Positions 1 through 64,000 of a stretch of 64,000 bases of DNA are shown here, one piece after another. Below the pieces are notes generated by a model. It did no database searches. It was not told the DNA's origin and saw only the letters and a list, made by a program, of their open reading frames with translations. Position 1 is the first letter of the stretch; each line of letters opens with the position of its first letter. The DNA is taken from contig CM049314.1 in NCBI GenBank assembly GCA_026874595.1, positions 2,317,318 to 2,381,317 of the forward strand. Reading direction: 5' to 3'. The translations under genes were made by a program, and so were the position numbers. Source of the stretch: Sipunculus nudus (taxonomy: Eukaryota; Annelida; Sipuncula; Golfingiida; Sipunculidae).

Positions 1-560
1 TTCTTAAGGATGGCTGGTTATTACTGGAAATATTGTCAGAATTTTGCAGAGGTGGTAAGTCCACTAACGACTTATTGAAAAAGGACAAAGAATTTCACTG
101 GGATGAAAAATTTCAATGTGCTTTTGAAAGAGCCAAAGCAATATTACAAAGTGCACCTGTATAACTGTCTCCAAATTTTGACAAAACATTCTAACTCATG
201 ACAGATGCCAGCGATCTCGGAGTAGGAGCTGTGCTTATTCAAGAAGATGACCTTTGATATAGGCCAGCAAGTTTATTACTACTCAAAGAAATTCCTCTCT
301 CATCAAAAGAATAATTCTACTTTTGAGAAGGAAACTCTTGCATTATTGATGGCGTTTTGAAGTATACTTAAGCTCTACTTCTTATCATGTAACTGTTTAT
401 ACTGATCATAATCCAATCACGTTTCTTCATAAGATGAAAAAAAAATCATAGACTGATGAGATGGAGCTTATCTCTGTCAGAATTTAACCTAGTTATAAGC
501 ATATCAAAGGCTCCGATAACATGTTCGCTGACACGTTATCGAGAAGGCATGAATTGTGGC
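1..560 (+). pseudogene. Ty3/gypsy pol remnant (RT end and RNase H)
   Basis: Reading the plus strand with several stops and frame changes gives a recognisable Ty3/gypsy polymerase tail. The segment after the RT palm reads like FLRMAGYYWKYCQNFAEVV, followed by the RNase H start LMTDASDLGVGAVLIQED at about 196-250, TDHNPITFLHKM at about 400-435, and NMFADTLSRRH at about 518-552. Stops and frameshifts between these blocks show that it is dead. No integrase follows; the sequence passes straight into spacer, a polypurine tract and an LTR, so integrase was lost by internal deletion. The 5' half lies outside the window. Confidence 0.85.
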
Positions 561-570
561 CTAATTGTCT

Positions 571-784
571 CTTGTTATAACCTCAAAAGTAGGTTTGCTC
601 TGTCCTAATGTGTATTTTGACCTACTCAAGAGTAGGTTTGTTATGTCTTGATGTGTATTAAGATAATAATGATGATTTGAGTGTTGTGCTTTGATAATAA
701 TAATGATTAACAATGTATAAGATTGTTATTTAAAATTACTAATGCCTTGTTCCCCTCAACTTCTGTCTTTAAAAGGGGGGGGGG
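571..784 (+). repeat. Spacer with 2x direct repeat, then polypurine tract
   Basis: A segment of roughly 45-50 bp containing AGTAGGTTTG and TGTGTATT occurs twice in a row (about 578-660). Positions 771-784 (AAAA followed by ten G) form a polypurine tract directly abutting the LTR start, as expected for plus-strand DNA priming in LTR elements. Confidence 0.6.
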
Positions 785-1393
785 TGTTGTGGACCCCTTG
801 ATATCGCACGACTTTTCCTCTTCTGCGTGGACGCCGCGGTGTTGTGAACCTCTGCAGCCGCACCCGTACTGTTCTTCTGGATCGCCTCTACTATCGCCTC
901 TACTGTTTAGAACGTCGTCCGTTGAAAAATTATCCGATATTTTTGTCGCTGGCATGGAACTCGCCCTATTGACAATCAACTTATTTTTGTCCCTGCAACG
1001 GGACTCGCTCTATTGTGGACTCTATTAACGTGTCGACCCCGGGGAAATGGAGCTTCTTTATTTGTCGGTCGTCCTCCCCCACAATAAACCATGGACTTTT
1101 ATTTGTGAAGCGGAAGGACTTTAATTTCTGTGTTGTGTTACTATGGACCAAAGAATCTTCAGTTGAACATTTGGACTTCAGTTTAGTATTCATTCAGTTG
1201 CAGCCGTTTTAAGAGGCTTTTTAGTATACAATATGTATTGATTCTTTGATTATTTGTTATTTTAAATATTGTTTAGTAATATAGCACCATTTTTGCACTT
1301 AAACCCTTTGTTGTGGTTTTTTTTTGAGAATATGTGTCTGAGGTTTTGTGTTATGGTTCGGCCAGTTAGATTTGCTGAGTGAAAGACAACCGT

Positions 1394-1397
<4 letters not shown>
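785..1397 (+). mobile_element. 3' LTR of the truncated Ty3/gypsy element
   Basis: The block starts TGTTGTGGACC right after the polypurine tract and ends CCGTAACA, giving the canonical TG...CA termini and a 613-bp LTR. Small open frames on both strands inside it are LTR shadows. The partner LTR lies outside the window. The element abuts a (TA)n tract on its right, so the target-site duplication cannot be resolved. Confidence 0.75.
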
Positions 1398-1448
<51 letters not shown>

Positions 1449-1489
1449 TAGATAGATAGATCGATAGATCGATAGATAGATAGATAGAT
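1398..1489. repeat. (TA)n then (GATA)n compound microsatellite
   Basis: An uninterrupted TA run to about 1446 is followed by GATA repeats, some with a GATC variant. Confidence 0.95.
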
Positions 1490-4400
1490 GATTACATGAA
1501 CGACTAAATGCTAAAGTTCAATATGAATGTTGGTCATTTACGTTCCCATGCTGGCAGGCAAATATGTGGATTGTTGTAGCAAATCGATAGACTCCGCGAT
1601 CAAACAAAACGGAAACAGAAGAAACGTTTTTGAAGACAGGAATAAGGTGAACTATGTGCACGGTGATTCCTGATATGCGAAACATATCAGTGCATCATAA
1701 TGTATAATTGTCATTGAATGTGTTCATGAGTAAGAAATATCCTAAGCCGTCACACATCAATGCGTTTTCATAGCACGGCGGTTGATAAATCACAGTTGTG
1801 TATAACTAAGAAGGATGAGTTTAACATTTTTTTGGCTAATTCTGACCCCCCGTGTCACCCAGGTAAACTATATTTGAGATTAAAGGGGCCCAATCACCTA
1901 TACAGCATGTTGAATTAACATGAACGATAGTGTCTTCTTTTTTAAATAAATTAATTGGTACCTGCCAAAATAATGCCTTAAAACGTTTGCTAACTCCTGT
2001 ACAGGAGTGTCAAAAACATTGGACCGGGCGCAGTCAAAGGCGTCAAAATAAACACAGCCCGTGAGAATCCGTGCATAGGCCGAGCCACTACACCTGTAAT
2101 TCAAGAAATACCCTGACTGACTTGTAATACAGTTTCTCGCTGCCTGAAACTATGCGTGTTGCGTTTGCTCAGGGACCCGATACCCGCTCTCGCACTCTGC
2201 TACCTGTGTCATTTAAGCTAAGGCTCCATTGACCGTCATGTCCATCCGGCATAGGAATAATTTAGGAATAACTTAGGATGTAATTAAGCCAGTGACTGTT
2301 TTGCTTCTATCTTTGACAATGTAAGTTGTATTTTGATGCGGTTTTTTAATCACATTTGATCGTGGTAGCCTTAATTTAGTTGGAGAGACAACTTTTGTGA
2401 TTTTTATATCTCCTTACGGTGAATCTGAATGTGATATTTCTATTATATATATATAAATGTGTGTGATGGGGTTCGATGACAACACCTTCATTGGTTTGAA
2501 TCATTTTATTACGACAACTTGAGTATGAACAAAAAAAACCCTGTAACAAAAAGTACAGAAACTTAATTCAACGTTCCTGTCGAATCAATATGACAAATCA
2601 AATCAAATGCAATGTATTATTAGACAAACTGAACATATAATAAGCTTTGTTTAACCTTAGTAATTAAAAATACTTGTGATTTCATTTTGACACAACATGA
2701 AATATTGTCTGTATTCAGGAAACAGCATAATAAATTGAATGACGATCCCCTCGACTTCCGAACAAGTACATGTAGCGTGTAAGTGATCTGTTTGGACCCT
2801 TTGAATATTAATGTCCGTGCTGAACTGTTACATATTAAAGTTTGGTAAGATTACATTAGTTACAACCAATCTTTACAATAAATGTTGTCGTGACTTATGA
2901 ACACAAATAAAGATTACAAGAATAATGGGTTCATTACACACAACATATTCATCTAACACAAAACAACTCTAAATACTATATTAACCACTTTCATGGGTTC
3001 TCCCTGCGATAATAATCACAGAGGATCGCCGCTTGTTCCTATATGAACCTTGCTACTGTTTACGTGGTACCTGCAATGCCATAAACCTGGACTATAACAT
3101 ATGACCGGGTGTTACCCTTAACTGGCCAGTACTTTCCCCAAGTTACATCCCTTACAGGACACCTACTTCACCAGATCGTTAAGCCTTACACACAAGGATA
3201 TACATATAGTACATGAACAAACAAAACATTAACCCCTTCTGACCCATTGGCCTATACCACGTGAATCCCTGCAGTCATATTATAGTGATATGAATACACC
3301 CCCTGCACGTTAGAGATAGAAACTCCAATGATTACGAACAGAAAAGTTATCACAAGACTAACAACATCATTCACAACCCTTACATTACCTGTATGGTAAA
3401 TACAAGCATCACCATGCATTAATGCAATGGATATATAACCCGATGGGTCCTTTATACCTAATATTACTCATACAGTATATCTCAATATCTTCACAGTACA
3501 TTCAAATAAATCTGCTTTATACCCACAGTATTAGCTTACATTTCTATGAGCGGAATATATCAGATACATGGAACTACATAATAAGGAAAAACTCTACTGT
3601 ACTCACTCTAATCATATTGACATTTGTAACAACTACTTACATTGTTTGCAGCTCACAAGTCTGTGTCGCAGCTCTCAATCAAAAGTATTAGTATTAATGT
3701 GCTTGCTTGTTTGTCCCCATTCCTTTCTTCCGTTGACATGAATATTAAGTATACTATTAGTGAAGCGGCTTGAATGCCGAAGTGTGAAACTTGAGTTAAT
3801 TTATAACTTAGCTGTCGCGGAGCGACTGAAATTGACTAGCTATTTGTAACTACTGTAACGGCGACACATTTATGAATTTAGCATCACTACAGCCTGAAGA
3901 TTCGCGCACTGACAGGGGGTGCATTCTCCTTATATACTGGGTAAAAGGAACCAATTAACGGAACAATTTATACGACTTAGGTAAGCTTTATATGCATATT
4001 GTATGCATGCATTGGACAACTATATAGGAATATAGAAAACTTATTCGTAAGACGTTAGGCCTAATGTATACCCTATTTAATTACCATCACTGGGAATACC
4101 CGTATGTATTTTTCTTACACTTAATCCGGTCTTACACTTAGTCTTCGGTCTTCGTTGACAACATCTTGTATGAATGTCAGCAAATCTGAGGCATTTTATA
4201 GTTGACTGCATGCACCTACCTGGTGTATTGAGTTATGAAACGGGTAAATTCGTGTTCATGTAAGATAACCGATAACCGAATGAGTAATATCTTAGCAATA
4301 TCAAAGTATATCAATAAAGCACCTTGTATCAAAAATAAGTATTGTTCTACAAGGCGATAATTCTGTACCACAGTACGCTTTAAGATGTATAACGTCAAAT

Positions 4401-4577
4401 ATTATAATATCTAAGCAAAACAAATGAGTAAGTACTTTTGTAAATATAATTCCATCTTAATGATAAATATGAAAAATAAAAAAGAATACAATGTTAGAAA
4501 ACGGTTCCTTTGTGCAGTATGTTTTATCAGTATCAATAGTGATTAAGGTTGAAACATGCCTCAACCACATGCACCTT
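1490..4577. other. AT-rich stretch, nothing recognised
   Basis: About 3 kb downstream of the SLC16-like stop codon. Short open frames (for example 1898-2104 minus and 3422-3691 plus) have no recognisable domain or splice context. This stretch would contain the 3' UTR of the SLC16-like gene near its right end. No RNA gene or intact mobile element was recognised. Confidence 0.5.
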
Positions 4578-4835
4578 CTATAGCCCCTCATCAACACGTT
4601 CTGTGTCAGGGTCCACGGGAATTTCGTGCTCGTCCTCTTTTCCCGTGTCTTTGGTGGATTTCTCACGTCTTCTCTGATAAACTAGCAGCGCAAAAAGTTT
4701 GACCGCCGAGAGTAAGGTGATAATACCGGCAAAGAGGAAGGGCAGATTTAAATTTCTTGTCCCGTCATAAAGCCAGCCTGTAAAAGATTAAATTAATCTT
4801 TATGTGTTACCTTAGTCAGACTGATTTGAAATATG

Positions 4836-4899
<64 letters not shown>

Positions 4900-7800
4900 C
4901 AAAAATATGCAGGAAGACTTTCAAAAACGAAAAAAAGAGTTTCAATCTGCAACCGTTGGCCGGTCTGGTATTTAGTAAAATGTTCGATAGGTAACCACTG
5001 ACCATTTTTCATTGACCAGTGAAAAATTTCAACTTGTAACCACTGAGAGGTCTAGTATCTGGGACTCTTCAGACACTTAAAAATTTAATGAAATTATACA
5101 CCAGCATTGGAATAACAGAACAAGTAAAGCTGTTGGGGGATTTCCGTATGGAAAATCTATATCTTGTTTTCACAGGATGTGTTAAAATCATATATTTCTT
5201 TCTCTCTCCTATTTGAAAATGCTTCCGGTTTATCAATCAGGAAACACTGGGAATAGCTTTACGAAACGCGTGGTTATCTTTAAATGTATTTGGTGCTATG
5301 GTACTTCTAATCATCTTCAATCCTTCTGCATGTGGTAAAATAGGTCTATCAGACATTAACATATGATAGGCACCATGTAAAAAAAGTACTTTAAGGCCAA
5401 AAAAATAAAAGGGTATGGTTCTCAGGCACTTTTTTTCAGAAATCAATGCGGGCGGGCGGTATTTTATTTTTGACCTTTTTTTGTATGTTTCGATAAAATG
5501 TTATATGATCAGGGAAAAGCGGGTAAATGACAGGTTTCTTCTTGCTAAGCAGGCAAAAGCACTACATAACAAAGGAAAACGTATCGAAATTGTATTATTT
5601 TACCATTTTGAATGACAAAATCACAATAAAAATGTTTGATGCGGGGGGTTAAAATTGACGCGGGAGGTGCCTGAGAACCACACCTTTTATTTTTTTTGGC
5701 CTAATTATTCTGGAGAGCTTTAAATACTTAATTAGGTTAGCAGTCACTGTATAAGTAAAGAGAATAGTGATAAAACTCAAAACAATGTTGTATCATTTTC
5801 GGTAAGATACTTAATACTAAAAATTCTGCGTCATTAAAAATGACCACACTTCCATTTACCGACGGTGTTAGGTCTGATTTTACTTGGAAGTTATGAATAA
5901 TTAAATGTATGTTATTTTAAACTTACCGGCGGCTGGTGGTCCTAGTAGTGATCCAATTCCATCACCAATCATTAAAAGTCCGAATGCACTGTTCAGTTTT
6001 TGCACTCCAAATATCCTTGTTAGCACCACAGGCATGACCGCCACCTGAATACCAAAACAGACCCCGTATAAAGCTGCGTAAACCATCAGGGTCGCGAGAA
6101 AGGGTTTCAGGGGAACCAACAAAATGGCGCATCCAGCTCCCGTAGTGCTCAGACCATATAACAAAAGTCGGTCGTAACGTGGAGCATTTGGAACGAAACC
6201 AATCACCATCTTACCTAGGAAATTTGTGAGGCCCACCATGGAGACAAGCCATGGAACGCCATCTTTGGATACACCATGCGTTTTGGCATAATCTGGAAGC
6301 AATACTAAAAGTATCAATGATCCCGTGTTCCACATAATGTTACAAAGGACAAGTATCCATTGTCGGCCATCCTTGAAGAGAGATAAGTCAAATATTTTTC
6401 TCCTCTGTTTTATTTCTTTAGTTGTATGTTGCGATGAACTGCCTTCTATTGAACTTTCCTTGGGGTTGTCTGTATCTTCTTTTTGAATACTGATTGGTCG
6501 CAGTAAAGATGAGGCCACACACATGTTGAGACAGATTCCTGCTGAAATCATATACGCCCCGCGCCACCCGAACAGACGGATCAACTGCCGCAATATCGGT
6601 GGCATGGCGAGTGTCCCGGCTCCAACACCCGCAGTACACAGAGCCACAGCCAGAGGTCGCCTCGTGTTGAAGTAATATCCCACAATCACCACGCTGGGAA
6701 CATAGACCAGTCCAAATCCAAGCCCTTCCGTTTATAAGTAAATTAAAAATCAGTATATTTGTTAATTTCAACGAATTATTATTGTCTTTTGAACCTGGGT
6801 TTGGCTTGTATGTTATCAATCATTTTAATTTCAAATAATTTTCCCGTAAGTCACATGTTCGTTTCGCTAAAATATTAAACATTGATCTAATCAACCCGCA
6901 GAAACTCAGAGACATATTGTATTATAAGTCCACAGATTTAAAATGAATATAAAAACAAGGAGAAGTCTGCGTAATGGGAAAAAAAAGTTGGGTTCAGAAC
7001 TTGGTTTTACATGGTTTTCCTCTGACCGACCTCGCTGAACAGTCGTTTCTAGAGGAAAACATTTTTTGCGGTAAAATAAATAGAAATAATACATATTCTA
7101 TCGCTAAATGTGTTGAATAACAAATGTTGAAATGGAATCTGGTCGCGTGACTTTACATACTTTAAACTAATTAAGATTTTGCTTTATTTAAAATTGAATG
7201 GGATTATTGTATTGACATTTTAACAATTGTTTTCTTCATTCAAGAAATGTAGCTCTATGGTCGTTACTTCATTTCACCATTAGAGGTTTCTGTAACCTGT
7301 GCAACGCCACTTACCCATAAGAATTCCATTGCTAATAAATAGTATATAGATTTGTGTCGCGAAGGTACTAATTATACACCCAGCCGTCGCCAAGAGGGCG
7401 CCACAGGTCACAGTTGCTCGGAATCCGAACCTGTAGGTAAGTATAGTGGAAAAAGGTCCTGTAAATAAACGGAAAAGTTTATAAACAGAAATGTTTATGG
7501 TTGAAAAAAGGTCTTATAAATAACCGGAAATGTTTATAGTGGAAAAAGGTCCTGTAAATTTACGGAAATGTTTACAAACGGAAATGTTCATAGTTGAAAA
7601 ATGTCATGTAAATAAACGGAAATGTTTATAAACGAAAATGTTATAGTGGGAAAAGGTCCTGTAAATAAACGGAAATGTTTAAAACTTCCATGGGGACAGA
7701 AATAAAGAGCTGATATAGGTAGTCTGTGTCAGGGGACAAGGTGACCAGATAACCATATCTTTAAGAATCCTTTGGCGAATTTGACCAGAGCACATTACCA

Positions 7801-8354
7801 AGGACCTGGACTTCATTTGCAAAAAAATTGATCCATGAAAAATGAGGAAATCTGTAGAACAATAATGCTCGTGTATGTAATATAGCTTAGAATATCTCAG
7901 AATTCCTTGCGACAGCACTTATTTCCTTTTAGATTGTTACTTTTACTGTCCTTAATTTGGTATTTAAAATAATTAACTCATGGAGAAATTCACATAATCT
8001 CTTAAATTTATTTGTTCATTTTTCCATATCGAATAGCAAACTGAATTGAACATAAAAATATGCCAAAAATAAATTTCAGCGATAATCTGAAACAAAAAAA
8101 AAAAAAAACAGAAACAAATTAGCAACATCGAACCTGTTCCAAAGAGCAGTCCTGTAGTGATAGAACCAGTGATGGCGGTTGTTCCTTTTCCTTCCTGGAA
8201 TGCATCTAATAATTCAATGAATAGAACACCAGCAGAAAAAGCTATCCCTAAGGCGACGAACTGCAGAAAGAACGAGGCAGCGACCACCACCCAGCCGTAA
8301 CCACCGTCAGGGGGCGCTGCATACCCTAACCCCCATCCCTGTCGCCGCAACAGC
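4578..8354 (-). CDS. Monocarboxylate transporter-like (SLC16 family) carrier, four exons
   Basis: Coding exons, in transcript order, are 8354-8134, 7458-7315, 6724-5927 and 4777-4578. Each has AG acceptors and GT donors, all junctions after the first are phase 1, and it ends at TAG (4578-4580). SLC16 proteins are plasma-membrane 12-helix MFS carriers that usually move monocarboxylates or related small solutes with protons. Visible hallmarks are the family motif DGGYGW just before TM1 in the first listed exon, and YYFNTRRPLAVAL with a following AGVGAG in the 798-nt exon, matching the second signature before TM5. A hydrophilic, Lys/Ser/Glu-rich loop (around RPISIQKEDTDNPKESS) is the expected TM6-TM7 loop. 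The C-terminal tail is short, charged and cytosolic. With either candidate first exon the protein is about 455-475 residues, a normal family length. Substrate cannot be assigned, and the exact subfamily (SLC16A9/12/13/14-like) is uncertain. Confidence 0.9.
4838..4892. repeat. (TA)n microsatellite beside the last SLC16 exon
   Basis: A TA run of about 55 bp sits roughly 60 bp upstream (in transcript sense) of the acceptor of the last coding exon, inside the intron. Confidence 0.95.
5394..5701. mobile_element. MITE with about 35-bp inverted termini, intronic
   Basis: The left end (GGCCAAAAAAATAAAAGGG, then TATGGTTCTCAGGCAC) is matched in reverse complement by the right end (GTGCCTGAGAACCACACC, then TTTTATTTTTTTTGGCC). 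The arms are about 35 bp with a few mismatches and the whole is 308 bp. No open frame of interest lies inside. It sits in the last intron of the SLC16-like gene. Flanking TTA/TAA is compatible with a short target duplication, but this is not certain. Confidence 0.8.
7440..7690. repeat. Minisatellite of about 50 bp carrying copied splice acceptors
   Basis: Units of the type TAGTGGAAAAAGGTCCTG followed by TAAATAAACGGAAATGTTTA recur about five times from the border of exon 7458-7315 outward. The first unit is the genuine acceptor plus the first bases of the exon. At least two further units (near 7540 and 7650) keep TTTACAG|GACC in the minus-strand sense, one has TTATAAG|ACC, and one has lost the AG. 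Confidence 0.85.
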
Positions 8355-8370
8355 CTGTCGTAAAAAAAAA

Positions 8371-8860
8371 GAACTAAAAATTGTCAGTTTCACAAATACA
8401 CCGATATATACAAATACATTGGCACATAAAAGATACACATATAAAAGTATAAACCGCTCCTCTCCGACATGTCTTAATTACTATTAGGGCTTCACGGCCA
8501 AGAGCTGTGTCACAAATGTACCAATATCCCATTATGTGCAATATAATTTGTATATTAGTATTTTAAACTTAGTTCGAGCATTCTTACATCGATCAGCACA
8601 CATGAATGAGCAAAATTATGTAATAAGCATATTGTTATATACATGTATTCTTAAAATGGAATATCAGGTTTGACAGTGTATCAAACTTTCAATAGGTTCA
8701 ATAATCTGATAATAAACAAAAGTTGACGTGTTTCCTCAATACCATCTGATATGTTGCAGTTCTAGTTATTTTCAAACATCGTAAACTCATACATTTGATC
8801 CGATTAATTAATATAAATATGTAATCTAGCTATTATTTAGTTAAACTGGGGACCAATGGG
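8371..8860. other. Intronic AT-rich stretch, nothing recognised
   Basis: Between the acceptor of the 8354-8134 exon and the first tandem-repeat element. No repeat or coding signal was recognised. Confidence 0.5.
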
Positions 8861-10370
8861 TCTCGACGCTCAGCTGCATTTTTCTATAAGGATATATGTT
8901 TATGAGGTTTTCCAAAATATTGGTCCTGTGATAAGTTTGAAGCCAACTTGTCTACCTAAACTGGAGTTATAATCCATAAACTAATTTGTGAATGGATGGG
9001 CCCTGTGACCTTAACCTTTGACCTTATGACCCCAAAATCAAAAGGAAACTTCCCCTATTGGCAGGTGCACCACATGTTGATGATGGAAGGATTGAGATGA
9101 AAAGTTTGGCTTAAAATGCATCCAAAATCTCTCTAAAGTAGTGGGTCCTGTGACCTTGACCTTTGATCTCATGACCCCAGAATCAACAGTTCTTACTTTA
9201 GTGTTTGGCCATATATAAGTCAAGTTTGAAACCAATATTTCAAACCAAACTGGTGTTATCATCTTGAAACTAATATGTGGATTGATGCCCCCATGACCTT
9301 GACCTTGTGACCCCTAAATCCATAAGTTACTGCGACTATTGGCAGGTGAGCAACATCTGGAAGATAGAATGTTTGGGACAGAAAGGTTGGCTAAAAATAC
9401 ATCAACAATCTTTTTAAAGAAGTGGATCCTGTGACCATGACCTTTGGCCTTATTACCCCAAAAATCAAAAGGGTTCTTACATTATTGGTGGGTCTTATAT
9501 AAGTCAAAATTGAAACCAATATGTCTATCCGAACTGGAGTTATCAACCAGAAACAAATATGTTGACAGATGGGCCCCTTTGACGATGACCTTTGACCCTG
9601 TGACCCCCAAATCAATCAGTTTCTTCCCCTATTGGTAGCTCAGCTAAATGTACATGATGGAAGGTTTTGGATGGAAAGTCTTACTTAAAATGCATCCCCA
9701 ATCTTTTTAAATAAGTTGGTACTGTGACCTTAACCTTTGACCTCATGACCCCATAATTGAACATAATCTTCCCCTATTGGCAGGTAAGCAATATCTTGAA
9801 GATGGAAGGTTTGGGATGAAAAGTTTGCCTTCAAATGCATAAGAAATGATTCCTGTGACCATGATCTTTGACCGTTGGACCCCAAAATCCACACGGTTCA
9901 TACTTTAGTGGTGAGTCATATATGAGTTAAGTTTGAAACCAACATGTCAAACTAAACTGGAGTTATCATCTGGAAACTAATTTGTGAACAGATGGCCCCT
10001 GTGACCTTGACCTTTGACCTTGTGACCCCAAATTCATTTATGCTCTCTCCATACTGGCAAGTCAGCTAAATGTGCAAAATGGAAAGTTTGGGATGAAAAG
10101 CTTGGCTTAAAATGCAGCCATAATCATTTAAAAAAAGTGAGTCCTGCGACTTTGACCTTTGACCTCATGACCCCAAAATCATATAGGTTCTTGCTTTAGT
10201 GAAGGGTCATATGCAAGTCAGGTTTGAAATCCATGTGTCAATACAACCTGGAGTTATCATCTGGAAACAAATTTGTGTGGATGGACGGATGCACAGACAG
10301 ACAGACAAATAGACAGACAGACAGGGTGATAACTATATGGCATCCACTTGTGATCAATAAACACACCAGT
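8860..10370 (-). mobile_element. Core-repeat (pearl/Helentron-like) element with 9 units of about 143 bp
   Basis: Nine units are anchored by variants of GTGACCTTGACCTTTGACC, then TTATGACCCCAAAATC, at about 9003, 9150, 9292, 9429, 9580, 9722, 9855, 10000 and 10143 (mean spacing about 143 bp). Alternating units resemble each other more, suggesting a dimer of about 290 bp. The right end is GGATGGACGGATGCACAGAC followed by GACA repeats. This is the complement of the GTCCG-rich leader seen in the other elements of this window, so the element points leftward. No protein is encoded. The classification by architecture is an inference. Confidence 0.65.
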
Positions 10371-10429
10371 TTTTGGGACACTATATGTAATTACAGCTGA
10401 GAAACTGACATGATTGTTGTCATTTTATA

Positions 10430-12170
10430 GTAAAATAAAAAATATTGGTTAAAATAACAAAAAATACAGGTGGCGCCAACACTTTTCGGGAACTGACAAG
10501 ACTAGTCATGGTCAATATTCAAGGCAAGATTCATTTCAATCCATGCATTAATTATCAAGATATTGGAGGTTTTGTATTATATTTTTTATTATTCTGGGGG
10601 GTACTTTCAAGCCCCATAGCTCGGAGGATATAGGTCGCAGTGACCTACTTTCAGGTTTCCAAAGAGATTTTTTTATTGACCTCCCTGGATATTCACTTAG
10701 AGGTTTCTAGGTCCAGCAGTTACGATTTGTGCCCTGCTAACGAACGACCGGAAGCCCGGACGCCCGGACGGACAACGGACAAAGCGCCATTCCTATAACT
10801 CAGTTGACTTACAGTCAGTTGAGCTAAAAATGACGGGCCTCAAAAGTAAACACCCCAATATCGGGGGTTATGAGGCCCGACAGTGACCAGTTCTGGACTA
10901 GCTATTGTTCCGATTGACGAGGTACGGTCGATCTTCAGGTTTGCGGCCAGCGTGCTGATTAGGCCATCCTGGTAAAAGTTTCTGGGTCTAACGGTTACGG
11001 CCTGTGCCCATTTAATAGCCTGATTACATCATTTGAAGGTCAAAATATTAGAGAAAAAATGCATAAATATAGGAAAAACTAAAGGTGGCATCACCAGTCT
11101 TCACAAATTGATGAAACTGTTCGTGGTCCATATGCATGTAAAGAATCATGGCAATCGATGCATTGGTTATTCAGATTCTGGAGCTTATGTATCAAATATT
11201 TAATTGTTCTGGTTCGGAATAACAGGCCCCATGCATGAGCAAGAGAATAGAGATCGCAGTTACCTAATTTCAGGTGTCCTGAGAGAATTTTCAAGGACCT
11301 CCCAGGATGTCAGGTTAGAAGATTCAAGGTACAACAGTAAAGTTTTGGGCCCTCTCTGAATGTCTGGGTACTCAAAATCATGTTTACGATCCCATAGTTC
11401 GCAAAATATGTCACCATGACATAATTTCAGATTTCAAGGATATTAGCCTAGGACCTCCCTGAGTGTAAAGTAAGAATGCAACAATAAAGTTTTGTGCCCT
11501 GTCTGACTGCCTAGGTGCAAAAATATCATATCATGAGATTTGTCCAAGACTTCCCTGGATGTTATAAGGTTCTAGGGCTGGAGGACACAATTTGTGCCAC
11601 ATCTGACTAACTGGTGTTCAAAACACTGTTTTTGGCCCGTATTTCGCGACATATAGGACTCAATGACCTAATTCAGGTTTCAAAGGAGATTTGCCTAGGA
11701 ACTTCCTGGATGTACAGTAAGAAGTTTCTAGGTCTATCGGTTACAGTTTGTGCCCTATAAACGGTCTGATTGCTTCATTTGAAGGTCACAAAAATTGAGG
11801 AAAAAATGCGTAAAATTTAGAACACATTACAGGTGGCGATATCAGTCTATAGGAACTGATGAAACATTGCATGATTAATGTGCATGAAAAGAATCAATGG
11901 GTTATTCAGATACTAGAGACTTTGTTTAAAATTTTTAATTAATCTGAGGGTAATTTCGGAAGATATATAGGTCGCAGTGACTCGATTTCAGGTTTCCAAG
12001 GAGAACTTTCAAGGACCTCTGGGGATATAGAGTTATTGTTGCTATGTCTAACGGTTACAATTTGTGCCAGACGGACGTCAAGACGGACGGCCAGACGGAC
12101 GGATGGACAAAGAGTGATCGTAATAACTCAGATGCCTAAAAATCAGCTATGCTAAAAATCTTCGGGGAGA
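10430..12170 (-). repeat. Diverged repeat block with three long units and GGACG-rich ends
   Basis: Three diverged units of about 600-730 bp share an AAAATAC/T..GGTGGCG/A..CA segment (near 10470, 11075 and 11830) and a GTCGCAGTGACCTA..TTTCAGGTTTCC segment (near 10630, 11250, 11650 and 11970). Stretches such as CCCGGACGCCCGGACGGACA (10760) and GACGGACGGCCAGACGGACG (12068) look like the reverse of a GTCCG leader. At 10797-10830 an imperfect hairpin AACTCAGTTGACT/AGTCAGTTGAGC resembles the terminal hairpin of the element at 40732. It is probably two nested or truncated non-autonomous elements. Confidence 0.55.
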
Positions 12171-12483
12171 AAAAGTAACACATTTAAGACCTGTTACCTA
12201 GTTTACTCAAACTGGGCCAAAGCAATTGGGTCATAGTAACGAACAACCTGTATAAGTGTCAATGAAACTGGGTGAAAAGAAGACAAATAAATAAATAATA
12301 ATACTAACGGCAGTAATTAACAAATATCTTCGCCTGTGGCTGTGGATATTTTAGGGTAGTGTCGCGTCTTTGTTATCTTACTCCGGGTCAGCCCTAAACA
12401 TGCGGATTCCATGCAAGACGGTTATAACCAATATAAACAATACACACAGCCTTCCAGGGTGAGGGGATCACTTAATTTGTATA

Positions 12484-12525
<42 letters not shown>

Positions 12526-12660
12526 CACATATATATATACCTTTTTCAGCGTCTGTGAATGGCATATATAACTTTATATATATAGATATATATGTATATA
12601 TATACATATATATATACATATATATAGGCCTATATATAATAATTATATATATATATATAC
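12484..12660. repeat. (TA)n-rich microsatellite cluster
   Basis: Interrupted TA/ATAC tracts. The long open frame across it is a translation artefact (poly-IY). Confidence 0.95.
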
Positions 12661-12823
12661 TTAATCAGAGTTCATATAATTATAATATTTTAGAAAATAA
12701 GTTATTTTGTGGATTCTAAGCAAGGTTAAGATATAACATTTTTTATTAAATAGATCCAAAGCCTTTAATTTTATTTATAAATATATTTAGTTTGCAATAT
12801 TATAATATTATTCTCTGAAAAGT

Positions 12824-12884
12824 GGGGGGATGATTACATTGATCATCCCCCCTTGCAAAAAACTGGGGGGTATATATACCCCCC
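12824..12884. repeat. Two adjacent G/C-capped hairpins
   Basis: GGGGGGATGAT (12824-12834) pairs with ATCATCCCCCC (12842-12852). Just after it, 12865-12884 is a perfect 20-bp palindrome: six G, TATATATA, six C. Confidence 0.9.
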
Positions 12885-13742
12885 ATCCCTTCCTATATTG
12901 ACGCCCCTGAATAAACATACAGATTCAACGTTACAGGCTGTGCAGCTACCGCGGTATTAGGGGCATTTTCGTTCGACTGTGACGGGCTACGCTAATAAAA
13001 GACACTGGTTAGCGAGTGCACACGAGTCGAGGCCAGAAAAGGGCCAGCTAACTCACATGGCGCCTTTGGGCCGTGTGCCTGGTTAGCGCAATTCAATAAA
13101 GCTGGTGTTCTGCTTGGCTCGTCGGTCTCGATCCAGGCACTGTGCTGAATATTGCGTTGTTTGTAAAAACCATGCCACATCCAATTTGTATACACAATCC
13201 TTACCAGACGAATGAAGTACACACACACACACTCTGTCACACACACACACACACATATATTTATATACATAGGCGTGGGAACATCTTTTAAGTTGGAGGG
13301 GGGGGGGGGGCAAATATATAACATCGGCCGAAGGACCATGGTTCTCCGGGAGGTTCGAGGGTGTTGAGGGGAAAATGGTATACTATTCCATCTTCTGAAA
13401 CAAACGATCAATGTCTGTAATTGATTTAATGAAACAGTTATATAAGGCCAACAAATCATGGGGGGGGGGACGAATCTATACTCTTGCCCCACGCCTGTGA
13501 TTTATATATAAGCCTTATACTGCGGCGTGCCGATACGGTAAATCGCTGTAAGCATGTGTTGAGCGCACAGACACAAGGCCCCCTGCTTTAAAGTTAATGG
13601 CCCGAATTAACGACTGCTACGAACAATTTGGTTTGTTTATTCAACTGTCTGTTTATACAGCGTCAGTGAGTAACATATAGACAGGTTAAGCTGACGTCAG
13701 AGCGCGGTGCTCTCTCTGTCCTTTCTAGGTACTGACACTTAC
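12885..13742. other. Non-coding stretch with CA repeats and G tracts
   Basis: Contains CA-type microsatellite near 13220-13255, a G tract at 13303-13312 and another at 13461-13469. Open frames on the minus strand here overlap these simple tracts and show no domain. Nothing else was recognised. Confidence 0.5.
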
Positions 13743-13771
13743 CTCATGGTATCGGAAGTTGCTCTGCGCAT
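13743..13771 (-). CDS. Candidate first coding exon A of the SLC16-like gene
   Basis: On the minus strand an ATG at 13747-13745 is followed by AG and a perfect donor (ATGAG|GTAAGTG). The exon leaves two bases, exactly what the exon starting at 8354 needs (AG|G). The join reads MRLLRRQGWGLGY then APPDGGYGW. A second in-frame ATG lies 24 bp upstream (13771-13769, MRRATSDT). The implied intron is 5.4 kb. No upstream in-frame stop was seen nearby, so the true start within the exon is open. It could be an alternative to exon B at 36087-36023. Support is splice phase and donor quality only; RNA evidence would decide. Confidence 0.45.
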
Positions 13772-15432
13772 GCCCTGACAAACAGTTCCGTTAGATGTAA
13801 TTGCTGAGTGAGTGGCAATCTGGCAAATGTATTCTGATTTTCAAATGTGATGTTATATTGCAAATTATGACAAAATCTTGTGAGGTACGAAAATCTTCAT
13901 GTTAAAGGGACAGTCTCGTCCCCGGGACTGGGGCTTAACGTCCTCCGACGCTATTGCCCAGTCAGGGAGCTGGCTATATTTAGAATACGACTTAAGCAAG
14001 CCAGCACCAGTGACAGTAGCTGAAGTTACAGCACTGGCGGTATCAGTGGGAAACTATGACGCGTTCTACGCATGCGGGGTTCGGGCGTTTCCTTGGTTAC
14101 GAAGAACGCGATCTGTTCGTTGACAGGGTCTGTCACTTGTCGTGTTGCTGATGGCGGCCAGCAATTAACCCCTGGCCATCTTGTAGTCATTAAAAAATGA
14201 ATCCATGGAAGTTCAAGACTCCTGTATCCAGCACTGCTAATCCAACTGTGTCAAAGAATTACCTTTTCACTTATATTTATCAGCCAAACCGACTTCGTCA
14301 GTGGCCGATCTGTCAGTTCTGCGTGCACTTATAGGCTGGCTGTCACGACTACGGGGGCCTATATAAAGGCCCTATATTAACATTAACCTTATACTGGTCT
14401 ACTCCTTTGGTGCATTTATCTCTGTTCCCCTTTTGGTTGAAAATATACTCGGTCCAACATTAACTGCGATCGCGAAGAGATGTCTCAGAAAATCTAACTA
14501 GTTCACTACCATGCAAGTGACAGAATTCAGAACTGCCTTTGCGGCAAGAGCCGCAACACCGGTATCCGATCCTGTCGTAGGTGGGGGCTTGTCCGTGCCT
14601 CGCGGAAGGGAAGCTGCGGGCAGTCAAAATGGGCTGAACTAACAAACCTGCTCACCAAAGTCCATTTTGACTACCAGACTGGCTATGCACGAAGCAAAGG
14701 ATCGTGGAAATTATAGAAGAGGGGCAGAAGAGACACCAATATGGAAGTGGGCCCTTGAACTATTCTGTAGTAGGCCTATTCATATTTAAAATCAACATAA
14801 GCCTATTATCTTGGTTATGTAACATAGGTAAACAAATATTTTTTAAAAATTATATTCAGTGTAAAAAATTGTGACAGTTTAGCTCGACTTTATCAATAAA
14901 ATAATAATAATAATAATAATAATGATGATGATCTAATGCCGACTCATGGTCCATATACAGGAAAAATGAGAGAAATGAGGATAAGAAATAAAAGAACCAT
15001 AGAACAGCAAAATTATTAACAAGAGTTAGGCTAAAAGTGACTTATAATCTTCATAACAAACGTCAACAACAATAATGCTTAGGTTTATTCAATTTCTGTT
15101 TTAATAATTCAGTATCGATGTATGGAAAAAAGACATTCAAGAAATGTAGAGCTTATAATGTAAAATGTAATAAAATAATGTAAAGTTAAGTCAGAACATA
15201 AATATGGTACTAAGGTTTAGTCAATTCGTGTTTAAATAAATCAGTATTGATGCACAAAAAGACAATTTATTCAAGAAATATTGAGCTTAACATGCAAAAC
15301 ATATCACAAGTATTCAGCAAGATCATATATTAATATTGTAATCATCATATCTGGCAAAATTAGAATGGCTGTAATTTCAAGTAAACATCAGTTAAGGCAG
15401 CAGGATTTAAAAAAAAATCTTTATTCAGTATA
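13772..15432. other. Upstream of candidate exon A; nothing recognised
   Basis: Moderately GC-richer up to about 14640, as could suit a promoter area for candidate exon A. It then turns AT-rich with an (ATA)n run near 14899-14921. A fragment at 13903-13922 (AAAGGGACAGTCTCGTCCCC) resembles, in reverse complement, the GACGATCCCTTTAAAGGGGC area near 20677, suggesting a dispersed repeat. Confidence 0.4.
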
Positions 15433-15510
15433 ACTACACACATCAGAACAAATGAATATATATATATATAAATATATATAGAACTGGTATACACAGAAAA
15501 ATTGGTTCAC

Positions 15511-15584
15511 TGGCGCTGCCGGTGGGAATCGAACCCGTGATCTTCAGATTTCTTGTCGGCTGATTTAACCACTAAGCTACGCCA
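15511..15584 (-). mobile_element. tRNA-like SINE head
   Basis: On the minus strand a 74-nt stretch begins TGGCGTAGCTTAGTGGTTAA and ends CAGCGCCA. It has a pol III A-box-like TAGCTTAGTGG and a perfect B-box GGTTCGATTCC. The five outer bases TGGCG/CGCCA pair, but the anticodon stem is poor, so a tRNA-derived SINE or tRNA pseudogene is more likely than a working tRNA. It is flanked by TA-rich sequence on both sides. Confidence 0.6.
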
Positions 15585-16117
15585 GATCCCCAAATAAATA
15601 TATGTATATTTATATTTGGGGTGTAACAATGCCTTGACCGATGCATTTAAGTGAAGCCCTTGATTATATTGTACTAGATTATTAACCTCTGAATCAAATC
15701 ATTTTGATTTTTTTTCCTGTCATTTCAAAAATCCTCTGTGAGTTCTCAAATGCGACAGAGCAGTTAGGATGCTGAAGCTCTTGAACGGATGTAGGCCTAT
15801 GTCATAAATCTGCTTTAAATGTTTGCAAGTTGACCACTCCACTAGCCAAACACATACATGGCGGTGACAAACAGAGGGAGAGATACATTTTTTTTTATTC
15901 CCCGAAATTTACCAACATCCATCTTGGTAATTTTTTTTTTAACAAATGAAAATATTAAATAAGAACTGAATTGAGAAGTGAATTGAAGATAAGTGGTGTG
16001 CCTATTAATCAATTAAATTTATGATTAGTGGTTTTCTTTCAAAATTGATTAAATCAATTGCATTTTTGCATTATCAATTTAAATCATCAATTATGATTTT
16101 AAGATCAATTCCTACCA

Positions 16118-16122
<5 letters not shown>

Positions 16123-16164
<42 letters not shown>
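16123..16164. repeat. (TA)n microsatellite
   Basis: Uninterrupted TA run. Confidence 0.95.
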
Positions 16165-16166
<2 letters not shown>

Positions 16167-16559
16167 TGACAAGATGGGCGGCGGGGGTCCGTGAATAATT
16201 ACCTGTTTTTTTTCAATGCTTTCACCAAACTTTCCTGGAGCATATATTTGTGTGTGTGTGTGCGAGCTCCCATAGCTTAACCAATGGACCATTGCAACTT
16301 TGATACAATGATGATGATAAGCCAAGGAAAACATCTGACAGACAGTCTTTGAGTTGGCAAGAGTGAAGATGTGGTGTACTCTGTGTTCAACAGACAACAA
16401 GGATCAGGTCCGTATCTTTAAATAAGGAAAAACAGAGAAACATTTATGGAAAAAGCAAAGACGTAATAATTTTGAAAGAGTCAGTTATTTTAAAGATGCT
16501 GGCTATTAAAAAAATTGTGATAATTTGCTAGGGTCAACTGACTTCTCCACTCAGACATT

Positions 16560-16945
16560 GAGACCTTTGAGTGGCAGAATACCTATAGAAGCTGAGGTAG
16601 TGAAAACGCAGTATGGGGACATGTGGCTCTGACATTCTTTATATGACAGGTGATCACATTTAATATTTTGAACTGAAGTCATTATCCAATCAATGTGCTC
16701 TTTCTCCTGCAGTATAACTGTGCCAGACACTGATCTGTTGGCTTTGACTTTGAAACAATGTCTTTTATAATAAATGTGGAATCTCCAGGGAGGGGTTTGG
16801 GCTTCAAGTCAATTCTCTACACTGAATAACACCCTCCTCCAAAATGTAAGCTACCCGGCCTTGCACATACAAGTATTTCTTTGACAACAGGAATGGAACA
16901 GCTATCCAGGTGGATGCTACTTTGCTGTTTCTGAGCCTCAGCCTG
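16560..16945 (-). pseudogene. Decayed coding-like sequence, family unknown
   Basis: After an acceptor-like TTTTAATGATTGCAG (minus strand, ending near 16946) two overlapping frames stay open for over 40 codons. One reads like KEILVCARPGSLHFGGGCYS, meets a single TAG, then resumes with RIDLKPKPLPGDSTFIIKDI. After a frame change, EHIDWIMTSVQNIKCDHLSY follows up to near 16556. The composition looks protein-like (Cys, His and aromatics spread out) but I do not recognise the family. One stop and one frameshift suggest a pseudogene or a dead transposon-borne gene. It could also hold the 3' UTR or last exon of the candidate gene at 18773-17237. Confidence 0.3.
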
Positions 16946-17236
16946 CAATCATTAAAAGTAAACAAGTTTTAAACAAATGTGATCTGTTGTATACATAGTC
17001 AAAATATATTCCTTAGTATAGATTCAAACTTATTTTTGTATACAAAAATCTGTACCCTATGGTGATGCCATTTATAAATAAATAAAATTTTAAATATAAA
17101 TTCTAGAGTACAGTCAATACTAAAAAAACATGGAATTAAAACAACTAAAATTCAAATGTTAAATGATATCCACCACAATCTATTTTAACCTTTAACAATG
17201 TTCCAACAGAAACAGCCAAAATCAAATAAAGCATAC

Positions 17237-17571
17237 CTAATATTCCTTGATCTTTGTCCTTGACTTGCTCACCGCGATTGTGCTCATTCTGGTCAATAGC
17301 AGCTGGGACATTCCTTAGGGTATATCCCCTGTAGCTGCATTAAAAATTAATGAAAATGAATAAAAAATGAATAGGCAAGAGGGTGCATACTTCCACTGCT
17401 TTATTCAAAGATAGGCCTATCTGTCTGGAAGATTGTATTATAATGTAAGATCACCAGGCCTGAAATCTTGACATCACATCAACTTATGCAGTGCATCATT
17501 CATGCAATATCAACATGATACATATTATTTATTATTCAACACCAGATTATCATATCACATTGTTTCAAATT

Positions 17572-17629
<58 letters not shown>

Positions 17630-18773
17630 GGTTTGCTTCATATTCGCAGGTTGAACTTAAGCAATTTCCCATTGTTTCATGAACGTTCCATTTTAAGGTT
17701 TCACAAAACAAAAGACCTATACACAGAGTATTACCTTTATTACATGAATTAATTATATCAAATATTATGTGCACAAAATCTTATTAACAAATTACTGTTT
17801 GTTAATGGCAGACATTATCATTTAAAATATCAATCTGTGAACACACACAGTTTATTTTTCTTCATAATTTCAACCTTTTACTTTTCAACTTTGCCTTCAA
17901 CAATCAGGCCTCTTATTCATGATGGTTTTATATTTGCGATAATTTTCCTTTCACAAATACACAAATATGAAACGAACAGGCAATCACAGTATAATTTAAC
18001 ACTCCCTTTATTTAAAAAAATAAGTTCTCAGGCAAAAATTTCCGGGAAGCTGGGTACTCACCGCAGTTAATGTTTTGATTGGGATTTACTTCTCTGCCAT
18101 ACATCAAACTGGTGTAGGATGTCAGTGTGCACAAGCATGTCTACCAATGAGAAAAGAAGTATTTCACATTCTATTCCAGTGTAACTAATATCATTAAATT
18201 ATTGTAATATCTTGAACGGTACATGTGCATTATACATGACTTAACATCAGGGGGCTAAAACAGTAACTGAACCTACAATTTTGTTTAAAAAGTGGGGTCA
18301 ATGCCTAATATGTACTCTACTATAAATGATGAATCATATCATTTGTATTAGTTATATAGCCTTATAGGAAGAATCAATGTCACTTCTTTACTTATTTTTC
18401 TGGACGGGCTGCGTGACATCATTGACAAAAATACCAAGAACTTAAAAAGCGGATTCACTTTGTTCAAAATAAATGTGGGTTCATAGGCAGCAATGTGCAA
18501 TTTCGTAAAAATAAAAATGAAGGTTCAAAAGTTGATTGTCTATTATATACTGAACCCACATTTTCTTTCATAAAATATGTGGTACCTGAAATATATATAT
18601 AACCACAATTGGTTTTTACTCGAATGTATGGCTTGAAAGTACAATCTTTTCCTTAAATATTGCTAGCATTGCCTGTTAACATATTGCTTGAAAAAGATGT
18701 CTCACCTGGCTGTCGTGTGCAAACTGACGTGCCCATCTTCAACCACAGCCTCAAGAATGGCTGCCTCTCCCAT
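17237..18773 (-). CDS. Candidate two-exon start of an unrecognised minus-strand gene
   Basis: Exon 1 (18773-18706) begins with ATG and reads MGEAAILEAVVEDGHVSL, ending ACAGCCAG|GTGAGA, a strong donor. Exon 2 (17334-17237) follows a TTTTTAATGCAG acceptor and ends at a TTAG|GTATGC donor. Joined (AG|C) the frame stays open through exon 2 (SYRGYTLRNVPAAIDQ...), which is the only open frame of exon 2. The next acceptor-like site, near 16946, would give an immediate TGA from exon 2. From exon 1 directly it gives 40-odd open codons. I recognise no domain. It may be a real small gene with exon skipping, or chance. Confidence 0.3.
17575..17626. repeat. (TA)n microsatellite
   Basis: Uninterrupted TA run; open frames across it on both strands are artefacts. 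Confidence 0.95.
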
Positions 18774-19026
18774 TCTTCTCACACCTCTCCAAGAAACACA
18801 CATTTGTGTGTGTGACATTTTTTTCATAAAAACTTCTGTTCCTTTTGCTTCTGCATCAGAAGCATATTTGCGTCATTTTTACTGTGGGTTTTCTGCAGAA
18901 ATGTCGAGAACCTGTCAGATTCCGCACAATCTGTTACCCAGCAACAGATGTTTACCGGAAACTTGTTATGGGTTCATAACTGAAATGAGATTTCAGTTAT
19001 GGGGATCCTCTTATGGAAAAGCGTAG

Positions 19027-20060
19027 CAGGGGTATATTGGGATATTTGCAAAATAAACAGAGAAAATGGAGGCAATGTAGCAAATTTCTTACCAATAATG
19101 GCTAATAAACTGTTCTGGAGTAAAAATAAATTATGTAGAAGTGCCCTTATAAGGAAATTGTTAAGATTTCAACTCCTGTGGTTTTTTCTTAGCCTGCCAT
19201 GCGGTCATGTTTATCTTTTGTCACATGACCCTGTCCTTGACCTTATTGATATGAGAAAAGTTGTCCTCTGATTATTGTTCCAAATAAATTATGGTAAATA
19301 TTGTTTCCATAACTTCCATAGGCAAATTTGTTAAAACCTTAAATGATATAGCCATAAACTTATAAAGGACTTATTGAAGCCATATATTATCATTTACTCA
19401 TAAGTATTATTCATGAAATAAGATTTTTTTAATAGATTTATTAGCAATAAATTACTCTGGTACACCAGAGGTCAGGTCACAGGTCAGGTCATGGGTGACC
19501 AGAGTTCATGTCTCAGCAACATGGCTGTGTCAGTGATGGTCTTCTGCTCTTCTCTTCATGATAAAATGCTGTTATATCATATATAACATAAACAGGAGAC
19601 TCCACATGTATGGAAACTGATATATAAAGGATATATAGGTAGAGTGAACATAGTTTAAGCTGCATCTTATTCTTAATTACTCTTTTATTCTTTCCTTCTG
19701 ATACATCAGAAGGACCGCTACGATATTTCGTAAGAACATACTCAAGGCTGAGTATGGAGCCCGGGTCACCTGGTGTGTAATTCTCAGCCTTGCACCAAGG
19801 CAAACCGGAAACGTCCTTTCGCACCTCCTTTGAATGTGCGACTTAAACCTTGGACGTCTAAATATAGATGGCGGAAACTTGAAAGCAACCCGTGGATCAC
19901 TGAAACCCATGTAATATTTTAGACCTAAAATGTCATTATCGACGTGACCTAAATATCAGATATAAAAAGATTAAAAAGAATATATAATATATCATACAGC
20001 CTGAATTAAACATGCAATATATCGTTGCAATGTAAAGGGATATTGATATTTGGTCACTCT
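19027..20060. other. Stretch without an identified gene
   Basis: Short open frames occur on both strands (for example 19677-19910 minus) but without domain or clear splice structure. The 19780-19910 part is GC-richer and could be a promoter or 5' UTR for the candidate minus-strand gene at 18773; this is speculative. Confidence 0.3.
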
Positions 20061-20084
20061 CTCTCGGTCTCAATCTCTCCCTGC

Positions 20085-20086
20085 CT

Positions 20087-20153
<67 letters not shown>

Positions 20154-20175
20154 TATATATATATACACACACACA
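20085..20175. repeat. (CT)n-(TA)n compound microsatellite
   Basis: A CT run (about 20090-20119) passes directly into TA repeats. Confidence 0.95.
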
Positions 20176-20845
20176 TTTATTTATTAATTTATTAATGCCT
20201 ATATATTATTATAATTTTATTTTCAATCATCGCACTTATCTCCTTAAAAGTCACTAACTAAAGGTAAAATTTGTACATTTAGCAATTATATTTAATATAA
20301 CAGGTAATATAAAAAAGTTATAAAGTACTCAAAATTGTTGTTTGAAATAATATATATATATATTTATATGTGTGTGTGTGTAATACATTTTGCTGATAAT
20401 GGCCTACCATACAGGAGCGTTTATAATTGTAAGACAAAATTTTACATAGGAACACTAGGGCAATGTGATATTTTATTTTTACAATACATTTGGACAAAGC
20501 AATGGGTTCAGCGGTGTACAAACATCATGAAACTTGGTAACACAGTACTGACGTCCAGCATGTTATCTCATCTGATTCATCCGTCATCCGCTTCCGACAT
20601 CCGGGTTTTAGCCAATTACTAGTTTGAAAAACGAGTACTGCGCCATCTGGGGACTGTCTTAGGCAGGCCAGCGCGAGACGATCCCTTTAAAGGGGCTATT
20701 TTGGGAGACTGTCAGAAAGTGATACCAAATATATCAAGTATATAAGTTTCTCGGCATATAATGTTACATTCAGTAATTAGTAATTTTAGACTTTATATGT
20801 TTATCATACCCTCTGCAATATTAATAAAGATGGCTGTACTACTGG

Positions 20846-23800
20846 TATGTGCATACATCATGTATAAGAAACACGTGTTATGTTTGTCTTTTATTTATGT
20901 AAATTACATTTCTTCCAGATTTCTATGGATCGAAGGGGGTTACTTTATCACGTCGTTTTGTGTATTTTTATGTGGTAGCGGTATTACCATAATGTCGACA
21001 TGTTAACTCTAACCTTCAAGTTTAGTGTGTACGCAAAATGGCAGCCCCCATGAGCGGTTCTGAGAAACAGGAAGAACTAAATCTACAAGGGTTCGATGAG
21101 GGCGCGGAAGGCGACACGACAGTACGCCCAAGACAGCGTCCAGGGAGGGTAGGGGGGTCTAACGGGGTCTATCTGTATAGAGATGGATGGCAAATTTTCA
21201 GATTATATTAATAGTAGGATTTTATGTCCAGAGAGTCAATTATAATAACCGAACAGTCTACTTCCTATTCACGTGTTAATAAATAATTATTTCAAAATGT
21301 TTTGGCCTTATTTCCACCTGCTTCTTATCAAGAGAAATATACAGATAACACACTAGGATACGGTGGCTCGTATAGGACATGCACAACATTATTTTTATCT
21401 CGTTCCAAAGCGATAGTATCCCGTTCTCACGCGTTAGTATCTCGTGGCCACACGATAATTATTGTGTGGGACGAGATAAATGTAGAAAAACAATAAGTAA
21501 GACCTACATCTTAAATCCCTAAGTCATGTTTCTCTTCACTTGATGAAGACTATGGTCAACTATTTGCATGAATTTGGAGCGAGCTTATAATATACTGAGA
21601 CTTTAAATGATGCAACCGGGACTCGTACAACCCTCATGGGCCATGTTTGATCAGAGAATGTGTGAGCAGGGAAAGGGGGGGGGGGGGGTAGTTTGGATGG
21701 AATACATATATTTTCATAATATGAATTACATAACTGAAGTATTATTGTGGAAAGATAGATGTAAATGGAAAATTTTTCATATAAAGGTCTCCTTAAAAAG
21801 TGATGGGTGTATGTCTCTTTGCCCCCCCCCCCCCAAGTCGTAATGAAGTGGCAAGGCTGACACCTTTTGTTGCAAGCTTCTTCCTTATGACATAACACAA
21901 ACCGACATGTTGTTTTCCCATGTTGTTGAACCAACGCAATGAAATGTTGAACCAACGCAATGAAAACTCCCGAAATATGTGCATACATCATGTATAAGAA
22001 ACACGTGTTATGTTTGTCTTTTATTTATGTAAATTACATTTCTTCCATATTTCTATGGATCGAAGGGGGTTACTTTATCACGTCGTTTTGTGTATTTTTA
22101 TGTGGTAGCGGTATTACCATAATGTCGACATGTTAAACTCTAACCTTCAAGTTTAGTGTGTACGCAAAATGGCAGCCCCCATGAGCGGTTTCGAGAAACA
22201 GGAAGAACTAAATCTACAAGGGTTCGATGAGGGCGCGGAAGGCGACACGACAGTACGCCCAAGACAGCGCCCAGGGAGGGTAGGGGGGTCTATGGGGGTC
22301 TATCTGTATAGAGATGGATGGCAAATTTTCAGATTATATTAATAGTAGGATTTTATGTCCAAAGAGTCAATTATAATAACCGAACAGTCTACTTCCTATT
22401 CACGTGTTAATAAATAATTATTTCAAAATGTTTTGGCCTTATTTCCACCTGCCCCTTATCAAGAGAAATATACAGATAACACACTAGGATACGGTGGCTC
22501 GTATAGGACATGCACAACATTATCTTTATCTCGTTCCAAAGCGATAGTATCCCGTTCTCACGCGTTAGTATCTCGTGGCCACGCGATAATTATTGTGTGG
22601 GACGAGATAAATGTAGATAAACAATACAGTAAGACCTACATCTTAAATCCCTAAGTCATGTTTCTCTTCACTTGATGAAGACTATGGTCAACTATTTGCA
22701 TGAATTTGGAGCGAGCTTATAATATGCTGAGACTTTAAATGATGCAACCGGGACTCGTACAACCCTCATGGGCCATGTTTGATCAGAGAATGTGTGAGCA
22801 GGGAAAGGGGGGGGGGGTAGTTTGGATGGAATACATATATTTTTATAATATGAAATACATAACTGAAGTATTATTGTGGAAAGATAGATGTAAATGGGAA
22901 AATTTCTCATATAAAGGTCTCCTTAAAAAGTGATGGGTGTATGTCTCCCTCCCCCCCCCCCCCCCCAAGTCGTAATGAAGTGGCAAGGCTGACACCTTTT
23001 ATTGTAAGCTTCTTCCTTATGACATAACACAAACCGACATGTTGTTTTCCCATGTTGTTGAACCAACGCAATGAAATGTTGAACCAACGCAATGAAAACT
23101 CCCGAAATATGTGCATACATCATGTATAAGAAACACGTGTTACGTTTGTCTTTTATTTATGTAAATTACATTTCTTCCAGATTTCTATGGATCGAAGGGG
23201 GTTACTTTATCACGTCGTTTTGTGTATTTTTATGTGGTAGCGGTATTACCATAATGTCGTTATGTTAAACTCTAACCTTCAAGTTTAGTGTGTACGCAAA
23301 ATGGCAGCCCCCATGAGCGGTTCTGAGAAACAGGAAGAACTAAATCTACAAGGGTTCGATGAGGGCGCGGAAGGCGACACGACAGTACGCCCAAGACAGC
23401 GTCCAGGGAGGGTAGGGGGGTCTATGGGGGTCTATCTGTATAGAGATGGATGGCAAATTTTCAGATTATATTAATAGTAGAATTTTATGTCCAGAGAGTC
23501 AATTATAATAACCGAACAGTCTACTTCCTATTCACGTGTTAATAAATAATTATTTCAAAATGTTTTGGCCTTATTTCCACCTGCTTCTTATCAAGAGAAA
23601 TATACAGATAACACACTAGGATACAGTGGCTCGTATAGGACATGCACAACATTATTTTTATCTCGTTCCAAAGCGATAGTATCCCGTTCTCACGCGTTAG
23701 TATCTCGTGGCCACGCGATAATTATTGTGTGGGACGAGATAAATGTAGATAAACAATACAGTAAGACCTACATCTTAAATCCCTAAGTCATGTTTCTCTT

Positions 23801-25381
23801 CACTTGATGAAGACTATGGTCAACTATTTGCATGAATTTGGAGCGAGCTTATAATATACTGAGACTTTAAATGATGCAACCGGGACTCGTACAACCCTCA
23901 TGGGCCATGTTTGATCAGAGAATGTGTGAGCAGGGAAAGGGGGGGGGGGGGGGGTAGTTTGGATGGAATACATATATTTTTATAATATGAAATACATAAC
24001 TGAAGTATTATTGTGGAAAGATAGATGTAAATGGGAAAATTTCTCATATAAAGGTCTCCTTAAAAAGTGATGGGTGCATGTCTCCCTCCCCCCCCCCCCC
24101 CCCCAGTCGTAATGAAGTGGCAAGGCTGACACCTTTTGTTGTAAGCTTCTTCCTTATGACATAACACAAACCGACATGTTGTTTTCCCATGTTGTTGAAC
24201 CAACGCAATGAAATGTTGAACCAACGCAATGAAAACTCCCGAAATATGTGCATACATCATGTATAAGAAACACGTGTTATGTTTGTCTTTTATTTATGTA
24301 AATTACATTTCTTCCAGATTTCTATGGATCGAAGGGGGTTACTTTATCACGTCGTTTTGTGTATTTTTATGTGGTAGCGGTATTACCATAATGTCGACAT
24401 GTTAAACTCTAACCTTCAAGTTTAGTGTGTACGCAAAATGGCAGCCCCCATGAGCGGTTCCGAGAAACAGGAAGAACTAAATCTACAAGGGTTCGATGAG
24501 GGCGCGGAAGGCGACACGACAGTACGCCCAAGACAGCGTCCAGGGAGGGTAAGGGGGTTCTATGGGGGTCTATCTGTATAGAGATGGATGGCAAATTTTC
24601 AGATTATATTAATAGTAGAATTTTATGTCCAGAGAGTCAATTATAATAACCGAACAGTCTACTTCCTATTCACGTGTTAATAAATAATTATTTCAAAATG
24701 TTTTGGCCTTATTTCCACCTGCTTCTTATCAAGAGAAATATATAGATAACACACTAGGATACGGTGGCTCGTATAGGACATGCACAACATTATTTTTATC
24801 TCGTTCCAAAGCGATAGTATCCCGTTCTCACGCGTTAGTATCTCGTGGCCACGCGATAATTATTGTGTGGGACGAGATAAATGTAGATAAACAATACAGT
24901 AAGACCTACATCTTAAATCCCTAAGTCATGTTTCTCTTCACTTGATGAAGACTATGGTCAACTATTTGCATGAATTTGGAGCGAGCTTATAATATACTGA
25001 GACTTTAAATGATGCAACCGGGACTCGTACAACCCTCATGGGCCATGTTTGATCAGAGAATGTGTGAGCAGGGAAAGGGGGGGGGGGGGTAGTTTGGATG
25101 GAATACATATATTTTTATAATATGAAATACATAACTGAAGTATTATTGTGGAAAGATAGATGTAAATGGGAAAATTTCTCATATAAAGGTCTCCTTAAAA
25201 AGTGATGGGTGCATGTCTCCCTCCCCCCCCCCCCCCCCCCAGTCGTAATGAAGTGGCAAGGCTGACACCTTTTGTTGTAAGCTTCTTCCTTATGACATAA
25301 CACAAACCGACATGTTGTTTTCCCATGTTGTTGAACCAACGCAATGAAATGTTGAACCAACGCAATGAAAACTCCCGAAAT
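20846..25381 (+). repeat. Four-copy tandem array, 1.13-kb unit
   Basis: Four near-identical head-to-tail units start at about 20846, 21976, 23108 and 24245 (unit lengths 1130, 1132, 1137 and 1137). Differences are scattered substitutions plus length changes in one poly-G (14, 11, 16, 13) and one poly-C tract (13, 16, 17, 18) per unit. Each unit contains, in order: a 37-codon exon-like open frame ending at a GT donor; a block of alternating ATCTCGT and CACGCG motifs; the poly-G tract; the poly-C tract about 140 bp later; and a duplicated 18-bp segment (TTGAACCAACGCAATGAA). The open frames of 60-80 codons here are repeats of the same non-coding-looking segments. High identity implies recent expansion. 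Confidence 0.9.
21038..21148 (+). CDS. Candidate 37-codon first exon, repeated in all four array units
   Basis: Within each 1.13-kb unit an ATG in good context (GCAAAATGG) opens exactly 111 nt to a GT donor: 21038-21148, 22169-22279, 23301-23411 and 24438-24548. The peptide starts MAAPMSGSEKQEELNLQ and ends VRPRQRPGR. Among units I see one amino-acid change (Ser8 to Phe in unit 2) and two silent changes, while the unit-4 donor is the best (GTAAGG). I recognise no homologue. Past the donor, units 1-3 stay open only about 22 codons and unit 4 is frame-shifted, as expected if the exon ends there. A possible acceptor with a 71-nt exon lies at 26808-26878, but a phase-0 join meets a stop after seven codons. 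Confidence 0.3.
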
Positions 25382-27209
25382 TTTCCTGGAAGCATTCGGC
25401 GCAAACGCACATACAACTAAATACATACATTTTAAGCTGCATCAACGCTCGACATACAACAGACCACAATGAGGGCTTTAGCTAGCATGACATACTAACG
25501 CGTGGCCACGCGATACTAACGCGTGGGAACGAGATAATTATCGTGTGGCCACGAGATACTTTCGCGTGGGAACATGATAAAAAAAATCCGGGGGTCCTAT
25601 ACGAGCCACCGAACTAAGACCCACTATCCCTTATAAACATATTTAACAGATATTTCCCCAAATAAACTTTCTGTGAATGCATTGCCTGTTACATAAACAC
25701 CAGAGTGTTCCTTGTTTAAAAGAGATTTCGATTAACCTTATAGGACTCACCAAAAATGATACTGTTATAAGGAATCGCGGATCGTTTTATTTTTAGGGAA
25801 TGAGCTCAAAACCTTTAGTTTTGCCCATTCACTATGAGTGAAAAAAATCCAATCTTTAATATTACGAAAATGAATTATGAATTTCTCATTTACACTTTTT
25901 GTTCATTATGGATCACAGAAGTATTGAATTAAAGCAGAATTCCTTATTCTTCCTGCAAGCTGGAAATGTTATTTTTCGACCAATAAATTCAAGAAAAATC
26001 TTCCTCTTGGCCCAAACTTGTGTGGTGCAAGACTTAGTAGAACTATCTGTAGTGTTAAGTGACCTTCATTTTTCTCTTTGTTGTGTGTCATTTGGAGCTC
26101 CTGGTTCGTTCGGCCTTTCTTCAAAACTTCTTAGCGTACCACGTTTATTATATATGAATATTATCCATATCACCCTGACTGACAAGTAAATATCGTACCA
26201 TGGGATTTTTACGGGACTTTCTCAGTAGAAATACCATCGACGAGAATTTGTAAAATCTTTGAATCTTCTGTCCGTGTTTGCACTAAATCATCAATGAAGC
26301 TGACTTTCGAAATAACTGAATTATGATCACAGTAAATAGCCAGAGATGCATGACAGATGTACCCCTTATGTATATTTAGATTTCGACTTTATTGCCACAG
26401 TCAAACACCACAATGTCTAATATTATCGCCTTGTTGCGGGATTCTGAGTGACGTCCTGTGACCGTTTGGTAAATACTTATCTCCAGTTCCTTTAACGACT
26501 GATAACAAGTAAATCGTAGTGTTTAATACTTTGATCTAGGTAACACCTTGACCGGATCGATTTTATCGGGTGCTTCATACTAAAGATCGGGGTTAATTTA
26601 AAAATTTAAGCATATTTAATTTCTATCATCTGATATATTTTTACTTTCCGTAAATAAAGTTTCATTAAGGAATGGAAAGTGTTTTATCGATATCTGAATT
26701 AATCCGAACTGTTTGGAAAGTAGATATATCTACCTACCGATAAATAACACATTTTTCATTATTGGTATTTAAAGTTCACTTTTTAAATTATTTTTATAGA
26801 TTTGCAGGTCGACAAAAGCAGGGAGGGATAAAGGATCATGGTGAAAAGGCGTGGGGACAACCCGACACTCTGGCGTTGGTAAACATATTTTTATACTATT
26901 TTTACAACTCTTGCATTGAGAATATATAGAGTAGATAACGGTACAAGACGCAAACTTTGTTGTGTTGTATTAAGCGTATATTATTCTGCTTACCAGATTT
27001 TGTAGGTAGTGATTGTACTATTATACTCAGCTACCCGTGCGTCACACAAAGGTGCCATGCATGACATCGGTGTTGAAAGTTTGATGCGTGTACACACACT
27101 TCACTTGTATAAACTCGCAGATACACAGGCTAAAGATACACAGGCTAAAGATGTATATCCCGAGTTCCCATATACGAGTGAAGATGTTTATGCAAGGGAC
27201 ACACACACA
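25382..27209. other. Flank of the array; inverted motif block, no gene
   Basis: At 25496-25615 the alternating ACGCGTGG, CCACGCGATA and ACGAGATAATTA motifs reappear in inverted orientation relative to the array units, ending in TATACGAGCCACCG, the complement of CGGTGGCTCGTATA in the units. The rest is AT-rich. A short exon-like piece (26808-26878) has a TTTGCAG acceptor and a GTAAAC donor, but no clear partner. Confidence 0.5.
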
Positions 27210-27212
27210 AAT

Positions 27213-27215
27213 ATA

Positions 27216-27275
<60 letters not shown>
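27213..27275. repeat. (TA)n microsatellite, insertion site of the LTR element
   Basis: A TA run directly abuts the left LTR. A short TATATATAC tract abuts the right LTR, so the element integrated into a TA tract. Confidence 0.95.
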
Positions 27276-27280
<5 letters not shown>

Positions 27281-27651
27281 GAGATAACAACTCGGTTCGT
27301 TTGAATCTACAATTCTTAATTAATCTATTTATTGTAACAGGAAGGAAAAAAGGCTGACCACCTCTTTTACAGCATACCGGTGGTGCACATTAGTGCTCCA
27401 GTATGTAACAAAACCTTGATAGTTTGGCTCGCTTATGACAGACGGTTGGTCATGGCGCTCGATCTTAATGCTTGTAACAGAATGGCCAGCTACTGTAGTA
27501 GTCGCTGGCCTTGAAACATGATACATGTTGACATGTCAGCTGGCTGCTATCAAGCCCCTGGACCATATATGATAGCTGATACAATACAAAGTATAAACAA
27601 ACCTACAGAGTACATCAAGTTAATGTTGCTGTGTATTTTGACTTTGTTTCA
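27276..27651 (-). mobile_element. 3' LTR
   Basis: 376 bp, ending TG...CA (plus strand TGAAAGAG ... TTTCA). Similar to the 5' LTR, but it contains about 124 bp (27419-27542) that the 5' LTR lacks. Confidence 0.9.
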
Positions 27652-27668
27652 TCTTCCCCCCTTTTAAT
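27652..27668 (-). promoter_or_regulatory. Polypurine tract
   Basis: In minus orientation AAAAGGGGGGAAGA lies immediately before the 3' LTR start TGAAAC, the plus-strand primer site. Confidence 0.85.
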
Positions 27669-27943
27669 CAGGCAGCTCCGCCTGCCTAAAAGCCCTCGAT
27701 AACTAAATTCTTTATGAAATATATAGAAACAAAATGCAAATATAATAGATCAACTTTTGCTATACCTAAAGACATTGATAGGAGAACAAAAAAAAGTTAT
27801 GTAAACACATTAAACAGAGTCACATTGCCATATCAATCGATCAGGAAGAACTCGCAGTTCTGTGCGGTTCACGGTCTTCTCTTGTCCGACTCCATCTTGC
27901 CTCTTTATCTTATACGCCGCACCATTATATGGCTGCTCTAGGA

Positions 27944-29433
27944 TTATGTACGCTCTGACTCCCACATGTCCTGTATTTTATTTCTTCCTAAGCCATGCTT
28001 TCGTAACAGAACCCGAGTGCCCGTGGCTAGAATGGTTGCGTCAGCGTTACGATCATACCTGGCTTTTCTCTGTCTTGCATTCTCTGCTGCATTTTCACTG
28101 GCACGTTCCATAGCATCATTTATTCTCTCATAATGATCGGCTACCCAAGCATCGATGTTCCGATTTCGTAACTGAATGTTCATCACGTGGCTTCCTAACA
28201 AATGATCGATTGGAAGTGACGGTTCGCGCCCAAAGAACAATAAATGGGGTGAATAACTTGTCGCAGAATGTGGTGTTGCATTATATGCAAACAGCAGCTC
28301 AGGTAAAAACTCTGGCCATCGATACTTCTTCTCCTCTGGCAAGGTGCGTAATAAATCATGCATCGTGCGGTTAAACCGCTCAACTTTGCCGTTTCCTTGT
28401 GGATGAAATGGCGTAGTGTGTGATCTGTCGATGTCATAAATTTTACACAGTTCGGCGATAATATGACTTTCAAAGTTCCGCCCCTGGTCACTGTGAATCC
28501 GGCGTGGTATTCCATAGCGGAGAAACCATTCTCGGACTAATGTTTTTGGCACTGTGCGTGCGCGCTGATCTTTGGTGGGGACAGCGATGGTAAATTTACT
28601 AAATCAACAGACATTACTAGCACATTTTCGTATCCGCCGAGCCCTTGTTCTAGCAAGGTGTAATCTATTGCCACCACATCAAGTGGTCGGTTTGCTCGAA
28701 GGTGTTGCATCGATGCGGTTACACGCTTACCTCTTTTTGACACAATGCACCTTGTACATTGTGCACAATGTCTTTCCACATCTTTTCTCAATGTTGGCCA
28801 GTATGCACGCATTTGAATTAGGGAAGCAGTACTATCGATACCCTGGTGTCCCATGTCATCGTGCATTGCATTCAGAACTTGCTGTTTTAAGATTTGTGGA
28901 AGGAGTAGTTGCTCATAATCCCGTCCTTGTAGTTTAACCTTTCGATACCAGACCCCTTGGTGTTGCGTGACGCGATTCCAGGAGCGCAGATGTTTCCTGA
29001 CGTCTGTTTGTTCTTTAATCATTTGCCTCCGAGTGGGCAAATAACCCAGTTCTTTGAAATAGATGAGGCGTTTGATGGTGGGATCTTCCTTCTGTGCCCG
29101 TATCAATCCATCTATTGGTAGTGATGGTAAAGTCTTTGGCACATCGGTTTCTACTCTTTGTGATCTAGTCCTGACTTCATTTACACAAGTTTCTATCATA
29201 AAATTCTCTATTTGTTTTGACATGTTGGACGGAATGGGACTGCCACCCGCATTGTTCTCTAGCTGAGTTTGCACATCGATAATTTCCACGGTTACTTGCT
29301 CCATTGGGCAAACTTGATCAGACGTTGTACTTTCAATCGAATGTTTGCGTCTGGAAAGAGCATCTGCACTTGCATTTTCTCTCCCTGGCCTGAACTTTAT
29401 GTCAAATTGAAAAGTGCCAAATCGGCAACCCAT
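27944..29433 (-). pseudogene. Integrase, Ty3/gypsy
   Basis: Two overlapping open frames, 29433-28537 and 28552-27944, together cover integrase. The N-terminal zinc finger is seen in HDDMGHQGIDSTAS followed by CAQCTRC. The core aspartates lie in DVVAIDYTLLEQG and IHSDQGRNF, and the glutamate in HPQGNGKVERFNRTM. A single-base frame break lies at about 28590-28610, between the first and second core aspartates. The upstream part carries the linker after RNase H (FRPGRENASADALSRR). The C-terminal part is rich in basic residues. Confidence 0.9.
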
Positions 29434-29867
29434 CTCGTTTCTGTCGCACCTAAACGAGCTGTTGATTTCAAATAGGACAAGGGATTATTGTCTGTAAAAA
29501 CAGTAAAGAAAGAACCAATCAATAGATCTCTGAATTTCTCTGTGATCGCCCATTTGAGTGCAAGCAGTTCGAGTTTAGTGTTGGAGTAATTATCCATGTT
29601 ATTTTCATGTTTGTGAAGGGATCTGCTGGCATAGGCAATGACTACTTTCTGTCCATTCTGTTCTTGAGATAATTCGGCACCAAGACCTTCGTGACTAGCG
29701 TCCGTTTCCAGAAGATATGCTTTAGTAAATTCTGGATATCCAAGAACCGGGGCTGTGGTCAAACATGTCTTGACTGTATTAAACGCCTCCTCACATTCTG
29801 TGTTCCACGTTTGGTAAAACCACATTTGTTTCAACCCTTTTTCTTTTCTTGCATTTCCGTTGACCAC
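29397..29867 (-). pseudogene. RNase H domain of pol
   Basis: One open frame with the RNase H features of Ty3/gypsy: ECEEAFNTVKTCLTTAPVLG, LLETDASHEGLGAELSQ (catalytic Asp), YASRSLHKHENNMDNYSNT, ELLALKWAI and FTVFTDNNPLSYL. Upstream, 29868-30119 links it to RT in other frames, so at least one frameshift separates the two domains. Confidence 0.9.
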
Positions 29868-30119
29868 CCAACAACAAATTCAAAGATTTTACAATCTGTG
29901 CAAAATTCTTAATGAAACATCGGTAGTAACTTGCAAGCCCCAAAAAGCTGCGAAGTTCAGTGATGGTTTTAGGTGTTGGCCATTCACTTACTGCTTTGAT
30001 CTTTCCGGAGTCTGGGGAAACACCTTCTGCACCAACAACATGCCCCAGATAAGAGACGGACTTGTGTCCTACATGACACTTACTAGGTTTTACCTTTAAG
30101 CCGAGGTCACTGAGGCGGG

Positions 30120-30608
30120 TCAGACTTTGTCTAGTCGATTGGACATCTCTTCAAATGTCCTACCGAAGACAAGAATATCGTCCAAATAAACAAGAACCTG
30201 ATTAAAGTTCATATCACCAAGTCCCTTATCCATTAGCCGCATAAATGTGCCTGGGGCGTTGCATAATCCGAAAGGCATCCTCAGGAATTCATACAACCCA
30301 CCAGTGCCTACACGAAATGCAGTTTTTGGAATATCCTCTTGAGCCATTGGAATTTGATGATACCCATGTGCAAGGTCCAGTGATGAGAAGTAAGTAGCTC
30401 CATGTAATGCATTTAGAGCCTCTTCGATACGTGGCAGAGGATAAGCGTCTTTGATAGTTTTTGCATTCAGTTGCCTATAGTCCACACATATTCTCAATTT
30501 ACCATCTTTCTTTCTGACCAAATCCACAAGTGCAGCGTATGGGGAACAACTGGGTCTTATAATCCCTTGGTTCATTGCTTTTTCCAGTATTCGCGAACCT
30601 CCGCCCAC
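30120..30608 (-). pseudogene. Reverse transcriptase domain of pol
   Basis: One open frame with RT motifs in order: RICVDYRQLNAKT, YPLPRIEEALNAL, FSSLDLAHGYHQI, FRMPFGLCNAP-type (here FLRMPFGLCNAPGTF), and the catalytic YLDDILVF box. A one-base frame break near 30583 separates it from the upstream protease frame. The palm and catalytic aspartates are intact. Confidence 0.92.
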
Positions 30609-31762
30609 TGTGTCGGTGATATCATACGACGAGGAACCTTGATAGGTGACTCATCACTCAGTCGAATTTTGTGTTCGATGTCACTACAGAGTCCAACATC
30701 CTCATCATGTTTACTGAAAATATCAACGTGACGCTCAATGATTTGGGCTAACGATTCTTGTTGTGTCTGATTTAAGTCCTCATCGATGTCCATCTGAGAC
30801 AAGAGCTTCTCTAAATCAGTCCCTTCCATTTGGGACGGAGAAACCTGAGCTTCCTCTCGGCTAACGCGAGTAACTCTCACCGCTGAGGGCATATCGGCGG
30901 GTTCAACACTCGCTAACCGAATGCCAGGGTGAAGGTTAACATCACTCTCTGAGAAGTTGGTAACTTGAACCGGAATAGAGCCAGCCTTTCCAACATCCAC
31001 CACACACCTTCCTACCATCACACCACTTGGCAATGGGACCATTTCTGAACTTATTGACTCAACTATAGCTGTAAAAGTTATTGCTTGCCCACTAGCAGTC
31101 TGACCAATTATAACTTTTGTAGATCTTGCCGGAATCAATTCTGGTGCCTTTCCTGCGAGTCGAACATACGAAAATGATGGCGGTGAGGGGATGTCCACTT
31201 TAACTTCATACATTGACAATATATCAGCAAGTCCCAACTCCTCTGGTCTTACTTCATCTCGCCATATCTTTTTGATGTCTTGACCCAGCTGTTCTTTCAT
31301 CGCACGTAGAATGTTAGCACCAATTAAACCTGGTACGTCTTTACGACGTTCCCCTTGTTCTCCACATGGGTCATCCACGATGAGGAAGCCTAATTTACTG
31401 AAGGTACATTCCCCGACAGTTACGTCCAATTCAACATATCCGTGAAATGGAATTGGCAAGCCTTGTGTACTTGTCAATTTTATGTAGGAGGAAAATTCTT
31501 TCAACACTTCGTCATTCCAGTGTCTCTTAAAGAAGCTCATCGCAATTGTACTGACCGCAGCGCCAGTATCAATAAGGCATTTCGTCTCTACTTCTCCAAG
31601 TAAAACTGTCATGATGGGACATTCGCCAACTATTCTACTCATATCGGGTCGCTGGTTACATGTGGCGGTCCTGACCTGACCCTTGGCACAGGACCATCTT
31701 AGTTTGACGGTTCGGTTGTTTGTTGTGGGCAATCGCGTTGATAATGTCCCTTGCCTTGACAT
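30572..31762 (-). pseudogene. Protease and N-terminal pol
   Basis: A 396-codon frame whose protease active site is LIDTGAAVSTI near its start (about residues 64-74). A long linker follows, and it ends in the RT entry KVPRRMISP before the frame break. It overlaps the end of gag. Confidence 0.9.
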
Positions 31763-32604
31763 TTAAAACAGGTCACCTCGGATATTGGTCTCCTTTTTCT
31801 TGGCGCGACTGGTCTGTTGAATTGCCCATAAAACCTAGGGGGTAGCGCAGATGGCAGAGTTTGACCTTCTCGCATGGCCCTCACCTCAAGCGTCAATTCT
31901 TGTAACAGGGAGCTTTGGGCCTTGAGTACTTCATGAAGTGATGGCTCTGGGGACTGCTGTTCTACTGCTACTTTTTGTATAGCAACTGCACCAGTCTGCC
32001 CTTCTGGCCCAAGCCACTCTAAAGCAGCCGTCCTCATTTCGAAAAATGACATATCAGGACACTCCCTGTTAAGACGCCTCATCTCTCTCTTTAAGTCAGC
32101 TTGTTGGACAGGTTCAGCAAGCCGCTCTTTCAAAACCCCTTCATTCTGTTCACATTTGGAGGATCCTGATTCATTTTGATTGATCATGCGGTGCAAGCGA
32201 TGAAGCTCCAAAGAGCAACTTATCACCGATTGTCCAGGTTTCTGCACGTTACTATGAAATTGGCTTCGCAACTGGGCTTTGGTTTTATTCTATCCAAAAA
32301 CTGCTGTAATCACACTCAGAATTTTCTCCGTTTTCTCGTAACATGTTGGACCTCGGGCCAGCAGCTCCTCTCGTGCGTGCCCTTTTATATGTTCAAGAAG
32401 AAAACCGGCCTTTTCTCTCTCTGAGTGGAATGCTCTTGTGGCCAATCTCCCTCTAGCCTCACTGCACCAATCTTGCACATCCTCTTTTCCCGTAAAGGGT
32501 TGGAGTGGGGATGTCTGGTTCAAATACACAACTGGAACATTCTGATTTTTAAAGGACACTTCTTCATCCCCATCACTCACTGTTTCTTCTTTTTCCAAAG
32601 GCAT
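31699..32604 (-). pseudogene. Gag with CCHC zinc knuckle
   Basis: Two frames (ATG at 32604 to 32290, then 32271-31699) cover gag, with a stop/frame break near 32280. The first part is charged and contains a retrotransposon-gag-like block (GKEDVQDWCSEARGRL, EHIKGHAREELL). The second ends in a single zinc knuckle CFKCQGKGHYQRDC (C-x2-C-x4-H-x4-C) for RNA packaging. The true ATG is 25 codons inside the longer open frame. Confidence 0.85.
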
Positions 32605-32661
32605 CTTGCACCGAGGGGTCAGCCTTTTCCTTTTTTTTTCAAAGAGATTAATAAAAGCAGA

Positions 32662-32679
32662 TCCTGCCGACTGCGCCAA
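32662..32679 (-). promoter_or_regulatory. Primer binding site, tRNA-Ser-like
   Basis: Two bases inside the 5' LTR the minus strand reads TGGCGCAGTCGGCAGGAT. The complement ends CGACTGCGCCA, matching the acceptor end of an animal serine tRNA as I remember it. The tRNA identity is from memory. Confidence 0.7.
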
Positions 32680-32681
32680 AT

Positions 32682-32931
32682 GAAAGAGATAACAACTCGG
32701 TTCTTTTGAATCTACTATTCTTAAATCATCTATTTATTGTAAGAGGAAGGATAAAGGCTGACCACCTCTTTTACAGCATACCGGTGGTGCACATCAGTGC
32801 TCCAGTATGTAACAAAACCTTGGCTGCTATCAAACCCCTGGACCATATATGATAGCTGATACAATATGAAGTATAAACAAACCTACAGAGTACATCAAGT
32901 TAATGTTGCTGTGTATTTTGACTTTTTTTCA
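32682..32931 (-). mobile_element. 5' LTR
   Basis: 250 bp with the same TG...CA ends as the 3' LTR, but missing about 124 internal bases. Confidence 0.9.
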
Positions 32932-32944
32932 TATATATACACAC

Positions 32945-35554
32945 TTTAAATGTACTAAAGTCAGGCATACGAAAGGCTTTTGAATATGAAACTTTTTCTG
33001 TTAAATATGGTGGTAAAGAACTGTTTATCACTATTATTTATCGGACACCATATGCAAGCAACCACAGGGTTAGATCAGCTACACTCTTTAGTGAATTTCC
33101 TGACTTCGTATCGAATCTTCTAACGGACTACCAGAATATTATCATTGCCGGAGACTTTAATATACATTAAAATAGAACAGCTGATGTGGATACTGCTAGT
33201 TCAATGGAAGTAGCAGTAACCTTTGGATTGAAACAACAGGTACGTTCACCGTTCTAGGAATACACTTGATTTAATAGGTACCATGAAGGAATCACCAGTT
33301 GACTTGTCGATGCCAATTTCGACTTATTTCATTAATGATCACTGTTTTGTGAGTACGAAACTGTCTGTTTCTTAACCTGGTCTAGTTAGAAATCGAATTA
33401 AAACTAGGAACATGAATCGATGGACCTTTGGTTCATTTAGAAAATCTTTGCATAAGGTAGCGGCTAAGATTCTTGCTCTAAGTAACATCACTGATGCAGT
33501 GGATATATATCAGCAAGGTTTAACACGGGCACTAAATGGACATGCAGCCATCAGGGATAAAACAGTTACCATTTGAAATCGGGTGCCATGGTTTACCATT
33601 GATCTAAACAGAGTTCACAAATATGACCACTGTATAAAGGAAGGTCATAAAGCTAAGATCTTTTAGTTTTGGGGATGAAAACAAAATAGTATGGAACTGT
33701 TATACATGTACAAGGTATATGTTAGATGGGCTAAAAGCAATAACACAAATGACTTGATAATTACTGCGGAAGGTGACACAGGAAACCTGTTCTCCACCCT
33801 GGACAAACTGACGGGACAACTATATGGATACTCCCATGCCTGACGGTGAAGATCAAGACATCGGAGTCTCATTTGCCAATTTCTTCTATGAAAAATTCAT
33901 GAAAAAAGAAAAGTTGACCCATGTGTCAAATTTAATCCTTCAGTTAAGAGCTGCTCACCATTCGACTTTAATTACCATATTAACGAAGAGGAAATTCACA
34001 ATATCATCCAGGGAGCTATATAAGCCTACGACTTGCTCAAATGATCCGATCCCAAGTAGCATCGTGAAGACACAAAGTGATTTACTGTTGTCAGCGATAA
34101 CACATACATGTATAACACATCTATTGTAAATTTAATATTCAACGGTGGAGTATTTCCGGAAACTGTAATATCTGCGGTCATAGAACCAGTACTGAAAAAA
34201 GGAAGGGCCTTGACCTAGCCTCAGCCAATTACAGACCAGTCAGTAATCTGACATTTCTCTCCAAAATCATAGAGAAATCTCGGCAGTTCATTTCAACAGA
34301 CACATAAACAAGTCTCATCTACACTACCAAATTATCAAAGTGCATACAGGGCTGGATTAAGCATGGAAACGCTGCTGTTCCTAATATGTAATGATATTCT
34401 ATGGGATATGGAAAATCAGTGTATCACTTCAGTCGTAGCAATAGACTTGTGTGCTACTTTTGATACGGTTGACAATCTGTTTCGGGGTCACGGATAATGC
34501 GGCACAATGGTTTTCAACATATTTAAAGGACAGGAAGTTTACCGTTCAGATAAATGATAAACATTCACATCCAGTTGTTATTGATTATTCCATACCACAA
34601 GGATCAATACTTGGACCAACACTGTTCTCGTGTTATTGTAGTACTCTAGGCGATCTCGCCGAAAACAGGTCAGAATCGATATGGGGTTATGCGACTGACA
34701 GCACTTTTGTGGAAAAGTTTAAAGCTGTTGATCCTGACGCTGAGTTACATACATTGGACAAACTGGAAAAAGTGTCATTAGATGTTAAACATTGGATGAA
34801 TGGAAATTGGTTGAAAATGAATGATGCAAAAATAGAGTTTGTGGTCAACTCTTTGATTCAGCGGTCTAAGTGCATAAACCTAATGGATTTAAATTGGATA
34901 GTGAACTTTTACTACAAAAATGCAGCTTTGTGTAACATCAATAGAATCCGAAAAATTTCTATAGATACCTAACTCAGGGATATGGAAAGATTCTAGGATC
35001 GGCCACGGTTCTGTCATTGTTTGACTATGGAAACAGTCTTTTTTACGGGAGTACCTGATAACACGCCAAGACCTCTGCAGCTTCTTCCGAAGTATGCGGC
35101 CAAAGTCATAACAAACAAAAAGAAATTTTACACTGCAATGAAGCCTTGACACAATAACACTGGCTGCCAAATCGACCAAGACTCAGTTTGATACCTGCTT
35201 CTTGCTAACAAGTCCCTTCATAATATGGCCCCAGAGTACATGAGTCAGTTATTGAACTTTAAAAAGACAACTAGCGAACGAGAAAAATCAGTTGATAATA
35301 TACATTTAGAAGTACAATTTACCAAGAAAAACTTTTCATGATCGTTGTTCCATATATGATCTCCGGTCTTCAAGCAGTGTCAATAATTTTAAACAGAACT
35401 TGAAAACATCTATGTTTAAAGAGGTTTTTAACTAACGTAACTAAGTCTTGGTTAATATTGATTCATTGTTAAATTGTATCTCCTGAATGTTTTGTAACGT
35501 GCCATTGAAAGTTTTCTTTACTGTATTATGCGCAACATAAATGTGAATGTAATG

Positions 35555-35560
<6 letters not shown>
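32945..35560 (+). pseudogene. Degraded LINE (CR1/L2/Jockey-like) with endonuclease and RT
   Basis: In broken frames, the plus strand shows an AP-endonuclease end (ITIIYRTPYAS, NIIIAGDFNIH at about 33140-33170). The RT part has VIDYSIPQGSILGPTLFSCY at about 34575-34640, with the catalytic box altered to GYATDST. The typical LINE C-terminus is LLLANKSLHNMAPEYMSQLL near 35205 and NFKQNLKTSMFKEVFN near 35388. The tail ends GAATGTAATGTAAT into (TA)n. Many stops and frameshifts show an old, inactive copy. It abuts the right LTR of the Ty3/gypsy element, with only a short TA tract between. Confidence 0.85.
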
Positions 35561-35605
<45 letters not shown>

Positions 35606-35661
35606 GATGGCGAAAACTACGCTGTAAATTCACTGTAAATTTTCTGAGGGTAACTCTATCA

Positions 35662-35705
<44 letters not shown>

Positions 35706-35742
35706 GATACATAGTAACATTTCTTCGCTTTCTCCTCCGATT

Positions 35743-35786
<44 letters not shown>
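35556..35786. repeat. Three (TA)n microsatellites
   Basis: TA runs at about 35556-35600, 35664-35703 and 35745-35785, separated by unique sequence. Poly-YI open frames here are artefacts. Confidence 0.95.
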
Positions 35787-35788
<2 letters not shown>

Positions 35789-35869
35789 TTTGTGAGTGTG
35801 TGTAGATGGGGGGGTAAGGGTGTGTATGCATGCATGTGTTTGCTTATCATCCAAGATATACTATTTCAA

Positions 35870-36022
35870 TTACGGAGAGAGAAAGAAAGAGAGTGAAAGA
35901 GAGAGAAAGACAGAGGGGGGATGGGAGAGAAAGAGAGAATGAATTATAAATCAGCGATCACACCAATCCGTATTTTTTCTCAGTAACAGGTATATAGCAA
36001 TGCCAACTTCATTATTACTTAC
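35870..36022. repeat. GA-rich tract
   Basis: GAGA/GAAAGA-rich simple sequence (about 35875-35940), then AT-rich sequence leading to the donor of candidate exon B. Confidence 0.7.
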
Positions 36023-36087
36023 TGCGAGCTTTCCGACCTCTGGTCCGGCTCCAGGTTTGGCTCAGTTTTTTGTTCAAATTCGCCCAT
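36023..36087 (-). CDS. Candidate first coding exon B of the SLC16-like gene
   Basis: On the minus strand an ATG in good context (purine at -3, G at +4) opens 21 codons beginning MGEFEQKTEPNLEPDQRS and ends TCGCA|GTAAGT, a perfect donor. An in-frame TGA occurs 36 bp upstream, which supports this ATG as the real start. The exon leaves two bases and joins the exon at 8354 in frame (CA|G). The resulting acidic, unstructured N-terminus is typical for SLC16 proteins. The intron would be 27.7 kb and would contain exon A, the 1.13-kb array and the full Ty3/gypsy element. It could also be the first exon of a different minus-strand gene, since phase agreement alone has a one-in-three chance. Confidence 0.45.
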
Positions 36088-36982
36088 ATCCTTTGTCCCC
36101 TCCTTCAGAAACAAAATGGTTCAACCGAGGTTAGGTGAAGGAAATTATTACTGAATATACGCATTAGATGGTGGTCTACTCTGAGTCCGTATATAACACG
36201 TGCCAGCTAACAACACCCCTGGTTCAGCCCGTGGTTTATCACTACCAGTGTGTGTTGTAAAATAAACAACATCGCCATGGCTTGGTATGTTTCTTGTCAA
36301 GCTGTGGTAAACCGTAAGGTTATCAACCTTTCAATACCTGTGATTTTTTTTATGCCCAGATTTTGAAAAGTTTGTATAGAGAGCAACTCAGGCCAGACAA
36401 GAGATAACCTGATCAACGGTGACCGGACATTTCTGTGTGGTTTCATACTCCCATGCATGAGCTATGCTTGAGCAAGTATACCAGGGTGGTTTTGGGGTTG
36501 GGGGTTGCGAGTTGTGGATGAGAGTTGCGAGCAGGGCTTATGGTGCTATACGGGAAAGATCTCTCTGTACATATAGAGGGGAGGACGAAAGGTGTTCGGA
36601 GAAGTTTGCCACTAAATATATGGGGGGGGGGATATTTTGAGAGGATTCACCCCTGCATACTTACGTATAAGGGAAGGGGACTGTAAGAAGGGACCCGCCC
36701 CTGAAATAAATATAGTTGACAAAAGGTTATGGGAGGGAGCGGGTGTACCATTGATCTTTTTCTGGGTATCTTTCTTTTTTATTAAAAATGAATAGGTTCT
36801 CAAAAATGCTTTTCAGGATAAAATTAAATGCTTAATGGTATCTACTACTGTTTGTTACAAATAATATATAAAAAATATAAATAGTATGTTAAATTAAACA
36901 AACATCCTCACCCCGAAAGGTAAGATGATTTTTTATAGATTCATGAAATACCAAAACACTGCAAATGTTCAATATACATGTA
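36088..36982. other. Region upstream of candidate exon B, no gene recognised
   Basis: In minus-strand sense this is the promoter side of candidate exon B. It holds a G tract near 36622-36631 and purine-rich stretches. No other coding signal was recognised. Confidence 0.4.
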
Positions 36983-37165
36983 CAGTAAAACCTCGTTGTG
37001 TCGATCTCGCTTAAGTCGAATACCCCGCTTATGTCGAAGTTACAGACTCGGTATTCCGGACAACTCTAGTTAATTATTACCAAATAAAACCCGCTTGTGT
37101 CGAAGCTCGGATGTGACTAAGTTTTCTGAAGGTCGCTTCGACTTCGACACAACGAGGTTTCACTG
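36983..37165. mobile_element. 183-bp MITE, pogo/Tigger-like ends, TA target site
   Basis: The left end CAGTAAAACCTCGTTGTGTC and the right end (reverse complement CAGTGAAACCTCGTTGTGTC) form inverted repeats of 20 bp or more. TA dinucleotides flank both sides (36981-36982 and 37166-37167), consistent with a Tc1/mariner-type (pogo/Tigger) non-autonomous element. Confidence 0.85.
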
Positions 37166-38160
37166 TATATAATATACATATACAGCATATACAGTGCACT
37201 CCCGCCTGACGATCACTCGTTTAACACGATCATCCCTCTAATACGACCGCTGTATTTGGTCCTAGACAAATCTAATGAAAACCATAATCATAATCTAAAG
37301 CCTCCGGCTTACAGCACTCCCGGCTATGATGTCCATGGGCCTTTTTTTTTTTTTGTCCTGGGCCATCAGCTGAATGCTTGTATCTCAAACACTGGCCGTG
37401 TATACAGGTGGTGTGATCATAGGTCGGATGAGCAGTCACACGCTCATCTTTCAGCTTGGTTTCGCGTTAATTAGACAATCACAGTACCATGGGATGTGTA
37501 GGATATCTCACGCATCGATGCTCATTTAAGGCCCGTGTTAAGGCTATATGTATGTCAGAGGGTTAAAAACGCGCTGCTGTAGGATTATTGCTAACAAACT
37601 TCCAGCATTGAATATACACTTTTCTCTTGTTAGTACAAAACTATTTCCACGGGGAATACAAGATTTCTACTTATAATAGTATTTAATAGTATCTATTGGG
37701 CTGATATATGAGAAAACGCTATTTGAAAAATTATAATTTTTATAACTTCGTATATCTCTCTCAGCCAGGTATATATAGCCTTATAAAATTTAATTAAAAA
37801 GACCGAGTTGTTGTAGAGACCCGTATTCTGTGTACAGTTTTCAAGTGGAAATAATCCATAGTTTGGGAGTTACTTGTCCGGGCATCTCTTCATACGACAA
37901 AAATACATAGACACCGGCTGCAATTATTGTACCCTGTACCTCGCTTTTGGAAGCAAGGATTAAATAATAAATGTAATAATTATAATAATAATAATAAATT
38001 TCAATTATAAAGCGTTTATTCAACTGAAAAGTTATCAAAATCGCTTTAGAAAATAAGAGCAAAAGTTGATCAAATGATTACAAAGACATTAATTACTAAA
38101 AACTTTTAAAAAAGTATTACTTATTAAAAGTATCACTGCAAACCCTGATTTCTAAGAACA
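37166..38160. other. Probable second terminal-repeat fragment, then AT-rich sequence
   Basis: Starting at about 37190, CAGTGCACTCCCGCCTGACG followed by ATCACTCGTTTAACACGATC resembles one end of another pogo-like element. I could not find its other end. The rest is AT-rich with an (ATA)n run near 37985. No gene was recognised. Confidence 0.35.
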
Positions 38161-39100
38161 ACCAAATTCTGATATAAAAAACGTTTCAGGATTTCTTTTA
38201 AAAGAAGCTTATGATGGTGAAACTCTGACTGAATGTGGAGGTTCATTCCACAGCCTCGGTGCCACAGTTGAGAAGGCTCTCAAACGACACACTTAAGTTC
38301 TTGCGCCAGGAACCACCAAAACTCTTGGTCTAATGGCCTAAGCTGGATTAATGGAACATAAAAGTTAAAAGGTTCTTATTATAAATAGGCGATAGACCAT
38401 TTATGGCTTTGTACACAAAATATAAACTTTTAAAATCAATGCATTGTGTCACAGGAAGCCAGTGAAGTTCTTTAACTATTGGTGTAATGTGGTCCCGCTT
38501 CTTGGCGTCATTTACAAGGCCGGCTGCTGTATTCTGCACTCTCTGAAGCCGGTCAATTAACTTGCTAGGAAGACGACATAGCAAAGAGCTGGAACAGTAA
38601 ATTCGAGAACTGATAAAAGCAAATATCAAGATTATAAGTGAATCTTGGGTTAGGAATCCCTTTAGCCAAGCTATATTACGCAGGTGGTAGAAAAAACAAG
38701 TGTCAAGGCACAGCCCCTGGATAAAAACTACTCTCAGAATTCTTGCACTATTAGTTGGCACAGCTATAGAGTTAAATATGACAAGAGTTTGCAACTGAAT
38801 TTTTTACCTTTTCTGGTTTGTTAATATAATCAGAACCTCAGTTTGGCACATCGAAACACCTATATCGTGCAGGCAGGATTCAATGGCATATAAACTGGAA
38901 ATTTGATTCTGGTTGATATGATATATAAATTTGATTTGCAGTATTAGTAGTAGTGGTATCCAATTGGTAAAGTAAGATTCCCTGGTTGTCAGGAAGGAAG
39001 AGCCATTCACGTGTTCTCTAGCGCCTGAGTAATACAGCCATGAGCCAAATGGCCCAGTATATATTGACGGCACTTGGTCAAGTTACTATGACGTGCTGAG
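38160..39100 (-). pseudogene. LINE RT C-terminal fragment
   Basis: The minus strand encodes the conserved LINE tail in slightly broken frames: FFYHLRNIAWLKGFLTQDSL, AFISSRI, LPSKLIDRLQRVQNTAAGLV, KRDHITPIVKELHWLPV and YKAINGLSPIY. Upstream, ESCLHDIGVSM belongs to the same RT. It is 5'-truncated, as is usual for dead LINE copies, and is a different copy from the one at 32945-35560. Confidence 0.85.
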
Positions 39101-40731
39101 GGGCTAAACGTTAATCGACATATATAAGGGGAGTTTGTTGATAGTGCCCGCCACAATTGTATAGCTCCTTGTCATTCACGTTTTAACTAATAGACTTTTT
39201 TTGGCCTAGTAATAACAACCATTCCAAATTTGGACGGACCTTTCGGCCGTATGGTGATTATGAACTTTAATTGTTATGTAATTACTTTATTATTAGTATT
39301 AGTAGTATAATCATCATTATCATCATCACAGAGATCAGCATGTAGATCAATCTCCACCTACCGTATGTTTATGGGTTTAGTGGTCATATATGTCACCACA
39401 TATGTAGAGTCACCATAATTCTGATGATGTGTACTTCACAAGCGCGGACAATAACATATGAATTCAAACACCATAAAAATGCGTGTCACAGTTTAACAAA
39501 TCTGTTTTAGCATCACAGGTCCGCTCTGCTCGCAGAAGGAAGGTGGTTACTATTCATGTTATGTTTTTATCGTTATTGATTTTTTAAATATAGCTTATTG
39601 GTCATTACGTTGCTTTGTCAGTTAACACTTAGCTTTCAAAAGTTGCACAGATTGGTATAAACTTGTTTAGAGGATCAGGGTAACATAAGGAACCATCTTT
39701 TACATTTTAGGTAATCTTTATCGCCACAATACGTGTTGCCTTGGCCTTTGATTAACAGGCTCTCCCAGCTTTCATACAATTGAAACGTATTTCAGTAATC
39801 AAGAGTACCTCCAAAAGTTAATAGATATTTTTTTAAAATATGTTTTACGTTTCGAGTACAGCTGCCTACCAAATAACCAACCAACCAACCAATCAACAAA
39901 TAACAAACCACGATAAAAACATTTTTGACCAGATATAATAAAATGAGATAGAGATACATGTACCTCCATTCTCCACCTTAATGTGAAGACACCTCAGACT
40001 GGTTTGAAACCTCACTTGGTGGTCTTGCCAGGTAGTGGCGGCGCCTGTCGACATTAGCAGTAACTAAGTCGGAGGGGTCGTGGAGTTCATCAGATTGAGG
40101 GGATCACGTCAGACGGGAAGATATCACCTTGAAACCCAGGACGCAACCGGTGAAACCTAGATTAATACACACTGATACGTATCCAGGTACTGTAAGCTGT
40201 GTATAAGGTAGGTGAGGGTGATTTATAGAGTCACGTATTTCAGAAACTCATGTTTATATTTTATTACAAACTTGCTTGTTTCAAAACTGTGCTTTTTGTG
40301 GCCTAAAGTTGTTGGGCGATAAACGGTGATTTTGAGAACTGTTCATGGTTAAATGATGTTATAACCATATCTCTATGATTACAACGTTACGTCAGCTTGA
40401 TAACACAGTACAGCCAGCGCCATATGCATTTTGCTGATGGCGCCAGTGAATGTCAATTAAGATATCAACTGCTTTTACTATTTTCAGTCCGTGTATGTAA
40501 AATTTTTGAGCGAATATAGAATACCTCAGGCACCCTGGTTCACTAGTGTCATGAACAGCCGTGTAGCAGCTACCTAATTATCAGAACGTCCTAAAGAGGG
40601 CAATACATTTGATGGGGATAGAGAGGAAAATGGGGTTTAGTCTTTTTTGGGTTCATTTTAAATAATAGAAGAGTTGTGATGTGACTTGTAACCTCCTAGC
40701 CCATAAGAATGAACTCCTCAATTGCTTTTTT
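39101..40731. other. No gene or repeat recognised
   Basis: AT-rich with one GC-richer part near 40020-40140. Short open frames lack domains. A (CCAA)n-like run lies at about 39880-39895. Confidence 0.45.
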
Positions 40732-41569
40732 AGCTCAGCTGACTATAAGTCATCTGAGCTATAGTCGTGGTCCATTGTCCGTCGTCCGTCCGTAGATGTG
40801 GCACGTTTTGAAACCGTAAGACCTAGGAATCCAAAATTCAGCATAATGTTAGATGTCCCCAAGATCTCCTACCAAGCCGAAAACTGGGTCTTTGCGACTT
40901 CGTTCCTTTGAGAAATTAAGGAAAAACCTCAATTTTTTATTAAAATCCTATTTTCACACTTCAGGACTGCCTAATATCAAAACCACTCATCTGTTTTTCC
41001 TCATATTTACCATAAATATTCCTATATATACTTCCTATGTACATGCCAGAAATTAAGTCTGTAAAGTATAAATTCTTTAAGTTATGGGCTCAAACATAAT
41101 GGACTTTGTAAAAAATCAGGAAAATAATAATTCACTTAACATGAACAATTTTGAAACTAGAGTCTATTTTCTCAAGTATATAACTATGTTTAATTAAGAT
41201 TCAATTGTTTACCAAAAATTAGATCTGAATTTTGTAAATTTTTTAAGTTATAAGCATAAAAAAAAATCAGTACCTTAAATTTTGTCCAACTTTGACCATG
41301 GCACGTTTTTTTCCTGTAAGCACCATTGATTTAATTTTCATAGCATGTAAACATAAATATTTAGTTTGTCTAAATCTGAAATTTGAAAATAAAAGCTTGA
41401 AAATTAAGCTAGTTATTGATTTTTTTTTTCTGTAGTCACTTGCTTTGATTACAGATGCAGGGTCCCACTCCAGGTCACTGGAAGTCAGCTATGCCAGGGT
41501 TTCTGATTTGTTACAGTCACTGGGGGAGATCCCCTGCTGTGACAGGTGTACAGTTATTCTCATATCATC

Positions 41570-41602
<33 letters not shown>

Positions 41603-42610
41603 CAAACCCAACCCACCAAGTGTTATGCAGTAATTGTTATTGTTTTCACTGTATCTCCTTAATTGTATTGCTGTTTCCACTCCGATATGCAAAAACTTTC
41701 CTTGAAAAAATAATTCAACTTCAAGGTGTACTCCAGAAGATGCAATGTTGTGTAATGTAGCATTTTTAAAGAAATAAATTTTCTTTTAAATGATTTTAAC
41801 AAATATAAATGAACCCGTCAGTATGCTTAAATTATTATAAAATATGAAGCACATTATGGATAAATGAAGACACAATTAAAAATTGTAAAATCTAAATCAA
41901 GTATTATTTTTAGATATTTATTGTTTTGCAGATTTAAAAGATATATTTTGTGGTAAAAAATAAATAAACATTTGTATGCATGATGTGGTGTTATCTGACA
42001 AAATTGAGATTTATGATGATGCAATTGAGAATTATGAATCAACTTTTATATTCAGATATATATGTTAAATTGGAAATGTATAGAAATATAAACTTAAATT
42101 AAAAAATAAATGATGTGATAAAAAAAATCAGGATTTAATACAAACATTTGTTCATTATTTTCCTGCCTCAGCAGAATTTGAGATCAGGCTTTGTTTGCCC
42201 TGTTTTATGTTGTTAATTAGCTATATTTCAACTGTATACATTTCATAAAAAAATACATATATATTTAATAATATATATTATACAAAAAAATAGATTCAAT
42301 TGAACAAATGTGTAAACTACTGAAATGTCAACAGTTAATCGAAAAACCAACTAATGATCATGGTAATAGTACAGATCATTTGTTCACAAACTGCTCACAT
42401 GCTTTAGTTTCAACATTAGGAAACACATGGTCAGGTCACAAAATATTTTTTGCAACAATTTCTTGCTCATCAATACAAACCAATCATATAAACCAACCAT
42501 GGCCTTTATTACCTCTTCCTCTTACACTTTATCTCCATTAGATATTATATTAGATTTTTACCTTCAAGGTTAAGTTAGCTGAGCACAGTGACCCATAGGT
42601 CCCTTGTTTC
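40732..42610 (+). mobile_element. Non-autonomous element copy 1 (hairpin, GTCCG leader, EN remnant)
   Basis: Starts with a hairpin AGCTCAGCTGACT/AGTCATCTGAGCT (one mismatch), followed by a GTCCGTCGTCCGTCCG leader. It is nearly identical to 54402-55925 over its length, except for about 370 bp after a 30-plus C tract (from 41571) that the other copy lacks. Near its end a 77-codon frame (42308-42541) reads KPTNDHGNSTDHLFTNCSHA, then WSGHKIFFATI. This resembles the end of an endonuclease domain of the kind carried by Helentrons and LINEs. The 3' end CTGAGCACAGTGACCC, then ATAGGTCCCTTGT, echoes the sequence right after the 5' hairpin. Helentron assignment is inference. Confidence 0.7.
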
Positions 42611-43259
42611 AGTGACTGACGCAATGTGGAGTCCATAGATTGCACCTGCAGTTAACTGTGATTATAACACTCCATACACAACTGTTAGATTTTACATATA
42701 TCCACTGATTAATGTTCAGTACATCTATGTGTATTGTATATTTGACCACAAAAAAACATTAGGGGACCTACTGTTCTCTTCTCAGTCCTATTTTGCACCA
42801 AGGAAGTTAAAATATGAACATAATAGTACACAGGCTTTGAGCCTTATACAGGACTGCCACCTAATGCAAGATGTCTACCGGGGCTGTTAATGCTTCAATT
42901 CTCTCTGGACAAATAACATCGGTTGTTGATGTTACAGGTGATTCATGCTTTCCAGAATGGTTATTTTTTCATACAGGCCTTTCGACATGCAACATGATGT
43001 GGACATTGGTTTAATAAAACCATAGGAAATATTTTTATTCAATTTTCTTTCTGAGAGTAATAGATCGTATCGTGCTATAAACCCAGTTAGCCCTTTGGTG
43101 GGCCGGCGACGCAACAGAAACCTGAAACCTGTTGCGTTGTTGCGGCGGCTAGTAACGTCCAAGTATCTGACTGTTATGTATGTCTTTTACATATCTGACG
43201 TCTGGTACAGTTCGATCTGGAAGAGACAGAGATATATGTGATTATTATACATGACCTTC
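42611..43259. other. No gene recognised
   Basis: Unique-looking sequence. A minus-strand open frame at 42932-43162 (RNNATGFRFLLRRRPTKGLT) resembles the conserved tail often seen downstream of phage-like or transposon proteins in invertebrates, but is too short to classify. Confidence 0.3.
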
Positions 43260-43273
43260 AGTGAACATATCCA

Positions 43274-43330
43274 TGAGCAAGACTCGAACCAGCGACCATC
43301 TGCAGAGAAGTCCTGAGCTCTACCACATGA
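43274..43330 (-). mobile_element. tRNA-like SINE head, interrupted
   Basis: The minus strand reads TCATGTGGTAGAGCTCAGGA, then CTGGTTCGAGTCTTGC: an A-box-like TGTGGTAGAGC and a B-box-like GGTTCGAGTC, 30-odd bp apart. The 5' end is cut by the MITE at 43331. Confidence 0.5.
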
Positions 43331-43878
43331 CAGGCCTCGAATTTGATGACCTTGCCGGTTAAAATTGGCTGGCTGTCGTCAGCCACAAATCCTCACTGCG
43401 TCCTTCTTGTCTGTACAGATCCTGTCATATCCACGCTGTGTTCAGTTGTAAAAACCCACGTACCTCTTATTTAACAAATATAGTATATAAATAAATACTG
43501 GGAACACCATTAATATATCTGTATCATTCTATATCTATTATCATCGTCCAAATTAGGCCTGCTATTAAATTATGACCTGGTAAAAAAAATCCCATTTCCC
43601 AACCATGTCCGTGTCTCCATTTCACCCACCGTCGTCACGATAGTTTTGAAGACGGGCCAAAGATGACTAGGGGTCACCTGATGACTATTTGTTTGTGAAT
43701 GATGAATAAAACATACTGGGATATGTTTTTTTTTCTTATTTAGACTTTATTCCAAATAAAATAATGCAAACAAATGAAAAAAATGAAAGCTGCCTGTCAA
43801 ATTTCTTTGTTGCCTGTCAAGTTCAAATTTGACAGGCAGCAGTAGCTTGTCATTTCCAAAAATGAAATTCGAGGCCTG
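43331..43878. mobile_element. 548-bp MITE with 5-bp target duplication
   Basis: Inverted ends CAGGCCTCGAATTT (left) and AAATTCGAGGCCTG (right) match perfectly for 14 bp and are flanked by CATGA on both sides (43326-43330 and 43879-43883). CAG termini with a 5-bp duplication suggest a hAT-related (hAT5-like) element. Near the right end, 43789-43840 is a hairpin with perfect 16-bp arms (GCTGCCTGTCAAATTT). Confidence 0.75.
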
Positions 43879-44119
43879 CATGAGCAATGAAAACTTGTTG
43901 AAACTTGTTGGAAAATGGGGGTATTTAAGTTTTAATAGACAAAAGATGTTTCTGGGTGAATGAGCATGATCACGTGAGTTGGTGTTGTTGTCAAAGTGTT
44001 GGGGGAACCCCAGTTGTGATGACGTCATTTATAGTGGGCGAAATTGACCCTAGACCAAATCGTCAATTCATATGTTTGACATGGAAATGTGTAGTAGGCC
44101 TAGTATGACGAGGAAAAAT

Positions 44120-44335
44120 GATGGGGAGAGACCCCCCAACCTCCCCCCCCCCCCCACCCCCCCCCCCCCCGGTGGCCCTGTAATAGGTAGAATGATAATA
44201 ATGAATGATAAATAATGAGGAATAATGATGGGGGAGACCCCCCAAACCCCCCCCCCCCCCTGTAATAGGTAGAATGATAATAATGAATGATAAATAATGA
44301 GGAATAATTGGGGGGAGACCCCCCCCCCCCGAGGG
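44120..44335. repeat. About 3x tandem repeat with C-rich caps
   Basis: Units containing TAGAATGATAATAATGAATG, then ATAAATAATGAGGAATAAT, are each flanked by long C runs (up to 14). The opposite strand is therefore G-tract rich and could form quadruplexes. Confidence 0.85.
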
Positions 44336-44689
44336 AATCAGTAGGAAAAGATCATAGAGAAATGGCACGGGAACGAGGCAACATGGCGGCATTGGTTTAG
44401 GAAAGACGGAGGGGGAGGAATACAGGATACAAATGATAGAAAATTTAGAAGGAATGGACAAATAGACAGTTATCAGTGACAGTATGTGTTACTAAATACA
44501 TACATATCTTGCAATTGAAAGGGTGGGCCATTTAAGTTGGCCAGTTTAGGTGCCTGAGGTATTCTATATTCGTACCAAAATGTTGACAATATATGTACTG
44601 GTATGTGTTTTTATTTTTTAAATATTTATATTAATATGTTAATTGATAATTATTATATGGCTATGCAGTTTTTCATTAATTGCATTATT

Positions 44690-47110
44690 AGCGAACCTGT
44701 GAGCTGATGCGATGGTGTGGCGTCGTCCGGCGTCCGTCCGGCGTCCGTCGTCTGTACGTTAACCCATACTATCTTGAAAACAGCAAGAGTTAGCATCACC
44801 AAATTTTATGCAAAAAATTAGTCATCTAAAAAACTCCATCGGATTTTGCTTATTTTTTGGCTGACTGCATTTTCTTAGATTTTATAGGGAAAAGCTTAAA
44901 AACCTTTAAAAATCTTCTTAACTGAAACTGTCCAGCCAAATTGTCCAATATTTCACAGAAATGATTCCTGGAACAATCTCTCTCAAGTTTGTTCAAATGG
45001 TTCCAGTTCGGAGATTTTTGGCCCAGTTACAGGAGGTTGAACTTAGTCATCTGTCCAAAAAAGCACACTAAAATTAAAATCTCAGAAACGGCTAGAGATA
45101 TAATGATCAAATTTTATACCAATGTTTGTCACATATGTCATATCTGATTTTGAGGTATTGGTGGCGCCACCTACATTGATGTGTTTTTTACAAGCAAAAA
45201 TGTAATTTTAAACTCTTCTAGCTTATACACTGATTTATGATGAAACTGTTCAGCTGATTGGTTTAAACTTTACAAGAATTATTCTATGGTAGGGTTCTGC
45301 CAGTTTTATAAGAATAGATTCGGTAAATACAGTTTTAAAAAAGCATTTTAGCCAATTGAAAAAGGCTTTCTGTATTTGAGTACAGATTTGACTTCATGCA
45401 GCCAAGTCAAGAGGTCACTCAGTACAAACAGGTGGGGTCCAGACATCACCATGGCAACTGACCTGGCTGGGGGGGGGGTGTCTAGGCGTCTAGACACAGC
45501 GTCTAGACGTCTGGACACAATGTTTAGATGCAGAATTCCCAGATTATTGGAACTATATCTTTCAACTGTTTGAAAAAACTTGGTTTGCATTTTAAGCGAA
45601 TCTGGTTTATCATCAGGTCACATGTGATTTGCAGCGCCTTCATTTTTGGTTGACCTCTTACATTTCCTTGCTGCCCAGTGTCCATTTGTGCGTCTGTTTC
45701 CACACATAAACCCACATATCTCGGGAACCGTTTGACCAATCAGGCTAAATATTTTGCACAAATGTAGCCCTTTGATAGCTTTATAACTAACACTAAAAAT
45801 GGTGGCACCACCTTCAACCAATTTTGCACAGCGTCCATCTGTTCATCTGCTTTGGGATAATATTACTCATATCTCAGCAGTGGTTTAACTTATCCACCTG
45901 AAATTTTGCAGGTGTATACATCCTGGACAGCTTTCTTGATTTTATGACAGGTGGCGCCACCTACATTCACATTTACTCTGTAGACATCCAAGCTCATATC
46001 TTGGGAACCTTTTGACCGATTGGGCCAAAATTTTGCATGTGTATAGATCTTACATAGTTCTTTATCATAGGCAAAACTGGTGGTGCCACCTGCAACCACT
46101 TATGCACAGCGTCCATCTATTCAATGCCTTAGGTTAAAATCACTCATATCTCAGCAGTGGTTTGCCTTTTCCACTTGAAATTTTGCAGGTATTTACATCC
46201 TTGACAGCTTTCTCGATTTTATGACAGGTGGCGCCACCTACATTCATGTTTACTCTGCAGACATCCAAGCTCATATCTCGGGAACCGTTTGACCGATTAG
46301 GCCAAAATGTTTGCTGTGTATAGATCTCACATAGCTCTTCATCATAGGCAAAACTGGTGGCGCCACCTGCAACTTCTTATGCACAGCATCCATCTGTTTA
46401 TCTGCCTTTGGATAATATCACTCATATCTCAGCAGTGGTTTGACTTATCCACCTGAAATTTTGAGGGTTTATACATCCTGGACAGCTTTCTCGATTTATG
46501 ACAGGTGGCGCCACCTACATTCACGTTTACTCTGCAGACATCCAAGCTCATATCTCTCCCCATTGGACTGATTGGGCAAAAGTTTGCATGTGTATAGATC
46601 TCACATAGCTCTTCATAGGCAAAACTGGTGGTGCCACCTGCAACCATTTATGCACAGCATCCATCTGTTCATCTGCCTTAGGGTAAAATCACTCATATCT
46701 CAGCAGTGGTTTGAATTGTCCACCTGAAATTTTGCAGGTATTTTACATCATTGACTGCTTTCTTGATTTTATGACAGGTGTCACCACCTACATTCAAATT
46801 TACTCTGCAGACATCCAAGCTCATATCTTGGGAACCGTTTGATCAATTAGGCCAAAATTTTGCATGTGTATAGATCTCACATAGCACTTCATTATAGGCA
46901 AAACTGGTGGCGCCACCTGCAACCACTTATACACAGCATCCATCTGTTGATCTGCTTTGGGATAAAATCACTCATATCTCGGCAGTGGTTTGACTTATCC
47001 ACCTGAAATTTTGCAGGTTTATACATCCAGGACAATTTTCTTGATTTTATGACAGGTGGCACCACCTACATTCACATTTAAGCTGCCGACATCCATGCTA
47101 ATATGCAACA
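44690..47110 (+). mobile_element. Core-repeat element, about 139-bp half units / 278-bp units
   Basis: A leader with GTCGTCCGGCGTCCGTCC at 44720-44760 is followed by spacer and then a tandem array. The palindrome GGTGGCGCCACC or close variants recurs at about 45803, 45951, 46078, 46227, 46354, 46505, 46627, 46776, 46906 and 47052. Two alternating unit types together make about 278 bp. Phrases such as CTCATATCTCAGCAGTGGTT and ACATCCAAGCTCATATCT mark each type. Open frames here are repeat shadows. The 3' boundary is approximate. Confidence 0.7.
45486..45510. repeat. Paired GTCTAGAC palindromes
   Basis: Two perfect 8-bp palindromes (45488-45495 and 45501-45508) 13 bp apart, inside the spacer before the array. 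Confidence 0.8.
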
Positions 47111-48541
47111 CACCACGCTCTATTCCCCTTGCCACTTTATCCATGCCTCACTTCACCCGTCCCACTCTGATTTCTGCAGATACACATAGTGGCTTGTAGA
47201 CTACCCATATTCTGGTTTTAAAATGTCCTAGTCCGAAACTTGCAGGTCAGAAATGTCCATTTTGCTGAAATCATAATGACTAAGGTAGATATGCAGGACT
47301 TAGGAGGATCAATATTAAATTTTAAAAATATACCTCCATTCATACTCCTAAACTTTGCACAGGTTCGCATTAGGCCTGTAGGCCTTGTGTTTAAACTTTT
47401 CCCCATTTTGGCATTTGCTTTGAACTCTGGGAATTACAGGCAAATGTCCATTGACATCTGCTTGGGCATTAAAGTGAGATTTTAAACTCAGTGTTATTCT
47501 GTGAACATGTTAAAGTAACTTAAACTGTAAAAAATTATGAATGATGTTATTAATTATCAAAATCTTTAAATTGCTGCAACGTTGTGAAAAATTTGGTTAA
47601 ATAATTGATCAAAAGTTAATAAAATATCTTAGTAATTAAACATGATTTCATGGGCGTAGCAAGGAATGAGGGACGGGAGGGGGCCATGATCAGTGGCAGA
47701 TTCAGAAATTTAGGGAAAGGTTGCCAATATGTATGGGCATTTATGAAAACTAAGTGTTATATGTATTAATTTTTATTATTATTATACGTTATATATATTT
47801 TAGTGTATGAAAATTTAGATTTTTTTATTTTCAATTATGAACCAAGGTTTTAAGGTTAATTACAGGTACTTGGGGAGGGTAAGGGAGGGGGTATCTCTCT
47901 CCAATATTGGGAACTTTTTTTAATATGCAATGTAAAGAGGACAATTGAGGCAATTTTCACCCCCCAAAAATGAGGATTTTTTGTTCCTGAAAAACTGTTC
48001 TCATGTGTGTTTGCATTTTGTAGTCAAACTGTAGAGAGGTTCAATATTTAATATTTATATTTCTTCAGAATTGAATATAAAATTTCAATCATTTTCAACA
48101 TGTTTAAGTCAATGGCACAAAGGGCGCATTTACTTTTATAACTTGCAAAATATTATAATCTTTTAAATGTAATGCTCAGAGTAAAATAACTGATATGTTG
48201 AAGTCTTCTGTTAAACTATATAATTACTGTGGACCGTGGTCTCAACAGCACACAGGATTCCTAAGAGCACAGATACATGTTTGAGTTCCAGTATCATCAG
48301 AGCCATGAGATTGTTCAATCGACCCCAACCAGGCCTTGGTGCTCAGCAGTTGATCTGCAGCTGTTCATACATATCCTCAACTAATGAATTTGAAAGAAAT
48401 AAACTGCAGATAGCTGAGATAGAATCTAATTGCTAAAAAAAGAAATATGAAAAATGGAAATTAATCATGAAAATTTGGAAATTAGATAAAATGAGAAATA
48501 TTGTGCGCCAAAGGTGCTCCCTCTGGATCTACCACCAATAC
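47111..48541. other. No gene recognised
   Basis: AT-rich with G-rich purine stretches near 47660-47690 and 47870-47890. The open frame 48236-48436 contains IPKSTDTCLSSSIIRAMRLF, vaguely like a LINE tail, but is too short to call. Confidence 0.4.

Positions 48542-48573
<32 letters not shown>
48542..48573. repeat. (TA)n microsatellite
   Basis: Uninterrupted TA run. Confidence 0.95.
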
Positions 48574-48578
<5 letters not shown>

Positions 48579-48732
48579 TCTCTGATGTGTACAGTCATAG
48601 AGAAACATTTAAAATTATACCATTTTATAGGTCAGGTGTATGCAGGAATATAGCTCTATTGCAAGTCTTCAACAAGTTTAACAAATGTTGACAAAACTTT
48701 TCTTACCATCCACACAAATGCATTCCTAGCTT

Positions 48733-48803
48733 GCTTTATTAGTGAAGCGGTAGAACGTCTGACTTGTGTGTAACAGGTTATGGGTTCAATTCTACATTCG
48801 GCT
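48733..48803 (+). mobile_element. tRNA-like SINE head
   Basis: TTAGTGAAGCGGTAGAACG resembles a pol III A box, and GGGTTCAATTCTAC a B box 40-odd bp later. The spacing and arm sequences are tRNA-like but imperfect. It sits about 200 bp upstream of exon 1 of the FUNDC1-like gene. Confidence 0.5.
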
Positions 48804-49013
48804 CTGTTTCTGTTTTCACCTTTAAAGCTGTTAAGAATGTTTGAGATTGATACTCTGTCCCATGCTGAAGGAGGATGAGATAAATGATAAAATTTGAGCT
48901 TCTTGGCATGTCTATGAAATTATCAGAGCAAGTTTTTTTAATTTTTACCATGCTTACAATTTTTTTATTATTTTTAGGTTTAGGTACTGCATTAAAGACG
49001 ATCACTCCTCAGG

Positions 49014-52000
49014 ATGGCTGTAGGTAAGTATGGCCCTTGTGACCAGATATTTTAAGAGTTAGTTTCGAAAATGTGTTTAATTTTAATTCCAGGCACCATT
49101 ACATGATAATGAAATTTGGACTTTAGGTGACCCTTTCATATGATGGCCAGTGCAAAATAGTTTTTCAAACTGTTTTAAATGCAAGTTCAGTGTTCACACA
49201 TCAACCCTAATTGAAAATGTTTTGAATCTGTTTTGGCCAACAAGTTTTTAATCCAGATTAAAATGTGGTTTCAAACAATTATCAATGTGAATCTCCTAAC
49301 CAAACCTGGTTATTTACTTACAAACATTTTCACATAAAATCTATCCATGCATATCTTCACTGGGCAAGAAATTATGAAAAGCCACCAGACGGGAGGGGGG
49401 GGGGGTTGGCAGAATTTCTTTAACAGGCCTCTGAAATATTTGCTGGACTCGTTTTTTATCTGACGTTAAATTCGCTTTAAAAAATACAACAAGGATTTTC
49501 ATTACATTTTGGAATATGTTCATGTTCAATAAAAAAGAGAGGACTCCATGTAAACAAAAATATGGAGAAAATTACCTATAATTCAGGTGTGCTTAGATGT
49601 ATCAGCCTGAAATTTTGCATGTCCATCCATTTTGCATAGTATTGTCATGGACAAGACTGATGCATCTCAGGATACTCTGATGCCAGTAATGCAGGGCTGG
49701 TATGATTTGAATCACTTGATTTAAATTGCAATTTGAATCATGATTTAAATTACTTAAAAATGTCATAACAATCATCAAAACTGATTTTTTTAGTTAATTG
49801 ACCAATTGAGATAGAGAATACTGCATTATGAATTACTAAACTAAAAATAATCACAAATGGCAGATCTTCTGTGACAAATATTCAAATTAGACTGGAATTA
49901 AATTTTGTTGTGTTTTCACTGACTATGACATATACTTCAAAATTCAAGATAATTTTGCGACCAGTTTCCTATACAGGTTATGATAAACTTTCCCGCTGTT
50001 TTAGTTAGAATGTGGCCGGATTTAGTACCCTGTCTGTCGACTTCCAATGTTGCATTATTGTATCGCCAGACATAGTCTGGAGATACTATGGTTTAGGCAC
50101 GGTCGCGCCGCCGCCGCAGAGATTTCTTTTGGACACAATAACTCAAAAAATATTTCACGGATCTTTACCAAACTTGGTATATGTATAGATATGGGTGAGA
50201 GGACAACACCTATTTAAAATGAGGTCATGACCTCAACTAGGAGAGTGACCATGACCTTGAATAGGTTCAATTTTGGGGAAAATCACACAAATTCTTAAAT
50301 ATCTCAAGGAAACTTGCATGGATTGATCCCAAAATCAAGTTGATCGAAGATCATGGATAGGGTTGTCATGTTCCAGAAACTGGTGGCGCCACCTATTATT
50401 CTTTACTTGTTTTCATGCCGTTTAATATCCCCAAAATTGCTACTTGACAGTACTGTGAGCATTATAAGTCAAAAACTAATGGACAGATTTCTTTCATATT
50501 ATGCAAATACATAGATATGGGTTATGGGATGATGTTTATTTAAATTGGGGTCATGACCTTTCCTATGAGAGTGGCCTTGACCTTGAATATTGCCATATAT
50601 GGTGAAAATCACACAAAAACATTAATTTCTCAATAAGGGATGCATGCATTGGTCCAAAATCAACTTGACCGAAGATCTTGGATAGTAATATCATGTACCG
50701 GAAACAGGTGGCGCCACCTGTTATTCTTTTACTTGTTTTCGTGCCGTTTAATACCCCATCATAGCCACTTAACAGTACATTTATAACCTGTGAGCATTAT
50801 AAGTCAAAAACTAATGGACAGATTTCTTTCATATTATGCATATACATAGACATGGGTTATGGGATGATGTATATATAAATTGGGGTCATGACCTTTCCTA
50901 TTAGAGTGGCCTTGACCTTGAATATTGCCATATATGGTGAAAATTACACAAAATCATTAATATCTCAATAAGGGATGCATGCATTGGTCCAAAAATCATC
51001 ATGTTCGAAGATCTTGGAAAGTATTGTCATGTACCGGAAACAGGTGGCGCCACCTGTTATTCTTTTACTTGTTTTGTGCCGTTTAATACCCCATCATTGC
51101 CATTTATCAGTACTGTGAGCATTATAAGTCAAAAACTAATGGACAAATTTCTTTCATATTATGCATATACATGGATATGGGTTATAGGATAATGTTTATT
51201 TGAATAGGGGTCATGACCTTTCCAATGAGTGGCCTTGACCTTAAATATTGCCATATATGGTGAAAATCACACAAAATCATTAATTTCTCAATAAGGGATG
51301 CATGCATTGGTCCAAAAATCAACTTGACCCAAGATCTTGGATAGTAATGTCATGTACCGGAACCAGGTGGCGCCACCTGTTATTCTTTTACTTGTTTTAG
51401 TGCCGTTTAATACCCCATCATTGCCACTTAACAGTACATTTATAACCTGTGAGCATTATAAGTCAAAAACTAATGGACAGATTTCTTTCATATTATGCAT
51501 ATACATAGACATGGGTTATGGGATAATGTATATATAAATTGGGGTCATGACCTTTCCTATTAGAGTGGCCTTGACCTTGAATATTGCCATATATGGTGAA
51601 AATTACACAAAATCATTAATATCTCAATAAGGGATGCATGCATTGGTCCAAAAATCAACATGTTCGAACATCTTGGAAAGTATTGTCATGTACCGGAAAC
51701 AGGTGGCGCCACCTGTTTTTCTTTTACTTGTTTTGTGCCATTTAATACCCCATCTTTGCCATTTATCAGTACTGTGAACATTATAAGTCAAAAACTAATG
51801 GACAGATTTCTTTCATATTATGCATATACATAGACATGGGTTATGGGATAATGTATATATAAATTGGGGTCATGACCTTTCCTATTAGAGTGGCCTTGAC
51901 CTTGAATATTGCCATATATGGTGAAAATTACACAAAATCATTAATATCTCAATAAGGGATGCATGCATTGGTCCAAAAATCATCATGTTCGAAGATCTTG

Positions 52001-55000
52001 GAAAGTATTGTCATGTACCGGAAACAGGTGGCGCCACCTGTTATTCTTTTACTTGTTTTGTGCCGTTTAATACCCCATCATTGCCATTTATCAGTACTGT
52101 GAGCATTATAAGTCAAAAACTAATGGACAAATTTCTTTCATATTATGCATATACATGGATATGGGTTATAGGATAATGTTTATTTGAATAGGGGTCATGA
52201 CCTTTCCAATGAGTGGCCTTGACCTTAAATATTGCCATATATGGTGAAAATCACACAAAATCATTAATTTCTCAATAAGGGATGCATGCATTGGTCCAAA
52301 AATCAACTTGACCCAAGATCTTGGATAGTAATGTCATGTACCGGAACCAGGTGGCGCCACCTGTTATTCTTTTACTTGTTTTAGTGCCGTTTAATACCCC
52401 ATCATTGCCACTTAACAGTACATTTATAACCTGTGAGCATTATAAGTCAAAAACTAATGGACAGATTTCTTTCATATTATGCATATACATAGACATGGGT
52501 TATGGGATAATGTATATATAAATTGGGGTCATGACCTTTCCTATTAGAGTGGCCTTGACCTTGAATATTGCCATATATGGTGAAAATTACACAAAATCAT
52601 TAATATCTCAATAAGGGATGCATGCATTGGTCCAAAAATCAACATGTTCGAACATCTTGGAAAGTATTGTCATGTACCGGAAACAGGTGGCGCCACCTGT
52701 TTTTCTTTTACTTGTTTTGTGCCATTTAATACCCCATCTTTGCCATTTATCAGTACTGTGAACATTATAAGTCAAAAACTAATGGACAGATTTCTTTCAT
52801 ATTATGCATATACATAGACATGGGTTATGGGATAATGTATATATAAATTGGGGTCATGACCTTTCCTATTAGAGTGGCCTTGACCTTGAATATTGCCATA
52901 TATGGTGAAAATTACACAAAATCATTAATATCTCAATAAGGGATGCATGCATTGGTCCAAAAATCAACATGTTCGAACATCTTGGAAAGTATTGTCATGT
53001 ACCGGAAAAAGGTGGCGCCACCTGTTATTCTTTTACTTGTTTTGTGCCGTTTAATACCCCATCTTTGCCATTTATCAGTACTGTGAGCATTATAAGTCAA
53101 AAACTAATGGACAAATTTCTTTCATATTATGCATATACATGGATATGGGTTATAGGATAATGTTTATTTGAATAGGGGTCATGACCATTCCAATGAGTGG
53201 CCTTGACCTTAAATATTGCCATATATGGTGAAAATCACACAAAATCATTAATTTCTCAATAAGGGATGCATTGATTGGTCCAAAAATCAACTTGAACGAA
53301 GATCTTGGATAGTGTTGTCATGTACGGGAAACAGGTGGTGCCACCTGTTATTCTTTTACTTGTTTTTGTGCCGTTTAATACCCCATCATTGCCACTTAAC
53401 AGTACTGTGAGCATTATAAGTCAAAAACTAATGGACAGATTTCTTGCATATACATAGACATGGGTTAGGGGATGATGTATATTGAAATTTGGATCATGAC
53501 CTTTTCTATGAGAATGACCTTTTCTATGAGTGTGGTCTGATATTAATTGTTGCTGAAGATGGGGGGCCTATTCTTAAAGGGGGGGGGATTAATTGTCTGG
53601 GGATACTATGGCACCTGCGGTGCCAAGAAATATCTAGTTTTTAAATACACTCATAAAATGTAATGAAGATATGCAGAATTATTTACTTAGATTGATAAAT
53701 ACCCTGCTGTGGTGAACGAACCACCAATGTTGCATGGGATTATATGCCACACATATTCTATTCTAATAGACTAAAACTAAGTAGAGAAGACTAATAGATC
53801 ATTCAAACACTGTAGTTTACATAATATAATGATTTCAATTTAATTTTTTTTTGTAATGGGCCATTCAGTGTAAATATGCAGGCATATTGTAGGGTTATAA
53901 ATACATGATCAGTCTGAAATGTTGGAATCAGGTTTGCCAGTGATTACAGTTTCATAACAAAAAAACTTCCTATTAATTCCCTTTTATACTACATATTACT
54001 TTTACTTTTACAGTCATAATAACATGCATTATTAAACCTTTTAATTTAGCTGATAAGAATAGAAGAAATGATTAATTTATCATAAGTTGATTTAAATCAT
54101 TTAAAGTGGATTTAAATAAAAAAAAATAAAAAATCAGGTATTTTTTTATAAAAGTCAAATTTTTACCAGCCCTGCAGCAATGTCTAGGGTTCTTAAGACA
54201 TTTATGCCTCACACAATCCATTGCCCACAGATTTGGCCATACACAACATATTCTAGTTATTATTATCATAAAGTACTTTAAGTCTTTCCAAATGCTACTT
54301 TGTGCAGTAAGTTGTTCGATTCATGTTTCAGTCAGACAATGTGTATGAGAATATTTTGGCACCAACATCAAATCAGTGATTACCAAACCTGATTTTTTTT
54401 AGCTCAGCTGACTATAAGTCATCTGAGCTATAGTCGTGGTCCATTGTCCGTCGTCTGTCCGTCCGTCCGTAGATGTGGCACGTTTTGAAACCGTAAGACC
54501 TAGGAATCCAAAATTCAGCATAATGTTAGATGTCCCCAAGATCTCCTACCAAGCCGAAAACTGGGTCTTTGCGACTTTGTTCCTTTGAGAAATTAAGGAA
54601 AAACCTCAATTTTTTATTAAAATCCTATTTTCACACTTCAGGACTGCCTAATATCAAAACCACTCATCTGTTTTTCCTCATATTTACCATAAATATTCCT
54701 CTATATAGTTTCTATGTACATGCCAGAAATTAAGTCTGTAAAGTATAAATTCTTCAAGTTATGGGCCCAAACATAATGGACTTTGTAAAAAATCAGAAAA
54801 AATAATAACTCACTTAACATGAACAATTTTGAAACAAGAGTCTATTTTCTCAAGTATATAACTATGTTTAATTAAGATTCAATTGTTTACCCCAAATTAG
54901 ATCTGAATTTTGTAAATTTTTTAAGTTATTAGCATAAAAAAAATCAGTACCTTAAATTTTGCCCAACTTTGACCATGGCACGTTTTTTTCCTGTAAGCAC

Positions 55001-58000
55001 CATTGATTTAATTTTCACAGCATGTAAACATAAATATTTAGTTTGTCTAAATCTGAAATTTGAAAATAAAAGCTTGAAAATTAAGCTAGTTATTGATTTT
55101 TTTTCTGTAGTCACTTGCTTTGATTACAGATGCAGGGTCCCACTCCAGGTCACTGGAAGTCAGTTATGCCAGGGTTTCTGATTTGTTACAGTCACTGGGG
55201 GAGATCCCCTGCTGTGACAGGTGTACAGTTATTCTCATATCACCACCCTAATATTTTTGTGGTAAAAAATAAATAAACATTTGTATGCATGATGTGGTGT
55301 TATCTGACAAGATTGAGATTTATGATGATGCAATTGAGAATTATGAATCAACTTTTATATTCAGATATATATGTTAAATTGGAAATGTATAGAAATATAA
55401 ACTTAAATTAAAAAATAATTGATGTGATAAAAAAATCAGGATTTAATACAAACATTTGTTTATTATTTTCCTGCCTCAGCAGAATTTGAGATCAGGCTTT
55501 GTTTGCCCTGTTTTATGTTGTTAATTAGCTATATTTCAACTGTACACATTTCATAAAAAAATACATATATATTTAATAATATATATTATACAAAAAAATA
55601 GATTCAATTGAACAAATGTGTAAACTACTGAAATGTCAACAGTTAATCGAAAAACCAACTAATGATCATGGTAATAGTACAGATCATTTGTTCACAAACT
55701 GCTCACATGCTTTAGTTTCAACATTAGGAAACACATGGTCAGGTCACAAAATATTTTTTGCAACAATTTCTTGCTCATCAATACAAACCAATCATACAAA
55801 CCAACCATGGCCTTTATTACCTCTTCCTCTTACACTTTATCTCCATTTGATATTATTTTAGATTTTTACCTTCAAGGTTTACGTCAGCTGAGCACAGTGA
55901 CCCATAGGTCCCTTGTTTTGTTTATTCAGAGCCATCTTGCCACTGACCCCTGTCATGTCTGTCGATATACATTGTATCATGAAATTTAAGATTAAAAATA
56001 ATTTAAGATGGTAAAGTAATCATTATTTTCAAATGATATGCAAGCTATAAGTATATTTTTAGGGCCCAGCTTGACAAGCAGTGCCCTATAATGATCATTG
56101 TGTCAGTCCGTCCTTCCTTCCATCGGTCCTTCCGTCAGTGACACTTTCTTTCCGATGCCATAACTCAACAACAACATACTGCAGCTTTCCCAACTTCACC
56201 AGGATGATTGGTACCTATGAGGGCTCCAGACCTATTGAATTAAAGACTGGTCGGAATTCAAATATGGCCGCCACAGCCCATACACTGATTTTCTTTTGCA
56301 TGCAATAACTCAACAACAACAAACACACTGCAGCTTTCCCAAATTCACCGAGATGATTGGTACCTATGACAGCTCCAGACCTATCGAATAACAGACTTGT
56401 CGGAATTCCAATATGGCCGCCACAGCCCCAATCACACGCGTTAACTCAACAACAACATACTGCAGCTTTCCATAATTAACAGGGATGGTTGGTACCTATG
56501 AGGGTTCCAGACCTGTTGAATAACAGACCTGTCGGAATTCCAATATGGCTGCCACAGCCCAATTGCTCTTTTTCTATCGCGCCTGATAACTCAACAACAA
56601 CCTACTGCAGCTTTCCTAAATTTACATTGATGATTGGTACCTATAAGGCCCCAGACCTATTGAATTACAGACATGTTGGAATTCCAATATGGCCACCACA
56701 GCCCGATTGCTGATTTTCTTTCACGAGCAATATTTCAGAAACCTACTGCAGCTTTCCCAATTTCACAGGGATGATTGGTACCTGTGAGGGATCCAGACCT
56801 ATTGAATTACAGACCTGTCTGTATTCCAATATGACAGCCACAGCCCAATCGCTGATTTTCTATTGGGCGCTATAACTCAACAACAACCTCCTGCAGCTTT
56901 CCCAAATTCACAGGGATGATTGGTACCTATAAGGGCCCCAGACCTATTGAATTACAGACATGTTGGAATTCCAATATGGCTGCCTTCTCCCATTCGCTGA
57001 CTTTCTTTCACGAGTGAAAACTCAACAACAACCTACTGCAGCTTTCTAAAATTCACAGGGATGATTGGTACCTATAAGGGCTCCAGCCTATTGAATTACA
57101 GACCTGTCAGAATTCCAATATGGCCGTCACAGCCCGTTTGCTGATTTTCTTTTGCAAGCGATAATTCAAAAACAACCTACTGCAGCTTTCCCAAATTCAC
57201 AGGGATGATTGGTACCTGTGAGGGATCCAGACCTATTGAATAAAGACCTGTCTGAATTCCAATATGGCTGCCACAGCCCAATTTCTGATTTTCTATCACT
57301 CGCAATAACTCAACAACAACCTACTGCAGCTTTCCCAAATTCACAGGGAAGGTTGGTACATTTAAGGGCTCCAGACCTGTTGAATTACAGACCTATTTGA
57401 ATTGCAATATGGCTGCCACAGCCTGATCGCTGATTTTCTTTTGCATGCAATAACTCAACAACAACCTACTGCTGCTTTCCCAATTTCACAGGGATCATTG
57501 GTGCCTATGAGGGCTCCAGACCTATTTAATTACAGACTTGCTCAAAATCAAATATGGCTAACAGACTACATTCGGTGATTTTCTATTGCATACATTATTT
57601 CAGACATATCTTCTGTAATATCTTTTGATCCAGTAGGATTTTTTTCCTAATGCTTATGGATAAAAACCTGTTTTTGTTTGTCATATTTTTCAAATTTTTC
57701 ACCCATATGTAAACTAGTCCAGCACTAGCAGAAATGCGGGGCCCTCTGAGGACCATTGTCCAACCACATCTAGGTATTCGTTTAAATTTTTGCCACTTTT
57801 TTTAGTTTGCCAGAGTACTGGATGTACACATTTACAAGGTAATATTTTGTAATAAAACCTCTTTTTAAAAAAAATATATCTTTTTTCTAAATCCCATAAT
57901 GAAATTGAACATTTGATATGGACAAGTTGAAGCCCTTTAAAACCTATCCATTTATACTATTGAACAAGTGGTTTTTGTCAGATTTATTATTTTTTACAGA

Positions 58001-61000
58001 AAAGAAGAAGTCTGATGAAGAATTTGAGATCCTTGACCTGACAGATAAGAACTTCCTGCAGAAAGTGGTGGCTGACCTGTCAAAAGCTGGAGCAGCAAAG
58101 CAGATAGCAGTGGGTGGTGCTAGTGGCTGGTGAGGACTTACTTATACAGGACAGAATCAGTAACATCAGCTCTCGAGTAACTTCCTCCTCACACAGGCCT
58201 CTGTGGCCTTCTGGGGGGTCCTAGGGGTTATGACCCAGCAATGGGATTGATTACACACCCAAGACCGGTAGGTGTGGTTACTGTGTTACACTGAGTCCTG
58301 TTGATGCCAGGATAATCTCACATGTGTAAGTCCCTGTCACATAGCGAGTCCAAAACCTGAATGAAATTATTCAGATGAATCATGTACATAGTACTCATAT
58401 AAACAGGCAATAAAAATGTAGGAAGTTACCTCCTCAAAAAATCTTAAGGAAAAAAATACTTTGTTCAGCACCTTATGTTACTGTGGTGATAGAGTTTCTA
58501 GCTTGCCCAGTAAACCAGGCTGTTCATATTTTTATTTTTACCTAAAAATTGGTGTAACAATCTGGTATTTTGCCTATGACCACCAACACACAATTCAGAT
58601 GTTCTGTTGCTTTTCCAGAAAATAAGCTCCAGGGTCAGTGGAGATATTGCTAGAATATGTTAAGGAGATGAGAAGATTTTCTACAAAATCCATAACTACA
58701 CTAGTAGCAACCTTTTAAATATGGCCATTGTGCTGATCAGATAAATATTCAATCCTGATCAGTTTTGAAGCTCACATTGGGCTTTGTGATTGAACAAAAT
58801 TCACTTTATTAAAATAACTAATTGTGTATCACAGCTAAATGCACACACATGTTTCACCCAACACACTAGTTGACATGAACAGTGTGCTTTTAAGAGAATA
58901 TACAGACTGCATATATATGTATTTTGACTCCAGAAAACAAGGGTGTTTTTAAAAAGAAACTCTCTGGCAAGCTTGACAGTTATAAATAATATTAATAATT
59001 ATAAGAACTCTTCTCTTCCAGGGAATTAAACCAGCTGGACTTGCACTAGGTGTGAAATCTGATTAGATGAACACGGAAAACATTTGTGTGACTTTTGACA
59101 TTAACTTTGGTTAAACATTATGTAGGAGACTATCTGCATTCATGGTGCAGTCAGCATGTATGTAAAGCATGGGTTAGACATATTGCCCATAATGACCTAT
59201 TTCCCATATTGATAGCTTTCCCTTGTTGACAGATTTCCCATGTTGACAAATTTCCCATGTTGACAGATTTCCCATATTGACAGATTTCCCATATTGACAG
59301 ATTTCCCATATTGTATTGATATTGATGTACAGAAGCCTAAAAGGGAATCTGTTAGCATAACACTATAAATGGTCTCTAAGCATGGATGAATTTTATTTTG
59401 TAATACTGTATCTTCCTATTGTTAACTTAGTGTTCAGTAGTTGCTTAATATAACAGAAACTATATTATGATAATCTGTACACTTCTGATACTTGAATTGT
59501 ATAATGCTCATGGAGGTTTGGTTATTTTCATTTACTCCTATTTTAGTATCATGTCAGTACTTTCACTGTTGCTAAGCTGCTGTCACTATTGGCAACAGAT
59601 TATATGATCACTCTCCATACATAAGTATATTTTTGTCCTCAGGGTAACAGGCTGTCTGGCAGGGAAGATAGGAAAGGCTGTCGCAGGGACAGTAGGGGGC
59701 ACAATATTGTTATTACAGGTTGGGTTCCTTAATGTTTTGTCTGTTATATTTGTATTCTGTTTCTTTCATATGAACATTTGTCTAAGTGGTTTGCTGGATC
59801 TTATACATTAATTATTAACATCTTTTTAATTAAATTTTAATTAAAGTAGCTATATATCTTGATTGCAGATTTCAAACTGAAGGAGTTACACACAAAATGG
59901 GTTAGACACATGAGGATATTATGCTTTGAGATATTGTGAAATTTCATTTTCAACAGATATGCTATGATAATCACTCTTTATTAAATAAATAAACTTAAAA
60001 ACTTGTAAAATCTTAAAAGATCTACTGGTTATAGAAACGCAATCAAATTCCAGAATGCAGAGAACATTTGTAGCTTTCAGAATATGTGTGTAAAGTTTCA
60101 CCAGATTAAGAAGTTTTAACTGTTTTGCACATTAAAGATAAATTAAAGCACAATTTTTGCACAATCCATGGACAACCCATGGACCCTGAGACCAAAGTGG
60201 CTCCAGTCTCTATGTCTCATGTCGATGCTCTGGAGATGGCAAGCCAGTGTTAGACAAGTGTTCATATATATCTGTTGTTCTCTACTCTGTTTCTTCCTGT
60301 TGCAGTTCATAACATTTCATGGGGACCCTGCAGTAACACATTCAAAAGACTATTTCTGGACCAGGATAATTAATTTACTACCCATTAATCCATGTCCTGA
60401 CTCCTTACAATCCATGTAGCTGACAGCATAGTATATACAGTGACTCCTTACAACCCATGTAGCTGCCAGCATAGTATATCCAGTGACCCCTTACAACCCA
60501 TATAGCTGCCAGCTTAGTATATCCAGTGACTCCTTACAACCCATGTAGCTGCAAGCATAGTATATCCAGTGACTCCTAACAACCCATGTAGCTGCCAGCA
60601 TAGTATATCCAGTGACTCCTTACAACCCATGTAGCTGCCAGCATAGTATATCCAGTGACCCCTTTCAATCCTAGTAGCTGCCAGCATAGTATATCTAATG
60701 ACCCCTTACAACCCATGTAGCTGCCAGCATAGTATATCCAGTGACTCCTTACAACCCATGTAGCTGCCAGCATAGTATATCCAGTGACCCCTTACAATCC
60801 ATGTAGCTGCCAGCATTGTATATCCAGTGACTCCTTACAACCCATGTAGCTGCCAGCATAGTATATCCAGTGACTCCTTACAATCCTTGTAGCTGTAAGC
60901 ATAGTATATTCAGTGACCCCTTACAATCCTTTTAGCTGCCAGCATAGTATATCCAGTGACTCTTTACAACCAATGTAGCTGCCAGCATAGTATATCCAGT

Positions 61001-63774
61001 GACTTCTTACAACCCATGTAGCTGCCAGCATAGTATATCCAGTGACTCCTTACAATCCTTTTAGCTGCTAGCATAGTATATCCAGTGACTCCTTACAACC
61101 CATGTAGCTGCCAGCTTAGTATATCCAGTGACTTCTTACAACCCATGTAGCTGCCAGCATAGTATATCCGGTGACTCCTTACAACCCATGTAGCTGCCAG
61201 CATAGTATATCCAGTGACTCTTTACAACCCGTGTAGCTGCCAGCATAGTATATCAAGTGACTCCTTACAACCCATGTAGCTGCCAGCTTAGTATATCCAG
61301 TGACTACTTACAACCTATGTAGCTGCCAGCATAGTATATCCAGTGACTCTTTACAACCCATGTAGCTGCCAGCATAGTATATCCAGTGACTCCTTACAAC
61401 CCATGTAGCTGCCAGCTTAGTATATCCAGTGACTGTTTACAACCCATGTAGCTGCCAGCTTAGTATATCCAGTGACTCTTTACAACCCATGTAGCTGCCA
61501 GCATAGTATATCCAGTGACTCCTTACAACCCATGTAGCTGCCAGCATAGTATATCCAGTGACTGTTTACAACCTGTGTAGCTGCCAGCTTAGTATATCCA
61601 GTGACTCCTTACAACCCATGTAGCTGCCAGCATAGTATATCCAGTGACTCCTTACAACCCGTGTAGCTGCCAGCATAGTATATCCAGTGACCCCTTACAA
61701 CCCATATAGCTGCCAGCTTAGTATATCCAGTGACTCCTTACAACCCATGTAGCTGCCAGCATAGTATATCCATTGACTCTTTACAGCCCGTGTAGCTGCC
61801 AGCTTAGTATATCCAGTGACTCCTTACAACCCATGTAGCTGCCAGCATAGTATATCCAGTGACTCTTTACAGCCCGTGTAGCTGCCAGCTTAGTATATCC
61901 AGTGACTCCTTACAACCCATGTAGCTGCCAGCATAGTATATCCAGTGACTCCTTACAACCCATGTAGCTGCCAGCATAGTATATCCAGTGACTCCTTACA
62001 ACCCATGTAGCTGCCAGCATAGTATATCCAGTGACTCCTTACAACCCATGTAGCTGCCAGCATATTATATCCAGTGACCCCTTACAACCTGTGTAGCTGC
62101 CAGCTTAGTGTATCCAGTGACTCCTTACAACCCATGTAGCTGCCAGCATAGTATATATAGTGACTCTTTACAGCCCGTGTAGCTGCCAGCTTAGTATATC
62201 CAGTGACTCCTTACAACCCATGTAGCTGCCAGCATAGTATATCCAGTGACTCTTTACAACCCATGTAGCTGCCAGCATAGTATATCCAGTGACTCCTTAC
62301 AACCCATGTAGCTGCCAGCATAGTATATCCAGTGACTCCTTACTACCCATGTAGCTGCCAGCATAGTATATCCAGTGACCCCTTACAACCTGTGTAGCTG
62401 CCAGCTCAGTATATCCAGTGACTCCTTACAACCCATGTAGCTGCCAGCATAGTATATATAGTGACTCTTTACAGCCCGTGTAGCTGCCAGCTTAGTATAT
62501 CCAGTGACTCCGTACAACCCATGTAGCTGCCAGCATAGTATATCCAGCCTGAGTTATCCATTTGCCAATCATTATCTCAGCCAACAAGGTTGTCATTTCT
62601 GTTCATAAGAATTTTCCAAAAAGTTCCCAATGAATTTTGGAGAAATTTTATGAAAGAATTGGCCATGAATAAGCTCATTACATTTTTTTGATTATTTATA
62701 TATGAACTGGCAATAAAAAGTAAAAGTTAATTAAAATTTTGGCTTAAATGTTAAATTTTTGTATTAATGTAGATAAATTTTCCAGGAAAAGTCATTGTCA
62801 GTCAAATTTTTGGATGATAAGTTTAGGTGAGCATATTGATATGGTGTTGGGTATTTGTAGAGGTGGCGGCTCGAGTGATTTCTAGTTTTAGCTATATTTG
62901 TTTTAGTGTATTGTTTGCTTGAAATTATGTCATTGAAGCTACATGTTAGAATCACTTGTTAAACACTCTAAATATCTTCAAGCTATAAAAGTGGCTCTGT
63001 CATTCGAAATGAGAAAAAAAAATCAAACAATTACCCAGGATACTGGTGGTCATAAATTTTCCTGCTAATCAAATCCATTTCGGTAGTCAAGCTTTTTATA
63101 TATTTCATTGAATTTAACTTTAAAGGGTCATTAACACTTGAAAGATTAGAGTTTTTTTCCAACTGAGGCAGACTCAGAGACTTGGCCCTCAGAGTTTATT
63201 TCTGCAACATCCTTATTTCTCTAACACAGTCATTTAAATGTATATCTTTTTCAGATCGGTGGTATTTGGTTGCAGTTAGTCACCCTTATTGCTCATAGGT
63301 GGCAGCATTGAGTTTGCCATTAGCTTATTCAGTTTTCATTCCTCAATCTTCATTTCTCTTCAGTGAAAACTTGCATCATCCATTATACCTTATACAATTT
63401 AGCAGGTGGCAGCACTGCCTCTGCATTTTAACAGCATTTGCACTTGCACAGTTAATCATCACAATGGTCATCCTTTCATGTGTATAAATCACTGAGTTCC
63501 TTTTTAGTTTTGCTTACATAATTGATTTTGCTAGATTTCTTTGGCACAAAATTTTATAAACCCTATGATGTTCTTTTTTCATAGTTACTGCAGGGTCTTC
63601 AGTCACCCCTCTTTCAGCCATCACAGAATGCCCCATCCATGACCAGACCTCTGGTGTAATGTTCAGCAGTCATATGCATTGCCTCAGCTTGCTTTCAGGT
63701 GCGCAGGCTACCTTAGCGGGAATGTCGGAAAAAGTGCCGCAGCTGCCCTGGGTGGGAGTCTCCTTATACTTCAG
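49014..63774 (+). CDS. FUN14 domain protein, FUNDC1-like (3' part outside window)
   Basis: FUNDC1 is a mitochondrial outer-membrane protein that recruits LC3/Atg8 to drive mitophagy. Exon 1 (ATG at 49014, MAV, donor G|GTAAGT at 49023) lies in phase with exon 2 (58000-58129; acceptor TTTTTTACAG). Together they read MAVEKKKSDEEFEILDLTD and on to KQIAVGGASG, with W47 split over the junction. F12-E-I-L15 fits the LC3-interacting motif. The FUN14 domain starts at KQIAVGGASGW. The next exon exists in two versions (59643-59718 and 63699-63774), both ending in frame at CAG. Later exons (the rest of the FUN14 domain) are not in the window. The N-terminal cytosolic part is about 15 residues shorter than in human FUNDC1. 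Exon 1 may have a spliced 5' UTR, since TTTTTAG acceptor-like sites lie 30-40 bp upstream. Intron 1 is about 9 kb and full of mobile elements. Confidence 0.88.
49692..54174. mobile_element. hAT-like element in intron 1, with nested insertion
   Basis: Ends CAGGGCTGGTA and, inverted, TACCAGCCCTG, with AT-rich TTTGATT/TTTAAATC-type subterminal sequence. Flanking octamers CAGTAATG (49684-49691) and CAGCAATG (54175-54182) agree in 7 of 8 positions, as expected for an aged 8-bp hAT target duplication. No transposase frame was seen. The 3.5-kb core-repeat element at 50060-53640 is nested inside. Confidence 0.75.
50060..53640 (+). mobile_element. Core-repeat element, 10 units of about 328 bp, nested
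   Basis: The 5' end has the hairpin CCAGACATAGTCTGG followed by GATACTATGG and a CGCCGCCGCCGC-rich leader. The 3' end has GTCTGGGGATACTATGGCAC and the hairpin GGCACCTGCGGTGCC. Units are marked by GGTGGCGCCACCTGTTATTC at about 50382, 50707, 51043, 51366, 51702, 52027, 52350, 52686, 53011 and 53333 (spacings 322-336 bp). Each also carries GGGGTCATGACCTTTCC and GCCATATATGGTGAAAAT. Open frames inside repeat with the units and are not genes. Confidence 0.8.
54402..55925 (+). mobile_element. Non-autonomous element copy 2 (hairpin, GTCCG leader, EN remnant)
   Basis: Nearly identical to 40732-42610, with the same 5' hairpin, GTCCG leader (here with one extra 8-bp TGTCCGTC), the 77-codon endonuclease-like remnant (55616-55861) and the 3' end CTGAGCACAGTGACCC. 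It lacks about 370 bp relative to copy 1, the junction lying at the point where copy 1 has its long C tract. It lies in intron 1 of the FUNDC1-like gene. Confidence 0.75.
56062..57775 (+). mobile_element. Core-repeat element, 10 units of about 144 bp
   Basis: Starts with the imperfect hairpin AGGGCCCAGC...GCAGTGCCCT and a GTCCGTCC-type leader. Then ten units follow, marked by CTACTGCAGCTTTCCCAAAT at about 56179, 56328, 56460, 56605, 56745, 56891, 57036, 57180, 57324 and 57469 (mean 143 bp). Each unit carries GATTGGTACCTATGAGGG and AATTCCAATATGGCTGCCAC. The 3' end GGGGCCCTCTGAGGACCATT echoes the sequence after the 5' hairpin. Open frames here are repeat shadows. It lies in intron 1 of the FUNDC1-like gene. 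Confidence 0.75.
59203..59316. repeat. About 19-bp tandem repeat
   Basis: TTGACAGATTTCCCATATT-type units, about six copies, in the intron before exon 3a. Confidence 0.9.
59643..59718 (+). CDS. FUNDC1-like alternative exon 3a
   Basis: Acceptor TTTTTGTCCTCAG, 76 nt, donor CAG|GTTGGG. The first G completes W47, followed by VTGCLAGKIGKAVAG and then TVGGTILLLQ. It matches the FUN14 segment WCAG..xxVGK..AT.VGGG.LLLQ, including the Gly-Lys and Gly-Gly positions. Hydrophobic and glycine-rich, it forms a membrane helix of the domain. Confidence 0.88.
60408..62552. repeat. 43-bp minisatellite, about 50 copies
   Basis: The unit is CCAGTGACTCCTTACAACCC followed by ATGTAGCTGCCAGCATAGTATAT. Period 43 bp, measured directly between neighbouring units. 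Variants (GCTTAG for GCATAG, CCCGTG for CCCATG, CTCTTT for CTCCTT) recur in ordered groups, indicating duplication of multi-unit blocks. It lies between FUNDC1-like exons 3a and 3b. Confidence 0.97.
62553..63698. other. Intron sequence before exon 3b
   Basis: AT-rich. Exon-like borders near 63254 (TTTTTCAG|ATCGG) give no FUN14-like coding sequence. Nothing else was recognised. Confidence 0.5.
63699..63774 (+). CDS. FUNDC1-like alternative exon 3b
   Basis: Acceptor GCTTGCTTTCAG, again exactly 76 nt and the same phase, donor CAG|GTGCTA. After completing W47 it reads CAGYLSGNVGKSAAA and then ALGGSLLILQ. It is closer than 3a to the vertebrate segment at the start (WCAG). Eleven of 25 residues are identical to 3a. 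Splicing 3a and 3b together would read GTG CGC AGG CTA CCT TAG at the start of 3b, a stop within six codons, so only one can be used per transcript. Confidence 0.85.
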
Positions 63775-63962
63775 GTGCTAAATTTAATTAGTTTTCTGTA
63801 AAAGAAATATTTTTTTAAGCAAATCTTTTTTAGGACACTAAAACTGTCATGTTTTAAAGGCTGTTAGAACAATAGCAGTTGTGAATTTGATTAAATAAAA
63901 TTGTCAGATGGTGTTTGTATAAGTGATTTTACCCTGAATTTTATGTAAAATGTATGACATAA

Positions 63963-64000
63963 TATAATAATAATAAAACAGTAATAATAATAATAATAAT
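63963..64000. repeat. (AAT)n microsatellite at window edge
   Basis: AATAATAAT repeats with one interruption, running off the window. Confidence 0.95.

Follow-up and report, generated by a model that had tools for sequence, protein, structure and literature searches.

A FUNDC1-type gene with a pair of candidate mutually exclusive exons that differ at the position of human lysine 70

The window analysed here, a stretch of 64,000 nucleotides (C9:2317318-2381317, within a 1.43-Gb assembly of 153 contigs), carries the 5' part of a FUNDC1-type gene in which exon 3 is present in two versions, 3a and 3b, and whose single exons 4 and 5 lie beyond the window end (Table 1). When 124 kb were searched by tblastn with the human FUNDC1 sequence, exon 4 was matched at E 1.4e-6, exon 3b at 6.9e-5, exon 5 at 0.002, exon 3a at 0.008 and exon 2 at 0.014. 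The coding part of exon 1 is a prediction: the candidate has a strong donor, and its sense and phase are compatible with those of exon 2 (M-A-V-E/KKKSDEEFEIL). All splice sites of the gene are of the GT-AG type. Elsewhere in the window, open frames of a transporter and of a retroelement are found on the opposite strand, and several tandem arrays are present.

Table 1. Features of the FUNDC1-type gene and of its surroundings (exons 4 and 5 in extended window numbering; a slash marks the exon end)
Feature	Position	Strand	Description	Basis
Candidate exon 1, coding part	49014..49023	+	ATGGCTGTAG/GTAAGT (ATG GCT GTA G/GTAAGT), phase 1	Prediction
Exon 2	58000..58129	+	130 nt, end GGC TG/GTGAGG	tblastn with human FUNDC1; hmmscan with exon 3; gene model
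Exon 3a	59643..59718	+	76 nt, VTGCLAGKIGKAVAGTVGGTILLLQ; Lys at human K70 position retained	
Exon 3b	63699..63774	+	76 nt, CAGYLSGNVGKSAAAALGGSLLILQ; Asn at K70 position	
Exon 4	65803-65922		Single exon 4, beyond window end	
Exon 5	72380-72457		Single exon 5, TAA at end, beyond window	
Second match to exon 5	63794-63835		14 residues, just 3' of exon 3b	tblastn, E 0.051
Minisatellite	60398..62547	+	43-bp unit, about 50 copies, 91% matching; about half of the 3a-3b intron	
Tandem array	45795-47104		277-bp units	
Tandem array	50211-53521		Units of about 325 bp	
Tandem array	56162-57559		145/289 bp	
Major-facilitator transporter open frames	5901-8383	-	MFS_1 match in 5901-6728	E 3.2e-31
Monocarboxylate-transporter-like frame	7973-8380	-	No Pfam match at E 0.001	By eye
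Retroelement open frames	27944-32733	-	Integrase core 27944-28600	
Aspartyl-protease match	30572-31759	-	Among the retroelement frames	Under its own cut-off

Against the Pfam FUN14 profile (PF04930), the peptides encoded by 3a and 3b each aligned to profile positions 10-34, with 16.8 bits (E 0.0091) and 20.4 bits (E 0.00068) respectively, both lower than the curated cut-off of 22.5 bits when taken alone. Joined to exon 2, both passed this cut-off: exon 2+3a scored 23.5 bits and exon 2+3b 29.7 bits, in a scan that left out exons 4-5 and matched profile positions 1-34 of 92. Exon 2 encodes the start of the FUN14 domain together with the sequence S-D-E-E-F-E-I-L, an LC3-interacting-type motif that fits the definition Y/W/F-x-x-L/I/V given for the N-terminus in PMC5526904. 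The F-E-I-L core is preceded by acidic residues and has Phe in place of Tyr18 of human FUNDC1. According to PMC5526904, most invertebrates, molluscs included, are without a conserved LC3-binding motif, and several that have one are named.

Exons 3a and 3b are separated by an intron of 3,980 nt. Each is flanked by AG and GT. Each begins with the G that completes Trp47 (TG+G) and ends with CAG in phase 0, as a preliminary description of this DNA had reported for two exons of 76 nt about 4 kb apart. Its further statement that they encode homologous FUN14 segments with 11 of 25 residues identical was borne out as well (BLOSUM62 64; both exons match the same profile positions); the DNA identity of the two is 0.55, and they match each other by tblastn at E 4.7e-5 in the 124 kb searched. 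The rebuilt mRNAs 1-2-3a-4-5 and 1-2-3b-4-5 are open and encode 137 residues each. When both copies are placed in one mRNA, a stop is reached at codon six of 3b, and when both are skipped, a TGA is formed at the exon 2/4 junction, in line with the stop and the frame shift announced in the preliminary description. The length of 76 nt is 1 mod 3; since it is not a multiple of three, double inclusion and skipping of both copies stop early, upstream of further junctions.

An origin of the pair as chance open segments was ruled out. The 124 kb contain, over both strands, 744 segments of the form AG-76-GT (396 on the forward and 348 on the reverse strand), 109 of which are open in the required phase. 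Among the latter, 3a (54) and 3b (75) are the only ones to which the human exon-3 peptide aligns with a BLOSUM62 score over zero. No third copy of exon 3 was found in the 124 kb by a six-frame scan with windows of 25 residues, the next best score being 25.

Within the 124 kb, exon 3 is the only duplicated exon. The best second matches were at E 0.051 for exon 5, E 0.60 for exon 4 and E 2.2 for exons 1-2. This bears on the reading, in our view highly improbable, that the pair does not stem from an exon duplication and is instead left over from a gene duplicated in tandem, or is an artefact of assembly or of haplotypes. Gene arrays can yield duplicated homologous exons (PMC3228551), and the 14-residue match to exon 5 just 3' of 3b would suit such an origin, but this match is taken as noise, and apart from it none of exons 2, 4 and 5 has a further match with an E-value under 0.48 in the 124 kb. 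Tandem gene duplication was thus rejected at the sensitivity of this exon search, in which 3a and 3b do detect each other. As for an artefact, two copies that are just 55% identical in DNA do not look like one.

At the scale of the genome, a query of exons 2+3b returned exons 2 and 3b of this gene and one match on contig C13 (E 0.7), the one-frame translation of which contains no recognisable FUN14 sequence; the full 3a isoform returned exons 2, 3a, 4 and 5 of this gene and one match on contig C7 (E 5.6). With these two queries, neither a retrocopy nor a close paralogue was found. The sensitivity of the genome-wide searches is limited: the 3b query missed 3a, the 3a query missed 3b, and when the FUN14 profile was run over the complete genome, 0 matches reached E 0.001 despite the presence of the gene. 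A diverged second gene could therefore escape, and single-copy status is not claimed. In one scan each, relatives of the 3b isoform were found neither in viral contigs (26 pattern matches) nor in prokaryote contigs (165), and its best match in the PDB was to glucose transporters, at E 0.07. When the two exons were compared by blastn together with 500 nt to either side, a single chance match of 11 nt resulted; this comparison carries little weight as to flank homology, the exons themselves being undetected by it.

The two copies differ at 11, 7 and 16 of 25 sites at the three codon positions. By the Nei-Gojobori method pS is 0.68 and pN 0.37, with a Jukes-Cantor-corrected ratio of about 0.28, and pN was lower than pS in 99.3% of 2000 codon bootstraps. 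Judged from this divergence, the split between 3a and 3b is old. It could be argued that 3a is decaying or already dead and that 3b alone is used: 3a is the more divergent of the two (of the 25 residues it shares 13 with human, compared with 15 for 3b, and its BLOSUM score is 54, compared with 75), has the lower Pfam score and has an acceptor weaker than that of 3b (2.0 vs 7.4 in a rough scoring). We regard this as unlikely. Exon 3a keeps an open frame, both splice sites, its phase and the 11 shared residues despite a pS of 0.68; it holds K70, V79 and L85, which are absent from 3b; and its donor has a higher score than the 3b donor. Moreover, neutral decay to the observed distance seldom reproduces such a pair, as judged from simulations in which each exon was drifted from the other in 20,000 runs per setting, distances (d) of 0.6 and 0.7 giving approximately the observed DNA identity. 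At these two distances, an open frame and the splice sites were retained together with 11 or more identical residues in 111 and 25 of 20,000 runs started from 3b, and in 94 and 27 of 20,000 started from 3a. With the observed similarity to human also required, 1, 0, 0 and 0 runs remained (1 of 80,000 over the four settings). An earlier simulation of 4000 runs gave the same picture. At d 0.4, 1088 and 970 of 20,000 runs (about 5%) passed the test of frame, splice sites and identity, and 30 and 0 of 20,000 also that of human similarity; this distance would give a DNA identity of about 0.68, compared with the 0.55 observed.

The distribution of human residues points in the same direction. Ten of the 25 exon-3 sites are common to 3a, 3b and human, three to 3a and human only (the K70, V79 and L85 already mentioned) and five to 3b and human only, one is common to the two copies only and six show no such agreement. 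As each copy has human residues that are absent from the other, it does not look as if either had simply arisen by decay of the other. The comparison uses a single outgroup, human FUNDC1, in an ungapped alignment; tblastn would rather place a gap of four residues in 3a ahead of the lysine, by which the first residues change and the lysine stays at K70. Constraint on both copies is favoured over neutral decay in this sequence comparison, which is pairwise, covers 25 codons and starts from the present-day copies, and which is not a proof for each lineage. The long-term constraint put forward in the preliminary description is retained in this form, and its dismissal of a recent dead copy is softened, as the recent death of one exon leaves no trace in such a test.

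Several features listed in PMC3228551 for mutually exclusive exons are found in the pair: about equal length (76/76 nt), compatible splice sites, a frame that is kept, sequence similarity, a neighbouring internal position, shared flanking exons and no gene array in the 124 kb. Such exons also need exactly one copy per transcript and junction reads for each (PMC3228551, PMC5740500), and in a human survey that started from 6,541 mutually exclusive candidates, RNA validated no more than 1,399 when one read was required and 855 when three were (PMC5740500). The pair, which the preliminary description had called mutually exclusive, is thus better termed candidate mutually exclusive exons, probably real. 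Our preferred reading, to which we assign a probability of about 0.72, is that of one FUNDC1-type gene composed of exons 1-2-3a-4-5 or 1-2-3b-4-5, in which an old duplication of exon 3 left two copies that are spliced mutually exclusively. The case does not rest on single-copy status or on flank homology.

How exclusivity might be achieved was considered from the introns and splice sites. Steric crowding is unlikely, the 3,980 nt between 3a and 3b being too long, and a U2/U12 mismatch was rejected, as every site is GT-AG and none is U12-like by eye. Intron pairing, searched as exact complementarity outside the minisatellite stretch, found no support: the complementary stretches reached at most 11, 13 and 12 nt, lengths attained in 126, 21 and 96 of 200 two-base-block shuffles. 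Because these three mechanisms received no support, we propose that exclusivity would come from donor competition and trans-acting regulation which, with the reading frame, form the remaining route to it. In a matrix scoring, the donors of 3a (2.3) and 3b (0.2) are the two lowest of five, that of 3a lying just under exon 4, compared with 6.2, 6.6 and 2.7 for the other three, exon 1 included. In an uncontrolled count of six splicing motifs, which reached 300 nt from exons 2, 3a, 3b and 4, TCTT occurs six times downstream of 3a and four times upstream of 3b.

The weak exon-3 donors, and the early stops that a length of 76 nt imposes on double inclusion or skipping, would also suit a gene in which 3a and 3b are real and not strictly exclusive, one being used by default and the other acting as a poison or stress exon, with double inclusion or skipping serving to lower protein levels via nonsense-mediated decay. 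A poison exon has no need of conserved FUN14 coding, which both 3a and 3b retain, and we hold this variant to be quite improbable. Under mutually exclusive splicing, each mRNA would receive one copy of exon 3, chosen through competition and regulated splicing, and the products of double inclusion and of skipping would be eliminated as premature-stop mRNAs. The two resulting proteins would have in common the LC3-binding-type N-terminus and the C-terminus, and would differ in the end of the first transmembrane segment, the loop and the start of the second.

Exon 3 corresponds to residues 63-87 of human FUNDC1. Human FUNDC1 has three transmembrane segments, and its residues 69-73 constitute the contact with OPA1 in the intermembrane space (PMC5526904). 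From this topology, exon 3 would run from the last part of TM1 through the OPA1-contact loop into the first part of TM2, so that the FUN14 part of the "FUN14 helix segment" of the preliminary description stands and the single helix probably does not. At human positions 69-73, 3a reads GKIGK and 3b GNVGK; the loop lysine of 3a is K55 here (human K70), and 3b has at this position an Asn, that is, neither Lys nor Arg. This swap of the OPA1-contact lysine is what the present analysis would add to the preliminary description.

The K70 contact loop is known from mammalian work. K70 is important in human FUNDC1, K70R still binds OPA1, and almost every FUN14 protein of animals has this lysine conserved (PMC5526904). 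Reviews state that with K70 mutated OPA1 is no longer bound and that fragmentation, fission and mitophagy follow (PMC8914053, PMC10252584); the FUNDC1-OPA1 link shifts with stress and phosphorylation in mammals (PMC10252584). PMC8914053 describes K70A as a change to arginine, which conflicts with the K70R binding result of PMC5526904, and PMC9358025 locates K70 in the transmembrane region instead of the loop. The mechanism that we hold most likely, although doubtful in itself, is a switch: exon choice in this gene would yield either a mitophagy receptor restrained by OPA1 or one independent of it, and the animal would thereby retune the removal of its mitochondria by splicing. The 3a form, with K55, would be kept inactive by inner-membrane OPA1 and so sense inner-membrane stress, whereas OPA1 could not restrain the 3b form, which would favour fission and mitophagy; exon choice, which might depend on the tissue or on low oxygen, for instance, would then set the threshold for mitochondria removal. 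The Lys/Asn difference, one base change, may also be drift, because at 8 of the 25 sites one exon has the human residue and the other does not.

FUNDC1 joins the state of the inner membrane (OPA1), fission (DRP1) and mitophagy (LC3). If the proposal is true, the two isoforms, one of which has the contact lysine while the other lacks it, would form a natural separation-of-function pair, and a further mitochondrial process, beside that of coq-2, would be retuned by an exon swap. SLC25A3, the mitochondrial phosphate carrier, is a mitochondrial membrane protein with exchangeable exons. In human SLC25A3 these exons are mutually exclusive (PMC5740500), as proposed for the FUNDC1-type gene; unlike the latter, it does not encode an outer-membrane mitophagy receptor. 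In coq-2 of C. elegans, and similarly in helminths, annelids and molluscs, exons 6a and 6e are mutually exclusive and of identical length (134 nt), and, like 3a and 3b, they are internal, homologous and part of a mitochondria-related protein; their choice is tied to low oxygen (PMC7434440). In contrast to the present gene, coq-2 encodes an enzyme of quinone synthesis, and its case is backed in C. elegans by RNA and exon removal (PMC7434440), whereas ours is drawn from DNA.

Mutually exclusive exons are therefore a known kind of arrangement, of which a FUNDC1-type case appears new within the literature searched. In agreement with the preliminary description, which knew of no such case for FUNDC1, no report of mutually exclusive exons in FUNDC1 or FUN14 genes was found there, in a search of titles and abstract starts that covered few subscription papers; FUNDC1 isoforms may exist in the annotations of other animals. 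The human survey (PMC5740500) mentions neither FUNDC nor FUN14 in its main text, and that of PMC5526904 contains neither "exon" nor "isoform" as a word. PMC12432130 concerns the splicing of ULK1, and in an oyster study (PMC9163569) FUNDC1 appears as one of the mitophagy genes, with no word on isoforms in the passages about it. The gene shares with human FUNDC1 and FUNDC2 the FUN14 domain, the LC3-binding-type motif, the OPA1-contact loop and a similar C-terminus (PMC5526904). Vertebrate FUNDC proteins diversified by whole-genome duplication (PMC5526904), whereas here one gene has two versions of exon 3.

The 43-bp minisatellite between 3a and 3b is probably incidental, and two of the tandem arrays, those with units of about 325 bp and of 145/289 bp, sit in the 9-kb intron downstream of candidate exon 1.
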